Origin: Owenia fusiformis
Taxonomy: Eukaryota; Annelida; Polychaeta; Sabellida; Oweniidae
Direction of reading: 5' to 3'
NCBI GenBank assembly: GCA_903813345.2
Contig: CAIIXF020000008.1
Coordinates: forward strand, 19,762,822 to 19,826,821
Length of the DNA stretch: 64,000 bases
Positions 1-64,000 of the stretch are shown piece by piece. Position 1 is the first letter of the stretch, and the number at the start of each line of letters is the position of its first letter. The translations under genes were made by a program, and so were the position numbers. A model generated the notes under the pieces. The model worked only from the letters and a program-made list of their open reading frames with translations. It was not told where the DNA came from and searched no databases.

Positions 1-1
1 C

Positions 2-1609
2 AACAAAGATGATCGAGGGACAATATCTCATTATATGAGTCTTATAACTACTCATGGGTGCCAACAGATATATCAAACAAAGTCAAGGCTTATCAAAATA
101 TGTTGGACAATTTTTCTTCTAGCAAGTGTTTGTGTGGCAACTTATTTCGTATCTGTGGCTATTAGTAAATACTACAAATATAGAACACATGAGGATACTT
201 CTTTGAAGGACACATATGTTGACTTTCCGGCTGTCACGGTATGTAGACTTGATGATGATGGTGTCAGTAGATTATTTTCTGAACATTATGCTCCTGACAA
301 AGGTAATGAAGAACTTATTAAGCAAGAAATGGATGTACTCATCAAAATTTTTGAAATAGCCCTGGATTTTGAAAGTGAAGATCTATCATATCCAGACCTA
401 TTTAAACTACTTTATGCAAAATTTTTTGCAAGGTTACTAGATCAGCAAAGTATTGCTCAAGCATTTCCTGCATTTGCAGAATATCTGGTATCTGATTATG
501 ATCATTTCATTGTGTCATGCCAGTTCAAAGACCAGGATTGTAATAAAACACATTTTGTGGAAAAAATGAATGGTCAATATTTCAATTGTTTCACATTTAA
601 TCATTCTGACACTATCAAGAAAGGAGGCCCAACATTGGGTCTTTCCTTGGTGTTTTTCTTAGACACCCTTAAAGAAATTGAATTTCAAGATATGTCATTT
701 GGAGATTCCTCAATGAGGTTTACTGATTCTGGAATTAAAGTGGTAATACATGAACCAAATACAATTCCAGACATGATAAATGATGGATTTATTATTGCCC
801 CTGGTTACTCTACAAATATTGCCCTGAAGCAGTCCGTATTTGAGAAGATGGAGTCTCCCTGGGGAGAATGTGATAAGTCGAGAGTGAAGATAACTGACAT
901 TGCCAATGAAGACACTGATATTGTATACAACAGGGAAACATGTATGAAGATCTGCCAGCAGAGATACATTCAAGGAAAATGTGAATGTCTTAACATAATG
1001 CTCCCAGTCCCAGATGATTTGAAAAATGAGAAATACTGTTTTTATATTGACAAAGAAAATATGCTTCAAAATCCAAACTGGACTCATGTTTTCCTTGAGG
1101 AACTGAAACATGTGGATTGTGAAAGTAAGCACCTTTTGGATCTGCCAGACTCTTATGTAGGCCAGTATAAATGTGACTGCCCCCTGTCTTGTCGTTACAA
1201 AAAATATAATTCTCTAATTTCACAGGCAAACTGGCCACCTCAGAATGGAGTTCGCAGATTCATCAAAAAGTATATGAATGAACAACCTACTTTGTTAAAT
1301 GGCACATACATTTACAAGGCATATGAAGAGAATGATACATCTGGTGATTTGTACAACATGGTCCAGAACAACTTTCTAAGGTTAAACGTGTACCATAGAT
1401 CCTTAACTGTTCAGACCACAACCCAAATAGCAGCTTATACAGTTCAAGATTTGGTATCTGAGATTGGTGGCATAATTGGTATATGTGTTGGTATGTCAGT
1501 ACTCAGTATATTGGAACTTTTCCAATTAGTTGCAATTGTAATTCGCAACTTTGGGAAGAGGGCCAATCGAAGAGGAAATGTAAAGCATGGAGCTGTGGAG
1601 TTAATTTGA
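2..1609 (+). CDS. DEG/ENaC-family sodium channel subunit, copy A (5' partial)
   Basis: This is a trimeric, ligand- or mechanically gated cation channel subunit of the plasma membrane. The reading frame is open from the window edge, and the sequence before the first in-window ATG (35) matches residues 9-19 of copy B, so only about 8 codons are missing. Visible family marks in order are the pre-M1 His-Gly gating motif (THGCQQI), M1 (starting near KICWTIFLL), the post-M1 motif FPAVTVCR, a Cys-rich extracellular domain with FNCFTFN, SPWGEC and CDCPLSC, and M2 with GGIIGICVGMSVLSILEL. The selectivity-filter G-x-S position reads GMS. The gene has one exon; the stop is TGA. Copy B lies 6.6 kb downstream in the same orientation. 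The two differ mostly between FPAVTVCR and the CQFK motif, in the finger/thumb region. I cannot tell whether it is acid-, peptide- or mechanically gated. Confidence 0.93.
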   Translation, partial: NKDDRGTISHYMSLITTHGCQQIYQTKSRLIKICWTIFLLASVCVATYFVSVAISKYYKYRTHEDTSLKDTYVDFPAVTVCRLDDDGVSRLFSEHYAPDKGNEELIKQEMDVLIKIFEIALDFESEDLSYPDLFKLLYAKFFARLLDQQSIAQAFPAFAEYLVSDYDHFIVSCQFKDQDCNKTHFVEKMNGQYFNCFTFNHSDTIKKGGPTLGLSLVFFLDTLKEIEFQDMSFGDSSMRFTDSGIKVVIHEPNTIPDMINDGFIIAPGYSTNIALKQSVFEKMESPWGECDKSRVKITDIANEDTDIVYNRETCMKICQQRYIQGKCECLNIMLPVPDDLKNEKYCFYIDKENMLQNPNWTHVFLEELKHVDCESKHLLDLPDSYVGQYKCDCPLSCRYKKYNSLISQANWPPQNGVRRFIKKYMNEQPTLLNGTYIYKAYEENDTSGDLYNMVQNNFLRLNVYHRSLTVQTTTQIAAYTVQDLVSEIGGIIGICVGMSVLSILELFQLVAIVIRNFGKRANRRGNVKHGAVELI

Positions 1610-3671
1610 AATTCATTTGGTTGCTTTACTCAGATGTTTGTTTAGAAATACAATGAAGGCAAAACTTGTTAAACTAGATTAAATAATGATAACTTTTACA
1701 TGAGATCAGAAACTGAAAGGTTTTACATCATGATGGGATTACAAGAAGTACCAGGTATAAATGATGAAATAGATTTTACTATTAAGTTCCATAGCTGCAA
1801 AATGATATGCAATATGTATAACTATAGAAATGTGAAATTGAAGGAACTAAATTAATTTAAAGTCAATAGATAAATGTAGCATTGTGTAAATAATACTTTT
1901 TATTACTCTGTCCTTTGTAATGTAAATATGTTGTAAAAAAGAAAGTATTGTCACCAAATTGGTGGTTGAATAAATATACAAATATACATCTTGTGTAATA
2001 ATCATACAGCTCTTTTCGACAACTTGGTTCACAGCTTTATGTGATATCATAATTCAGTTGATTCAGTATACATGTAATGTTGAACAAAGCAAAAGTGACA
2101 TCATTATTTTGATGTCTAATATTCTCTGTTTTTTTAATACTTTAGAGGTGCTTTTCTTTGATAAGTTTTTATATTACAGTAAATATGCCATGAAGGCATA
2201 AGGGAATGGAAAGATTAAAACATGGCGTAACTTCAAGTAACACAAGTCCAAACTTGTTCATCAAGTTCATACAGTTTGATTTTGTAAAATCAGTGTTGAA
2301 AATAACACCATTTGTAAACAAAACTCTTGAGTACTTTTGATCAACAAATTGTTGCACAACATATACAACGTGTAAGGTGTTCATAAAGTTTGTGCAAAAG
2401 TACTCTAAAATTTTGGTTCCTAGGTCATTCTTGCTGAAAGGAGCATGTAGGTTATCGCAAACAATTTCAAACAATTCTAACTTGAATTATGAATATTTTC
2501 TGATCATGAACAGGGGAGTATCTTTTAGATCCATTCATTATCTTCAAGAAAAGCAGTGGCGGATCCAGGAACCAGGAACTTATCTTAAAGTTATTAAGTT
2601 TTTCTCTCAAGAACTATTTAATACATCAAAATAAAGAATAGTAATGCATTAAACATTGTAAAAAATGATTGCATTATTGGTGAAAATGGGGTCAACATCT
2701 TTGAAAAAGTGTGTTGATGGGTTGATTGCTAGTTAAATATCTCCGAGTTTGTTTGATCTTATTATTACTGTATATAATTTTCTTTGAGATAATGAATTGA
2801 TCTAAAAGATAAACCTGTCTTCATTGTCAGAAAATAGTCATAATCCAAGATATAAACTTCTGAAATTGTTTGCAATAACCTATGTGCTCCTTTCCCTCAG
2901 TATACCTACACTAAATATACATTGAAATCCTAAATTATACTGGAAAAGGTCTTTGAAGAAAAAAAGTGTTATTATTGCAATAGTAACATGAGTAGGGGGA
3001 GAGGGAGAGGTCGAGCAGGCAAAAAAGGATATTTTAAATGTACATTGCTCTCACTGTTTATCGTGATGTCTAGATTTTTAAATTATTATGCAGTTATGCA
3101 TATGTTTAATAAATAAGTATACTAGAAATGTTATTTTAGAAGTCAATACTAGAAGTCAGTTTTCTTAAAAAGTTTTTCTATATTATTGTATGTACATTTT
3201 GTTGAATGAAACAAATTTTGTTGTTGGCAGCAAGATAATATTAATGACTTTTATTAGACTTTATATAAATTTTTGTTGGATGATGTACACCTTTTTATGT
3301 AGGAGTGTTATTAAAATAGTGCATATAACCTGAATATGTTATTCTTGTTGGTGACTAAAAACTGAAATGAAATTTAGTTTAATTATATTTTCTTACTTTG
3401 ACCACTGAAACGCATAGACATGTCAAGCAAATGATTGACTTTTGGAAGAGAATTTACTTATTTATCTACGATGTTCATAATAAAACCTATTTCTGAAAAA
3501 GATTAAGATCAAATGTTACATTGAATCAATGTCTTACTTGTATAGTCTTACAGTTCCCATTGTCAGCCTCCATGTAAATATTACCTTATATATGTGTTAT
3601 ACTTGATAACAAAGTAAAATAAATTTTAGCGTTCAATAATATTTATTGTTATTTATTGATCATTGGGTATT
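1610..3671. other. 3' flank of channel copy A, duplicated with copy B
   Basis: This non-coding stretch has recognisable homology to the flank of copy B (about 11,220-12,360). Shared landmarks are ATTACAGTA followed by GCCATGAAGG (2175 and 11,348) and AGAAATGTTATTTTAGAAGT (3124 and 11,883). The segment was therefore duplicated together with the gene. A candidate polyadenylation hexamer AATAAA is at 1969-1974. No ORF here is convincing. Confidence 0.6.
2433..2903. repeat. Foldback (inverted-repeat) insertion in copy A flank
   Basis: Sequence near 2433-2510 (CTGAAAGGAGCATGTAGGTT...) returns as its imperfect reverse complement near 2820-2903 (...AACCTATGTGCTCCTTTCC). This gives arms of about 78 bp with a spacer of about 310 bp. 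The block has no counterpart in the copy B flank, so it probably inserted after the duplication. The motif AGTGGCGGATCCAGGA (2555) in the spacer resembles ends of some hAT-like elements, but I saw no partner end. Confidence 0.55.
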
Positions 3672-3744
3672 CACCCTACACATAGAGCGCGCGCAATATT
3701 ACTACGCTGGCTGCATTTGAAGAGACTATCTGGCTATTTCAAAC

Positions 3745-5666
3745 ATGGCTGAGAGGTTAGTTTTCTTTCCAACATTTTGATTGTTTTTCAAGCTGTATAC
3801 CAGCGATTATTGAATTTCTTAAAAGAATGATATTCAAAGTACCTATGTTTGACAGCTTACTATAAAACGCCGACCTATTGGCATGTGCTGCTGAGATAAA
3901 AACAAATTCCAAAAAACGCCATTATTTCCATTTATTTCTTCCTCTCGATCAACTGCTAAGCTACCAAGTACAGGTAAGCTGACGACCCCATCCATCTATG
4001 CATGTAATTAGATCCTTTAATAGCCCAAAGGACCTTATACACCCTCCATTGGGATCTCCCCATGGGAAAAAAATAATTCATCTGATTTTTCAAAATGAGT
4101 ATTCTGCTTCAATTATTACATTTATATGCACACTAGTATCTTGTTGACCTATATTCAGCGCTGTATTGATGTATAGGCCACTTATAAGGGTCATAATTCA
4201 ATCATGAAGTGTAGAGGCATAGATTCCAAACCAGGAAGTATTTTTGTGTCTGTCAAAATCCATTTACATCCTACGCATCCCTGCATCTTATCCAAATATG
4301 TTACTACATAATGAAATATAATAGTATAATCTTTGGTTTTACAAACTTGTATGATATTTGATAAGTGTAAAAGTTGTTTTTGGAGCATTTTTCTAAAGCC
4401 ATTTTGTAGGGAAAAAAATGATGAAAAAATGTACAATCTTTTAATTTTGAGTATGACCTGAATCGATTGCAAACTTCACATTTGATGAGATAAACCATTT
4501 GTGTCGTATTGTGAAATTATTAAGCTTGCAATCGATTCAGGTCATATTGTATTTTTGGTATTTCTGTGATAATCAATGGAAACCAATGGCCTCTATTGGG
4601 ATCTGCTGATATCCTCATGTTAAGTCAATGGTGCACAGCCCTATGTAAGTCAATACAACCTTACTGAACGAAATGATCCCTATCTCAGCTTATGTGTGTC
4701 CAAGCACTTTAATATTTTCCAAAGTATTAAATGACATTTTATTCTTCATGTTACACCTACGAATGATTCATTTTGACCATAGGGATATTTGCCAATAATT
4801 GCACCTTGTCCTTTGTTACAGTACAAGTCCTAAGTAGAACTCTGCCGAAAATTTAGGAGAGGACTACGGGGGGTGAGTATTATATGATTCTAATGCATAC
4901 TTAAATGTTTTCATTTTATTTCAGACTAGGATTCGAATGTTACTATTGCAACACAAACAGGAGATGTAAGAAATTTACAGATATGATTCATCACCTACTT
5001 GAAATACACCCAGATGATAAATTAAAGGTCAGAAAAATTAGCAGGATCAATAACAATATAAGAAGAACAACAAGAAATTTCTCCAGAATTATACTAAGTG
5101 GAGTGACAAACGCAAATAAAAGAATAATTATTATTGATAGCGATGAATATATGACAATAAGTGTAATTAATGAAAATAAAATGAAATGTTCAAAAATTCA
5201 AAATTCAGCCCCAATGAAATGTCAATCTGATTTAATAACACATGAAATTCAATACAATGAAATGACAACTGAAATTGAATGCAGCAAATCCTCCAATGAA
5301 ATGGACACTGTCCAGATTCAAGATGAAACAACTGATTTTGATTATTCATTAATGGGCGAAGATAATGAAATGATAGTCACTGAAGAAATGATATGTCAAA
5401 TGAAAAAAATGATTCCTGTTGTTGCTGAAAAACTCTCAAAAGATGAGTCAGTTGGAACATTCAGGACATTTTTGGAGCTGGTATCTAAGGATAAATTCCC
5501 CATAGAAAACATTGCCTTCAAACCATTTCTCGACGTAGTTGAATGATTTGGATCCGACACTATTGAGCAATTTCGATACAAAAACCAAGAGACCATTTCC
5601 TTTTGGAGAGTGGGATATCGGTTATTCAAGGGCAAGTTCCTTCGCTATTCATTTTTAGCTGTGTGA
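3745..5666 (+). pseudogene. Transposon-encoded zinc-finger-like protein, truncated
   Basis: Exon 1 (3745-3755) starts next to the left TIR and encodes MAE plus two bases, with donor GTTAGT at 3756. Exon 2 begins after TTTTATTTCAG at 4925. The joined frame reads MAERLGFECYYCNTNRR, then continues in one frame to TGA at 5544-5546. An early Cys-x2-Cys and a later His-x3-His near HHLLEIHP look like a nucleic-acid-binding zinc finger. The frame continues past that TGA for 39 more codons with protein-like composition (FGSDTIEQFRYKN...) to a second TGA at 5664-5666. The TGA after VVE therefore probably replaced a Trp codon. The rest of the protein is missing. I do not recognise a transposase catalytic core. 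It resembles uncharacterised proteins of repeat families I have seen in mollusc genomes, but this is only a memory-based impression. Confidence 0.6.
4452..4546. repeat. 21-bp perfect inverted repeat inside the TIR element
   Basis: The arm at 4452-4472 (TATGACCTGAATCGATTGCA plus A) is the exact reverse complement of 4526-4546, with a 53-base loop. It lies in the intron of the transposon gene and could be a nested small element or a stem. Confidence 0.6.
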
Positions 5667-6732
5667 ACGTATTGAAATCTCCATCGGTCCGTCCGTCCAG
5701 CTGGAAAGAAGCAGCAGATTATTAAGTGACATCCATCTGTCCGTCCATCCTTCCATCGTCAACAGTTGTGGCACTAAGAGACAAATGCAATATCCATTCA
5801 TATTTGTTATGCACACAAGTGACATACCCTATACTGTACATGTATGTATATCCAGGATATCTCTTTGGAAATAAGTCACTTAAGGTCATGGCCAAAGTAA
5901 AGAGTTACACTTGAAAAATGTTCATTATTGTTTAAAATGTTAATTACCTGTGCAAAAATTGTTTACAGAGTTCGACACTTGTATATATATATTTTATGCA
6001 CATAAGTAACTTTCTTTGGATAGGCCTACATTGCAACCAAATATTTATTAGTAAAATTGCACGACATATCAAACACTGCTCAAAATCAAATGCTACCCTC
6101 CCAGGTCTACCCTTGTATAGAACTTCGAAATTTTATAACAATTTGATATTATAGTGAGTTATTCCACAGTCTATGTGCTTTTGATACACATGAGCACTGG
6201 ATCTGTGGTCGATATTTGAGAAGTCTATCGCATCTTTAATTTCAAGTTGCTATAGTGTTAATCCCAAGAGGTTGATATTGACATGCGTAGTCCTCTCATC
6301 CCAAAATTTGATCTCGGGATTTCAAATGAAGTTTCCTCAGGAAAAATAATGTTAAAATTCTTCAAAATAACATCAATGATGCAAAATATGTTAGGAATGT
6401 ATATAATTCTCTCATAATACTTCAGTTACCGTGATAATATGAGGATATTGAGATTCTTTACTGGAAACTTCGCGGTAAATTTCTGAATTATCAACTTTAC
6501 ATCGTATTTTATTCATTATGTAGGCAAACCTTCCTATATTTTTGTCATAGTTCTTCAATTAAGTGTATACTATATGGTTTGCCACCCATATAAGATACAT
6601 TAATATCTTAAATAAGTCCGTAGGTGCTTCCAAAAAGTAAACCATGAGAAAGAAGTTGAGAAATAGCCAGATAGTCTCTTCAAATGCAGCCAGCGTAGTA
6701 ATTTGCTCGCGCTCTATGTGTAGGGTGGTATT

Positions 6733-8175
6733 GCACATAATCAATTCTGGTTAAATTCGCTATGAGAGCAAATTTAGAGAACATGAAAGCAATGTTAGAA
6801 ATACATTGTCAGTTAAAAAGTACAGAGTGTATAACAATAATAGTTAAACAAGTCATCAACTGTAGTTGTCTCTCAAGTTAATCTTACATCTGTTTTCACT
6901 TTTATATTCGTAGAATATTTGAGTAAAACAAAATATTTTGGATGTTAGTAATGCTTTAAAGTTCATCCTGTGAAAATTTTATCAGAAAAAGAGAAGGGTG
7001 ACTTGCTCTGCCATGGCTACTAGCCTATACTATGTTATTTCCATACTCTTCCTTTTGATAATCATGCAGGGCTCTTTCAGAGTGATGTAAGCTTTAAAGA
7101 TCCATATTACAGCCAGTCAACTATTGAAGAAGTATTGCAATTGGCTGGTTCAGCATTTCAAAACGTATTTTGAATGTAATTTCAGAGACTGAATTGTATA
7201 TTGAAATATGACATTAACATTTTGAGGGTCATGTAAAGTTTGTCAAAATGTATTACAATTTCTTGAGTTGTACAAATGTATGTTGAAATATGAAATTAAA
7301 GGCAGAATCAAATCTATGGGGGTGAAAAAATTACAAGCAATGTGTACAATTGACCTACCAATCTATTCCTTACAATCCCAAATACAATATCTCCCAAAAG
7401 ATTCACGCTATGTTATAAATTGGTGAAGTTATAATGGATTCAAAGTGCAAAAATGAGGGAAAATGTTTAAATTCTCCCAAATAATAAGAATGGTAACCAT
7501 TCTTATAGAAAAATAATATGTTATTGTAAATATCTTTAGTTTTCCTGATGAAATAAAGTATGCACTTTGGTGATTTTAAGAAAATAGACATGAAAAGAAA
7601 TGACATAATCCAGAAATATTCTAAAATTGAAACAATTTTTTGTTGGGCTGCTCGCTAGATCTGATTCTCTCTTTAAGAAGAACTTTTGAGCACATAAATT
7701 TTCTTGAGTGGTCAAATACTTTATTATTTTAAATAGACAAATATTTAATTATGAAAAACATAAATACCGTTGATGAATGCAAAAGAAATGTAAATGTAAA
7801 AACCAATATGTTAAGTATCAGAACTGAGTTACACAAGATGAATTAACTCCTGGATTACATATGAACAAAGTGAATTAATAAGATGTAGAATTAATAGGTA
7901 TACATTAATGCTAAATAAATGAGATACCTGTATTGTTATAACTAGAGACGATTTATGACATTAGTTTTATTCGTAGAATGTTTTTAATTATACCTGTAGT
8001 ATTACAAAGTAGAGTGGGATGTGGTGGGATCTTATTAGAGAAGGCCTAGCATTCTTGTAAAAGGAAAAACTTGGATAAAAAATCTGAAACATGATATGTT
8101 TCAATAATCATTATGGCAATGCGAGTTTGAATACACTGTAAGTTAAAATGATATAATAAACTCTTAAAAGGTATA
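6733..8175. other. Spacer between the transposon and channel copy B
   Basis: About the first 170 bases (to roughly 6890) continue the duplicated 3' flank of copy A, matching 12,355-12,500. The remainder is AT-rich with no supported ORF. The promoter and 5' UTR of copy B must lie at its right end, but no TATA or initiator element stands out with confidence. Confidence 0.5.
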
Positions 8176-9801
8176 ATGGACTCAGACGAAGAAGAAGGCA
8201 ACAAAGATGATCGAGGGACAATATCTCACTATATGAGTCTTATAACTACTCATGGTTGCCAACAGATATATCAAACAAAGTCAAGGCTGATCAAAATATG
8301 TTGGACAATTTTTCTTCTAGCAAGTGTTTGTGTGGCAACTTATTTTGTATCTGTCGCTATTAGTAATTACTACAAATACAGAACGCATGAGGAAACTTCT
8401 CTGAAGGACACATATGTTGACTTTCCAGCTGTTACTGTATGCAGACTTGATGATGATGGCATTGCTAGATTATTTTATGAAGAACCTGACAACAAACTTA
8501 TTAAACAAGAAGTAGAGGTAGTTAAAAAAGTATTTAATCTAGATGGTGATTTTAAAATTGAAGAACTATCATACCTACAACTAGTACTTTATGCTAAATA
8601 TGCACCGAGGTTACTGGATCGGCAAAGTATTCCTCAATCATTTCCTGCATTTACAGAATATCTGGCATCTGATTATGATCGTTTCATTGTGTCATGTCAG
8701 TTCAAAGAACATGATTGTAATAAAACACACTTTGTGGAAAGAAAGAATGGTCAAAATTTCAATTGTCTTACATTTAATCATTCTGACACAGTTAAGAAAG
8801 GAGGACCAATTTCAGGTCTTTCCTTGGTAATTTTCTTAGATGTGCTACAAGAAAGGGAACTTCTTAAGATGACTTTTATAGGTGCCTCGAAGAGGTTTAC
8901 TGATTCTGGAATTAAAGTGGCAATACATGAGCCAAATACAATTCCAGACATGATAAATGATGGATTTATTGTTGCCCCTGGTTACTCTACAAATATTGCC
9001 CTTAAGCAGTCCGTATTTGAGAAGATGGAGTCTCCCTGGGGAGAATGTGACAAGTCGAGAGTGAAGATAACTGACATTGCCAATGAAAACACTGATATTG
9101 TATACAACAGGGAAACATGTATGAAGATCTGCCAGCAGAGATACATTCAAGGAAAATGTGGATGTCTTAACATAATGCTCCCAGTCCCAAATGATTTGGA
9201 AAATGAGAAATACTGTTTTTATATTGACAAAGATAATATGCTTCAAAATCAAAACTGGACACAAGTTTTCCTTGAGGAATTGAAACATTTGGATTGTGAA
9301 AGTAAGCATCTTGAGGATCTACCAGATTCCTATGTTGGCCAGTATAAATGTGACTGTCCCCTGTCTTGTAGTTACAAAACATATGATTCTCTAATTTCAC
9401 AGGCAAACTGGCCACCTCAGAATGCAGTTCGCAGATTCATCGAAAAGTATTCGAATAATTTTCCTACTTTGTTAAATGGCACAGCCATTTACAAAGCATA
9501 TGAAGAGAACGATGCCTCTGCTGATTTGTACAACATGGTCGAGAACAACTTTCTAAAGTTGAATGTGTATCATAGGTCCTTGACTCTTCAGACCACGACC
9601 CAAGTAGCAGCATATACAGTTCAGAATTTGGTGTCTGAGATTGGTGGCATAATTGGTATATGTGTTGGTATGTCTGTACTCAGTATATTGGAACTTTTCC
9701 AATTAGTTGCAATTGTAATTCGCAACTTTGGGAAAATGGTGAATCAAAGAGGAAATATAAAGCATAGAGACATGGATTTGAATGAAGCGGAATTGGTGTA
9801 A
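8176..9801 (+). CDS. DEG/ENaC-family sodium channel subunit, copy B (complete)
   Basis: This complete 541-residue single-exon gene starts MDSDEEEGNKDD and has a typical length for the family. It has two membrane passes (M1 about residues 36-64, M2 about 483-515) around a large Cys-rich ectodomain. The marks are THGCQQI before M1, FPAVTVCR after M1, CDCPLSC and NWPP late in the ectodomain, and GGIIGICVGMS at the filter/M2. It is strongly similar to copy A except around residues 85-150, where several residues are lost and many changed; this corresponds to the finger/thumb region that shapes gating and ligand response. The acidic N-terminus (DSDEEEG) is intracellular. The C-terminal peptide RDMDLNEAELV is the founder of the minisatellite that follows. 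Lack of introns in both copies suggests either a retrogene ancestor or intron loss before duplication. Confidence 0.95.
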   Translation: MDSDEEEGNKDDRGTISHYMSLITTHGCQQIYQTKSRLIKICWTIFLLASVCVATYFVSVAISNYYKYRTHEETSLKDTYVDFPAVTVCRLDDDGIARLFYEEPDNKLIKQEVEVVKKVFNLDGDFKIEELSYLQLVLYAKYAPRLLDRQSIPQSFPAFTEYLASDYDRFIVSCQFKEHDCNKTHFVERKNGQNFNCLTFNHSDTVKKGGPISGLSLVIFLDVLQERELLKMTFIGASKRFTDSGIKVAIHEPNTIPDMINDGFIVAPGYSTNIALKQSVFEKMESPWGECDKSRVKITDIANENTDIVYNRETCMKICQQRYIQGKCGCLNIMLPVPNDLENEKYCFYIDKDNMLQNQNWTQVFLEELKHLDCESKHLEDLPDSYVGQYKCDCPLSCSYKTYDSLISQANWPPQNAVRRFIEKYSNNFPTLLNGTAIYKAYEENDASADLYNMVENNFLKLNVYHRSLTLQTTTQVAAYTVQNLVSEIGGIIGICVGMSVLSILELFQLVAIVIRNFGKMVNQRGNIKHRDMDLNEAELV

Positions 9802-11167
9802 AACATTAGAGACATGGAGTTAAAGGAAGAAGAAATGGTGTAAAACATTAGAGTCAAGGAGTTGAATGAAGCGGAATTGGTTTAAAACATTAGAGACATT
9901 GAGTTAAATGAAGTGGAATTGGTGTAAACCAAAAAGACAAGGAGTTAAATGAAGTGGGATTGGTGTAACACATTTGAGAGATGGAGTTAAATGAAGTGGA
10001 ATTGGTGTAAAACATTAGAGAGATGGAGTTAAATGAAGTGGAATTGGTGTAAAACATTAGAGAGATGGAGTTAAATGAAGTGGAATTGGTGTAAACCAAA
10101 AAGACAAGGAGTTAAATGAAGTGGGATTGGTGTAAAACATTAGAGAGATGGAGTTAAATGAAGTGGAATTGGTGTAAAACATTACTAAGAGAGATGGAGT
10201 TAAATGAAGTGGAATTGGTGTAAAACATTACTAAGAGAGATGGAGTTAAATGAAGAAGAATTGGCGTAACACATTAGAGAGATGGAGTTAAATGAAGTGG
10301 AATTGGTGTAAAACATTAGAGAGATGGAGTTAAATGAAGTGGAATTGGTGTAAAACATTAGAGAGATGGAGTTAAATGAAGTGGAATTGGTGTAAACCAA
10401 AAAGACAAGGAGTGAAATGAAGTGGGATTGGTGTAAAACATTAGAGAGATGGAGTTAAATGAAGTGGAATTGGTGTAAAACATTAGAGAGATGGAGTTAA
10501 ATGAAGTGGAATTGGTGTAAACCAAAAAGACAAGGAGTTAAATGAAGTGGGATTGGTGTAAAACATTAGAGAGATGGAGTTAAATGAAGTGGAATTGGTG
10601 TAAACCAAAAAAGACAAGGAGTTAAATGAAGTGGGATTGGTGTAAAACATTAGAGAGATGGAGTTAAATGAAGTGGAATTGGTGTAAAACATTACTAAGA
10701 GAGATGGAGTTAAATGAAGTGGAATTGGTGTAAAACATTACTAAGAGAGATGGAGTTAAATGAAGAAGAATTGGCGTAACACATTAGAGAGATGGAGTTA
10801 AATGAAGTGGAATTGGTGTAAAACATTAGAGAGATGGAGTTAAATGAAGTGGAATTGGTGTAAAACATTAGAGAGATGGAGTTAAATGAAGTGGAATTGG
10901 TGTAAACCAAAAAGACAAGGAGTGAAATGAAGTGGGATTGGTGTAAAACATTAGAGAGATGGAGTTAAATGAAGTGGAATTGGTGTAAAACATTAGAGAG
11001 ATGGAGTTAAATGAAGTGGAATTGGTGTAAACCAAAAAGACAAGGAGTTAAATGAAGTTGGATTGGTGTAAAACATTAGAGAGATGGAGTTAAATGAAGT
11101 GGAATTGGTGTAAACCAAAAAGACAAGGAGTTAAATGAAGTGGAATTGGTGTAAAACATTACTAAGA
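9802..11167 (+). repeat. About 42-bp minisatellite seeded by the copy B stop region
   Basis: There are roughly 32 head-to-tail units with core GAGTTAAATGAAGTGGAATT and GGTGTAAA. The last coding unit of copy B (encoding RDMDLNEAELV and TAA) is itself the first repeat. The first few downstream units stay in the coding frame, each closing with TAA (for example RDIELNEVELV then stop). Variant units start CCAAAAAGACAAGG or ACATTACTAAGAG. A higher-order period of 510 bp is visible, because the block at 10,200-10,400 recurs at 10,710-10,910. The array lies in the 3' UTR or just beyond it. Confidence 0.95.
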
Positions 11168-13487
11168 GTAGGGCTGCAACTTTACTTCGATGTACAATAT
11201 ACCGTAAACTATAATATTCTCTGTTGTTTGTTATTAATTGACACTAAAATTATTCTTTTCGATCATGTACAGTAATTTATTTAACAAACATTTTAGAAGT
11301 GTCCGTTAATTAAGAAAAGTGATTCCCCTAAATAAGTTTTAATATTACAGTAGATTTGCCATGAAGGGTAAGGGCAAAGATTTAAAATGATGTAACGTCA
11401 ACACAAGAAATAGTCCACACTTACTAATTCTTAAACAATTTTGTTGATTTTGGTAAAATATTGTGAGATCTCCATCAATTAGAGAAAATCAAAAAATGGC
11501 CCTGGATCAAAAATTGGAAAAGTAGTTGAACACAAAGGTATTGAAGTTAACACCATTTGTAAACAAAACATTTACATATTTTTTTTATCAAGATATTGTT
11601 ATACTACATTCATAAAAACAGAAATACTTGAAAGTCTGTATTTCACTCTGCTAGCGCACTGGAAATACAGACCTTCTCAGGAAGAATATTTACTGTATTT
11701 TACTCGAATCATTGAATAACTTATATTATTGATATTTTTATCCTACATGTAGTTTGTATGGATAACAACATTGGCGATGTAATTCAAATGTATATTATTA
11801 TTGACTGTTTATTATGATGACTAGATTTGAAATTATTACATACATTTATAGTAATATACAATTATATGTTAAAAATGTATTTTAGAAATGTTATTTTAGA
11901 AGTGAGTCCCCTTAAAAAGGATAATATATCACATTTCGTTGATTGAAATAATTCTTTGTGATAAGTAGGATAAGTTCATAAGCAGGGTGTCTCGATTATT
12001 GTAGTATGATATACACATTTAATATGTAGAACATTGTTAAAACAATTAAAGATTAAAAGATACCTAATTTAAGATACTGCATGTGTAATATTAATAAAAC
12101 CAGCTTCTGAGATTGTTTAAAATCAGATTTTACTTTCATTGAATGACACTGACCAAAAATTCTTTCAAAATCATGAAGTTTTTCACGATAGTGAGCATTT
12201 CTCATGTGATTTTGGGACAAATTTGTCCCCCTTGAATCTTTGGCAAAAACTGGCATGTAAATATTACCTTGTACATGTACTTGGATAATTGTATAGAGTG
12301 AAATTTTGAGCATTCGATAATATTTATTGTCATTTTTGTTTATCAATTGGGAATTGCACATAATCAACTCTGCCTTAATTCTATGAGAGCAAATTCAAAA
12401 GCAATGTAACTTATAAAATAGATTGTCAGTTAAAAGTCTATCAATAATAGTCAAATAATGTTACCAACAACATCCACTGTAGTATGTAGCTGCCTCACAA
12501 GGTGAATAATTTTGTCAATACTATTCAAATCATAAAACTATGCAAAGAAAATTTGGTATTAATTCAGCTCTAGTTTATGAATTTTAAACTATAGTTGTAT
12601 GCTATAAAAGCACAGCTACAAAAAATGATTAAGATTTAAAGATACATGTGAGATGTCTAAAGATGCAATACCATGGTAACAGAATGCTAAACTATGGAGC
12701 AACCAGTGAGAGATATCATTTACATACCCTATAAAAATAACTAATGAACTTTGTTCCCCAAAGTGAGACTAGTCTTTTGTTACTTCCACAATTTTTAACC
12801 AAAAGTAATAACGCAGATGCGAGTAGGTAGTTACCAGATTCACCACCAGGTGGCTCGTTCGGGTCAGAAAGCATGGCGGGTATAGTAGAAAGTTCCCTTT
12901 AACTTAAATTACATCTATTTGCGTGGTTCAATTTTCACATAACCCTTGTGTATCTAATAGTTGTGTAAATTGAAGTACGTCCAGTAAAAGAAAATGTTAT
13001 CTGTCCAATACAAGAAAAGATAATTCACTTTTTGTGGTTTTGTAACATGGGGTGTATGGGGAATCAACCCGAACAAGAAGTCACATTTTCAAAAAATTTA
13101 AAATTTCAAAGTTGATAGACAATTTTTGAAACCATATTTCTAGATGTACTTTTACATGCAGATTTAAAATATGACATCACTTTGACTGAATTTTGAACAT
13201 TTAATGACGTAAATCAAGATTATTTCTACTCGCATCTAGTCTATTGAAATACGCCAAATTGGCATGGCTTTTCCAAAATGGAATTTTAACTGAGTGCAAT
13301 CCCATTTTCAAGATGCCAAGGGGGAGCAGCACCAACTTGATTCAGAACTTGAGAGAATCACTGTACTCTTCTGATAATATTGCTGTACTCTCCTGATAAT
13401 ACTCCTGTATTCTGATAATATTCCTGTATTCTCCTAATAATATTGTTGTATTCTCCTTATAATTTTGGTGTCACTCCTCAATTTCAG
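11168..13487. other. Flank of copy B, then unannotated intergenic or intron sequence
   Basis: Up to about 12,510 this is the duplicated 3' flank shared with copy A, including the empty transposon site at 12,351-12,355. From there to 13,487 no coding exon could be supported. In particular, I could not find the N-terminal GalNAc-transferase exons that should precede 13,488. A block of direct short repeats (CTGATAATATT(C/G)CTGTA) sits at 13,370-13,440 just before the first exon. Confidence 0.5.
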
Positions 13488-16400
13488 GACTCCTATGATA
13501 GCCGGGGGCCTCTTTGCTGTCCATAAAGTCTGGTTCAATAAGCTAGGCAAATATGATACTGAAATGGACATCTGGGGAGGAGAAAATTTTGGTGAGTGAT
13601 TTCTGGTGAAGACATAATATATAATCTAAAATATTTAGGGTGTCTACTATCCGAGAAATAAAGATAAATTATTTTTCAAATGAGAATGTATTGAATCTCA
13701 CTAAGGATTTAGTTTGAAATTAAATTTATTATCCCATCAAACAAAGTTCGGAGAGATATAGGGAACGCCCCCGTCCATGCGTCTGTACATCTACGCTTTG
13801 GCGTTGCTGTTGTCTAGTTTGATAATATGAAGTAAAGAACAATAGTAGTTCTGATATTAGGTGATAATATTTACTACACATATCACTTTCACAATAGGTA
13901 AATGAAGGTATAATATGGAAAAGAGAGTTGGTATAAGATTAGTCTATTTGTTGATATGTTTCAGAGCTTTCATTCCGTACTTGGATGTGTGGGGGCAGAT
14001 TGGAGATATTGCCATGCTCAAGAGTCGGCCATGTATTCAGAAAACGTCATCCATATACATTCCCCGAAGGCAATGCAAATACTTATATAAAGTAAGTGTG
14101 ACTACAAGTACATTGATTTCAGGAAAACTGTAAGTGGAATAATACCTTTGAAACCTAAAAAAATGTTTCACATATATGAAATGTTCCACTTACAGAGGTT
14201 CATTTAACATTGTGGAACGTGACTAATAATGCTAAAAGCACAGCTACTTACACTGTATTATTGTATTGTATTCTTTGTACAAATGAATAACTTAATAAAA
14301 ATAAATTTAAAAAATTTAACATTGAGTTAATGGTAAACTGGACTTTGAAAAGTGTTCCATTTATGGAGGTGTTCAGCTTACTGAGGTTCACTTTACATTA
14401 TGATAAGTTACTGTGTTACAGGACTTTAAAATATAACTCATGAAGGTGTTCCACTAAAAAAATTTCATTTTACAGTAAGATAATGGTTCATAAGACTTTG
14501 AAGTGTTCAACTTATGTAGATGTTCCATTCCACTTACAGAGAGGTTCATTAACATTATGATAATGGATCATGGGTCCTTGAAAAGTCTTCCACCTATGGA
14601 GGTCTCTTACAAAGATGTTCCACTTACAGAGGTTCATTTTACATTAAGATAATTGATCACAAGTCTCTGAAAAGTCTTCCATTTATGAAGGTCACTTACA
14701 AAGGTGTTCACTTGGCAGAGATTGCCTCTCTGAAACATCAGCAGGTTTTTTCTGTTACACCTTTGGATGTCCAAATTGATTTTATTCTTTAAGTACCTCT
14801 TATGGACAAGGTCACTTTACTGAGGAGGCAAAAGGCCATTCAATTTTTGTTAGCATACATACCAGACCCAGTAGATATTTTAAAGTAAACAACTTCAATC
14901 TATGTTCAAATATATTTTTGAGGGGCAGGAGGGAATTATTTTCTTCAATGCAATAACTGCTACAATTACTATACATTTTTGATATGCAGAATATTTAGGA
15001 AGTCAATCATCACAGTCTATCAATGATTGTCCATCAATGTCAACTCTAGAAAGACATATTTTATTGACACAAATACTATAACTGTATAGAAAGCTTTTGC
15101 TTAAATAGTTTTGCCCTGCATCAGATGTTTGTGTGTGTGGTCTTAAAGTCATCAGCATTATGAAGACCACCTCTCTAATTAACTGAACACCTTTCACTGT
15201 GAACACTTTTTCTCAGTCCCAAATCTGTTATCTCTCATTGACGCACATGTTTACAAAACCTTGAAATATGAACACTTTTGGCTAATCTGAACACTTTTGG
15301 CTAATCTGAACACTTTTGGCTAATCTTAACACTTTTGGCTAATCTAAACACTTTTGGCTAATATGAACACTTTTGGCTGGTCCCAGAGGTGTTCAGATTT
15401 AAGTTTTACTGTATGAGCAATTTTCATCCTGACTGTTTTGAAATCTTGGAAAAACACCATAAGACTGAAGTTGAGTGTTTACTCTGAATGTACTAACAGA
15501 TATTTTATAAATACTGTACTTTACATTTCTGATTTAAGAAATACCAGAAGAATAGCAGAAGTATGGATGGATGAGTATAAGAGGTTTTTCTATGAGTACA
15601 GGGCATCAGCAAAACACAAACCTTATGGCAAGTAAGTATAAAAAACATACACTCTGATACTGTACTTCTACTTAATTTGGCGCTACTTATTTTGATGGAT
15701 TTGCTGTTTTGAAGATTGACTACTTAATTTAGCAGACTTGCAATGATGAAATGTATATACATGTACAATACTTATTTACTATTGAAATATGAAATATTAA
15801 ATTTGGCGGCTACTTAATTTGGCAGACTTTAACAATTTGGCGGATCTGCCAAATTAATACAGCTGCCAAATTAAGTAGAAGTACAGTACTCATCACATCT
15901 CTATATCATTGTTTATCATGATATAAAAAATACCAGCTATGAAATAAATTATTCATGCAGATGTGCCCATATGTACATTATACTCCAATATCATAGCAAT
16001 TTAATGCATTAGAGAAACAATTGAATGGCATGCATTTCAAAAAACAGTGAGGCTGTTGAGTGGATGATATCCAAATTCAATTAATTAAAGCATGATTAAT
16101 GGCGCGCGATAAGCATTTTGTAATGGGGCAAATGATATTAATTTAGAGAACTGAAATGATTACTAAATCACTTAATCCTTTTTTCCCATTTCAGTGTACA
16201 TAGCAGGAAAGATCTCCGTGAGAGATTAAAATGCAAGTCTTTCAAATGGTACCTAGAGACAGTTTATCCAGAACTGAAGTAAGTTGCCATTTTTTTCTTT
16301 TTTAATAAAACATACTTACAAGCATCCAAAAACAGCATATTATTGTGTTGGACTGTGTTTTCAAAATTTATCATGCACCTTAAAGGATTTTAAAAACAGA

Positions 16401-18067
16401 AGAAAGTCAAACAATGATTGAATGAACTATCTGTTGTACAAAAATGAAAAACCTGTCATTTAGTTAGTCATTTAATGAAAAATCTGTCATTAAAGTAAAA
16501 ATAAAAAGTCTGATCATGATACATAAATATGTCACAAACACTCTATAATATAAAGTTCAATTTCTTGTTAAGTCATTTTTAGGCATTTGATTATTTATTA
16601 AGTGTTTCAAAACCTACACAGTGTTTTTGAGAGTATCCAATTTTTATCCAGACTTAAAAGCCCCATCAATTTATTAGACTGTAACATAATGTAGACTATG
16701 CATCAAATCCTTTAGACTATAGACTGATATGCCTTTCAGATTTCCATCAGATGGTGCCACAGGCTATGGGCATTTGAAGAATGCAGACTCCTGTCTGGAC
16801 TCATATGCCAAAGTGCCCCCAACTATTCCACTGCTGAAACCATGCAATACACTCTCAACTACTCAGGTATTGTGGCCTTAAAAATCATTTTTCTAGCAAA
16901 TTAAAGAACACATTGTGACATAATATTCAGTACGGCAACCCATTTGTAATGCAAACCTTTATCAATGAATACGCAACTTTTTAATTAGAGGCTCTTGGTC
17001 CAGTTAGTATGGACTATCTGTTTTAAAGAAGTGATCACCTTTTAAGATGGTTGTACCTAGAGAAAATTTTTTATCTGGTTTATCCCGGGGATGATATGAT
17101 ATCTTCCCTAGGGAAAAGAGGCATCAAGGATAGGTTTCAATGAATGAAGGAAATTAACCAACTGACAACAACAACTGACTGAATGACAACCTTTTTATAC
17201 AATGATCACTACAACATTTCCTTTCTCACAATAAATATTTTGCTCTTATGCCAAGTTGTGACTTAATTTTTGATTGATCAGATTGGTGTCATAGAGAATA
17301 TATGTACACACATGACCTCCAAGTATCTGGAAAACAGAAGGCTTCAGATTCAAAATTCAAAATGCTTGATTTCAGGATTGGCTTATGCATAAAGATGGCA
17401 AGATCTCTATGAACAATAATGATAACATGTGTCTTGCTGTCGCACACATAGAAACTGCAGACAATGTGGTGCTTCAACAATGCCAAACAGATACCACCAA
17501 TAATAATCAGGTATGGTATGGACTATAATTTAAGTTACTTTCATTAGTTTTACACCTATGTCAGTGAAACACCTTTGTATATGGAACTTCAAGGGAAACA
17601 CCTTTGTAAGTGGACCAACTCTGTAAAAGACCTTTGTTAGTGCAACGTCTCTGTAAAAGAAATACCTTTGTAAGTGGAACACCTCTATAAGTGAAATGAA
17701 CACCTCTGTAAACGCTACATTGGTACACCATTGTAAGTGGATACCTTTCCACTTAGAAGTTCCATGATGTTCCACACCTTTTTTTACTATTGTACTATTG
17801 TGTTCCACTTACACAGGTTTTACTGTATTTCAAATTATATATAGCTCTGATTTGTTCAATAAGTTAATACTTTGATCAGGAGGAAACGATAATTTAATGA
17901 TGTTTTTTATTTTTTAGATATGGCTTAGAAAAGATAAGTTTCTGGTGCACAAGCCAACAGAATTATGTTTGGATAGTTCAGATATGGACAAAGGACTAAT
18001 AGTCAACATATGCAGTACAATAAACAACCCTAGTCAGTCATGGACTTTTGACATAGAAATTACTTGA
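13488..18067 (+). CDS. Polypeptide N-acetylgalactosaminyltransferase, C-terminal part (7 exons)
   Basis: This Golgi enzyme family starts mucin-type O-glycosylation by moving GalNAc from UDP-GalNAc to Ser/Thr. The exons are 13488-13591, 13965-14091, 15539-15631, 16195-16278, 16740-16866, 17376-17510 and 17918-18067. All junctions are AG/GT and phases agree, giving 272 residues and TGA. Exon 1 carries TPMIAGGLF and the Gal/GalNAc-T motif DIWGGEN. Exon 2 carries [20 protein letters not shown] and GHVFRK. Exon 3 carries [13 protein letters not shown]. The last three exons each encode one repeat of a ricin-type beta-trefoil: ADSCLDS, DNMCLAV and TELCLDSS with QSWTF. The first half of the enzyme (GT-A nucleotide-binding part, transmembrane anchor) is absent. 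Either its exons lie before the window, putting the channel genes in an intron of over 13 kb, or this is a 5'-truncated copy. Confidence 0.9.
15266..15380. repeat. 20-bp tandem repeat in GalNAc-transferase intron
   Basis: There are six copies of the unit AACACTTTTGGCTAATCTG, ending before CTGGTCCCAGAGG. It lies inside an element that ends TTTTACTGTA at 15,413. Confidence 0.8.
15658..15888. mobile_element. MITE-like inverted-repeat element, family 1
   Basis: The perfect 24-bp terminal inverted repeat starts TACTGTACTTCTACTTAATT (15658-15681) and returns as its reverse complement at 15865-15888. It has internal copies of TTAATTTGGC. A related, more diverged element is at 46,034-46,449. It has no coding capacity and lies in the intron after GalNAc-transferase exon 3. 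Confidence 0.75.
17555..17827. repeat. Short-repeat element ending TTTTACTGTA
   Basis: It contains degenerate direct repeats of AACACCTTTGTAAGTGG, and its right end CACAGGTTTTACTGTA resembles the CAGTAAAAC ends at 15,413 (right end) and 61,205-61,378. TIRs that begin CAGT with a TA target are a pogo/Tigger trait; that assignment is an inference. A similar degenerate block with CACTTACAGAGGTTCATTT repeats is in the intron at about 14,160-14,730. Confidence 0.45.
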
Positions 18068-18618
18068 CCCAAATTTTGACATAGTTTGCATTAAGACAAG
18101 ATTATTTCAATATTGTGAATATTAATTTTGCTAAAATCTAATATACCAGGGTATATTATTGTTTTTATTATTTTATGTATATTTTATGAGCTTATTAAAA
18201 TCAATGGTGCTGTTTGTTTTGATAATACAGTATGTTTTATGTAAATGCTTCTTATAAAAGTACAATAAAAGTGATACATTGCTCAAATTTTGTGTTATCA
18301 TCAGCTTATCATATTCTTATCTTATTATCCCACCAAACGAAGTTTGTAGGGATATAGAGAAGCCATCCGTTAATAATAAACAGTTACAAACAAGATTGCA
18401 TTTTTTCTATTGTCTTTAAAGAATGTACACATGGTAAGCTATCCAAAATTAGTGTTGCACAAAAGACAGAGGGCGAGAATTTTAAACTACGTGCCATCCG
18501 CTAGGTGCGCTATTTCATTATACACTGGACGATAATATAGTATGACGTCATTCCCGTCAATTATAATATATGATGTCATATAATATATATTTGACAGCAT
18601 ATAATATATATTTACAGC
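18068..18618. other. 3' UTR of GalNAc-transferase and spacer
   Basis: The 3' UTR runs to the polyadenylation signal at 18,264. Near 18,327-18,360 is a dispersed motif CCACCAAACGAAGTTTG followed by a GATATAG sequence, with a second diverged copy at 13,733-13,763. The rest is AT-rich with direct repeats of ATAATATATATTT just before the satellite. Confidence 0.5.
18264..18269 (+). promoter_or_regulatory. Polyadenylation signal AATAAA of the GalNAc-transferase gene
   Basis: This is a canonical hexamer about 197 bases after the stop codon and the clearest one in the 3' UTR. Confidence 0.65.
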
Positions 18619-19938
18619 GAATCAAATCTTAAACTGTACCTGGCCTGTTACACGCAGTGCACTGAAGATGAATTAATTACACCATATTCACTCATTCAAT
18701 AGTTGAATACTAAACACAAAAGAATCAAATCTTAAACTGTACCTGGCCTGTTACATGCAGTGCACTGAAGATGAATTAATTACACCATATCCACTCATTC
18801 AATAGTTGAATACTAAACACAAAAGAATCAAATCTTAAACTGGACCTGGCCTGTTACATGCAGTGCACTGAAGATGAACTAATTACACCATATTCACTCA
18901 TTCAATAGTTGAATACTAAACACAAAAGAATCAAATCTTAAACTGTTCCTGGCCAGTTACATGTGGTGCACTGAAGATGAACTAATTACACCATATTCAC
19001 TCATTCAATAGTTGAATACTAAACACAAAAGAATCAAATCTTAAACTGTACCTGGCCAGTTACATGCGGTGCACTGAAGATGAACTAATTACACCATATT
19101 TACTCATTCAATAGAATCAAATCTTAAACTGTGCCTGGCCAGTTACATGCAGTGCACTGAAGATGAACTAATTACACCATATTTACTCATTCAATAGAAT
19201 CAAATCTTAAACTGTGCCTGGCCTGTTACATGCAGTGCACTGAAGATGAACTAATTACACCATATTCACTCATTCAATAGTTGAATACTAAACACAAAAG
19301 AATCAAATCTTAAACTGGACCTGGCCTGTTACATGCAGTGCACTGAAGATGAATTAATTACACCATATCCACTCATTCAATAGTTGAATACTAAACACAA
19401 AAGAATCAAATCTTAAACTGGACCTGGCCTGTTACATGCAGTGCACTGAAGATGAACTAATTACACCATATTCACTCATTCAATAGTTGAATACTAAACA
19501 CAAAAGAATCAAATCTTAAACTGTTCCTGGCCAGTTACATGTGGTGCACTGAAGATGAACTAATTACACCATATTCACTCATTCAATAGTTGAATACTAA
19601 ACACAAAAGAATCAAATCTTAAACTGTACCTGGCCAGTTACATGCGGTGCACTGAAGATGAACTAATTACACCATATTTACTCATTCAATAGAATCAAAT
19701 CTTAAACTGTGCCTGGCCAGTTACATGCGGTGCACTGAAGATGAACTAATTACACCATATTTACTCATTCAATAGAATCAAATCTTAAACTGTGCCTGGC
19801 CAGTTACATGCGGTGCACTGAAGCTGAACTAATTACACCATATTCACTCATTCAATAGTTGAATAACACAAAAGAATCAAATCTTAAACTGTACCTGGCC
19901 TGGTCCTTGCAGTGCGCTGAAGATGAACTAATTACACC
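18619..19938. repeat. Satellite with 103-bp monomer and higher-order structure
   Basis: There are about 14 tandem monomers starting GAATCAAATCTTAAACTG, containing CAGTGCACTGAAGATGAA and ending AATACTAAACACAAAA. Short monomers lack the TTGAATACTAAACAC segment. The order of variants repeats: the monomer at 18,825 matches the one at 19,403, a 578-bp higher-order period of six monomers present about twice. There is no coding potential. Confidence 0.93.
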
Positions 19939-22070
19939 CACTCTCTTCTCATAAAACCCAGTACTTGTAGTATATCCATAACATAATAACGATACTTCCA
20001 GATAATTTTATTTCAACAAATAATTCATTCCAAATAGCAGTAAAAGGAAACGTAGCTTGACCATAAATTGTTCGTACTTTGGGCTTGTCATGAATACACT
20101 TATTTAGTATTTGCACATATTTGATTTCTTAATATCCATTAGTTATATTTCTTGTTCTATATCAAGTATCATCATAGTACCCCATGTATGTAGTCTCAGC
20201 TCTGATTAATAGTTATATAAAGCACATAGAATAAAAGTTTGAATTTCCACAATACCTCTTGATTTCTTCACATTTATAGAATATGTATAAACATAATTTT
20301 CTGTTGTTTTTGAAGTTATTTGATTTCCTTATTTCATGTTGATTATACTTTTTCTCCTGACCAAACTATACAATATAATACTCTTGCAAGCCTACGTGCC
20401 AGTATATTATGATATTGTTTTACCAAAAGAGAGAAGCCCAATAAGTATGACAAAACAGAAAGAGCAAGAAACATCTAAGACCACAATCAGTCATAAGGAA
20501 AACAAACCCATAATATCCCAAGCTAAGATCTAACACACAAAAAACAACCCATCACCCCCTCCCCTTTTCACCATTCAACAAGTAAAGCAGTACACAATTT
20601 AAAACCAGAAAACTGAAGTCATACTACAATAGATGTTCAGATAAAAACTAAAAAAAAGATTTCCAATAGTTTTGACATCAAAAATCGTCTAAAATAATGC
20701 AATCCAAACGTAATCCATTCTCAAAGTTTCAAAGAGTGTCAAAGGGTCAACAACATTCTGTATTATAGCTGGCTAATTTTCGGTCGCTAAAAAGACTCCA
20801 TGATGGAAAACATTAAATAGAAGTTAATGTGCAGGTAAGTTTACTTTTATCAATGGCCTTCAGCTCATGATTTTATACAATATGCACTATTTCTATTTGT
20901 CCCCGGGTATATTATTAGTTCCGTCCAGTGCAAATAACCTCTTTTTGCACTGAACGAAATGCTTAGACTGATTTCCTTTGTGGAATGTAATTTGTAAATC
21001 TCAATATTCAGTACAATTACAGTTAAATAAAATGTCAAGGAGCATAAATCATTGTCATAAAGTACGATAGGTTCATACGGATCACGAAGAAAATACAAAG
21101 TAAGTATTATCCACTCTAATTATGCCGTTTATATCCTCTAAAAATAACACTTGTAAAAATATGTTCGATCAAAATTAGAAAATCATGGCAACCCGGAAAT
21201 GGTTGTTATATCTATATAACCACGGTCAGTATGCAGTTATGATTTGGGGCAACTCCAAATTATAGGAGATGGTATAATGATCTGGCCTTGCCCCAAATCA
21301 TAACTGCATACCACGGGTGCTCCCTGGGCAACACATCGTAGTGTGGTTTTTCGTAGTCTTGGTTTCTGGACCATTCACTTGAATTCCAGTAAGTTACTGA
21401 GCCCAGCCTAAATTAGCTTATATAACAAGATGTCAAAGCACGTCTTGAAGTTGAAAGCCCATGGTAAAGTGACTATCAAATCCTCATATGTGACAAGTCA
21501 TATGCTGTTTATCGTACATGTATGATGTGATTTTGATAATAAGTTGATCTACTATATATATCCTTGTACCAAGACGATCTCTTCAGTTCTTGTCTTACAT
21601 GCATATAATAGACCACTACATTGTATTTCTAAACATGAAAATTAACTGCGCTAGAGGCCCAGCTAGAATATGTTGCATATATTTCTTACTTCTATCGATT
21701 CTTAACATCACAAGAAACATCACAAAAGCAAAAATGTAGCTGCTGTCTCAAATTGCAATATTATGCACTTCAATCTTTTAGTTGGTCTTACTCGAGTCTC
21801 TAGCCAATTTCAGTAATTCTCCTAATCATAAACAAACACGCTGACTAAGTGACTACCTATGTCTAAAAATCAAAAGGATCGCCATGATATACTGTACCCT
21901 TGAAAACCAATATGCGGAGGATATTGTGACAATATACTCTGCTTGTTGCACTCGTTTGCTTCGCTCTCTCCTGCAGATATCAATATCACATGTCATACTT
22001 CGAATGAAATATTTCATTAATGTCATAACCCATTCTGTTTTAATACATGTATGAATTCTTGCAGTGAGAA
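19939..22070. other. Intergenic region upstream of the BTB gene
   Basis: No ORF is supported here. Immediately before the BTB start codon, TTCTTGCAG at 22,056-22,064 looks like a splice acceptor, so a non-coding first exon probably lies upstream in this region. The perfect hairpin at 21,230-21,310 is listed separately. Confidence 0.4.
21230..21310. repeat. Perfect 23-bp inverted repeat
   Basis: The arms TATGCAGTTATGATTTGGGG plus CAA (21,230-21,252) and its exact reverse complement (21,288-21,310) flank a 35-base loop. It is probably the core of a small foldback element or an RNA hairpin if transcribed. It lies about 760 bases upstream of the BTB start. Confidence 0.75.
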
Positions 22071-23762
22071 ATGGCTCAAAAGACTGACAAGCTCTACCTT
22101 GTGGAGAACAAGAACACCATACGAAAACTTGCTTCATTGAGAAATTGTGGGCAATTAACAGACCTTCAGTTCGTATTCCCCGATGGAAGTCAGATTGATG
22201 CCCATAAAGCTATTGTGGCCCAATACAGTAGTGTCATAGCTGCAAAATGTGTGGACATTGACCAGCATAAGCTACAAATCCTATCTACTGATATAGACAA
22301 TGAGGAAATGATCGAACCTAATGTTATGAACATTATGCTGGACTACATATATGGGCAGCAAGTGACAATCTTACGAGACAACATCCAACAAGTAATGAGA
22401 CTTGCAATTAAGTTAAATGTTCCAGAATTTCTTGCTGATTGTGACAATATCTTATTTCAAAATAAGCCCCCAGTAGATAAAATCACTGGTACTCATATCA
22501 AACAAGAGGTTACCGAATTAGGATATGATAGCCAACCAGCTCGTCCAAGTGGTCGTGGTAGGTCTGGTAATTCTGTCTCAGCTTCCAAAAACTTAAACGA
22601 GGAATCCCCAGCTCTGAAAAGAACAGGCACAAAGAGAACAATAAAGAAAACACTTCCAGAATATGTAGAACCTGAATTAGGTAAGTAGTTTCCAGTTGAT
22701 TTAAATGCATAGAAAACAACAATACTAGCACATAATCTAAAATACTGAAAAATGTGGGTGATCAATGAAGTTACTTCACCCATTTTACATACAATGTGAG
22801 CTTATTGTCTTCAAAAAGTAAACCTCTACTGCTACCGAAGTTGCTTTTTTATGTCACCACCAAAAGTTGTGACATATTGTTATATTCTTTTTTTTGTGGA
22901 TGGTGTTCGATGGTCTGCCTCTGTAACAAATGGCAGGTGGTGACATTTGGCATATAAATGCCTTGTGTTTTAATGCAAACACTAATATTTGTGAAGTTTT
23001 GACAAACACTGATCTTCGTGAAGTTGTGACACTATTTTGATTATGATTCCAGATGACATTGATGATGGGATGGATGATACAATGGATAATGATGATGAGG
23101 AGGACACTGATGAATATGAACCAGACGTGGAGTTTAAGGATGAGAATGATGATGCAAATTATATAGATGGCACTAGTGCTACACCTAGAAAACGTCAAAA
23201 ATCTTCTTCAAAGAAGGAGAAAAAGGAAGAAGAGGCTAATGTAAATCGTGAGTGTGTTTTTTTATGTACAAAAATGAATCTTCAACTAAAAACATGTTTT
23301 ACAGTAAAAGCTGTCCTTTTGTGTATTTCATTCATATCAGATATAAAGATACACCAACGCCAAAACACAAATTTAAAAAAGAAAAATACAAATTCACAGA
23401 ACATTAGTTAAAACCTGTACACCCAAATATCCCAGGTATAAACCTGTCTCCTCAATTTTGGGCCATCCTGCACCCACAGCAAAATTCACCCACAAGATGG
23501 CCTACCCACAAGATATCCCTGTTATCATTGGCTATAGTGGAGTCAGATGACCCTTTCATAGTTCTCTACTTGTATTATTATCTGAAGATGTGCAATCTGT
23601 TTCTTCCAGCATTGGTGTGTGAACTATGTGATAAGACATTTGAAACTCATAAGGAGTCCGCTGAACACCAGAGAGATGTCCATAATACTATTGCATGTGA
23701 TATATGCGCTAAAGTCTTCAATAATGAACCTGACTTAAGGAGACATGGGGTGCTCCATACTG
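22071..23762 (+). CDS. BTB zinc-finger transcription factor: three shared 5' exons
   Basis: This is the nuclear DNA-binding regulator's common N-terminal part. The exons are 22071-22680, 23053-23247 and 23610-23762, with donors GTAAGT, GTGAGT and GTGAGA and consistent phase 1 junctions. Exon 1 encodes a BTB/POZ dimerisation domain (about residues 25-135; motifs DLQFVFPDGSQIDAHKAIVA and MLDYIYGQQV) then a Ser/Arg linker. Exon 2 is very acidic (DDIDDGMDD..., DNDDEEDTDEYEPD) followed by a basic, probable nuclear localisation stretch (PRKRQKSSSKKEKK). Exon 3 has two C2H2 fingers (CELCDKTFETHKE... and CDICAKVFNNEPDLRRH) and ends after HT plus one base. Four downstream exons (37519, 43193, 46510, 50106) have acceptors in the matching phase, each with its own stop. 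If exon 3 is not spliced, the frame adds GEKTLSWSFWMTLG and stops at 23,806. The first coding ATG follows a likely acceptor at 22,064. Confidence 0.92.
22851..22967. repeat. Dispersed hairpin-ended repeat (GTCACCACC family), short copy
   Basis: The left end ATGTCACCACCAAAAGTTGT and the right part GGTGGTGACATTTGGC match the longer copies at 28,030 and 42,214. This copy lacks the internal minisatellite. It sits in the first intron of the BTB gene, abutting the second coding exon. Confidence 0.7.
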
Positions 23763-26298
23763 GTGAGAAAACTCTTTCTTGGTCTTTTTGGATGACATTG
23801 GGGTAGCCTTCGAAATAAGGCAATGTAGTTGTTACTTGATTTACTTGAACATTAAAGATAACAAAAGTTAATAATTATACTTTATAAAAGGAATTTTGAA
23901 TTCAATCATCAAGGCCCTATGGTCTATGAGAATCCTGTATAAATATATTCTTTACAATGTATTAACTGTAATTGACCTCTAAATAAGACACATAAGACAC
24001 ACAAAATATCTGAGTTAGGAAATAACTTGAAATACAAAATGGAATGAAAAATCTTGCAGTGCCTTAGAATATGACAGGTACCTCAGTGTCATTATGTAAT
24101 GTATTTGTTACATCTGTAGAGTCACTGGAATATCATGGTTGACCTTTATGCCATTCCTGTATAATCTGTTTTCATGTGTGGCAGTTCTGCTTCTCTAGCC
24201 CACATTTGGCAATTGGGTACCATAGGTAGCCTCATGGATGCTTAGGACTGGGGACAGGGTTCTTTATTATACTGTAAGTTTGCAAATTAAAGAAAGGAAC
24301 TACATGTACATGTAAATGAAAGTGCATTGATACTGGTGGTAGAGGGGGAACTGCTAAGAAATATTTTTGATGATGGAAATTTTAAAGGGAATTTTTTTTT
24401 TTAAAAATAAGTAATAAAAATACTATTTTTCTATTTTTCCTGCATAAAAGTAAGTTGAGGACTATTAGTTTAGAACTGTGATATAAATAATATAAAGTAC
24501 CTTCAATATTAGAATCCAATGGGTAAGAGCAAAACACAAACATTTGCATATTTCTGATCTCATTCACATTTAACAAGACTATAGAGTTATACAACATGGT
24601 CTGAGACCATATGGTCCTCAAAATAAATCTGAAAACGACCATCTAATGAATACCATATACAGGGTGTCAAATGGCGTTGTGCCCCCCTTCCACGGCATAA
24701 ACTAGGAAAGATACACACACATACCATATACCATTGGAAAGAGCATTTAATTGTTGTTAACATGTGAAAAGATGAAGATGCATGATGGAAAATAAGATAT
24801 ATTTTCAACTTACTTTTAAAAGTGAGTATGACCCCCTTGGGCAGCCTTAACCGCTGCCAATCTAGCCGGATTTGAAGCTAAAAGGGAATGGAAAAGGGCT
24901 GTGTCTTTCTCAAGAGATTTTAATACTTCGTAATGAAACTAGCACCCTCATTCTCTATATGCAATACACCTTATTCTGTCTCTATATTGCTGATTATCAT
25001 CATCAAAAAGTTGTTTTGTCATCTTTATTTCAACTGTGAACTAGCTTTAGTCTAAATAAATAAAATAAGGCACTTCACTTTACAGTCAGCCATTTCTCAA
25101 AAATCAATGAAATAGAGCACTACACTAGTACATTTCAAATGCATGTGACACTATGAGCAATATCTGACCTAGGTCATCTAGGGTTTATTTTATCCAGAAT
25201 TGAATGCTCTTTCCAATGACATACATAATGTGTCTAGGTACCTTTCTAAGTTTATGCTGCGGAAGGGGGGCACAACGCCATTTGACACCCTGTACATGTA
25301 CCATATGCAAGGAAGAGCAAATATCTGACTACAGTGTATATAACTGAAGTTTTGAAGAGCATTATTGTTCAGTTACTGCACCAAGACGGGGTAATCACTG
25401 AGTATTATATAACTGAGTGGTCATTTCAAAGGCAGATGGAACAGCCCTCAATAGCCAAATATGGCAATTTGAATGTCCATTTCAAACAAAACAAGAAATT
25501 TTCTAGGGCTTTTGCTACTACAGGATTCTAATAAAGAGTTATAATCTATGATGAACTGAAATTGCTGATCAAATTCCCTAAACATTGTCATGTAGATGTG
25601 AAAATCTCAAGAATATAACACAAATATTTAGGTCATCTTAGTATGTTAGAACATAAGGAGAGGTATGTTTATTGAAGATGACTTACTTATTGTAGAATAT
25701 TAACTTCTAGTAGTATCTAATATTCTAATACATGCAGTGTTCTCCACTGGATTATTTCTCAAGGTGCAAAATTACATTTTCAAGATTCAGATCAAAATTG
25801 GTCAAAATATGCCTATTTTCATGATTTATTCTCATTTTCAAATGGGTGCTAATGGATTTTCAAGTGGGTGCAAGCCTGGGTGCACCCACATGCTAATTTT
25901 GCTTTAATGCTGCAGGCCTGTCAACTTGGGAACACCTAACATGAGTGACTTGGAAATGTTGAACACCTCTCCTCAAAATGTGGACACCTTGGTCCAAATC
26001 TGAACACCTTGATCCAAATTTTGAACACCTTGGTTTAAATACTTATTACATCGCTACACTACGCTCGCGTTTCAAACATCCATCAACGGGGGGGGGGGGG
26101 GTAGGTACAAGAAATTTCGAACGGAATGCGTGACATATACGTAATTCGCGTGAAAAGTCCGAACGAAATGCGTACATTTTTTTCCGGCGTTCGTATTTTT
26201 GCTGTGTAGACGATCTTTTTTTATAAATTTTTCTACAGAAATATTTTTGCTTGACAATTACCAGGTAAAATGCGTATTTGCGTGACATTTTCTGTCAC
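23763..26298. other. Start of the long BTB intron
   Basis: No further coding exon is supported. It contains a TA-flanked MITE (24,660-25,292), a short direct-repeat block with GAACACCTTGGTCCAAAT (25,980-26,035), and a run of 15 G near 26,088-26,102 followed by AT-rich sequence up to the 2,491-bp array. Confidence 0.5.
24660..25292. mobile_element. 633-bp MITE with CAGGGTGTC ends and TA duplication
   Basis: The left end CAGGGTGTCAAATGGCGTTG (24,660) and the right end CACAACGCCATTTGACACCC TG (to 25,292) are inverted repeats. Homology continues about 95 bp inward (GGAAAGAGCATT versus AATGCTCTTTCC). TA dinucleotides flank both sides. No transposase is present. TA targets point to the Tc1/mariner/pogo or a similar superfamily. 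Confidence 0.8.
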
Positions 26299-29200
26299 GC
26301 CTAAATGTTTATCTAGAAAAATTCTATTCATCTAAAATCTATAAAAATATGGGAGCTTTCAATTCAAACACTCCAAGGTATCATAGAATTCAAATTTGAC
26401 ATGAAAAAATGGATTTAAGGCAAGGAATTGGTAATTTTAAATTCAAAAATAACTGTTGAGCCTGCCCAGTTACGCTGTAGCTGCATATATTAAAGGCGAT
26501 TACAACTTTTGGTAACATTGGATTAGGGGATTCTGGAAAATTCTGTATATCGATACTTGAACAACATAATGTTCGCCAAATTATATATTGAATGCAGTTT
26601 TATGAGACACTAAACTAATATATCAATTTGTTTTACAGGTTTGAATCCATTGGTGTTATCGTAAAATATTATAAATGATCTATTTGTGTTTAATTTGGAA
26701 AGTGTTTTGATTAATTTGCCAAATTTGATGATATATGTAAGATTATCCCATAGAATATCCATGTGGAAATTCAGCTGTCTTAATTTTGAAGATATTTATT
26801 GTTAATAAGATGCTAATTGTAAATGCCAGAGATACTATGCATACAATTGGCGTAGATTTCAACCGCAATTTCATTTTACACTTTGCAAAAGAAGCACCAA
26901 ATTAAATAGAGATCAATGTAAAATTTAGACAAAGCGCTGAAGCACCATTTAATGGCAGTTCAAATATGCCAAGTGTGTCTCAGCCAATCAGCTTAGAGCA
27001 CTTCATATTATTTAAGAGTGCATTATGGTTTCATAATGAATTGAGCAGTGCCATTATTGGTAAAAATGAGACATCATCACAGTGCATTATGGTTTCATAG
27101 ATAACTGGGCGATATCATTTTTCATGGAAGTCGATGGTTTAACCAAATGTATTCGATTCGAAAAAAATTAGTAACCAGGAACAACAAGGGATTTTGTGAA
27201 GAAAAACTCCTTGGAGAGCTACCCTTACTCATCTCTATGTATCCTTTGTTGTGCTTATATATCAGAACAGAGATGTGAATAAGTAGACTCCACTGTCATG
27301 TTAATACAACTATAGGGTCATAGTTTTAAAATAGGCCAGACCACTTATTAATAACTTCTTGACATATTTGAAAGTCTGCAGTAACTGCTTTGTTGCTTTC
27401 TAATTTCTACTCTATTAATTGTAGGTTTTGAAATATGACCATGCTGCATTTTTCTATTGGTTTAAATGTACCTGATGAAAGCTTTTTCTTGTACAGAATT
27501 CACTTTTGGCAGAATATTATGAGAGTGAATGCAAAACATGGACAATGTATGATCAGCAACTCATGAGTGCGATGGGTGACGATTTTTATATGTCAACTGA
27601 AAATGACTGAAGATATTTCAACCCTAACCCAAAACCCTAAAGAAGAATCAGAATTTTGTTTGGCCAACTTTGGTTTGAGTGCATTGCCATTTATGTGCTT
27701 TCCATGGGTGCGATGGCATGACTGGGTCAATGCCAACTGATGTTTTTTAGGGGAAAGAACTAAAGTTTGATGTCAGAAACTGAATGAATCTAGTTCTAGT
27801 TCTCCCCCAAATACAGACTTCCGATTTGAAAAATTATTTCTAAAAATGATCTAGTTTTTTTAATTCATAACGTAATTTGTAGCTTTTGACAAGTATTGAT
27901 AGACCAGTATCTATTGGAATGATCTTGATGAAGAAAACATCAGATAAAATCTTTATTTTTAAACCATTCCAATTTTACGGATAGCAAACTGAAATGGCTT
28001 TGAACCCCCTTCCCCTTATTAGATTTATTATGTCATCACCAAGAAGTGGTGACATATTATTATGGTCATCGTTTGGCGGCGCTTGGTGATCGGTGGTTGG
28101 CAGTTGGCGTCTGTAACTGTAACAAATTCTCACAACTTCCAATAACTTAACAAATACTGTTTAGACTGGCTTCAATTTTTTTCTAAATCATCTACAAGTT
28201 TTCAGAAGTTCAAATCTGACTTTACATTTAAGATTTGACCTTCAATGACTTTTTCAAGGTCAAAAAAGGTTAAAAAGGTCAAAACGGTCTTTTTTCAACT
28301 TGCTTCAAATTGACCAAATTTTTTTTTCAAAATCACCTAAAAGTTATCAGAAGTTCAAATCTGACTTTTGATTTAAGATATGACCTTCAATGACCTTCTC
28401 AAGGTCAAAAAGGTCTTTTTTCAACTTGCTTCAAATTGACCTATTTTTTATCAAAATCATCTACAAGTTCTCAGAAGTTCAAATCTGACTTTGGATTTGA
28501 GATTTTACCCTCAATGACCTTCTCAGGGTCAAAAAACTTGCTTTAAATTGACCAATTTTTTTCAAAATCATCTACAGAGTTCTCAGAAATTCAAATCTGA
28601 CTTAAGATTGAACTAATAATATTGTGAGCAATTAAGTGGTGACATTTCGTCATGTTAATGCCTTGTTTAGTTTTTGATCCAACATTGATCTTTTGATGCC
28701 TTCCCTTAATTTGAATTACTCAAACCTTGCTTAATATCCACTTTTTGTGTTATTTAAAATATATGATGACTTGGAGAAGCCTGGAAAAAGCCTAAATGTT
28801 TATCTAGAAAAATTCTATTCATCTAAAATCTATAAAAATATGGGAGCTTTCAATTCAAACACTCCAAGGTATCATAGAATTCAAATTTGACATGAAAAAA
28901 TGGATTTAAGGCAAGGAATTGGTAATTTTAAATTCAAAAATAACTGTTGAGCCTGCCCAGTTACGCTGTAGCTGCATATATTAAAGGCGATTACAACTTT
29001 TGGTAACATTGGATTAGGGGATTCTGGAAAATTCTGTATATCGATACTTGAACAACATAATGTTCGCCAAATTATATATTGAATGCAGTTTTATGAGACA
29101 CTAAACTAATATATCAATTTGTTTTACAGGTTTGAATCCATTGGTGTTATCGTAAAATATTATAAATGATCTATTTGTGTTTAATTTGGAAAGTGTTTTG

Positions 29201-32200
29201 ATTAATTTGCCAAATTTGATGATATATGTAAGATTATCCCATAGAATATCCATGTGGAAATTCAGCTGTCTTAATTTTGAAGATATTTATTGTTAATAAG
29301 ATGCTAATTGTAAATGCCAGAGATACTATGCATACAATTGGCGTAGATTTCAACCGCAATTTCATTTTACACTTTGCAAAAGAAGCACCAAATTAAATAG
29401 AGATCAATGTAAAATTTAGACAAAGCGCTGAAGCACCATTTAATGGCAGTTCAAATATGCCAAGTGTGTCTCAGCCAATCAGCTTAGAGCACTTCATATT
29501 ATTTAAGAGTGCATTATGGTTTCATAATGAATTGAGCAGTGCCATTATTGGTAAAAATGAGACATCATCACAGTGCATTATGGTTTCATAGATAACTGGG
29601 CGATATCATTTTTCATGGAAGTCGATGGTTTAACCAAATGTATTCGATTCGAAAAAAATTAGTAACCAGGAACAACAAGGGATTTTGTGAAGAAAAACTC
29701 CTTGGAGAGCTACCCTTACTCATCTCTATGTATCCTTTGTTGTGCTTATATATCAGAACAGAGATGTGAATAAGTAGACTCCACTGTCATGTTAATACAA
29801 CTATAGGGTCATAGTTTTAAAATAGGCCAGACCACTTATTAATAACTTCTTGACATATTTGAAAGTCTGCAGTAACTGCTTTGTTGCTTTCTAATTTCTA
29901 CTCTATTAATTGTAGGTTTTGAAATATGACCATGCTGCATTTTTCTATTGGTTTAAATGTACCTGATGAAAGCTTTTTCTTGTACAGAATTCACTTTTGG
30001 CAGAATATTATGAGAGTGAATGCAAAACATGGACAATGTATGATCAGCAACTCATGAGTGCGATGGGTGACGATTTTTATATGTCAACTGAAAATGACTG
30101 AAGATATTTCAACCCTAACCCAAAACCCTAAAGAAGAATCAGAATTTTGTTTGGCCAACTTTGGTTTGAGTGCATTGCCATTTATGTGCTTTCCATGGGT
30201 GCGATGGCATGACTGGGTCAATGCCAACTGATGTTTTTTAGGGGAAAGAACTAAAGTTTGATGTCAGAAACTGAATGAATCTAGTTCTAGTTCTCCCCCA
30301 AATACAGACTTCCGATTTGAAAAATTATTTCTAAAAATGATCTAGTTTTTTTAATTCATAACGTAATTTGTAGCTTTTGACAAGTATTGATAGACCAGTA
30401 TCTATTGGAATGATCTTGATGAAGAAAACATCAGATAAAATCTTTATTTTTAAACCATTCCAATTTTACGGATAGCAAACTGAAATGGCTTTGAACCCCC
30501 TTCCCCTTATTAGATTTATTATGTCATCACCAAGAAGTGGTGACATATTATTATGGTCATCGTTTGGCGGCGCTTGGTGATCGGTGGTTGGCAGTTGGCG
30601 TCTGTAACTGTAACAAATTCTCACAACTTCCAATAACTTAACAAATACTGTTTAGACTGGCTTCAATTTTTTTCTAAATCATCTACAAGTTTTCAGAAGT
30701 TCAAATCTGACTTTACATTTAAGATTTGACCTTCAATGACTTTTTCAAGGTCAAAAAAGGTTAAAAAGGTCAAAACGGTCTTTTTTCAACTTGCTTCAAA
30801 TTGACCAAATTTTTTTTTCAAAATCACCTAAAAGTTATCAGAAGTTCAAATCTGACTTTTGATTTAAGATATGACCTTCAATGACCTTCTCAAGGTCAAA
30901 AAGGTCTTTTTTCAACTTGCTTCAAATTGACCTATTTTTTATCAAAATCATCTACAAGTTCTCAGAAGTTCAAATCTGACTTTGGATTTGAGATTTTACC
31001 CTCAATGACCTTCTCAGGGTCAAAAAACTTGCTTTAAATTGACCAATTTTTTTCAAAATCATCTACAGAGTTCTCAGAAATTCAAATCTGACTTAAGATT
31101 GAACTAATAATATTGTGAGCAATTAAGTGGTGACATTTCGTCATGTTAATGCCTTGTTTAGTTTTTGATCCAACATTGATCTTTTGATGCCTTCCCTTAA
31201 TTTGAATTACTCAAACCTTGCTTAATATCCACTTTTTGTGTTATTTAAAATATATGATGACTTGGAGAAGCCTGGAAAAAGCCTAAATGTTTATCTAGAA
31301 AAATTCTATTCATCTAAAATCTATAAAAATATGGGAGCTTTCAATTCAAACACTCCAAGGTATCATAGAATTCAAATTTGACATGAAAAAATGGATTTAA
31401 GGCAAGGAATTGGTAATTTTAAATTCAAAAATAACTGTTGAGCCTGCCCAGTTACGCTGTAGCTGCATATATTAAAGGCGATTACAACTTTTGGTAACAT
31501 TGGATTAGGGGATTCTGGAAAATTCTGTATATCGATACTTGAACAACATAATGTTCGCCAAATTATATATTGAATGCAGTTTTATGAGACACTAAACTAA
31601 TATATCAATTTGTTTTACAGGTTTGAATCCATTGGTGTTATCGTAAAATATTATAAATGATCTATTTGTGTTTAATTTGGAAAGTGTTTTGATTAATTTG
31701 CCAAATTTGATGATATATGTAAGATTATCCCATAGAATATCCATGTGGAAATTCAGCTGTCTTAATTTTGAAGATATTTATTGTTAATAAGATGCTAATT
31801 GTAAATGCCAGAGATACTATGCATACAATTGGCGTAGATTTCAACCGCAATTTCATTTTACACTTTGCAAAAGAAGCACCAAATTAAATAGAGATCAATG
31901 TAAAATTTAGACAAAGCGCTGAAGCACCATTTAATGGCAGTTCAAATATGCCAAGTGTGTCTCAGCCAATCAGCTTAGAGCACTTCATATTATTTAAGAG
32001 TGCATTATGGTTTCATAATGAATTGAGCAGTGCCATTATTGGTAAAAATGAGACATCATCACAGTGCATTATGGTTTCATAGATAACTGGGCGATATCAT
32101 TTTTCATGGAAGTCGATGGTTTAACCAAATGTATTCGATTCGAAAAAAATTAGTAACCAGGAACAACAAGGGATTTTGTGAAGAAAAACTCCTTGGAGAG

Positions 32201-35200
32201 CTACCCTTACTCATCTCTATGTATCCTTTGTTGTGCTTATATATCAGAACAGAGATGTGAATAAGTAGACTCCACTGTCATGTTAATACAACTATAGGGT
32301 CATAGTTTTAAAATAGGCCAGACCACTTATTAATAACTTCTTGACATATTTGAAAGTCTGCAGTAACTGCTTTGTTGCTTTCTAATTTCTACTCTATTAA
32401 TTGTAGGTTTTGAAATATGACCATGCTGCATTTTTCTATTGGTTTAAATGTACCTGATGAAAGCTTTTTCTTGTACAGAATTCACTTTTGGCAGAATATT
32501 ATGAGAGTGAATGCAAAACATGGACAATGTATGATCAGCAACTCATGAGTGCGATGGGTGACGATTTTTATATGTCAACTGAAAATGACTGAAGATATTT
32601 CAACCCTAACCCAAAACCCTAAAGAAGAATCAGAATTTTGTTTGGCCAACTTTGGTTTGAGTGCATTGCCATTTATGTGCTTTCCATGGGTGCGATGGCA
32701 TGACTGGGTCAATGCCAACTGATGTTTTTTAGGGGAAAGAACTAAAGTTTGATGTCAGAAACTGAATGAATCTAGTTCTAGTTCTCCCCCAAATACAGAC
32801 TTCCGATTTGAAAAATTATTTCTAAAAATGATCTAGTTTTTTTAATTCATAACGTAATTTGTAGCTTTTGACAAGTATTGATAGACCAGTATCTATTGGA
32901 ATGATCTTGATGAAGAAAACATCAGATAAAATCTTTATTTTTAAACCATTCCAATTTTACGGATAGCAAACTGAAATGGCTTTGAACCCCCTTCCCCTTA
33001 TTAGATTTATTATGTCATCACCAAGAAGTGGTGACATATTATTATGGTCATCGTTTGGCGGCGCTTGGTGATCGGTGGTTGGCAGTTGGCGTCTGTAACT
33101 GTAACAAATTCTCACAACTTCCAATAACTTAACAAATACTGTTTAGACTGGCTTCAATTTTTTTCTAAATCATCTACAAGTTTTCAGAAGTTCAAATCTG
33201 ACTTTACATTTAAGATTTGACCTTCAATGACTTTTTCAAGGTCAAAAAAGGTTAAAAAGGTCAAAACGGTCTTTTTTCAACTTGCTTCAAATTGACCAAA
33301 TTTTTTTTTCAAAATCACCTAAAAGTTATCAGAAGTTCAAATCTGACTTTTGATTTAAGATATGACCTTCAATGACCTTCTCAAGGTCAAAAAGGTCTTT
33401 TTTCAACTTGCTTCAAATTGACCTATTTTTTATCAAAATCATCTACAAGTTCTCAGAAGTTCAAATCTGACTTTGGATTTGAGATTTTACCCTCAATGAC
33501 CTTCTCAGGGTCAAAAAACTTGCTTTAAATTGACCAATTTTTTTCAAAATCATCTACAGAGTTCTCAGAAATTCAAATCTGACTTAAGATTGAACTAATA
33601 ATATTGTGAGCAATTAAGTGGTGACATTTCGTCATGTTAATGCCTTGTTTAGTTTTTGATCCAACATTGATCTTTTGATGCCTTCCCTTAATTTGAATTA
33701 CTCAAACCTTGCTTAATATCCACTTTTTGTGTTATTTAAAATATATGATGACTTGGAGAAGCCTGGAAAAAGCCTAAATGTTTATCTAGAAAAATTCTAT
33801 TCATCTAAAATCTATAAAAATATGGGAGCTTTCAATTCAAACACTCCAAGGTATCATAGAATTCAAATTTGACATGAAAAAATGGATTTAAGGCAAGGAA
33901 TTGGTAATTTTAAATTCAAAAATAACTGTTGAGCCTGCCCAGTTACGCTGTAGCTGCATATATTAAAGGCGATTACAACTTTTGGTAACATTGGATTAGG
34001 GGATTCTGGAAAATTCTGTATATCGATACTTGAACAACATAATGTTCGCCAAATTATATATTGAATGCAGTTTTATGAGACACTAAACTAATATATCAAT
34101 TTGTTTTACAGGTTTGAATCCATTGGTGTTATCGTAAAATATTATAAATGATCTATTTGTGTTTAATTTGGAAAGTGTTTTGATTAATTTGCCAAATTTG
34201 ATGATATATGTAAGATTATCCCATAGAATATCCATGTGGAAATTCAGCTGTCTTAATTTTGAAGATATTTATTGTTAATAAGATGCTAATTGTAAATGCC
34301 AGAGATACTATGCATACAATTGGCGTAGATTTCAACCGCAATTTCATTTTACACTTTGCAAAAGAAGCACCAAATTAAATAGAGATCAATGTAAAATTTA
34401 GACAAAGCGCTGAAGCACCATTTAATGGCAGTTCAAATATGCCAAGTGTGTCTCAGCCAATCAGCTTAGAGCACTTCATATTATTTAAGAGTGCATTATG
34501 GTTTCATAATGAATTGAGCAGTGCCATTATTGGTAAAAATGAGACATCATCACAGTGCATTATGGTTTCATAGATAACTGGGCGATATCATTTTTCATGG
34601 AAGTCGATGGTTTAACCAAATGTATTCGATTCGAAAAAAATTAGTAACCAGGAACAACAAGGGATTTTGTGAAGAAAAACTCCTTGGAGAGCTACCCTTA
34701 CTCATCTCTATGTATCCTTTGTTGTGCTTATATATCAGAACAGAGATGTGAATAAGTAGACTCCACTGTCATGTTAATACAACTATAGGGTCATAGTTTT
34801 AAAATAGGCCAGACCACTTATTAATAACTTCTTGACATATTTGAAAGTCTGCAGTAACTGCTTTGTTGCTTTCTAATTTCTACTCTATTAATTGTAGGTT
34901 TTGAAATATGACCATGCTGCATTTTTCTATTGGTTTAAATGTACCTGATGAAAGCTTTTTCTTGTACAGAATTCACTTTTGGCAGAATATTATGAGAGTG
35001 AATGCAAAACATGGACAATGTATGATCAGCAACTCATGAGTGCGATGGGTGACGATTTTTATATGTCAACTGAAAATGACTGAAGATATTTCAACCCTAA
35101 CCCAAAACCCTAAAGAAGAATCAGAATTTTGTTTGGCCAACTTTGGTTTGAGTGCATTGCCATTTATGTGCTTTCCATGGGTGCGATGGCATGACTGGGT

Positions 35201-37090
35201 CAATGCCAACTGATGTTTTTTAGGGGAAAGAACTAAAGTTTGATGTCAGAAACTGAATGAATCTAGTTCTAGTTCTCCCCCAAATACAGACTTCCGATTT
35301 GAAAAATTATTTCTAAAAATGATCTAGTTTTTTTAATTCATAACGTAATTTGTAGCTTTTGACAAGTATTGATAGACCAGTATCTATTGGAATGATCTTG
35401 ATGAAGAAAACATCAGATAAAATCTTTATTTTTAAACCATTCCAATTTTACGGATAGCAAACTGAAATGGCTTTGAACCCCCTTCCCCTTATTAGATTTA
35501 TTATGTCATCACCAAGAAGTGGTGACATATTATTATGGTCATCGTTTGGCGGCGCTTGGTGATCGGTGGTTGGCAGTTGGCGTCTGTAACTGTAACAAAT
35601 TCTCACAACTTCCAATAACTTAACAAATACTGTTTAGACTGGCTTCAATTTTTTTCTAAATCATCTACAAGTTTTCAGAAGTTCAAATCTGACTTTACAT
35701 TTAAGATTTGACCTTCAATGACTTTTTCAAGGTCAAAAAAGGTTAAAAAGGTCAAAACGGTCTTTTTTCAACTTGCTTCAAATTGACCAAATTTTTTTTT
35801 CAAAATCACCTAAAAGTTATCAGAAGTTCAAATCTGACTTTTGATTTAAGATATGACCTTCAATGACCTTCTCAAGGTCAAAAAGGTCTTTTTTCAACTT
35901 GCTTCAAATTGACCTATTTTTTATCAAAATCATCTACAAGTTCTCAGAAGTTCAAATCTGACTTTGGATTTGAGATTTTACCCTCAATGACCTTCTCAGG
36001 GTCAAAAAACTTGCTTTAAATTGACCAATTTTTTTCAAAATCATCTACAGAGTTCTCAGAAATTCAAATCTGACTTAAGATTGAACTAATAATATTGTGA
36101 GCAATTAAGTGGTGACATTTCGTCATGTTAATGCCTTGTTTAGTTTTTGATCCAACATTGATCTTTTGATGCCTTCCCTTAATTTGAATTACTCAAACCT
36201 TGCTTAATATCCACTTTTTGTGTTATTTAAAATATATGATGACTTGGAGAAGCCTGGAAAAAGCCTAAATGTTTATCTAGAAAAATTCTATTCATCTAAA
36301 ATCTATAAAAATATGGGAGCTTTCAATTCAAACACTCCAAGGTATCATAGAATTCAAATTTGACATGAAAAAATGGATTTAAGGCAAGGAATTGGTAATT
36401 TTAAATTCAAAAATAACTGTTGAGCCTGCCCAGTTACGCTGTAGCTGCATATATTAAAGGCGATTACAACTTTTGGTAACATTGGATTAGGGGATTCTGG
36501 AAAATTCTGTATATCGATACTTGAACAACATAATGTTCGCCAAATTATATATTGAATGCAGTTTTATGAGACACTAAACTAATATATCAATTTGTTTTAC
36601 AGGTTTGAATCCATTGGTGTTATCGTAAAATATTATAAATGATCTATTTGTGTTTAATTTGGAAAGTGTTTTGATTAATTTGCCAAATTTGATGATATAT
36701 GTAAGATTATCCCATAGAATATCCATGTGGAAATTCAGCTGTCTTAATTTTGAAGATATTTATTGTTAATAAGATGCTAATTGTAAATGCCAGAGATACT
36801 ATGCATACAATTGGCGTAGATTTCAACCGCAATTTCATTTTACACTTTGCAAAAGAAGCACCAAATTAAATAGAGATCAATGTAAAATTTAGACAAAGCG
36901 CTGAAGCACCATTTAATGGCAGTTCAAATATGCCAAGTGTGTCTCAGCCAATCAGCTTAGAGCACTTCATATTATTTAAGAGTGCATTATGGTTTCATAA
37001 TGAATTGAGCAGTGCCATTATTGGTAAAAATGAGACATCATCACAGTGCATTATGGTTTCATAGATAACTGGGCGATATCATTTTTCATG
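26299..37090. repeat. Tandem array: 4.33 copies of a 2,491-bp unit
   Basis: The unit starts GCCTAAATGTTTATCTAG at 26,299, 28,790, 31,281, 33,772 and 36,263, always exactly 2,491 bases apart. The last copy breaks off after TCATTTTTCATG at 37,090. In every stretch I compared the copies were identical. The unit has no long ORF. It contains the GTCACCACC-family repeat and one acceptor-like site TTTGTTTTACAG followed by GTTTGAATCC (first copy at 26,639). The array fills most of the intron between the shared BTB exons and the first zinc-finger terminal exon. Confidence 0.97.
28030..28667. repeat. GTCACCACC-family repeat within the 2,491-bp unit
   Basis: It starts ATGTCATCACCAAGAAGTGG (itself a short hairpin) and ends GTGGTGACATTTCGTCATG. 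The interior is a minisatellite of about 120 bp with AAGTTCAAATCTGACTTT and CTTCAATGACCTTCTCAAGG in each unit. It recurs at 30,521-31,158, 33,012-33,649 and 35,503-36,140 as part of the array. Confidence 0.8.
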
Positions 37091-37518
37091 AAAGAGTGAC
37101 AGTTTATTTGAATTGCGATAAAGAACCCTGTATCATTGTTTATTGGATTTAAAACTATTCATACATGTACTAACCCATCCTGGTAATGTACTCAGGCTCC
37201 ACACTTGTGCATTATGTGTACAGGTTAGTTTATGCACTCTTGCTTTTAAGTAAAGAATGATACAGATTATTTATTGATCCTTAAATACAATAGTTGTATG
37301 CAACATGTTAGGCATATTAGGTATCCAGGGCACGCCTTAAGCGTCGGACAGCTGGTCATTATCTGGTTACTTTTGATACTGACCAGTTGATTTTTTCACT
37401 AGGTATAGGAAAATAACATTGCAACTGCTCAGTAATGCCTTTTTAACCAGCAGGTCTGGAATCCTTAGGGCATACACTGTAGGTATCTGTTAAGTAATGG
37501 TCAGTTTTTCTTTTACAG
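37091..37518. other. Intron sequence before zinc-finger exon 1
   Basis: This is unique sequence between the array and the acceptor TTTTTCTTTTACAG (37,505-37,518). No other feature is recognised. Confidence 0.5.
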
Positions 37519-38498
37519 AGTTGAATCTGGGGTTTAATAAAGCAGGAGAAATCGTCCACAAATGCTCACTGTGTCCCCGGGAATATATGAGCTCCAGATA
37601 TTACATAGTGCACTCAAGAAACATCCATGGGATATCTGTGTTACAGTGCAAGATATGCAACAAACAGAGTCAGTGTGTCAGTAGATTTACTCAACACTTT
37701 TTCCAACATCAAATTGTCAAGAGTGTCAAGATCAAAGAGCAGCACTGTTGTCACTTATGCGGAAAAATATTTCTGAAAGCTCGGCTTCTTACAACTCATA
37801 TTGATGCATTGCATTTAAAAAAGCCAAAATTTAAATGTGAAACCTGCTTAGAAGTTTTCGTTCTTCGGAATCAGTTCAGGAAGCATATGTTAAAGAACCC
37901 AAAATGTGCGGAAAATTGTACAGATGAATACGCAACAGCACCAAGGCATATATGTGAAAAATGTGGAAAAACGTTTGATATAAAAGCAGACATGGATAAA
38001 CATGTTCGAGTTGTACACTTGAATGTTAAGCATTTCAAATGCGGGACTTGTGGCACAGAGTTTAAGTACGTTCAGTCATATCAACGGCATTTTCTTGGAA
38101 ATCCGCAATGTTTTGCCAGCTCTCCGAAATATCTCAGTTGTCATGTATGTAACATATGTGGCCTTAAGTTCCAAGGAAAGCATTACCTTGACTACCACTA
38201 CAGATACAAACATCAAAGTGAAGGCAATGTGTGTAAATTTTGCAAGAAAAGTTTTAAGAACAAAAAATGTTTACAGACGCATGAGATACGAGTTCACCAG
38301 AAGCGATTCTCTTGTCAGTATTGTGGTAGAACATTTGGATTGAGACAAGATTTGGATAGTCATGTTAGAATCCATACTGGAGAAAAGCCATATAAGTGTG
38401 AGCTATGTGATATTTCTTTTGCTCAATATGGTAGTTTGGCTAAACACAAACAGACTCTAACGCATAAGAGTATACAGAATGAAAACTTAAATTCTTGA
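37519..38498 (+). CDS. Alternative terminal exon 1 of the BTB gene (10 zinc fingers)
   Basis: The acceptor TTCTTTTACAG precedes AGTTGAATCTGG, and the two leading bases complete the Gly/Glu codon left open by shared exon 3, giving HTG-E-LNLGF. The joined protein would be 645 residues. There are ten finger-like units. Most are C2H2 (CSLCPREYMS..., CHLCGKIF..., CEKCGKTFDIK..., CQYCGRTFGLRQDL...HVRIH). Two end in Cys instead of the second His (HMLKNPKC and HFLGNPQC), a C2HC form shared with exons 2 and 3. The last linker is TGEKPYKC and the last finger is SFAQYGSLAKHKQTLTH. It presumably sets DNA specificity. It has its own stop TGA and no internal donor that I could support, so it is a last exon. 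Confidence 0.92.
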
Positions 38499-39333
38499 TG
38501 TTTTTATTATTTTCCCTGAAATATCATGTTGAGCCCTAAGGCATAGACTTTGTTGAGGTTGCTTAACTTTGTACAAAGGTAGCCCTTCTCGTCTTTGAGA
38601 TTGATGAAACCATAATCGGAAATAAGTTTGTATACTATGTATGGCTATATGTAATATAATATATGAGCCAGGCCAAAGGAAAAGGGGTCTTATCACAGAT
38701 TTTTTCAATATTCTGTTTTTTTGTTTATCTTAAAAAGCACAAAGAAACCTTTCAAATGAGCCATGGCTTATGTCCCAACAATTTTTCCTTGCATATATAT
38801 ATAGACCAAAAAATCGGATCTGAATTTAGCACATTTTCCTCTTAATCGTGGGCACATTTTTGGCTCTGTAGCACAATTTTAATTTTTGTGATAAGACCGG
38901 TTTTCCTATGGCCAGGCTCATATACCTTATTCTCTCTTCATGTTTTCTTCAGACCATATTCAACATAAAAGTTGCATGTGCGCTCATTGGAGCTTGTATG
39001 CATTAGAGAAAATATGGTACGGTCATCTTTTCCCCAGATAAGAGTCTGGAAGTTAAATAACATTGGCACTGTGAAGAATTTCTTCATCATTTAAGGAAGT
39101 AGAAGTCATAAGTGTAAAATGTTGGAAATAATATTTTCAAAAGAATGCCAGTGTTTTTTAGATATCTGACGAAATATAGAAGCTACTGAATGTTTAAGAT
39201 GGAGAAATCCTTAAACTCATGAGATTTCTTCAGACAATCTCTTAATATTGAAAGACTCTTAATCTTTTAATATTGAAAGACTCCTGAAAATTGTCAGAAC
39301 AAACCCTTGAGCAGGACCATTCGCATTGATATA
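38499..39333. other. 3' UTR of terminal exon 1 and intron
   Basis: No further gene is present. AGCCAGGCCAAAGGAAAAGG (38,665) and its partial reverse complement CCTATGGCCAGGCT (38,906) suggest a small decayed inverted-repeat element (about 38,660-38,920) with TATATGAGCC/GGCTCATATA ends. Confidence 0.4.
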
Positions 39334-40627
39334 CGAGGGAAGATCCAAAAGTTTCCGGCCTAACATAGTTCCCGATGTCTGAGAGCAACCATTCTTCACA
39401 GTTCAAATGTTGCTTATGTATGAACATAATTTATGCATATGATTAACCTCTAGGGGTCACAGCCTCATTTTGAGAATATTCATAATGAGGTCAGGTCACA
39501 GTGGCTGCACAATGGAGAAAACTGAATATAGAGCTGTGATAAAGTTTCTATATCAAGAAGAAAATGGAGGGCAGGAAATCTACGATAGACTTAAGGATGT
39601 GTATGGGGAAGGTGCTCCCTCCTATTCTACTGTAAAATTTTGGGTGGCTGAATTTAAACGTGGACGGGAATCAATTGATGATGCAACATGTTCTGGAAGA
39701 CCTAAAGATGTCACTACAGATAGAAATGTTGATCTTGTACATCGAACAATATTGGAAGATAGGCGGAAATCTATACGTGAACTTGTAGAAGAAACTGGAT
39801 TATCATATGGTACCGTTTGTAGAATAATTCATGAAGATTTACACATGCAAAAGTTAAGCTCAAGATGGGTGCCCCGTATGCTCACAGAGGACATGAAAAC
39901 AAAACGAGTTGCTGTTGCAAGAGAGCTTTTGGACATGTATAACACTGATCCACAAGGTTTTATGGAGAGAATAGTCACTTGTGATGAAACATGGGTGCGT
40001 CATTTTGAGCCTTCAACCAAACATGAGTCAATGCAATGGAAACATATGGGGTCTCCACCCCCAAAGAAGTTTCGCACCACCCCATCCAACAAAAAGATGA
40101 TGGCCACTATTTTCTGGGACTGTGAAGGTCCTATCTTAGTAGACTACCTTCCAAGAGGTACTACAATGAACGGAGAATATTATGCTGCTTTGTTGCGTAC
40201 TTTAAAAGCTAGACTTGATGAAACCAGGCCACACAAAGTCCGTCTTGGAGTTTTGCATCAACAGGACAATGCACCTGTTCACACAAGCCAAGTTGCTCGT
40301 GATGCAGCGGAAGAATGCCATCTGGAATTATTACCGCACGCACCCTATTCTCCAGATCAAGCACCCAGTGACTATTACCTATTTGGGAAACTCAAAAAAT
40401 CTCTACGAGGGCAACGCTATGATGATGATGATGAGGTCAAGATAGCTGTTAACCAGTGGTTGGAGGGTCATGCTCCTGATTTCTTCAGAACTGGACTTGA
40501 GATGCTGCCAAGAAGATGGGCCAAGTGCATCGAAGTACAGGGAGACTACATTGAAAAATGACACTATCATTTTGAAAATCCATCAACTAGAACTATGTTA
40601 GGCCGGAAACTTTTGGATCTTCCCTCG
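39334..40627 (+). mobile_element. Complete mariner-type transposon (1,294 bp)
   Basis: The terminal inverted repeats of about 38 bp are identical on both ends (CGAGGGAAGATCCAAAAGTT...), with TA target duplications at 39,332-39,333 and 40,628-40,629. The element size is typical for mariner, and one intact transposase frame lies between the ends. It inserted in the intron between zinc-finger exons 1 and 2, in the sense direction. Perfect ends and an open frame indicate a recent arrival. Confidence 0.97.
39512..40561 (+). CDS. Mariner transposase (DD34D), intact
   Basis: This is a cut-and-paste transposase of 349 residues. The chosen start is MEKTEYRAVIKFLYQ, as is usual for the family; an upstream in-frame ATG at 39,470 would add 14 residues. 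The N-terminal half has the helix-turn-helix DNA-binding region (YSTVKFWVAEFKRG, SGRPKDV) and a second one near TGLSYGTVCRIIHEDL. The family signature is WVPRMLTEDMK. The catalytic triad is Asp in VTCDETWV, Asp in HQQDNAPVHTS and, exactly 34 residues later, Asp in APSDYYLF. No stop or frameshift is seen. A run of four Asp (YDDDDEVK) comes from a GAT repeat. Confidence 0.97.
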   Translation: MEKTEYRAVIKFLYQEENGGQEIYDRLKDVYGEGAPSYSTVKFWVAEFKRGRESIDDATCSGRPKDVTTDRNVDLVHRTILEDRRKSIRELVEETGLSYGTVCRIIHEDLHMQKLSSRWVPRMLTEDMKTKRVAVARELLDMYNTDPQGFMERIVTCDETWVRHFEPSTKHESMQWKHMGSPPPKKFRTTPSNKKMMATIFWDCEGPILVDYLPRGTTMNGEYYAALLRTLKARLDETRPHKVRLGVLHQQDNAPVHTSQVARDAAEECHLELLPHAPYSPDQAPSDYYLFGKLKKSLRGQRYDDDDEVKIAVNQWLEGHAPDFFRTGLEMLPRRWAKCIEVQGDYIEK

Positions 40628-41566
40628 TATGTACAAAAAAACAAGTTCTTAAGGGACATTCCTGGCCAATCCATTTCTATCCTGCATATAATTGCGATGT
40701 AATCACATTAATATATACTTTCCTTATTTAGCATATTTTCCAGTAAGCTGCCATCTTTTAAGATCAATATTCACCATATCAAAAAAAAATTCATGTTTTG
40801 CTAAACATGGAAAGTATATATGGTAATAGCTATCATATTAGAAGATATATCTAAGAACTACTTGCCACTTCTCAACGAGTAATACTCACAAGTTTAATTT
40901 TAGATAAAGTAGTGTCCCATATACATGTAGTATATTCATAACAGAAACATATTGAGTTAATACCTCATGTTCTGTGGTCTGTTTCTCACAACAGGCTAAA
41001 TTAATAAAAACAATAGGCAAAATTAATGGAAATCATAAATTTAACATGGAAAAGTTGAACAGTCCCTTAAAACAACTGGCGATTTTGTGAAAACAACAGG
41101 TGAAAATTGCCTGTTGCCTGCTGCTTATGAAACCCCTCAACCTTTGATGTCTGTAGTGTCCCATTCTGTTGATTATGGATTATTGTGAGGTTTGTCCACA
41201 TTGCAGTGGACTGATTAATCAGTTAAAAGTATATCCCAAAAATGAGGTTTTAGTTAGTAAACATGCAGGGGCATATTTGTATCTGTGGGAGGTAAATTGC
41301 CCTAGTCCTTGACTCCTTTTACAAAAATAAAAATCCCTCCCCAAAAATATTATATAATATATAATTAACATTTATGGAATTTTATCGGATACATCTGGTG
41401 TATCCAAAATAAGACATTTCCTGAGAGATAAATCCTGTATCTAAAACCTCTTATGTATGTTAATAAATATTGTAAATATGTATCTAAACAAAATAGATGA
41501 ATATATAACCTATTAGTTTCGATATTTTTGCTTCTGAATTAATTTTTAAAATTTTTGCAATATTGA

Positions 41567-41702
41567 ACAAATATTTCACTCTATTGAGGTGAATACCTGT
41601 ACATCTTTCACAAGTGATATTCCACGAAGCCCGAAGGGCAAGTGGAATATCACCTTGTGAAAGTGCTACAGGTATTCACCGAAAATAGAGTGAAATATTT
41701 GT
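41567..41702. repeat. Long near-perfect palindrome (about 60-bp arms)
   Basis: The left arm starts ACAAATATTTCACTCTATT and runs to GTGATATTCCAC. The right arm repeats this in reverse complement (GTGGAATATCACC ... GAGTGAAATATTTGT). The loop is about 15 bases (GAAGCCCGAAGGGCA), itself partly self-complementary. Confidence 0.8.
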
Positions 41703-41704
41703 TT

Positions 41705-41995
41705 TATTATATCACTGTCTTGCTAAACATCCCTAATATTATTAAGTCATTAAGTCTTCAGATATTTTTACGAATCTACTCGGTTCGTCTGCCATTTTGA
41801 CTTAAAACTGAACTAAATTATTTACACTGAACGAAAACAAATTCTTTGAAAATTCCCGGGAGCGTGGGATATCGCTAGATATCTCACGGTTGTCTTATCT
41901 GATTAGCATTGCCATTGAATATCGCCAGATATCCCACGACATGTGACCCGGTTTTGACCAATCATACTGTCGTTAGCTAGATAGTGATATAATAA
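41705..41995. mobile_element. Short TIR element next to the palindrome
   Basis: The left end TTATTATATCACTGTCTTGC and the right end TAGATAGTGATATAATAA are inverted repeats of about 20 bp. The interior has the repeated phrases GATATCGCTAGATATCTCAC and ATATCGCCAGATATCCCAC. There is no ORF. The palindrome to its left may belong to the same composite insertion. Confidence 0.6.
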
Positions 41996-42213
41996 TGAGT
42001 ATTATTACTGATTGACTGTAGCCTATGTCATATCTACAAAGCAGTGCTGAGAATCTAAGTCTGAATTTTGCTAAATCGTTATGAATTTCATAATAATAAC
42101 AATGTTACTAGAAAAATATAAATTGCTAAAATAGCTGTCACATCATTAGCCATGTTGGTTCACCATGTACCACTGAATAATTTTGGGCATTAGTTTTCAA
42201 TCAATTGATTATT

Positions 42214-42926
42214 ATGTCACCACCAAAAGTGGTGACATATTGTTATGGTCTCCAACTTTTTTGTGACATTGGTTGGGTGTCTGGTGGTCGATGTCTGTAA
42301 CAAATTTTTGCAACTTCAAATAACTAGAATTAGAATGACTTCAAATTTTTCAAAATCACCTACAAGTTCTCAGAAGTTCAAATCTAGATTTGAGATTTGA
42401 CCTTCTCAAGGTCAAAAGAGGTATTTTTCAACTTGCTTCAAATTGACCAGTTTTTGTTAAAATTTATCTACAAGCTCTCAGAAGTTCAATTCTGACTTTA
42501 GATTTTACCTTCAATGACGTTCTTAAGGTCAAAAAGGTCTTTTTTCAACTTGGTTCAAATTTACCAGTTTTTTATTTACAAAGTTCATTTACAAGTTCTC
42601 ACAAGTTCAAATCTGACTTTAGATTTGAGATTTGACCTACAATGACCTTCTCAAGGTAGAAATTGGTCAAAAGGTATTACTTCAACTTGCTTCAAATTTC
42701 AAAATCATGTACAAGTTCTTAGAAGTTCAAATTTGACTCTAAATATGAAATTTGACCTTCAATGACCTTCTCAAGATCCAAAAAGGTATTTTTCAACTTG
42801 CTTCAAATTGACCAATTTTTTTCAAGATCAACTACAAGTTCTCAGAAGTTCAAATCTGGTTTAAGATTTGAACTTATAATATTGTGACAAATAGGTGGTG
42901 ACATTTTCTCATGTTAATGCCTCGTT
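42214..42926. repeat. GTCACCACC-family repeat, long copy
   Basis: It has the same hairpin start (ATGTCACCACCAAAAGTGGT) and the same right end (GGTGGTGACATTTTCTCATG) as the copies at 22,851 and 28,030. The interior holds about five units of the minisatellite of roughly 120 bp (AAGTTCAAATCTGACTTTAG, TCAATGACCTTCTCAAGG). Copy number of the interior is the main difference between family members. Confidence 0.8.
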
Positions 42927-43192
42927 GTATTTGGTGTGACAGGGAGTAGCTGTAAAACTTTTGCCCACCATATATCCATGCCATGCACTGCTGACTGCCC
43001 CAAAGTATTTAAATGCTGGCGAACGGTGAGCCCTCACAGCCTTTTGTGACAGCTCGTTACCATTACTGTTGTAATATATAAAACATCTTCTCTGATGTCA
43101 ACAGAAATGGTCTCTCATTTGAAGCAAAGGAACATCAAATAAAGATAATGTAATTCACAAATCATAACATTGAATTTTTCTGTGTTTTACAG

Positions 43193-44073
43193 GGGAGGTG
43201 ATTCCCCAGGCTCCTCCTGCAGAGGAGGTGAGTCCCAGTGCACCCCAGGCGTATGGCTTCCAGTTCACTTTATGCTACAAATGTGAAGTGTGTAGCAAGC
43301 TGTATTCCACTGAAGAAGCCCTCAAAATTCATTCTCAAAAATTGCATGGCGTTAAATTGACCGACTGTAAGACAATGGTGAAATGTGACTCATGTGGATT
43401 GTTACTTGTGGATAAACAGGCCTATAAACAACATATCATAACCAATCAGAAGTGTGCTGATAGTTGCACAATTACATCTAGTTCTTATTACGCAGTACAA
43501 ACGGCTGTTTGTGAGTACTGCAGTGATACATACCACCCTGGTGACCTTACTAAACATTTGAGACTCAAACACGACGGCTATAAGTGTTACTCATGTGGAT
43601 TACAATGCCCTAATAAGGAAATTCTTACCAGGCATTACATAGGAAACACAAAATGTGCGGACAGTTGTCCTAAATACATCAATTTTCATATTTGCGACAA
43701 ATGTGGCAAAATTTATTCACGTAAATGTTCGCTTGAAGCTCACATAGTTAGAAATCATTCTGATGAAAACGTGCCATGCTCTATATGTAATCAGACATTT
43801 CAGTCGAATTACCATTTAAAGATGCACCATAAAAGGGTGCATGATAAGAAAGTTCAGTGTGAGCATTGTGGAAAGTCATTTGGTATGCCCCAAGATTTGA
43901 AGGAACATGTAAGGATCCATACTGGAGAGAGACCATATAAGTGTGAAATTTGCGATAAAAGCTTCGCACAAGGTGGAAGTTTGTACAAACATAAGCAATC
44001 ACAAGCACATATAAATAAGCAGAGTGAATTTGATAATGCAAATGATCGGCAGCAAACATATTTCCAATACTGA
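43193..44073 (+). CDS. Alternative terminal exon 2 of the BTB gene (8 zinc fingers)
   Basis: The acceptor TCTGTGTTTTACAG precedes GGGAGGTG; joined to shared exon 3 it reads HTG-G-EVIPQAPP. The full protein would be 612 residues. A Pro-rich lead (APPAEEVSPSAPQAYG) is followed by eight finger-like units, from CEVCSKLYSTEEALKIHSQKLH to CEICDKSFAQGGSLYKHKQSQAH. Two are C2HC (HIITNQKC, HYIGNTKC), matching the positions of such fingers in exons 1 and 3. The linker TGERPYKC before the last finger is canonical. It stops at TGA 44,071-44,073. It is a clear paralogue of the other terminal exons, so the cassette arose by tandem duplication. Confidence 0.92.
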
Positions 44074-44465
44074 AAATCATAGATTGGAGGTGTCTGGTGT
44101 GAATGTAGGTCAAGAGAATATAGAATCACAAATCCTATTTGTCAAAAAAAGTATTTCATTACTGTAAGAATAATCTCTTTGAAGTTTTCAGATCTGTATA
44201 TATATTTATATGATATGTTTTCTTCAGAGCCATGGCCATGTGGGGTAGAAATAGTGAACATTTTCATTTGGTAATCTTGCATCCTGACTATGACCTGATT
44301 TATAGCCTACTTCACAAGACACTGATCAGTAGCACATTACGTTACAAATGTTCCTGAAGATTTATTATACAAGAAAGAATTTGCAACTGCAAAGATCTTC
44401 CTTTATTTTATAAATATATATACTGTATATACATTGAATGTTCAAATGTTATCACACTATACCTT

Positions 44466-44843
44466 AATTCACTGGTGATCCACTCGATTACGAAATGGTT
44501 TGTTCGGTAACAAAATGTTGGAACGTTTATTACAAACGTGTATCAGTATCATATGTTTAAGAAAATGTACATATTTGTGAACACTGTATTTCGAAAAACA
44601 ATTAAGATCTGCACTTTTAACCCATACCGTTTATGAGAGGAATTAAATCGACGATTTGTCTTCTGAGCAATTTTTCGCAAACATGTACATTTTCTAAAAC
44701 ATATGATACTGATACACGTTTGTGAGAAAAAATGTTGTGAGGATTCTGCCTACAACACTCGAAATAAAGAAAAATCGTACCTTCGATGTTCTGACATTTT
44801 GTTACCGAAACGAACTGTAAGTGAGTGGATCACCAGTGAATTT
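44466..44843. repeat. Foldback element with arms of about 120 bp
   Basis: The left arm AATTCACTGGTGATCCACTC (44,466) returns as GAGTGGATCACCAGTGAATT (ending 44,842). The match continues through GGTAACAAAATGT and CGTGTATCAGTATCATATG to GAAAATGTACAT on the left. Arms make up most of the element. There is no coding capacity. Confidence 0.8.
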
Positions 44844-46033
44844 ATACCACAAAATAATGTATTCTGCATTCCTTTGTACTATAATACAGTTTGTTCATAT
44901 TAAGATTCTCTAAAAATGGGTCCTATTTGGCCATCTACAGAAAATTATTAAACACTGCACAAAGCCATCATATAGTAAACATGCTGACGACCACATACAT
45001 AACATTCACAAGAGACATTCCATGCAGATTCAACCACTGGAACCCAGTTCAAAAATAAATTCTCTATTCTATAAAAAATATTAAGCATTACTCATTCAAT
45101 TTAAGTCACATATCCAAAATAGTCTTGTTAAACTCCCAAACAGATTTGAGATTGTTTTAGTAACTTGAAAATTTTCACAGATGTAAGAGCTGACAATAGA
45201 CTACTAGGTTTCTGGTGGGTTACTGACCAGGTGGCCATTTTGAATTTCAAGTGAAATCTTTAATGCAGTTTGCATTACTTAGTACAAGATCTAGATTTTG
45301 TCTAGATTTTATATAGGGCATTTTAATTGTGAAACGTATAGTGTTGTCCAAGCTCTGCAGCTAGTTAGTAGTACTATATATGTGATTTAAGTGTTCTCAG
45401 AAATAAAGTTAGAATTGAAAACCATTTTTGTTCTTACACTTAATGATGAAGCAAAAACCAAACATTAGACAGGTTAGAAACTGTATTTTGATTGGCCTCC
45501 TCATGGGCTCAGAAACAGCAATTATACAAATGATTAAATTAAAAATTAAATTAACACTTGGCCCTTTCTTTGGTCCAATCGTGTTACACATGACCTCTAT
45601 GAATGCAAACAAATTTTTTAATTGATATTTTTAAGCATGATTGTCTCAATGTTAACGAATCAAAAAATAAAATCAGTGTCAAGATTTTTTAACTTTGAGA
45701 GCAAGTTGACACAATTTACCTGCATTGTGATGTAACATACTGTCTGTTTGGTTTGATAAAAACATCATGTTGAGGTTGGAGTTAAATATATATAAAATGA
45801 ATTTATCAGTTGACTGGCATATTTTTGAAATGTTTTCAATGATATAGATTGTAAAGTAGCTTATGTTAAAGAGTCAATATATGCCAATCAACATTATTGG
45901 AAATCTTTCCAATGGTACATGTATATCACATTTGGTACCATATCTTTTGGTTTTGGCTGTATAGGGAGGGGTGGGACTTATTTGACACCTCGTTTATTAC
46001 ATATCACCTACATGTAATTGATTCAATATAATC

Positions 46034-46449
46034 TAACTCTACTTATTTGGTGCTATTTAATTTGGCAAAAATCAAAAAATTGGTAAACATTTAATTTCAA
46101 TTACTATAACTACAGTACTTAACTCAGATCATATATCAGCTATTTTATCCTTTTTACTAGAATCCTATTCCACATCATATTTGACCAGACGACGTTCACC
46201 AAGCTCCTATAAGCCACATTAGAATTGATATGGTCTGATCAAGAAAATTTTTACAAGAAAATAAAGACATTTTACAGAATTACTAATACCCGTGTAGATG
46301 CATTAAACTTTCTTCCGAGGGATTTTTGGTCATATATAGCACATTGCCCACAAGGGCTTGTCTGACAGCTCATTACCATTACTTTGTGAATTGGTGGATT
46401 TTTGCAAATCACCAAATTAAAACAGGCACCAAATTAAGAAGAGTAACAG
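46034..46449. mobile_element. MITE-like inverted-repeat element, family 1 (diverged)
   Basis: The ends TAACTCTACTTATTTGGTGC and GCACCAAATTAAGAAGAGTA are inverted. The sequence phrases TTTAATTTGGC and ACCAAATTAA tie it to the element at 15,658-15,888. It ends about 60 bases before the acceptor of terminal exon 3. Confidence 0.6.
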
Positions 46450-46509
46450 CACTAATATACAAAGTAAAATATAAAAGGCAGTCAAAGTAATTTTTGGTTT
46501 TCTTTACAG

Positions 46510-47747
46510 AGGAGATGCTTGTAGTGGACACCTACAGTGAGATGTGCATTTATCAGTGTAGCAGGTGCCATAGTCCGTTTCCATCTGCACGGGAGCTCAT
46601 TGCACACGCAAAGACTATCCATGAGGCCAATCTCCTGCAGTGTAGAGTATGCAACAAAATCACAAAATGTGTGAAGGAATATTGCCAGCATTACCTAACC
46701 CATCAACAGAATCAAGGATATGATTGGAGGCAAGTGAGAAGGGATGCAAAACTTCTGGGAAAGCATAAATGTCCGTATGAATCTTGTGAATATGTGAGCT
46801 CAAGGTCGGGGACTTTAAATCGACATATCAAACAGACCCATTTGAAACTTCCATATTTTAAATGTGAAACTTGTGCACAGGAATTTGTGTATAAGTTCAA
46901 GTTGAGAAAACACATGAAAGATAACCCTGAATGTGCTAAGAATTGTACGGTTAGTTTCAAAAAACATGTCTGCGAGATCCCGAGTTGTGGAAAAGTTTTT
47001 GAGACTGCAGGAAATCTAGCCAAACATAAAACTGAATTTCATTTGAAAATAAAGGCCTATAAATGTGAGACGTGCAAAGAGGAATTTGTATACTACCTAA
47101 CATTTAAAAGTCATTTTCTGCATAGTCGCACATGTGAGGAAAATTGTCCGTCAAATCTAACCTTTGTTGTGTGTGACGTATGTGGGAAGAAATTCAATTC
47201 TGCTTCAAAAATGAAACGTCATAAATTAGATGTCCATGAGAGAGGAGCTTTCAACTGCCAGTCATGTGATGCAATTTTTAGCACTGAATCAAATCTAATG
47301 ATGCACAAACGAAGAAAGCATGATGCGAAAGAGCACATCTGTTCGTATTGTGGGAGGGCCTTTGGGCTTCCCTTTGATCTACGCAACCATGAGAGAATCC
47401 ATACTGGAGAGAAGCCTTTCCATTGTGACATATGTGATGTCAGTTTCATTCAGCAGAGTATTCTCATAAAACATAGAAGATCAGACATTCATGTACACAG
47501 AGTGAATGAATGGAATAAACAGTTAGGGACTCCAGAAAATGAACCACAACCATACACAAATAAAGATGATGAGCAATTAAGATACCCTGAAATGAGGCAA
47601 AAAGAGTCATTAGAAAATGAACAAGTACCATACGGTGAAGTTTGGCGAAAAGATGCATTAAATAATGAACAACTCGCATACAGTGAATATATGCAAAATA
47701 AGACATTAAAAAGTGAACCTTTACCATATACTGAATATCATGAATAA
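46510..47747 (+). CDS. Alternative terminal exon 3 of the BTB gene (10 zinc fingers)
   Basis: The acceptor TTTTCTTTACAG precedes AGGAGATGC; the splice gives HTG-E-EMLVVD. The full protein would be 731 residues. There are ten finger-like units. Two have a four-residue Cys spacing (CPYESC, CEIPSC), and two are C2HC (HMKDNPEC, HFLHSRTC). The last two fingers are CSYCGRAFGLPFDLRNHERIH, linker TGEKPFHC, and SFIQQSILIKHRRSDIH. After the fingers a low-complexity tail of about 75 residues repeats a motif near NEQxPYxE every 18-22 residues (NEPQPYT, NEQVPYGE, NEQLAYSE, SEPLPYTE). Exons 1 and 2 lack such a tail. It ends with TAA at 47,745-47,747. A minisatellite rich in AATAAA follows. Confidence 0.92.
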
Positions 47748-47959
47748 GCAGTCTGAGACTTTATCATACATGTATAATTAAGTACTGGACACTCTTCAAT
47801 GTTCCAATATGTATGGAATATTAGCATAGGTCTTAGGACCACCATCTTGCATGGAATAAGATATGTTATTGAAGATGGCATGCAAAATTTGAAAATATTG
47901 TCTAACCATTCAGATATTATTTGTTATGACTTATAAACTGTTTGAAACACTTTTTGAAA

Positions 47960-48650
47960 AGAACCATGAATGAAATAAATACATGGGGTAATATCGTGTA
48001 TGGAAAAGATATATGGGACAATATAATGAATGGAATAAATATGGTGCAATGCCATGAATGGAATAAATATATGGGGCAATACCATGTGTAGAATAAATAT
48101 ATTGAGACAATATCATGAATGGAATGAATATGGTGCAATACCATGAAATAAATATATGGAGCAATACCATGTATGGAATGTGGGACAATATAATGAATGG
48201 AATAAATATGGTGCAATGCCATGAATGGAATAAATATAGTGGAACAACATTATGAATGGAATAAATATGGTGCAATACCATGAAATAAATATATGCAGCA
48301 ATACCATGTACGGAATGTGGGACAATATAGTGAATGGAATAAATATGGTGCAATACCATGAATGGAATAAATATAGTGGGACAATATTATGAATGGAATA
48401 AATATATGGGGCAATACCACGTTTGGAATAAATAAATATAATGTAGTAAGACAATACTATGAATGGACTAAATATGTCTGATAATAATATTAATGAAATG
48501 AATATGCGGGGCAATATCATCAATGGAATAAATATGTGGTGCAATACCATGTATGGAATAAATATGTGGAACAATATTATGAATGATATAAAAGCATATG
48601 GGTTGATTAATACCATGTATGTAATATGTAATAAAACTGTAATAAATCAT
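47960..48650. repeat. About 30-bp minisatellite carrying repeated AATAAA hexamers
   Basis: There are roughly 22 degenerate units like ACCATGAATGGAATAAATAT followed by ATGGGGCAAT. Most units (around 17) include AATAAA, the canonical polyadenylation hexamer, on the same strand as terminal exon 3, whose stop codon lies about 210 bases upstream. The long minus-strand ORFs across it are artefacts of the repeat. Confidence 0.9.
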
Positions 48651-49091
48651 ATAATATATTTCTTTGCTTGACTGTAGTAATTCATTCTTGGAATTAAAAT
48701 CAATGTTTAGATGTAAGGTTTATTCTGCCAAAAATGTTTCAGTTTATCGTAGAAAATGAAGTTCCATTTTCTGCATTGGAATTTTTAGTCTTTAACAGCT
48801 TATAGAATACAAATAATTATTCATTTATGAAAGTTCCATAGATTCATTCTGTATGTTTGTAATATAAGTACATATAAACAAATAAGTTCTGCTATATAGG
48901 CTAAGCATTAGCAAATTAGCTGCACTTTCATTGGAGATAACAATTTTGAATAATAACTTTTATAAAATGGAACTTGGATAGCACTGATTTGAAACATTAA
49001 CAGGCAGGTATATTTTAATTTGATAATAGTATCATTCAAATTTGATGCCATATTATATTAATATCGTGTTCTAAAAAATGAAATATATAGA

Positions 49092-49228
49092 GGTTCTTGT
49101 ATGAGTACCTGTGCAAGATTGTCCATTCTTGATGAGTTTTTATAATTCATCTCGCAGACGAGATAAAGAAACATTATCGAAGCAAATCAAGAATGAAATG
49201 AAATTGTACAGGTATGAGTACAAGAACG
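49092..49228. repeat. Small imperfect inverted repeat
   Basis: GGTTCTTGTATGAGTACCTG (49,092) pairs with CAGGTATGAGTACAAGAACG (ending 49,228). A further pairing ATTCTTGAT/ATCAAGAAT is nested inside. Confidence 0.6.
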
Positions 49229-49851
49229 TTTTTCTCATATGACTCTCACCCTTTCTTATGATAAAATGTATAGGTTTTCACTCAACTGCCAACTTGAAAT
49301 TATGAAATTAATGAGGGTAATCAATTTCATGGAATATAAAAATAGCCATTCATTCACTCTGTTGAAAAATGCATATTATTTTAAATTCTGTGTTCTGATT
49401 GGCTGGATATTGATATACACTCGTATGTATGCTGCCTAGCTTTGTGTGAATATAAGAGGAGGGAAAACCCAAGAGCTTAGAGATAACAGACATAATTGTG
49501 TCTCTTGCGTCTCTCAAATTTGCCTCAGCTAGTTTCCAAATACTACACTTTAATGTGATGTTTTAATTGATGTGGGCATATTCTGTACACATGTTTGATG
49601 AATGATGTTCAAATACATTGACAGGTCAACATGGATAAATCAACTGCTTAAACTGATGCTTGAATGTACATAGTTCAGTTGACTTGTAAATGTACATGTA
49701 TCTACTATATGATTTGTTGAAAATTATATAATACTACGAAAATATTGAATAAATGGTGGAAAGTAGATAAAAAAAACTGTAAGCCTTTAAAATTACAACA
49801 TTTCCTCAACCAATAATATTTCTAATTTCCTCTTGATCTAGGTCAATGGCA

Positions 49852-49939
49852 GCCTTGCCCAAGTTGATCTCTTTTACTTATCTTGATTTCTATTATTATA
49901 CCAGATCAGAGAAGTAAAAAATACCGACTTGGGCAAGGC
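49852..49939. repeat. Small inverted repeat upstream of terminal exon 4
   Basis: GCCTTGCCCAAGT (49,852-49,864) and ACTTGGGCAAGGC (49,927-49,939) are perfect complements, with partial pairing inside (TTTTACTT/AAGTAAAA). It lies about 170 bases before the exon 4 acceptor. Confidence 0.6.
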
Positions 49940-50105
49940 TAGATCAATTGGCCAGACAGATATATGGCACGAAGGGTTGCAATATGAAGAGCACGAGCAT
50001 TCTGTGTAACACTTATGCAAAATATTCTTTGGCCCAACAAAGTGAAATAATTTGTGTATGATGAGTAGCACTTATTCCACTTTAAATTTACACATATGAT
50101 TTCAG

Positions 50106-51424
50106 AAAATATCCTGATTGTGACCTCCCTTGAAGGGCTTCCTGGTACTGGTGCTGTGATGTATAACTGCAGAGAATGCAAGTCCCACTTCCCCACAAAA
50201 CTAGGCCTTATCAGACACATGAGGAAGCATCATGGGCCAAGAGCATTGTTCCAGTGTGAGAGATGTCAAGAGAAGTTACCCCTGGCTGAATTCTGTAACC
50301 ATACATTGAAAAAACACCAAGGTGTAAAATGGAAGGACTTCAGGTATTGCCAGTCACTCGATAAAGCAATATGTGAGATCTGTGGACACTTGGTCTCCAA
50401 GGCAACCATGGAGACACATAAAAACAGTGTGCATTTTAAAACTGAAACTTTTGTATGTGATCATAAAAACTGTGGAAAATCCTTCCTTAGTAAGGCTTAT
50501 TTGAAACGTCATATGAGGGTCCATGGGAGTGAAACATTCGCGTGTAGTATCTGCAAGAAATCTTTTAAATCCCAAATTGGCTTGAAACTACATCAAGATA
50601 TTTCCCATAGTGATAATCCAGGAAAATCCTTCCAATGTAACACTTGTGAGAAGTCCTATTCTTGTATGCAGTACCTTCAGGAACACAAGCTAAGGGTGCA
50701 TGGCACCAAATATAGGTGTACCTATTGTGACAAGTCATTCGGTTCCAAGAAAATATTCAAAGACCATACGAGGATCCACACTGGTGAGAAACCATATAAA
50801 TGTGAACAATGTAATGTTAGTTTCACACAAACTGCAAGTTTGCACAAACATAAACTATCCAAGTCACACCTGGATAGATGCCCAAAAGGGGTTGAACAGC
50901 AAGATAATAATGTGACTAGGGGAGATGTTGAGACAAATGAAATCGTTGGTCAAGCAAATATGAATACGGGTCGAGAAAATGAAAGTTCAGATGTAACTGT
51001 GAGCCAAGGAAATGTGGTCCAAAGTGATATAGGTATGGGTCAGAAAGATGTGAATATGGGTTCAAGACATATAAATAATAATCAAGTGAATGTTAATATG
51101 GGTCAAACACATGCTTATCTGAACCAAGAAAAAATGAAAATGGGTCAGAGTGATATAAATATAGGTCAAATAAATGTTAATAGGGATCAAGAAGATTTGA
51201 ATACAGAAGAAAAAGATCAACATTTTTGTCAAAGAGATGTCAATTTACATGTATGTGAGGGAAATGTAGACAATACCTTTGGGGAAGTAAATGTAAACAT
51301 GGATCAAGCAGATGTGTATTTAGGCCAAGAAGGTGTTATTATTGGTGGAAGAGAAGAAAATATGGGTAAAAATAGAGTGAGTTTTGGACAATTAGATATG
51401 ATAGTGAGTCATGAAAATTTGTGA
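50106..51424 (+). CDS. Alternative terminal exon 4 of the BTB gene (8 zinc fingers, Asn/Gln-rich tail)
   Basis: The acceptor CATATGATTTCAG precedes AAAATATCC; the splice gives HTG-E-NILIVTS. The full protein would be 758 residues. There are eight finger-like units from CRECKSHFPTKLGLIRHMRKHH to CEQCNVSFTQTASLHKHKLSKSH, with the linker TGEKPYKC before the last. It has no C2HC fingers, unlike exons 1-3, so it is the most diverged cassette. The C-terminal 170 or so residues are low complexity with a period near seven residues (DIGMGQK, DVNMGSR, NVNMGQT, DINIGQI, NVNRDQE), rich in Asn, Gln, Asp and Gly. The repeat texture fades into the sequence after the stop (TGA, 51,422-51,424). The acceptor's pyrimidine tract is weaker than in exons 1-3. 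Confidence 0.9.
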
Positions 51425-51647
51425 GTCAAAAAGATCAAAAAATTGCTCAAATTAGCTCAATTGGAAATGTGAATACTACTATGTGCACATGTGTGTAATA
51501 TTGCTCAGGGAAATGGGAATAAAATATCGCCAACTCCTTAAGATGTGAATGCATTAATTTGCAAAGAAAATGTCAAAATGCTATATAGCGGTTCATAGAG
51601 TTAAAGAATTATTAATGCATCAATTTTATCAATGAGTTGGTATTAAT

Positions 51648-51778
51648 AGTGAGTGAGTGGGAGAGTGAGTGAGTGAGTGATTGAATGTGAGAGTGAGGCC
51701 AATAAATTTGTTAATAACAATGAATGTGTTAATAACAATGACAGTGTTAATAACAATGAATGTATTATTAATAAACTG
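51648..51778. repeat. Simple-sequence block
   Basis: GAGTGAGT-type tetranucleotide repeats (51,650-51,697) are followed by three or four copies of TTAATAACAATGAATGTG (51,709-51,775). Confidence 0.8.
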
Positions 51779-52029
51779 TTATGATGAATTTTGGAGTGCA
51801 TGATATTGTTAATAAATGCCGAAAGTTGCTTTCGCGAAAACAAGCTATGTCTCATAAAATACTTAAATTTACATTTGCGTCTCATAAAATACGTCAATTC
51901 GCATTCTCGAATACAAGCTTATTATATACGACGTATACCACCATCAGATGATTGGTATCAGGATATATTCATTTTATTTTCAATTAGGCCTAATAAGTGA
52001 AACAAAAATTGTTGTATCAAATAGCAAAA

Positions 52030-52387
52030 ACCTTTTCTGGGTCGCCGCGAATGGCATGATTTCCTCGAGTCTCTTCAGTTGCAGGGCAACCATACTGGGA
52101 CCGATTCGTGTCGTTCCACTACTGCCCTTGGTGGGGGCTCGCTACCATACTGTATGACTCCCGGTGTCTCCTATAGCCCATCAGTGGAGGAACCAACCAC
52201 AGTCTCACAATCTGTCTCCGACGAGAGCAGTCAGAGAACCAACCCAAGCCAAGGGCCGGTATACGGTTGGACCTTCGGACCGAGTGTCCTGTAGGACTAT
52301 AATCTACAACGCCGTACCTGGGGCTCGAACGCGGGACCTCCATATCCCTCACGTACGCTCGACCACAAAGTAGTCTCTCTACGCCAT
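52030..52387 (-). mobile_element. tRNA-derived SINE-like element
   Basis: This is a GC-rich island in AT-rich surroundings. On the minus strand, TGGTCGAGCGT (52,355-52,365) fits a Pol III A box and GTTCGAGCCCC (52,320-52,330) fits a B box, spaced as in a tRNA. No clean cloverleaf or anticodon stem can be drawn, so I call it a SINE head and not a tRNA gene. The 5' end is near 52,387; the tail end is uncertain. Confidence 0.5.
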
Positions 52388-53858
52388 GAGGCTATTCTGC
52401 TTAGGTGTGAAATCTGCTCAAAAATGTAATAGCTGTTCTAATATTTCCCTTTGATAAACACGAACAAGCTTAATAATCGAATTTTCTAAATCACTTGTAA
52501 TTTGTACTCGATGACTAATTAACTAATTAACAACTACTGTACACAATCACCACTCACTTGAAAACGTCTCTGGTTATTGGCTACTACGTATAAATGCGTT
52601 TTCCGAGAGATCAGATGAATGAGGAATGCTTCCATAATCCATATAGAATTAAATTATGTTTTTGACTCAGACGGGGCACATGAGCATGAAAAAAGTAATT
52701 CAAAGTTATGGCATGGGCTTTCAATAGATTGGATGCCCATGGTTATGGTTATGGTTTTCATCTTGTGAACTGAAAATTGAAGGGTCAAAGCGACTGGAGA
52801 ATTCGAAATCAAAATGCATGTAGAAAAATGTAAGGAAAGTTAATTGCCGCTTTACAATTACTGAAATGACTCAGTGACTTGGTTGGTAAAACGATAATAT
52901 GAAATATTGAAATATGGTATATGTGTCATAGCCCTGGATACAATTTTGAATGATCATGAAAATGAACGAGAAACGTTAAAAAGTAAAACCTATTTACCAT
53001 ACCACTTATTCCTATATTCCATTCTCCGAGTATGTTGCATTTGAACGACGCTAAATAATTTGGATGGCGACGGTAAATAATTTTGTGGATGGGCGATTGT
53101 GATAAATTAGTGTAATCCCGGGTAGTATATATAAAGTTCACGAATTATTAATTTATAAACTAATTATCCACAACGTAATTAAATGTACAATTATGAAAAA
53201 ATAAAAAAGACAAAATGATTTAAAATCTACTTCTATTTTATTTATTTTTACATTACAAAAATATTATTTTTCTCTAAAACATTGTGCGTACTTTGCGTGT
53301 TCGTAGCTACGTCTCTGAACAAAACTCAGAAAACTGAATCGCATTGATATAAAGGGTGAGCCAAAAAAGGTAACCCAACCAAATGTATGCTAATAATTCA
53401 TGTCATCGAGCATTGGTTTTAAACAATATTTTGCACAATTAAACCATATTCAACGTTCTTTCATTCCACTAAATTTCTATACGTGGCCTATACGTAGGTC
53501 ACAATTTTATTGCCATTTACCAAACATGCTCCAAATGCCGAAATAGTGCAACACTCACCTGATATAAATCCCCCTTGAAACATTGTATATTGAAACAAAA
53601 TATAGGAAGGAAGATACTACACAAGATGTAGTGAACAATAATCCGTTGTCATGCTTATTTTCTAAAAACTAATTTTGAGATAATCCTTTGATTTTAAAAT
53701 ATCAGAAAATGAGGATCCCCTTTCCCATTCTAATTAATTTGAATATTTCTGCATCTTAAGTCTTCAATTACTCCCGTATTATATCGGAATTTTCAGTTTT
53801 TTATAACATAATATATTAAAGAAAATGAAAACACTGGCTTGATTTTCGAATTAACATT

Positions 53859-56800
53859 TTACACTCTATTTTTGCTGCCACTTGAGCTTTTCTCCACATT
53901 TCTCTCACAAAATTCCTCAATGGTTGATATGATTCTAAACTGCTGCAGAGTTTTTAGATGTTTGATGAGATTGCCTAGAGTCGCATCCTCTTGTTTGGCC
54001 CAGTCCTTTAAAAGAGCATCACATGGGTTATTCTCGAGTTGGTAGAGCATCACTTCAGTCAGAGTCTTCCCCAGTATACCTACATCAATCAAAATATAGA
54101 GCCTACTGAATCATATGTAGTGAACAACCAAGGGAACAGCGAGGGTATATGAGAGGATGGTTTAAGACAGGCATACCTTTGATCATTACTGTAGTGCGAT
54201 CATAAATACAAGATTTACAATTTTAAAAATTATGGTGACTTTGGGGTAGAGAAGTGTTACCTGCCAAACCAGTGTAATCATTTCCTAGAACTGATGGTAG
54301 ACTGAGGAGTTGTCGTATTTTAACATACAACTCGTGTGGCAAATCGTAGATGGGCGTTTCATCGGTGAGTTTTACGTCTTCCTGTTTTTGATTAGGTGTG
54401 GCCTTTGCACTGTTATTGACTAGTTTTGCATTAATGGACAGCGTTGGCGATTCCTTGAGCGAACCACAACCGAGGTATCCACTTGGTAATACCTACAAAA
54501 ATATGCATGTCATCATTGAATAATGAATTCTCAGACGCAGGGCAACAATTCTAGGTATACGCTGTTATTTAACAATTAACCATTGCATAGACGAGGATCT
54601 TCCACATTTCAAAACGTATATAATTCTATCTAAACATACAGCTTTCTTTAAATATTTTTACTCTAAATATATTAGTTAGGTTAATCCCCGGCCTCGGAAT
54701 GCATCATTTAGGAAATATATTTACTTTTCTTGTAGACTTCTAAGTCGTTCTGTGCTCAGGGAATGACATTTCTGACCTGTTGTGGGGAAACTTTTGAAGA
54801 TGCTTATTTATTTTAGGAATTTATGAAAATACCTTTCCATGTTGAAGTTGCACTTTTTGGCCAGAGCACCATACTGTAATGCGTTTATGATAACCAATAG
54901 ATGTCCCCATCATCGGAATAATGTGCACCTGAAAAATACCCAAGATGTTCAGCATTGCCCACAATCATGGAATGATAAAAAGCTTAACAATGAAAACGAT
55001 GACATATAGATCTTGACATATCAAATAAATAAGTCAATGATTTACGTTGAATGACTATGTAATGACAATTTTAAGTTTTTAATAGTTTAGATTGTATTGT
55101 AATGAAACTGTCTTGAAAGATATTTATAAAAATGTTTATCCGATCTGGCTAGACCCGGTGGAAATATTGAACATCAATCATGTAAGCCTGGTAAAATTTA
55201 TTAAGGTAATTTTGTAAGGTCTATTTCATAACACTGAAAATCATTTTTTTCCAACTCTTAAATCGTGACATATAGGTCTATGGGCAACGCCTCTCCAAAA
55301 AATACTGAATACGTAATATTGACTGAAACTGCATTTTATCTTCTTTACCCTAACCTCGCCTATTAAAATAAGCATAACCTCTTTCCAACAACAAATCCAA
55401 ATCAGTTTATACGTTAGTATAAACTAGCCTTATAATATCGACGAAATGAATGATCAAACCAAACCAACCTTTTCATCAATTGCGTGTTCTGGATCGGTAC
55501 ACACGGGACAAAGGGGTCCGATGGTGTATGTAACTTTATTAAAGTCTCTCTTGGTGATGGCTTGGAGCTTGTTGTTGAGAAAGCCAAGAACTTTGACGGG
55601 GCTCTCCGAGTCCTCACACCTAATAATCACCTTTATAAGTGTTGATCTAGTGTCAGGATCCAATGATAAATGGTACGCATGACCGGATTTGTACGTGCAC
55701 CAAGCATTGAACCTATACACAGGGGCATCGAGGATGTTGAATGATGGCTGGTATTCAATCTGATGTCGGAGACTGGCGCAAAGTAGTCTCACAAACATAG
55801 ACTGTGGGTGAAAATGGTTAAAACCAATGAAATAAACATGGTCATTAGTTGTGCACTTGGATTTCCATTCGCTGTGATCTGGTACGATCTCTGGTAATAG
55901 TTGGGGGATGATGTAATGGGATGCATTGTTACCGTTTTGGACCTTCATTGAACACATAAGGTCATAGTCATCGAAGAGAGATGCAAATTTGGCCAATGTG
56001 TCAGAGGTCATCTGGGGGTACTTTTCTTTGATGATATGATTTAGGAGACTCTGTGATGCGATACCCTTTGTATGGAGTGTTTTATATGCCGCTACCAGTC
56101 CTGGTTTAATTTCGGATTTTTTGGGCTGTGTAACTACAGCAGCAACAATGTCAATCAGGATTTGGGGATCAGTGACGACGATATCACCCAGACCCGGTAT
56201 GTCTTTGTATATGATTTCTCCCATATCATGGAACACTTTAAGCAACTTCGTGAACTGTTCCTTGCTTTTGATTTGGCAATCGGTTTCCTTGCAGATCTCA
56301 TATAAAATATCATAATCAATAACAAATGTTTGGCTGGAGTTGTGGTTTGTGATCTGTTCGGAACTGACATACACGGCTTCCCGTTTGGAAAGTTTCCGGG
56401 TCAGCCACCACATGTCAATAAAGTCTTGTTTTCTACTTGGGCAACCACTGTTCTGTTTCCGCATTTTTTCCAGTACTGATCCAAACGCGAAGAACCGGAG
56501 AGGCAACTGTTTCCTTTGAAACTCTCGTTCAGTGCCACATCTCCGTATGGTTTTCAAAAGATATGAATAGTCATGGCAGTCAACCCTAGATGAGTTTTCC
56601 ACACAGAATACGAGGGTATCGCGTGGATTCCACATTAGAAGCTTCAAATAGTCGCTTGGTAAATGGTCGTCTATGTAGTTTTCAATAGTTTTAATTTTAG
56701 ATGGTGAAAGAGATTGATCATTGCGATGGGTACCGACAAGAATGATGCAAGGATCATTGTGGTTGGTATGGAACAAAACTGAGTTGATCCAGTATGTCAA

Positions 56801-58225
56801 AGACTTCATCATCTCCTCGGGAGCTGCGAAGGCATCTGGTAGTTTGAACACAATAACATAAACGGCATGTTCGGTCATAAAAACATGATGAGTGGAATGG
56901 TAAAGTTTATGACCTGCGAAATCACGGATCACCAAAGTAATGTCTTCATTGGGCAATTCCTCCGATGAAGTATCTGCCAATTTTAGCCAGGTTTTATTTA
57001 ATTCAGCCGTTGAGATGACGTCATTGATAGTTGCATAATAGTCTGTATAGACGTGGGTCAACTCTATAAGTGCCAGAAGACCAAGTGATATTATGATATG
57101 ATAAGGACCCGTTGAAGCGAATGACCAACCGAAGAATCTACTGAAGGGTGGTCCAAGGAGCATTCCAAATACATACATAGCCCACCTTCGATATGGATTG
57201 GGAATACCAAGTTCACAAAACACTTTAACAACTGTTATTTTTCCAATTCTGTCTGCTTTTATAATGCTTACCCAGCATACTCCGTACATGAAGAATATAC
57301 AGCAGAGTGACACATCGCCCATCATTAGAATTCTAAATAGAAGGGTAATTGATGCAGCTATTAACTTAAGTCGCGTAGACATCATCTTTGATACAGCCAT
57401 TCCGATATTGACAAACACAATGCCAAGCACCATTCTCAGGATATGACTGGTGCTCACTTTTCCTGGAGTTGCCATCAATATGACGGTTGTAAGTCCCGTG
57501 ACTACAACTGCACCAAATGATTTCAATAGAGTCGGGGTGAGGACCCCAAAAACAATATGCATACCGATGCATAATCCCCAACAGAATAAAGATTTTGTTT
57601 CTTCCGTTGAATTAACGTTTGTCTGATGCAGAATAAGCACATCTAAAAAAGACCCAGTTGCAGTAATTGTCACCGCTAAAATTGGACCATCTCGCACACC
57701 TAACAACCTCCAGGCAACAAGGCATGTTACTACAATGCCAGCGGGCAACACGGGGAGAGGCCGTAGCGAGTCGATCTGAACGATAGAGTAGAATATCAAC
57801 GCCAACAACAATACACACCCAACCTTACAATAGCATTGGATAATGCTTCTTTTCCCTGGCAATTCACTATTTTTCAAATGTAGGTATATCTGTTCATTTA
57901 GGCGATCTTTATAATCGGTCGCTGAAGAATGTATCTGTGATAGTATCTTCCACTTTGAGTCAACAGTGCATGTTTCAACTAACTCCTGTTCAATGGCAAC
58001 GGTGCTCTCTTCATTTGGGTCGAATGGTTCTCTCGTTAGTAATCGCTTCAGACTTGTTTTTCCCTGGCGTGGCTCACCAAGAATGTTTACGATCAAACGT
58101 TTGCAAGGTTGCTTGACTGTCTTCAGGACATTCTGTTTTGCTCTGTGGCTCAGCTCACCTTGGAAGTGCCCGTATGCAGGAGTCAGTCCAATTCTCCATA
58201 GTGCTTCTTTATCCACTTCAGACAT
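53859..58225 (-). CDS. ROCO GTPase with membrane domain nested in Roc, COR and Death domains
   Basis: Exons are 58225-55469, 54928-54833, 54492-54261 and 54079-53859 (donors GT, acceptors AG, phases agree), giving 1,101 residues. Roc begins at about residue 42: P-loop GEPRQGKTS (50-58), then switch-I-like EESTVAIEQ (T75). About ten hydrophobic helices follow, roughly residues 130-395 (for example VGCVLLLALIFYSIV, IVFVNIGMAV, IIISLGLLALIEL). The GTPase fold then resumes: G3 DFAGHK (435-440), G4 VGTHRND (497-503, TH in place of NK) and ENSS (543-546). COR spans about 575-790 (DMGEIIYKDIPGLGDIVVTDPQ). CPVC (906-909) and a later WC-H cluster may bind metal. A C-terminal Death domain spans about 1001-1085 (GNDYTGLAG, ATLGNLIKHLKTLQQ). 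There are no leucine-rich repeats and no kinase. It is likely a membrane-anchored, GTP-controlled signalling or death adaptor; that role is inferred from the domains. Confidence 0.93.
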
Positions 58226-58600
58226 TCATATAAGCAAGAGATGGGTCGTTTATGTTAATTGACATGATCAGTATTCTTTGGGGTTAACGTAGTAATTACT
58301 TGTCATTGAATTGTTGCCTTTCAAACGCCTGGAAAATACAAAGAGGGTTGTTTGTGGCTTTGAGTAAATTTGAATTGGCATCTCATCAAGCAATCACACT
58401 CGTATGCAGTACTTATCCGGACAGACGTTTATCATAGAATTTGGGGGGAATAATTTATCGTAGTCGTAGTGTAAAACGGTTTGCATGTATTGTTATTACT
58501 TGCTTACCAAAAAAAACGTTGCTATAGCAACCAGTCTACAGAGTACATCTTGACCCAGATGACTCGATCAAGTGCATTTCTTTATATTTATGTTATACGA

Positions 58601-59311
58601 CAGGGTGATCAGAAAAAGTTGACCGTTGTTTTTTCCTCATAAATGCCATGATCGGGTTCATTTTTGGCATAAATGTACATTAGTAAATGCGTGACATTAT
58701 GTAAAAGTGTAAAATGTCAATCTTCTTCCATTTTTATTTGATGACTATTTCAGAATATGCTCCGTATGTGCTCCCTGGCACTAAAAACAAACTTAGATTC
58801 TGCGCTCAAAATCACTAATCATCTGACACATTCCTCAACCGTTATAGCTCTTATTCTAGCTTTAGTTGCTCATTTAGGATAATATGATTTCCATATACAT
58901 CACTGGCTTTTGGTGGGCCCAGAAAAAATTCTAGGGCCGCAAAAATTTTGTAGGGCCTCAAAAAAGGGCCTTTTAGCCAAAATTTGGAATTAAAGGGCCA
59001 TTTCTTGATAATTTAGCCTACTGTGTCCCAATAAACTTTATTCTTTGAATTGACATTGCCATTGAGGAGAAAATGGGCTTCATCTGAAAAACATAATTCA
59101 TTGCGCGCAGAATCCAAGTTTGTCTTCTGTGCCAGGGAGCACATTTGGAGCTTGTCCTAAAATATGTCCTAAAATGGAAGAAGATTGACAGTTCACACTT
59201 TGATATAATGTCATGCATTGACTAATGTACATTTGTGCCAAAAATGAACCTGATCATGGCATATATGTTGAAGTTAAAAAAACCAACGGTCCACTTTTTC
59301 TGGTCACCCAG
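58601..59311. mobile_element. 711-bp foldback element with arms of over 200 bp
   Basis: The left end CAGGGTGATCAGAAAAAGTT and the right end CTTTTTCTGGTCACCCAG are inverted, with homology running about 220 bp inward (CATGATC.GGTTCATTTTTGGC, CAATCTTCTTCCATTTT, GTGCTCCCTGGCAC). TA follows the right end; the left flank reads CGA, so the duplication is not clear. Its CAGGGTG start resembles the MITE at 24,660. It lies about 375 bases upstream of the ROCO start codon. Confidence 0.8.
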
Positions 59312-61204
59312 TACTTGACAATGTTTTGTTAAAAATAGACTGTCGAGTATTTCTATCGACATCTATGTAAAGCATCCTGTTATGGGTTACTATAACCTTT
59401 GAAGTCGTGTAATCTAAATGTATGTTACTTGTACCATCTTCATCAAGAATTTTATTCAGTTGAAAACTACTACAAATATCTCAAATATTTTAATTGAGAC
59501 ACTCTCAGGGGCAGTGCTGACTCTGTTAAATTCACAAATGACATATACTGTGTATATTGCTTTATTTGTGAGGACGATCGCGTCAATAGATAGACCTATC
59601 GTTATTTGCGCTGATTAAACAAAAGTTCGTGAGTTGACTGAACTACGATACACGTAGCTTACAATTCGATATAATATTGAAGCTTGTAAATATTTGTATA
59701 TGTGCGATGTTCTTTTCTTAAATAACTAAATACACTTCATACCCGTTTAATGCCGTTATGCCGTTCATCTCGAGAAAAGGGTGTATTAAGCTCGTATTTA
59801 TCACAAAATATAACGAATTTTATGTGAGTTACAGTGCTATACATGTAAGTCTACAAATATTTTTTAACCTTTTATCCGAGTCTTGATGCCATTTTGCTTT
59901 GAATCCCCAAAGGCTAGTGCTAGCCTAGTACACTAGCATTGTAGACCTAATTCGAAACAATTCCACATATACAATTTATCAACACTGCTTAAAATCAGCG
60001 GATGGATGGGCAATCATCCAGAAATAGTCATACTTGTTAAATTAACGGTAAGATCCTACTTACCCTAAGTTTGTCAGGCAATAATAGCCATTATTTCCAA
60101 AACCTCCGTGATAGTAACATGAAACATCGTATCAGTCTTACTTGAACATTAAATTATAATCTCGAGCTTAAAATTCTAAGAACTGGTCTCTGAGTTGAGA
60201 TAACATTGCTCACGAACTAAAACAACATTGGATCGCACTAACTTTATAGTCATTGGAAATCCCATATACACTCCACTTCATATATTAGTGTCAGCAGGAA
60301 GTTTTCATTTTATAGCATGTCAAAGATTGTCAATGTTTGAATATGATTATGTTCCTTTATTATAATTGTTTGAAAAATGATAACATTTTTAATCGCCAAA
60401 CATAGGTATTTTTTATGAGTGATGCAAAAGAGGACTTCTGGTTACAACCCAAACTTATGGAGGGGAGTGTAAACGTAAGTCTGTGAATCATCAAATCATT
60501 CTTATAGAGTGATTCTTAGTAACAATATATTCTTACTGCAGCTTTCTCGGGAATGGTATGACTAAACATATAGTTGATAAGAACGATGTTACTAACAATT
60601 CTTTGAAACAATATATTCAGTGACCACTCTAGGGTACTCACTCGGGTAACTTTGTGCCCCTTCCCCCCCCCCCCATCTCGTGACCATCCAATTGCATCTT
60701 CGGGAGCGATCAATGTGTTCTGATGATAATCCCCTGAAATCGCCTGTTTGGAATTTCTACAGGATATCAACAGCCTGGGGACAAGTGGATCATGCAAAAT
60801 ATGAACAAATATTCCACAAATCAATTTTTATGTGTTATATCCATCCGTCTCTAGAGTATGTGTAAATAAACACCTTCATTTATATTCTTACAGCACACGC
60901 AAACAACTAAAACTAGACGATATGTTTAACATACCACAATATACACCACCTCACTCTATAGTCATTAATAAAAAATCAGTCATATTCTTATACATGTAAG
61001 TATTCTATAGTAAAAGATATAATATACATGTATACACCACGCATTACCAACTCAGTACACTAGTATAGGGGACTTTTTAAACATTTTTAACGTAATCCTG
61101 GGCCTCAGCCTCTTTCTGTTCGTCAACTAGATAGATGGCCATGATGATGTATTTCTCATGGTGATGGCGATGGCCTTGGTGTATTAATATGGCAAATATC
61201 AATA

Positions 61205-61378
61205 CAGTTAAACCTGTCTAATCCGAATGCCACTTTGACCGACAAAACATGTCTGAATTGAAAGGTGGATATTAACATGGTTATATTTGAAAGATTAAAA
61301 CTGGGACAAAATGCGGTCACATTGATAGGTGTTCTGATTAAAGATGTGTTCAGGTGTTCGGACATTCAAGTTTTACTG
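61205..61378. repeat. Possible pogo-like MITE with CAGT ends
   Basis: The left end CAGTTAAACCTGTCTAATCC is preceded by TA; the right end GTTCGGACATTCAAGTTTTA ends CTG. The inverted match is CAGT(T/A)AAAC(C/T)TG. It shares its end with the blocks at 15,413 and 17,827. The arms are short and diverged. Confidence 0.4.
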
Positions 61379-63505
61379 CATGTCGAGTTTCGCTTTACCC
61401 TAGTCGAGTCTAGTTATGAACTACTTTCAAGACGAAGCTCTCCTTTAAGAAGTGAAGTCGAACGAATGTAAAGGGCAGTTTCGCCAAGTATTCCCTTATT
61501 TGTATAAAAATTACTATGGTAGGCTGGGTAATATTCTAAATACCAATCAAATACTTTCAAACATGACATCGATATGACAAAAGTGCTAGTTAACATTTCA
61601 TCGAATCCAACGGCAAGGCAAAAACGCCAAGCAGGTGTAAAAGGGTAGGAGGTCCTATCAAATTATGGTCCTACTCTCCATTGATTTATATGGTGACCTA
61701 AATACAACTCCTCTCATTATCGTATACGCAATCAGGGCCAGTAAGGGCTGTTAAGAAAGGGGACCATAATACCCGGGGGACCATAATTTCTTTCACACCG
61801 GTCACAAAAAGTGTCCTACATAATAGATGGTGAAATATGAGATCATTAATAATGGTTGGAATTAATTACAATTTTGTATTTAACAATTGCAGAAACGTGG
61901 CCTGGACCTATTTGGAGAGGCAAATTGACTTAAAAGCGAATTAGCATTATCATATAGCTACATATTCAGAGTTTCAATTGAAGAAAATGTCTTAATTAAT
62001 ATTTTTCTTTAAACTTTTGCCAAGGAAGCTATTTCTGTCTTATGGGCCGAGCCACGACCAGGAATTCCAAATTGAACATCGCTCATACTGTCATAAAACA
62101 ACTGACAGCATAACATTGTCCCGACTTCTTTTGCATCCTTGGTTCACGGAGGTTGGGATGACCGTAAGTTCGCCAGTGAATTTGGCATCGAGCAGCGGTT
62201 GTTTTGAATATAAAGCATTATACGTGCTTCTTAAAGCCTAATTCTTAATGTCAAATTGTATTTTATTACCAATGAATGTGAGCAATACTTGTTGGGTATA
62301 TCCCGTCTATTATACGGTCGTAATTTACGCATGAAATCATGGAAGACAGACCCAGGATTAAAAATCCATGATACCGCTGCGTGTAAACGCCCTCTCATTT
62401 TAAATATATATCTACTGCAAGAAGGTAAGGTCATGGTGCTACAATGCCTGGTAATTTCATTCGTGGAAGTGAGACTGGATTGGTCTCCAACAATACAAAT
62501 CAATAAAGAGCTTTATGTGAACAACTTACTATTTCAATAGCGACTTGCGAGACAAAAATGAATTGAATTCCAAAATAAATAGTGAACTTTCAAAAACCCT
62601 CATGTGAGTTAACTTTCAAAAAACCTTTATATGACCTCTTAATAACAAGCATTATTGGGGCTACTAGATTTTGAATTACAAAATCCAGGCCCTAACATTG
62701 AACATCGTAGCAACAAAACAGAAATCGAAATTAGCACGGAATAAAGGTAACAAGTAAACCTGATTCCCTAGGCACTAGAAGCACATTCTTAATCGTACAA
62801 ACATAAGACACAATGATAAGAGAAGAGAGAAATTTAAGAGAGAAATTTCGTGAAACAGGCGAGACGGGATAACATGTTTTGTATTCTACACATGCTATGA
62901 TCGATATTTTCTATCCTTTACTACTAGGCAGGAAAGAACGAGTCTTCGTAGAAATAATTATCATAAAAATCCATAAATTAACGTCTGGAACCAAACTCGA
63001 CTGACACTGAAATGGAAAAATAGGAGATCAACATTGTATGTGATCCTTTGGGAAGATACGAATCATGGTGAACATGGAACTGTTTTTTGAATCAGAGCAA
63101 AGTCACTCAATTTTGGAAGAGCAAACTTGTGGACAATTCACAAAATGTAGCCAGGGAGCTACCTATGATATACACTAACCGTTAACCATGGTTAGTGGAA
63201 CTGACTAATCAACTACATCGACAAATGATGCATGTTTTCACCTTTATATCATTGATATTGATGACACATGAAGTGAGACGCTTATACATTACACAAGGCA
63301 GGCTGCTATACAACTTCAGAGCCAACAAACTTTCTGGTGATCTTTGAGGGCAAGGTAATAAAGTACAACCTCCCCTCCATAAGTTTGGCAACCTTAGCTC
63401 CCCCCATTGAACTACGTGCTAAAGCCTCTTTACCTTTGAATTTTTATTTACTTAACTTGCGATGAAAATACTTATACTATTGATGAATACGTAATTTGAC
63501 TTCAT

Positions 63506-63538
63506 TTCCAATACCTCCAAATTTTGGAGGTATTGGAA
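63506..63538. repeat. Perfect 15-bp palindromic stem
   Basis: TTCCAATACCTCCAA and TTGGAGGTATTGGAA are separated by three bases (ATT). No U tract or gene adjoins it that would support a regulatory call. Confidence 0.7.
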
Positions 63539-63749
63539 TTGGAAAAAAATTTTTTTTCTTCAATTACAATAAGTCGAAAATTTATGATTTTGATGAATTT
63601 TTGAAAATCGACATAAATTAAATAGCCTTATAACAAAGGGCAACATATAAAAAACTATGAAGACACATCAATGCATTTCTTTGAATGAAATACTACAGAT
63701 CGAGACACTTGACTGAACAACTTTCTTGAAAGGCAGATGAGGTATTTTG

Positions 63750-64000
63750 AAAACATTCCCTTTCTATGGTGCCCTATTCCCATATTGCACTCAGTTTCTT
63801 CCTATGCTACCTCACTCTGTTCCAAGGTTACCAAGCCCCATTCCCTTCCCATCGTGCATTATTCAATTCCCATAATACCATATTCCCTGTAAATGCTATT
63901 ATATAGCATATACCCATTCTCATGCCACGTTGTCTCATTCTCTCCCCATTGTACCCCATTCTTTCCTATACTGCCTCACTCTGTTTTAATGTTGCCCCAT
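63750..64000. repeat. Degenerate pyrimidine-rich tandem repeat reaching the window end
   Basis: It has loosely repeated phrases such as CCCATTCTTTCCTATACTGC and CCTCACTCTGTT with a spacing of roughly 30-40 bases. It continues past the window, so its extent is unknown. Confidence 0.5.

Follow-up and report, generated by a model that had tools for sequence, protein, structure and literature searches.

A predicted multi-pass membrane domain within the Roc fold of a Roc-COR-Death protein of Owenia fusiformis

Membrane segments within a P-loop NTPase fold were reportedly noted by Aravind et al. in 2004 for the KAP P-loop NTPases (Kidins220/ARMS), which are said to have been given a suggested role in signalling complexes on the cytosolic side of the membrane. 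ROCO proteins with death domains occur in Trichoplax, and in brown-algal (Ectocarpus) ROCO proteins the C-terminal domain shows homology to transmembrane proteins (PMC4104024). The mechanism of ROCO GTPases is described as still debated (PMC6337361), and in Arf the hairpin corresponding to the interswitch region of Roc is described as shifting upon activation, favouring membrane association (PMC2823772). A Roc domain split by a membrane domain was not met in searches of the ROCO-directed literature, mostly outside subscription journals (sources consulted include PMC9334734, PMC8195603, PMC11378527, PMC6337361 and PMC4104024).

In the present study, we describe a gene of Owenia fusiformis whose protein shares with the metazoan ROCO proteins bearing a Death domain (DAPK1, Trichoplax) the Roc motifs, a COR-A domain C-terminal to Roc and the Death domain itself, whereas its Roc is cut by a hydrophobic domain predicted to be multi-pass and LRR, ankyrin, WD40 and kinase domains have no Pfam match in it. 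Membership of the DAPK1 subfamily was rejected: a Death domain is present, but there is no kinase match and only a 41-residue N-terminal extension precedes Roc. Like the Ectocarpus proteins, the protein joins ROCO and membrane-like sequence in a single chain; in the algal proteins the membrane-like sequence comes after Roc-COR, with no description of it as interrupting Roc, whereas the present insert splits it. The KAP NTPases show that a different P-loop NTPase fold can also harbour membrane segments, but they differ in being grouped with ATPase classes (PMC9599734) and, for Kidins220, in having four TM segments (PMC4632323). Membership of the KAP family was also rejected, as KAP is absent from the Pfam matches of our protein when the frame is searched to E 1 and its pieces to E 10.

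The window analysed is a stretch of 64,000 nucleotides, with the gene on its minus strand. A 923-codon frame opens at the ATG at 58225, with an in-frame TGA immediately 5' of it, and a GT donor follows 55469, so that 919 codons of the frame are kept as exon 1. Joining the four exons (58225-55469, 54928-54833, 54492-54261 and 54079-53859) reproduced the 1,101-residue protein of the first-pass annotation, and the frame is open over all 919 codons of what had been called a single uninterrupted exon 1. The features are as follows:

55469 to 58225, minus strand: exon 1, residues 1-919, with the N-terminal extension, Roc N-half, membrane insert, Roc C-half and COR (open frame, ATG, GT donor)
57941 to 58102, minus strand: Roc N-half, residues 42-95, with the P-loop, T75 and strand 2 ending near SKWKIL (Pfam Roc at 47-87)
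56954 to 57940, minus strand: insert from strand 2 to strand 3, residues 96-424, 329 residues, flanked by both Roc matches
57041 to 57844, minus strand: hydrophobic bundle, residues 128-395, 268 residues, with about 8-10 predicted membrane helices (hydropathy and topology scoring)
56591 to 56953, minus strand: Roc C-half, residues 425-545, with strand 3, DFAGHK at 435-440 and THRN at 499-502 (Pfam Roc positions 51-117 at 424-500)
55895 to 56350, minus strand: COR-A domain, residues 626-777 (Pfam PF16095, E 1.4e-12)
54833 to 54928, minus strand: exon 2, phase 0, 32 residues, end of the COR region (AG/GT borders; 33-codon counterpart in the paralogue, by eye)
54261 to 54492, minus strand: exon 3, encoding the linker and the beginning of the Death domain (AG/GT borders; counterpart from L005 6753 on)
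53859 to 54079, minus strand: exon 4, remainder of the Death domain and stop codon (Pfam Death in the spliced tail)

The protein belongs to the ROCO (Roc-COR) family by its Roc G1/G3 motifs and by COR located C-terminal to Roc. Pfam matches in the protein are confined to Roc, COR-A, Death and a Ras match that overlaps Roc. The COR claimed after Roc was found as COR-A at 48.2 bits (cut-off 35.3), and the claimed C-terminal Death domain was matched in the spliced tail of exons 3-4 (E 1.7e-9). On the exon-1 frame, the Roc profile (PF08477) was matched in two stretches (E 5.8e-14, 52.8 bits), the better of which aligns profile positions 51-117 with residues 424-500. The N-terminal 108 residues alone matched profile positions 3-43 at residues 47-87 with E 3.2e-4 and 21.3 bits, below the cut-off of 27 bits. 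Residues 88-423 fall between profile positions 43 and 51, so that Roc lacks the contiguity that is usual, though perhaps not defining, for the family, and the interruption sits in the interswitch hairpin, at the turn that joins strand 2 to strand 3. The P-loop GEPRQGKTS (50-58, with K56), the switch-I threonine (T75) and the G3 motif DFAGHK named by the first-pass annotation were all located, and the three elements are intact. A split between switch I and G3, as it had proposed, is borne out by the two Pfam Roc pieces flanking the insert and by the same layout in a second gene. Among PDB sequences, the bacterial Roco chain 3dpu matches the N-half at residues 42-77, and the LRRK2 Roc chain 6xaf matches the C-half at residues 426-502 (E 1.2e-6).

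Several predicted membrane helices point to a multi-pass membrane protein. On the insertion scale, eight membrane segments were predicted in the exon-1 protein, every one within residues 133-393, and eight in each of the two gene copies; among the control ORFs of the window, two ASIC-like frames gave two segments each, as expected, and four soluble frames gave none. A transmembrane prediction had been proposed as a check on the earlier claim of about ten helices in about 265 residues: the hydrophobic bundle stands, at 268 residues within the 329-residue insert, and ten is the upper end of the 8-10 helices predicted. The topology scoring was home-made, and all helix counts are sequence predictions. 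When both copies were scored jointly under four settings, the best counts were 6, 10, 8 and 9, three of the four falling within 8-10, with a steep drop beyond 10; the best count was even wherever a positive-charge term was included (three settings) and 9 in the single setting that lacked one. An even count would, as the first-pass annotation noted, place both Roc halves on the same, cytosolic side. The loop between TM3 and TM4 contains an N-S-T sequon at residues 205-207 of the window copy. Under a weaker charge term, nine helices were best for the window protein alone (23.09 against 22.26 for eight) and eight for the paralogue alone (23.64 against 21.86 for seven). The Kyte-Doolittle scan additionally marks a COR stretch at 680-698 (score 1.56), which the insertion scale does not. 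An internal duplication of the bundle (about 128-257 against 258-395) was unsupported (E 0.44), and AlphaFold2 models of the exon-1 protein (mean pLDDT 36.9) and of residues 110-400 (40.6) were too poor for use.

The second gene lies 15 Mb off on the same contig and has the same layout, the same intron phases and a Death domain. Its Roc is matched in two stretches (PF08477, E 5.6e-14), its COR scores 34.8 bits in one search and 39 bits in another (PF16095, cut-off 35.3), and the hydropathy pattern of its bundle is similar to that of the window copy. The Roc N-half is identical between the copies at 44 of 54 aligned residues (81.5%), the Roc C-half at 63.3%, COR at 47.7% and the bundle at 34.1%; the Roc halves are thus the best conserved parts, as expected if nucleotide binding has been kept. 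Selection of the coding type is seen on the insert. In the bundle, pN is 0.447 and pS 0.791, a dN/dS value being omitted because synonymous sites are saturated between the copies, and over residues 96-424 (323 codons) the differences number 163, 122 and 221 at codon positions 1, 2 and 3. The hydrophobic class is retained at 112 of the 176 differing bundle positions (shuffle mean 90.2; 112 is reached in 7 of 10,000 shuffles). The two copies share the acidic residues D195 and E388, which lie within predicted helices, and an unchanged LGI-NPYRRW loop motif, which suggests that the bundle is more than an anchor. It has to be considered whether the true protein has a contiguous Roc instead, the insert being intronic, specific to a splice variant or produced by a join in the assembly. 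The insert has no stop in its 329 codons in the window copy, against 11-27 in its five other frames, and none in 321 codons in the paralogue (9-27 across the other frames of both copies). Coding-type divergence and the lack of stops in both copies make an intron or assembly error very unlikely, and with the same layout at two loci we regard an intron or chimera as practically ruled out.

No convincing relative of the insert was found in Pfam, NCBIfam, PDB sequences or the rest of the O. fusiformis genome. Pfam to E 10 gave sub-threshold matches only: the window piece hit DUF5367 (E 0.53) and that of the paralogue YlaH (E 0.1). In NCBIfam neither the frame nor the insert of the window copy had a match, and the paralogue hit CrgA (E 0.18). 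A profile search of PDB sequences with the insert gave three streptogramin/virginiamycin B lyases (E 0.06 to 0.072), judged to be chance. In IMG/VR, 15 stretches fit a pattern and none was a relative, both patterns lying in strand 2 and the linker and hardly probing the bundle; in prokaryote genomes there were 55 stretches and no relatives, with patterns taken from Roc and COR that have little bearing on the bundle. In the own genome, three rows scored among eight candidates, namely the gene itself, the paralogue and one chance match (E 9.5). Five further ROCO-type loci of O. fusiformis, the one animal genome covered, were examined. Roc is contiguous in three of them, and the other two (L008 and L010) show apparent polar filler at the same site. 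Like the window gene, these two are opened after strand 2 (SKWQI or VIWKT, compared with SKWKI) and before WDFAGQ or WDFGGQ; unlike it, their intervening frames are polar and seemingly separate exons, whereas the window insert is hydrophobic and lies in a single exon. Their splicing was read by eye, and the polar character applies to the frames seen.

Herein, we propose, as somewhat the likelier case, that this Roc-COR-Death protein is a switch embedded in the membrane, its GTPase being anchored, and probably also regulated, by the bundle. A polytopic membrane domain would have been inserted into the strand 2/strand 3 turn of the Roc of a metazoan ROCO (Roc-COR-Death) protein, and both Roc halves would most likely co-fold beneath the bundle on the cytosolic face, placing COR and Death in the cytosol. 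Since matches to LRR, ankyrin and WD40 domains are lacking, the bundle is the foremost candidate for the roles of anchor and input alike. If a ligand, a lipid or a partner engages the bundle, the interswitch hairpin might shift and the switch regions with it; the nucleotide state or the dimerisation of COR may then change, and the Death domain may become exposed or clustered so as to signal. The comparison with the Arf hairpin (interswitch toggle) is a mechanistic analogy only; Arf is not known to have a membrane-spanning insert. The stronger form of the proposal, a class of membrane-embedded GTPase receptor in which a ten-helix bundle on the hairpin senses a signal from the membrane or from outside the cell and sets the Roc nucleotide state directly, driving COR dimerisation and Death-domain assembly, is offered tentatively and as rather doubtful; if it is true, receptor, G protein and death adaptor are a single chain. 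If the layout works as read, a GTPase switch is placed directly on the membrane, and a Ras-like G domain is split by a multi-pass membrane domain. A natural ROCO protein with a bundle wired to the interswitch hairpin would then provide a direct test of hairpin control over Roc, and possibly a case of an animal receptor and its Death-domain signalling united in one chain.

Several other readings have to be weighed against a regulated switch. The bundle might serve as a membrane anchor only, while other partners drive a Roc cycle of the conventional kind, and the apparent tolerance of the site for long filler in L008 and L010 and the position of the bundle as the least conserved large region are consistent with this; anchoring would need no more than one or two helices, however, and the retention of D195, E388 and the loop motifs between diverged copies also argues against it, so that we consider it unlikely, although still the most credible of these readings. 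The same acidic residues, together with up to ten helices and the G/P motifs DGPIL and TPTLLKS, would fit a transport fold, in which case the bundle might be an effector that acts as a channel, a transporter or a pore and is gated according to the nucleotide state of Roc, while the Death domain recruits partners. This appears improbable to us, as no transporter or channel family was found above the cut-off in Pfam or NCBIfam or among the PDB sequence matches.

We give an equally low probability to a reading in which the protein is a scaffold at the membrane and its Roc a relic, the halves forming no working GTPase because of an odd helix number or a decayed G4. Nine helices, the best count without charge weighting and for the window protein alone, would set the Roc halves on opposite sides of the membrane, and the window copy has THRN at G4. 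Against a relic, the P-loop, switch I and G3 are intact and the N-half is highly conserved between the copies; moreover, the G4 motif is THRD in the paralogue, and THRN is found in the ROCO frame of L008 as well.

The gene in the window was assembled as four exons encoding a protein of 1,101 residues, with the exon borders deduced from the sequence and from the matching paralogue (L005, a second split-Roc gene on the same contig). A frame of 923 codons is open at 58225-55454 on the minus strand, its start ATG directly preceded by an in-frame TGA, and a GT donor after 55469 closes exon 1.

Exons of the window gene
58225-55469, minus strand, exon 1, 919 coding codons
54928-54833, minus strand, exon 2, AG/GT borders, entry phase 0
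54492-54261, minus strand, exon 3, AG/GT borders, entry phase 0
54079-53859, minus strand, exon 4, AG/GT borders, entry phase 1

Upstream of the start codon, nested inverted repeats (58600-59312) were observed, whose arms measure 102, 64 and 35 nt and are 83-89% complementary, looking like a foldback/MITE-type element.

The first-pass annotation had described a P-loop and switch I, a hydrophobic stretch, and then G3, a G4-like motif and COR in a single exon, with a C-terminal Death domain, proposing a membrane domain set within the Roc of a ROCO protein; the Roc, COR and Death parts of this layout were borne out by profile searches. Pfam Roc matched the window frame in two stretches (E 5.8e-14), the best being profile positions 51-117 at residues 424-500; the N-terminal 108 residues scored alone matched positions 3-43 at residues 47-87 (E 3.2e-4; 21.3 bits, under the 27-bit cut-off). 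Residues 426-502 matched the LRRK2 Roc chain (E 1.2e-6) and residues 42-77 the bacterial Roco chain 3dpu (E 0.004) by sequence; the protein thus contains the two halves of a single Roc. The insert (residues 96-424) occupies the interval between profile positions 43 and 51, which in the Ras fold corresponds to the strand 2/strand 3 hairpin. COR-A was found at residues 626-777 (E 1.4e-12) and the Death domain in the spliced tail (E 1.7e-9), among solved sequences the latter came nearest to p75NTR (E 4.4e-4), with MyD88 as a weak second match (E 0.086).

A genome search with the window frame (498 Mb, 525 contigs; 12 matches listed from 15 candidates) revealed the paralogue among its matches, as a 907-codon open frame at C8:35027789-35030425. 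It shares the layout of the window gene, with an intron at the matching position followed by a 33-codon exon, and its Death domain (Pfam E 1.1e-8) is likewise split over two exons whose phases agree with those of the window gene, these borders and phases being read by eye. Across the whole genome a degenerate DFAGHKLYH pattern was found at these two loci alone (reversed control, 0). The exon-1 proteins are 47% identical overall, distributed as follows.

Identity between window protein and paralogue, by region
N-terminal extension: 18/40
Roc N-half: 44/54 (81.5%)
Linker between Roc N-half and bundle: 11/31
Bundle: 91/267 (34.1%)
Second linker: 9/25
Roc C-half: 76/120 (63.3%)
COR: 163/342 (47.7%)

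Between the copies, residues 96-424 differ at 163, 122 and 221 first, second and third codon positions over 323 codons, and pN and pS in the bundle (residues 128-395) are 0.447 and 0.791, the latter saturated, so that no ratio is given. The insert frame has no stop over 329 codons in the window copy and 321 in the paralogue; the five other frames hold 11 to 27 stops in the former and 9 to 22 in the latter. The hydrophobic class is kept at 112 of the 176 differing bundle positions, a value reached by 7 of 10,000 shuffles (mean 90.2). Coding-type divergence and open frames at two loci separated by 15 Mb are not what one would expect of an intron or an assembly join. Matching inverted ends, read by eye, were noted in the paralogue's intron 2 (L005 5480-6580), suggesting an inserted transposon.

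Kyte-Doolittle and GES windows concentrated the hydrophobic segments at residues 129-394 in both copies; COR gave one Kyte-Doolittle segment in the window protein (680-698, score 1.56) and one in the paralogue (648-666, score 1.91, GES 0.89). An insertion scale gave 8 segments per copy (within 133-393 and 130-394, respectively) and 0 in either COR; among six control ORFs of the window, the two ASIC-like channels gave 2 each, and three zinc-finger ORFs and the transposase 0 each. When both copies were scored together with the N-terminus fixed inside, the three settings with a positive-inside term favoured 6, 10 and 8 helices (scores 16.81, 24.66 and 34.18) and the fourth, without it, 9 (18.09), with scores dropping sharply beyond 10. 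The previously annotated multi-pass bundle, about ten helices within about 265 residues, is therefore upheld as a prediction, the count being best given as 8 to 10 with ten as its upper end, and the parity leaning tentatively towards even. The window copy, unlike the paralogue, has a possible N-S-T glycosylation site at 205-207, in a loop predicted to face outwards.

By Roc and COR the protein belongs to the ROCO family, from which it is set apart by the split Roc. The Roc model was matched at least 151 times across the genome, with 150 of the 207 candidates scored, and five loci were inspected besides both split genes. Roc is contiguous in the single-frame LRR-Roc genes L009, L011 and L012, with COR-A over the cut-off in L009 only. 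The multi-exon loci L008 and L010 apparently carry long polar filler at the split site, as judged from exons read by eye; the L008 strand closes with DRSKWQI (DSKWKI in the window gene), followed by filler and WDFAGQ. This ROCO group thus seems to tolerate insertions at the strand 2/strand 3 site, and the novelty lies in the kind of insert. A further ROCO on contig C1 (near 56917383-56918546), with contiguous Roc and COR-A matches, lies in a 4,937-codon open frame, an unusually great length if it is one exon.

No convincing relatives of the insert were found elsewhere in this one animal genome besides the paralogue, or in Pfam, NCBIfam and PDB sequences; scans of IMG/VR and prokaryotes, with patterns lying outside the bundle, gave 0. 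Layout searches of the open literature met no described split-Roc protein among the papers listed. The nearest precedent for membrane segments within a P-loop fold is the KAP NTPases; the window protein gave no KAP match. Ectocarpus ROCO proteins include a C-terminal domain with homology to transmembrane proteins (PMC4104024), a layout unlike the split Roc.

The P-loop, switch I and G3 are strongly conserved in both copies, which suggests that nucleotide binding is kept; such binding would require the two Roc halves to fold together on the same membrane face. Herein, we lean towards a membrane-embedded Roc-COR-Death switch, in which the bundle anchors and probably regulates the GTPase. The bundle is the likeliest input, because the N-terminal extension has 41 residues only and no repeat domain was matched in the protein. 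In Arf, the interswitch hairpin moves upon activation, favouring membrane association (PMC2823772); by analogy, the bundle might push the hairpin, or the hairpin the bundle. The most conserved COR patch of bacterial Roco is touched by switch II (PMC6337361), and such a contact could lead to COR dimers and Death-domain clustering, steps that we infer.

Counted against this switch are the window copy's G4 motif, THRN, two unusable structure models, and a helix number that may be odd. A bundle that reads a membrane or extracellular signal and directly sets the Roc nucleotide state, leading to COR dimers and Death assembly, is a more tentative proposal, which we consider possible. It is quite improbable that the Roc halves form no working GTPase and the protein is a membrane scaffold, given the conserved nucleotide-binding motifs; this would be favoured by an odd helix number, and single-sequence scoring, a cruder procedure with a weaker charge term, put the window protein at 9 helices (23.09 vs 22.26 for 8), although the paralogue came out at 8 (23.64 vs 21.86 for 7). 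The single-copy result slightly weakens both the switch and the signal-reading proposal and slightly strengthens the scaffold.

Elsewhere in the window, two similar ASIC/ENaC-type channel frames (PF00858) lie at 2-1609 (E 6e-74) and 8152-9801 (E 1.7e-73), the end of the second overlapped by a 42-bp tandem array (9758-11161). An open 372-aa mariner-type transposase frame was observed at 39443-40561 (Transposase_1, E 7.3e-23; HTH_48, E 2.5e-9). Four 124-bp tandem arrays with equal statistics start at 28275, 30766, 33257 and 35748, with a constant spacing of 2,491 bp; a 2.5-kb unit in the region 28275-36076 thus seems to have been duplicated in tandem recently, or else duplicated in the assembly.
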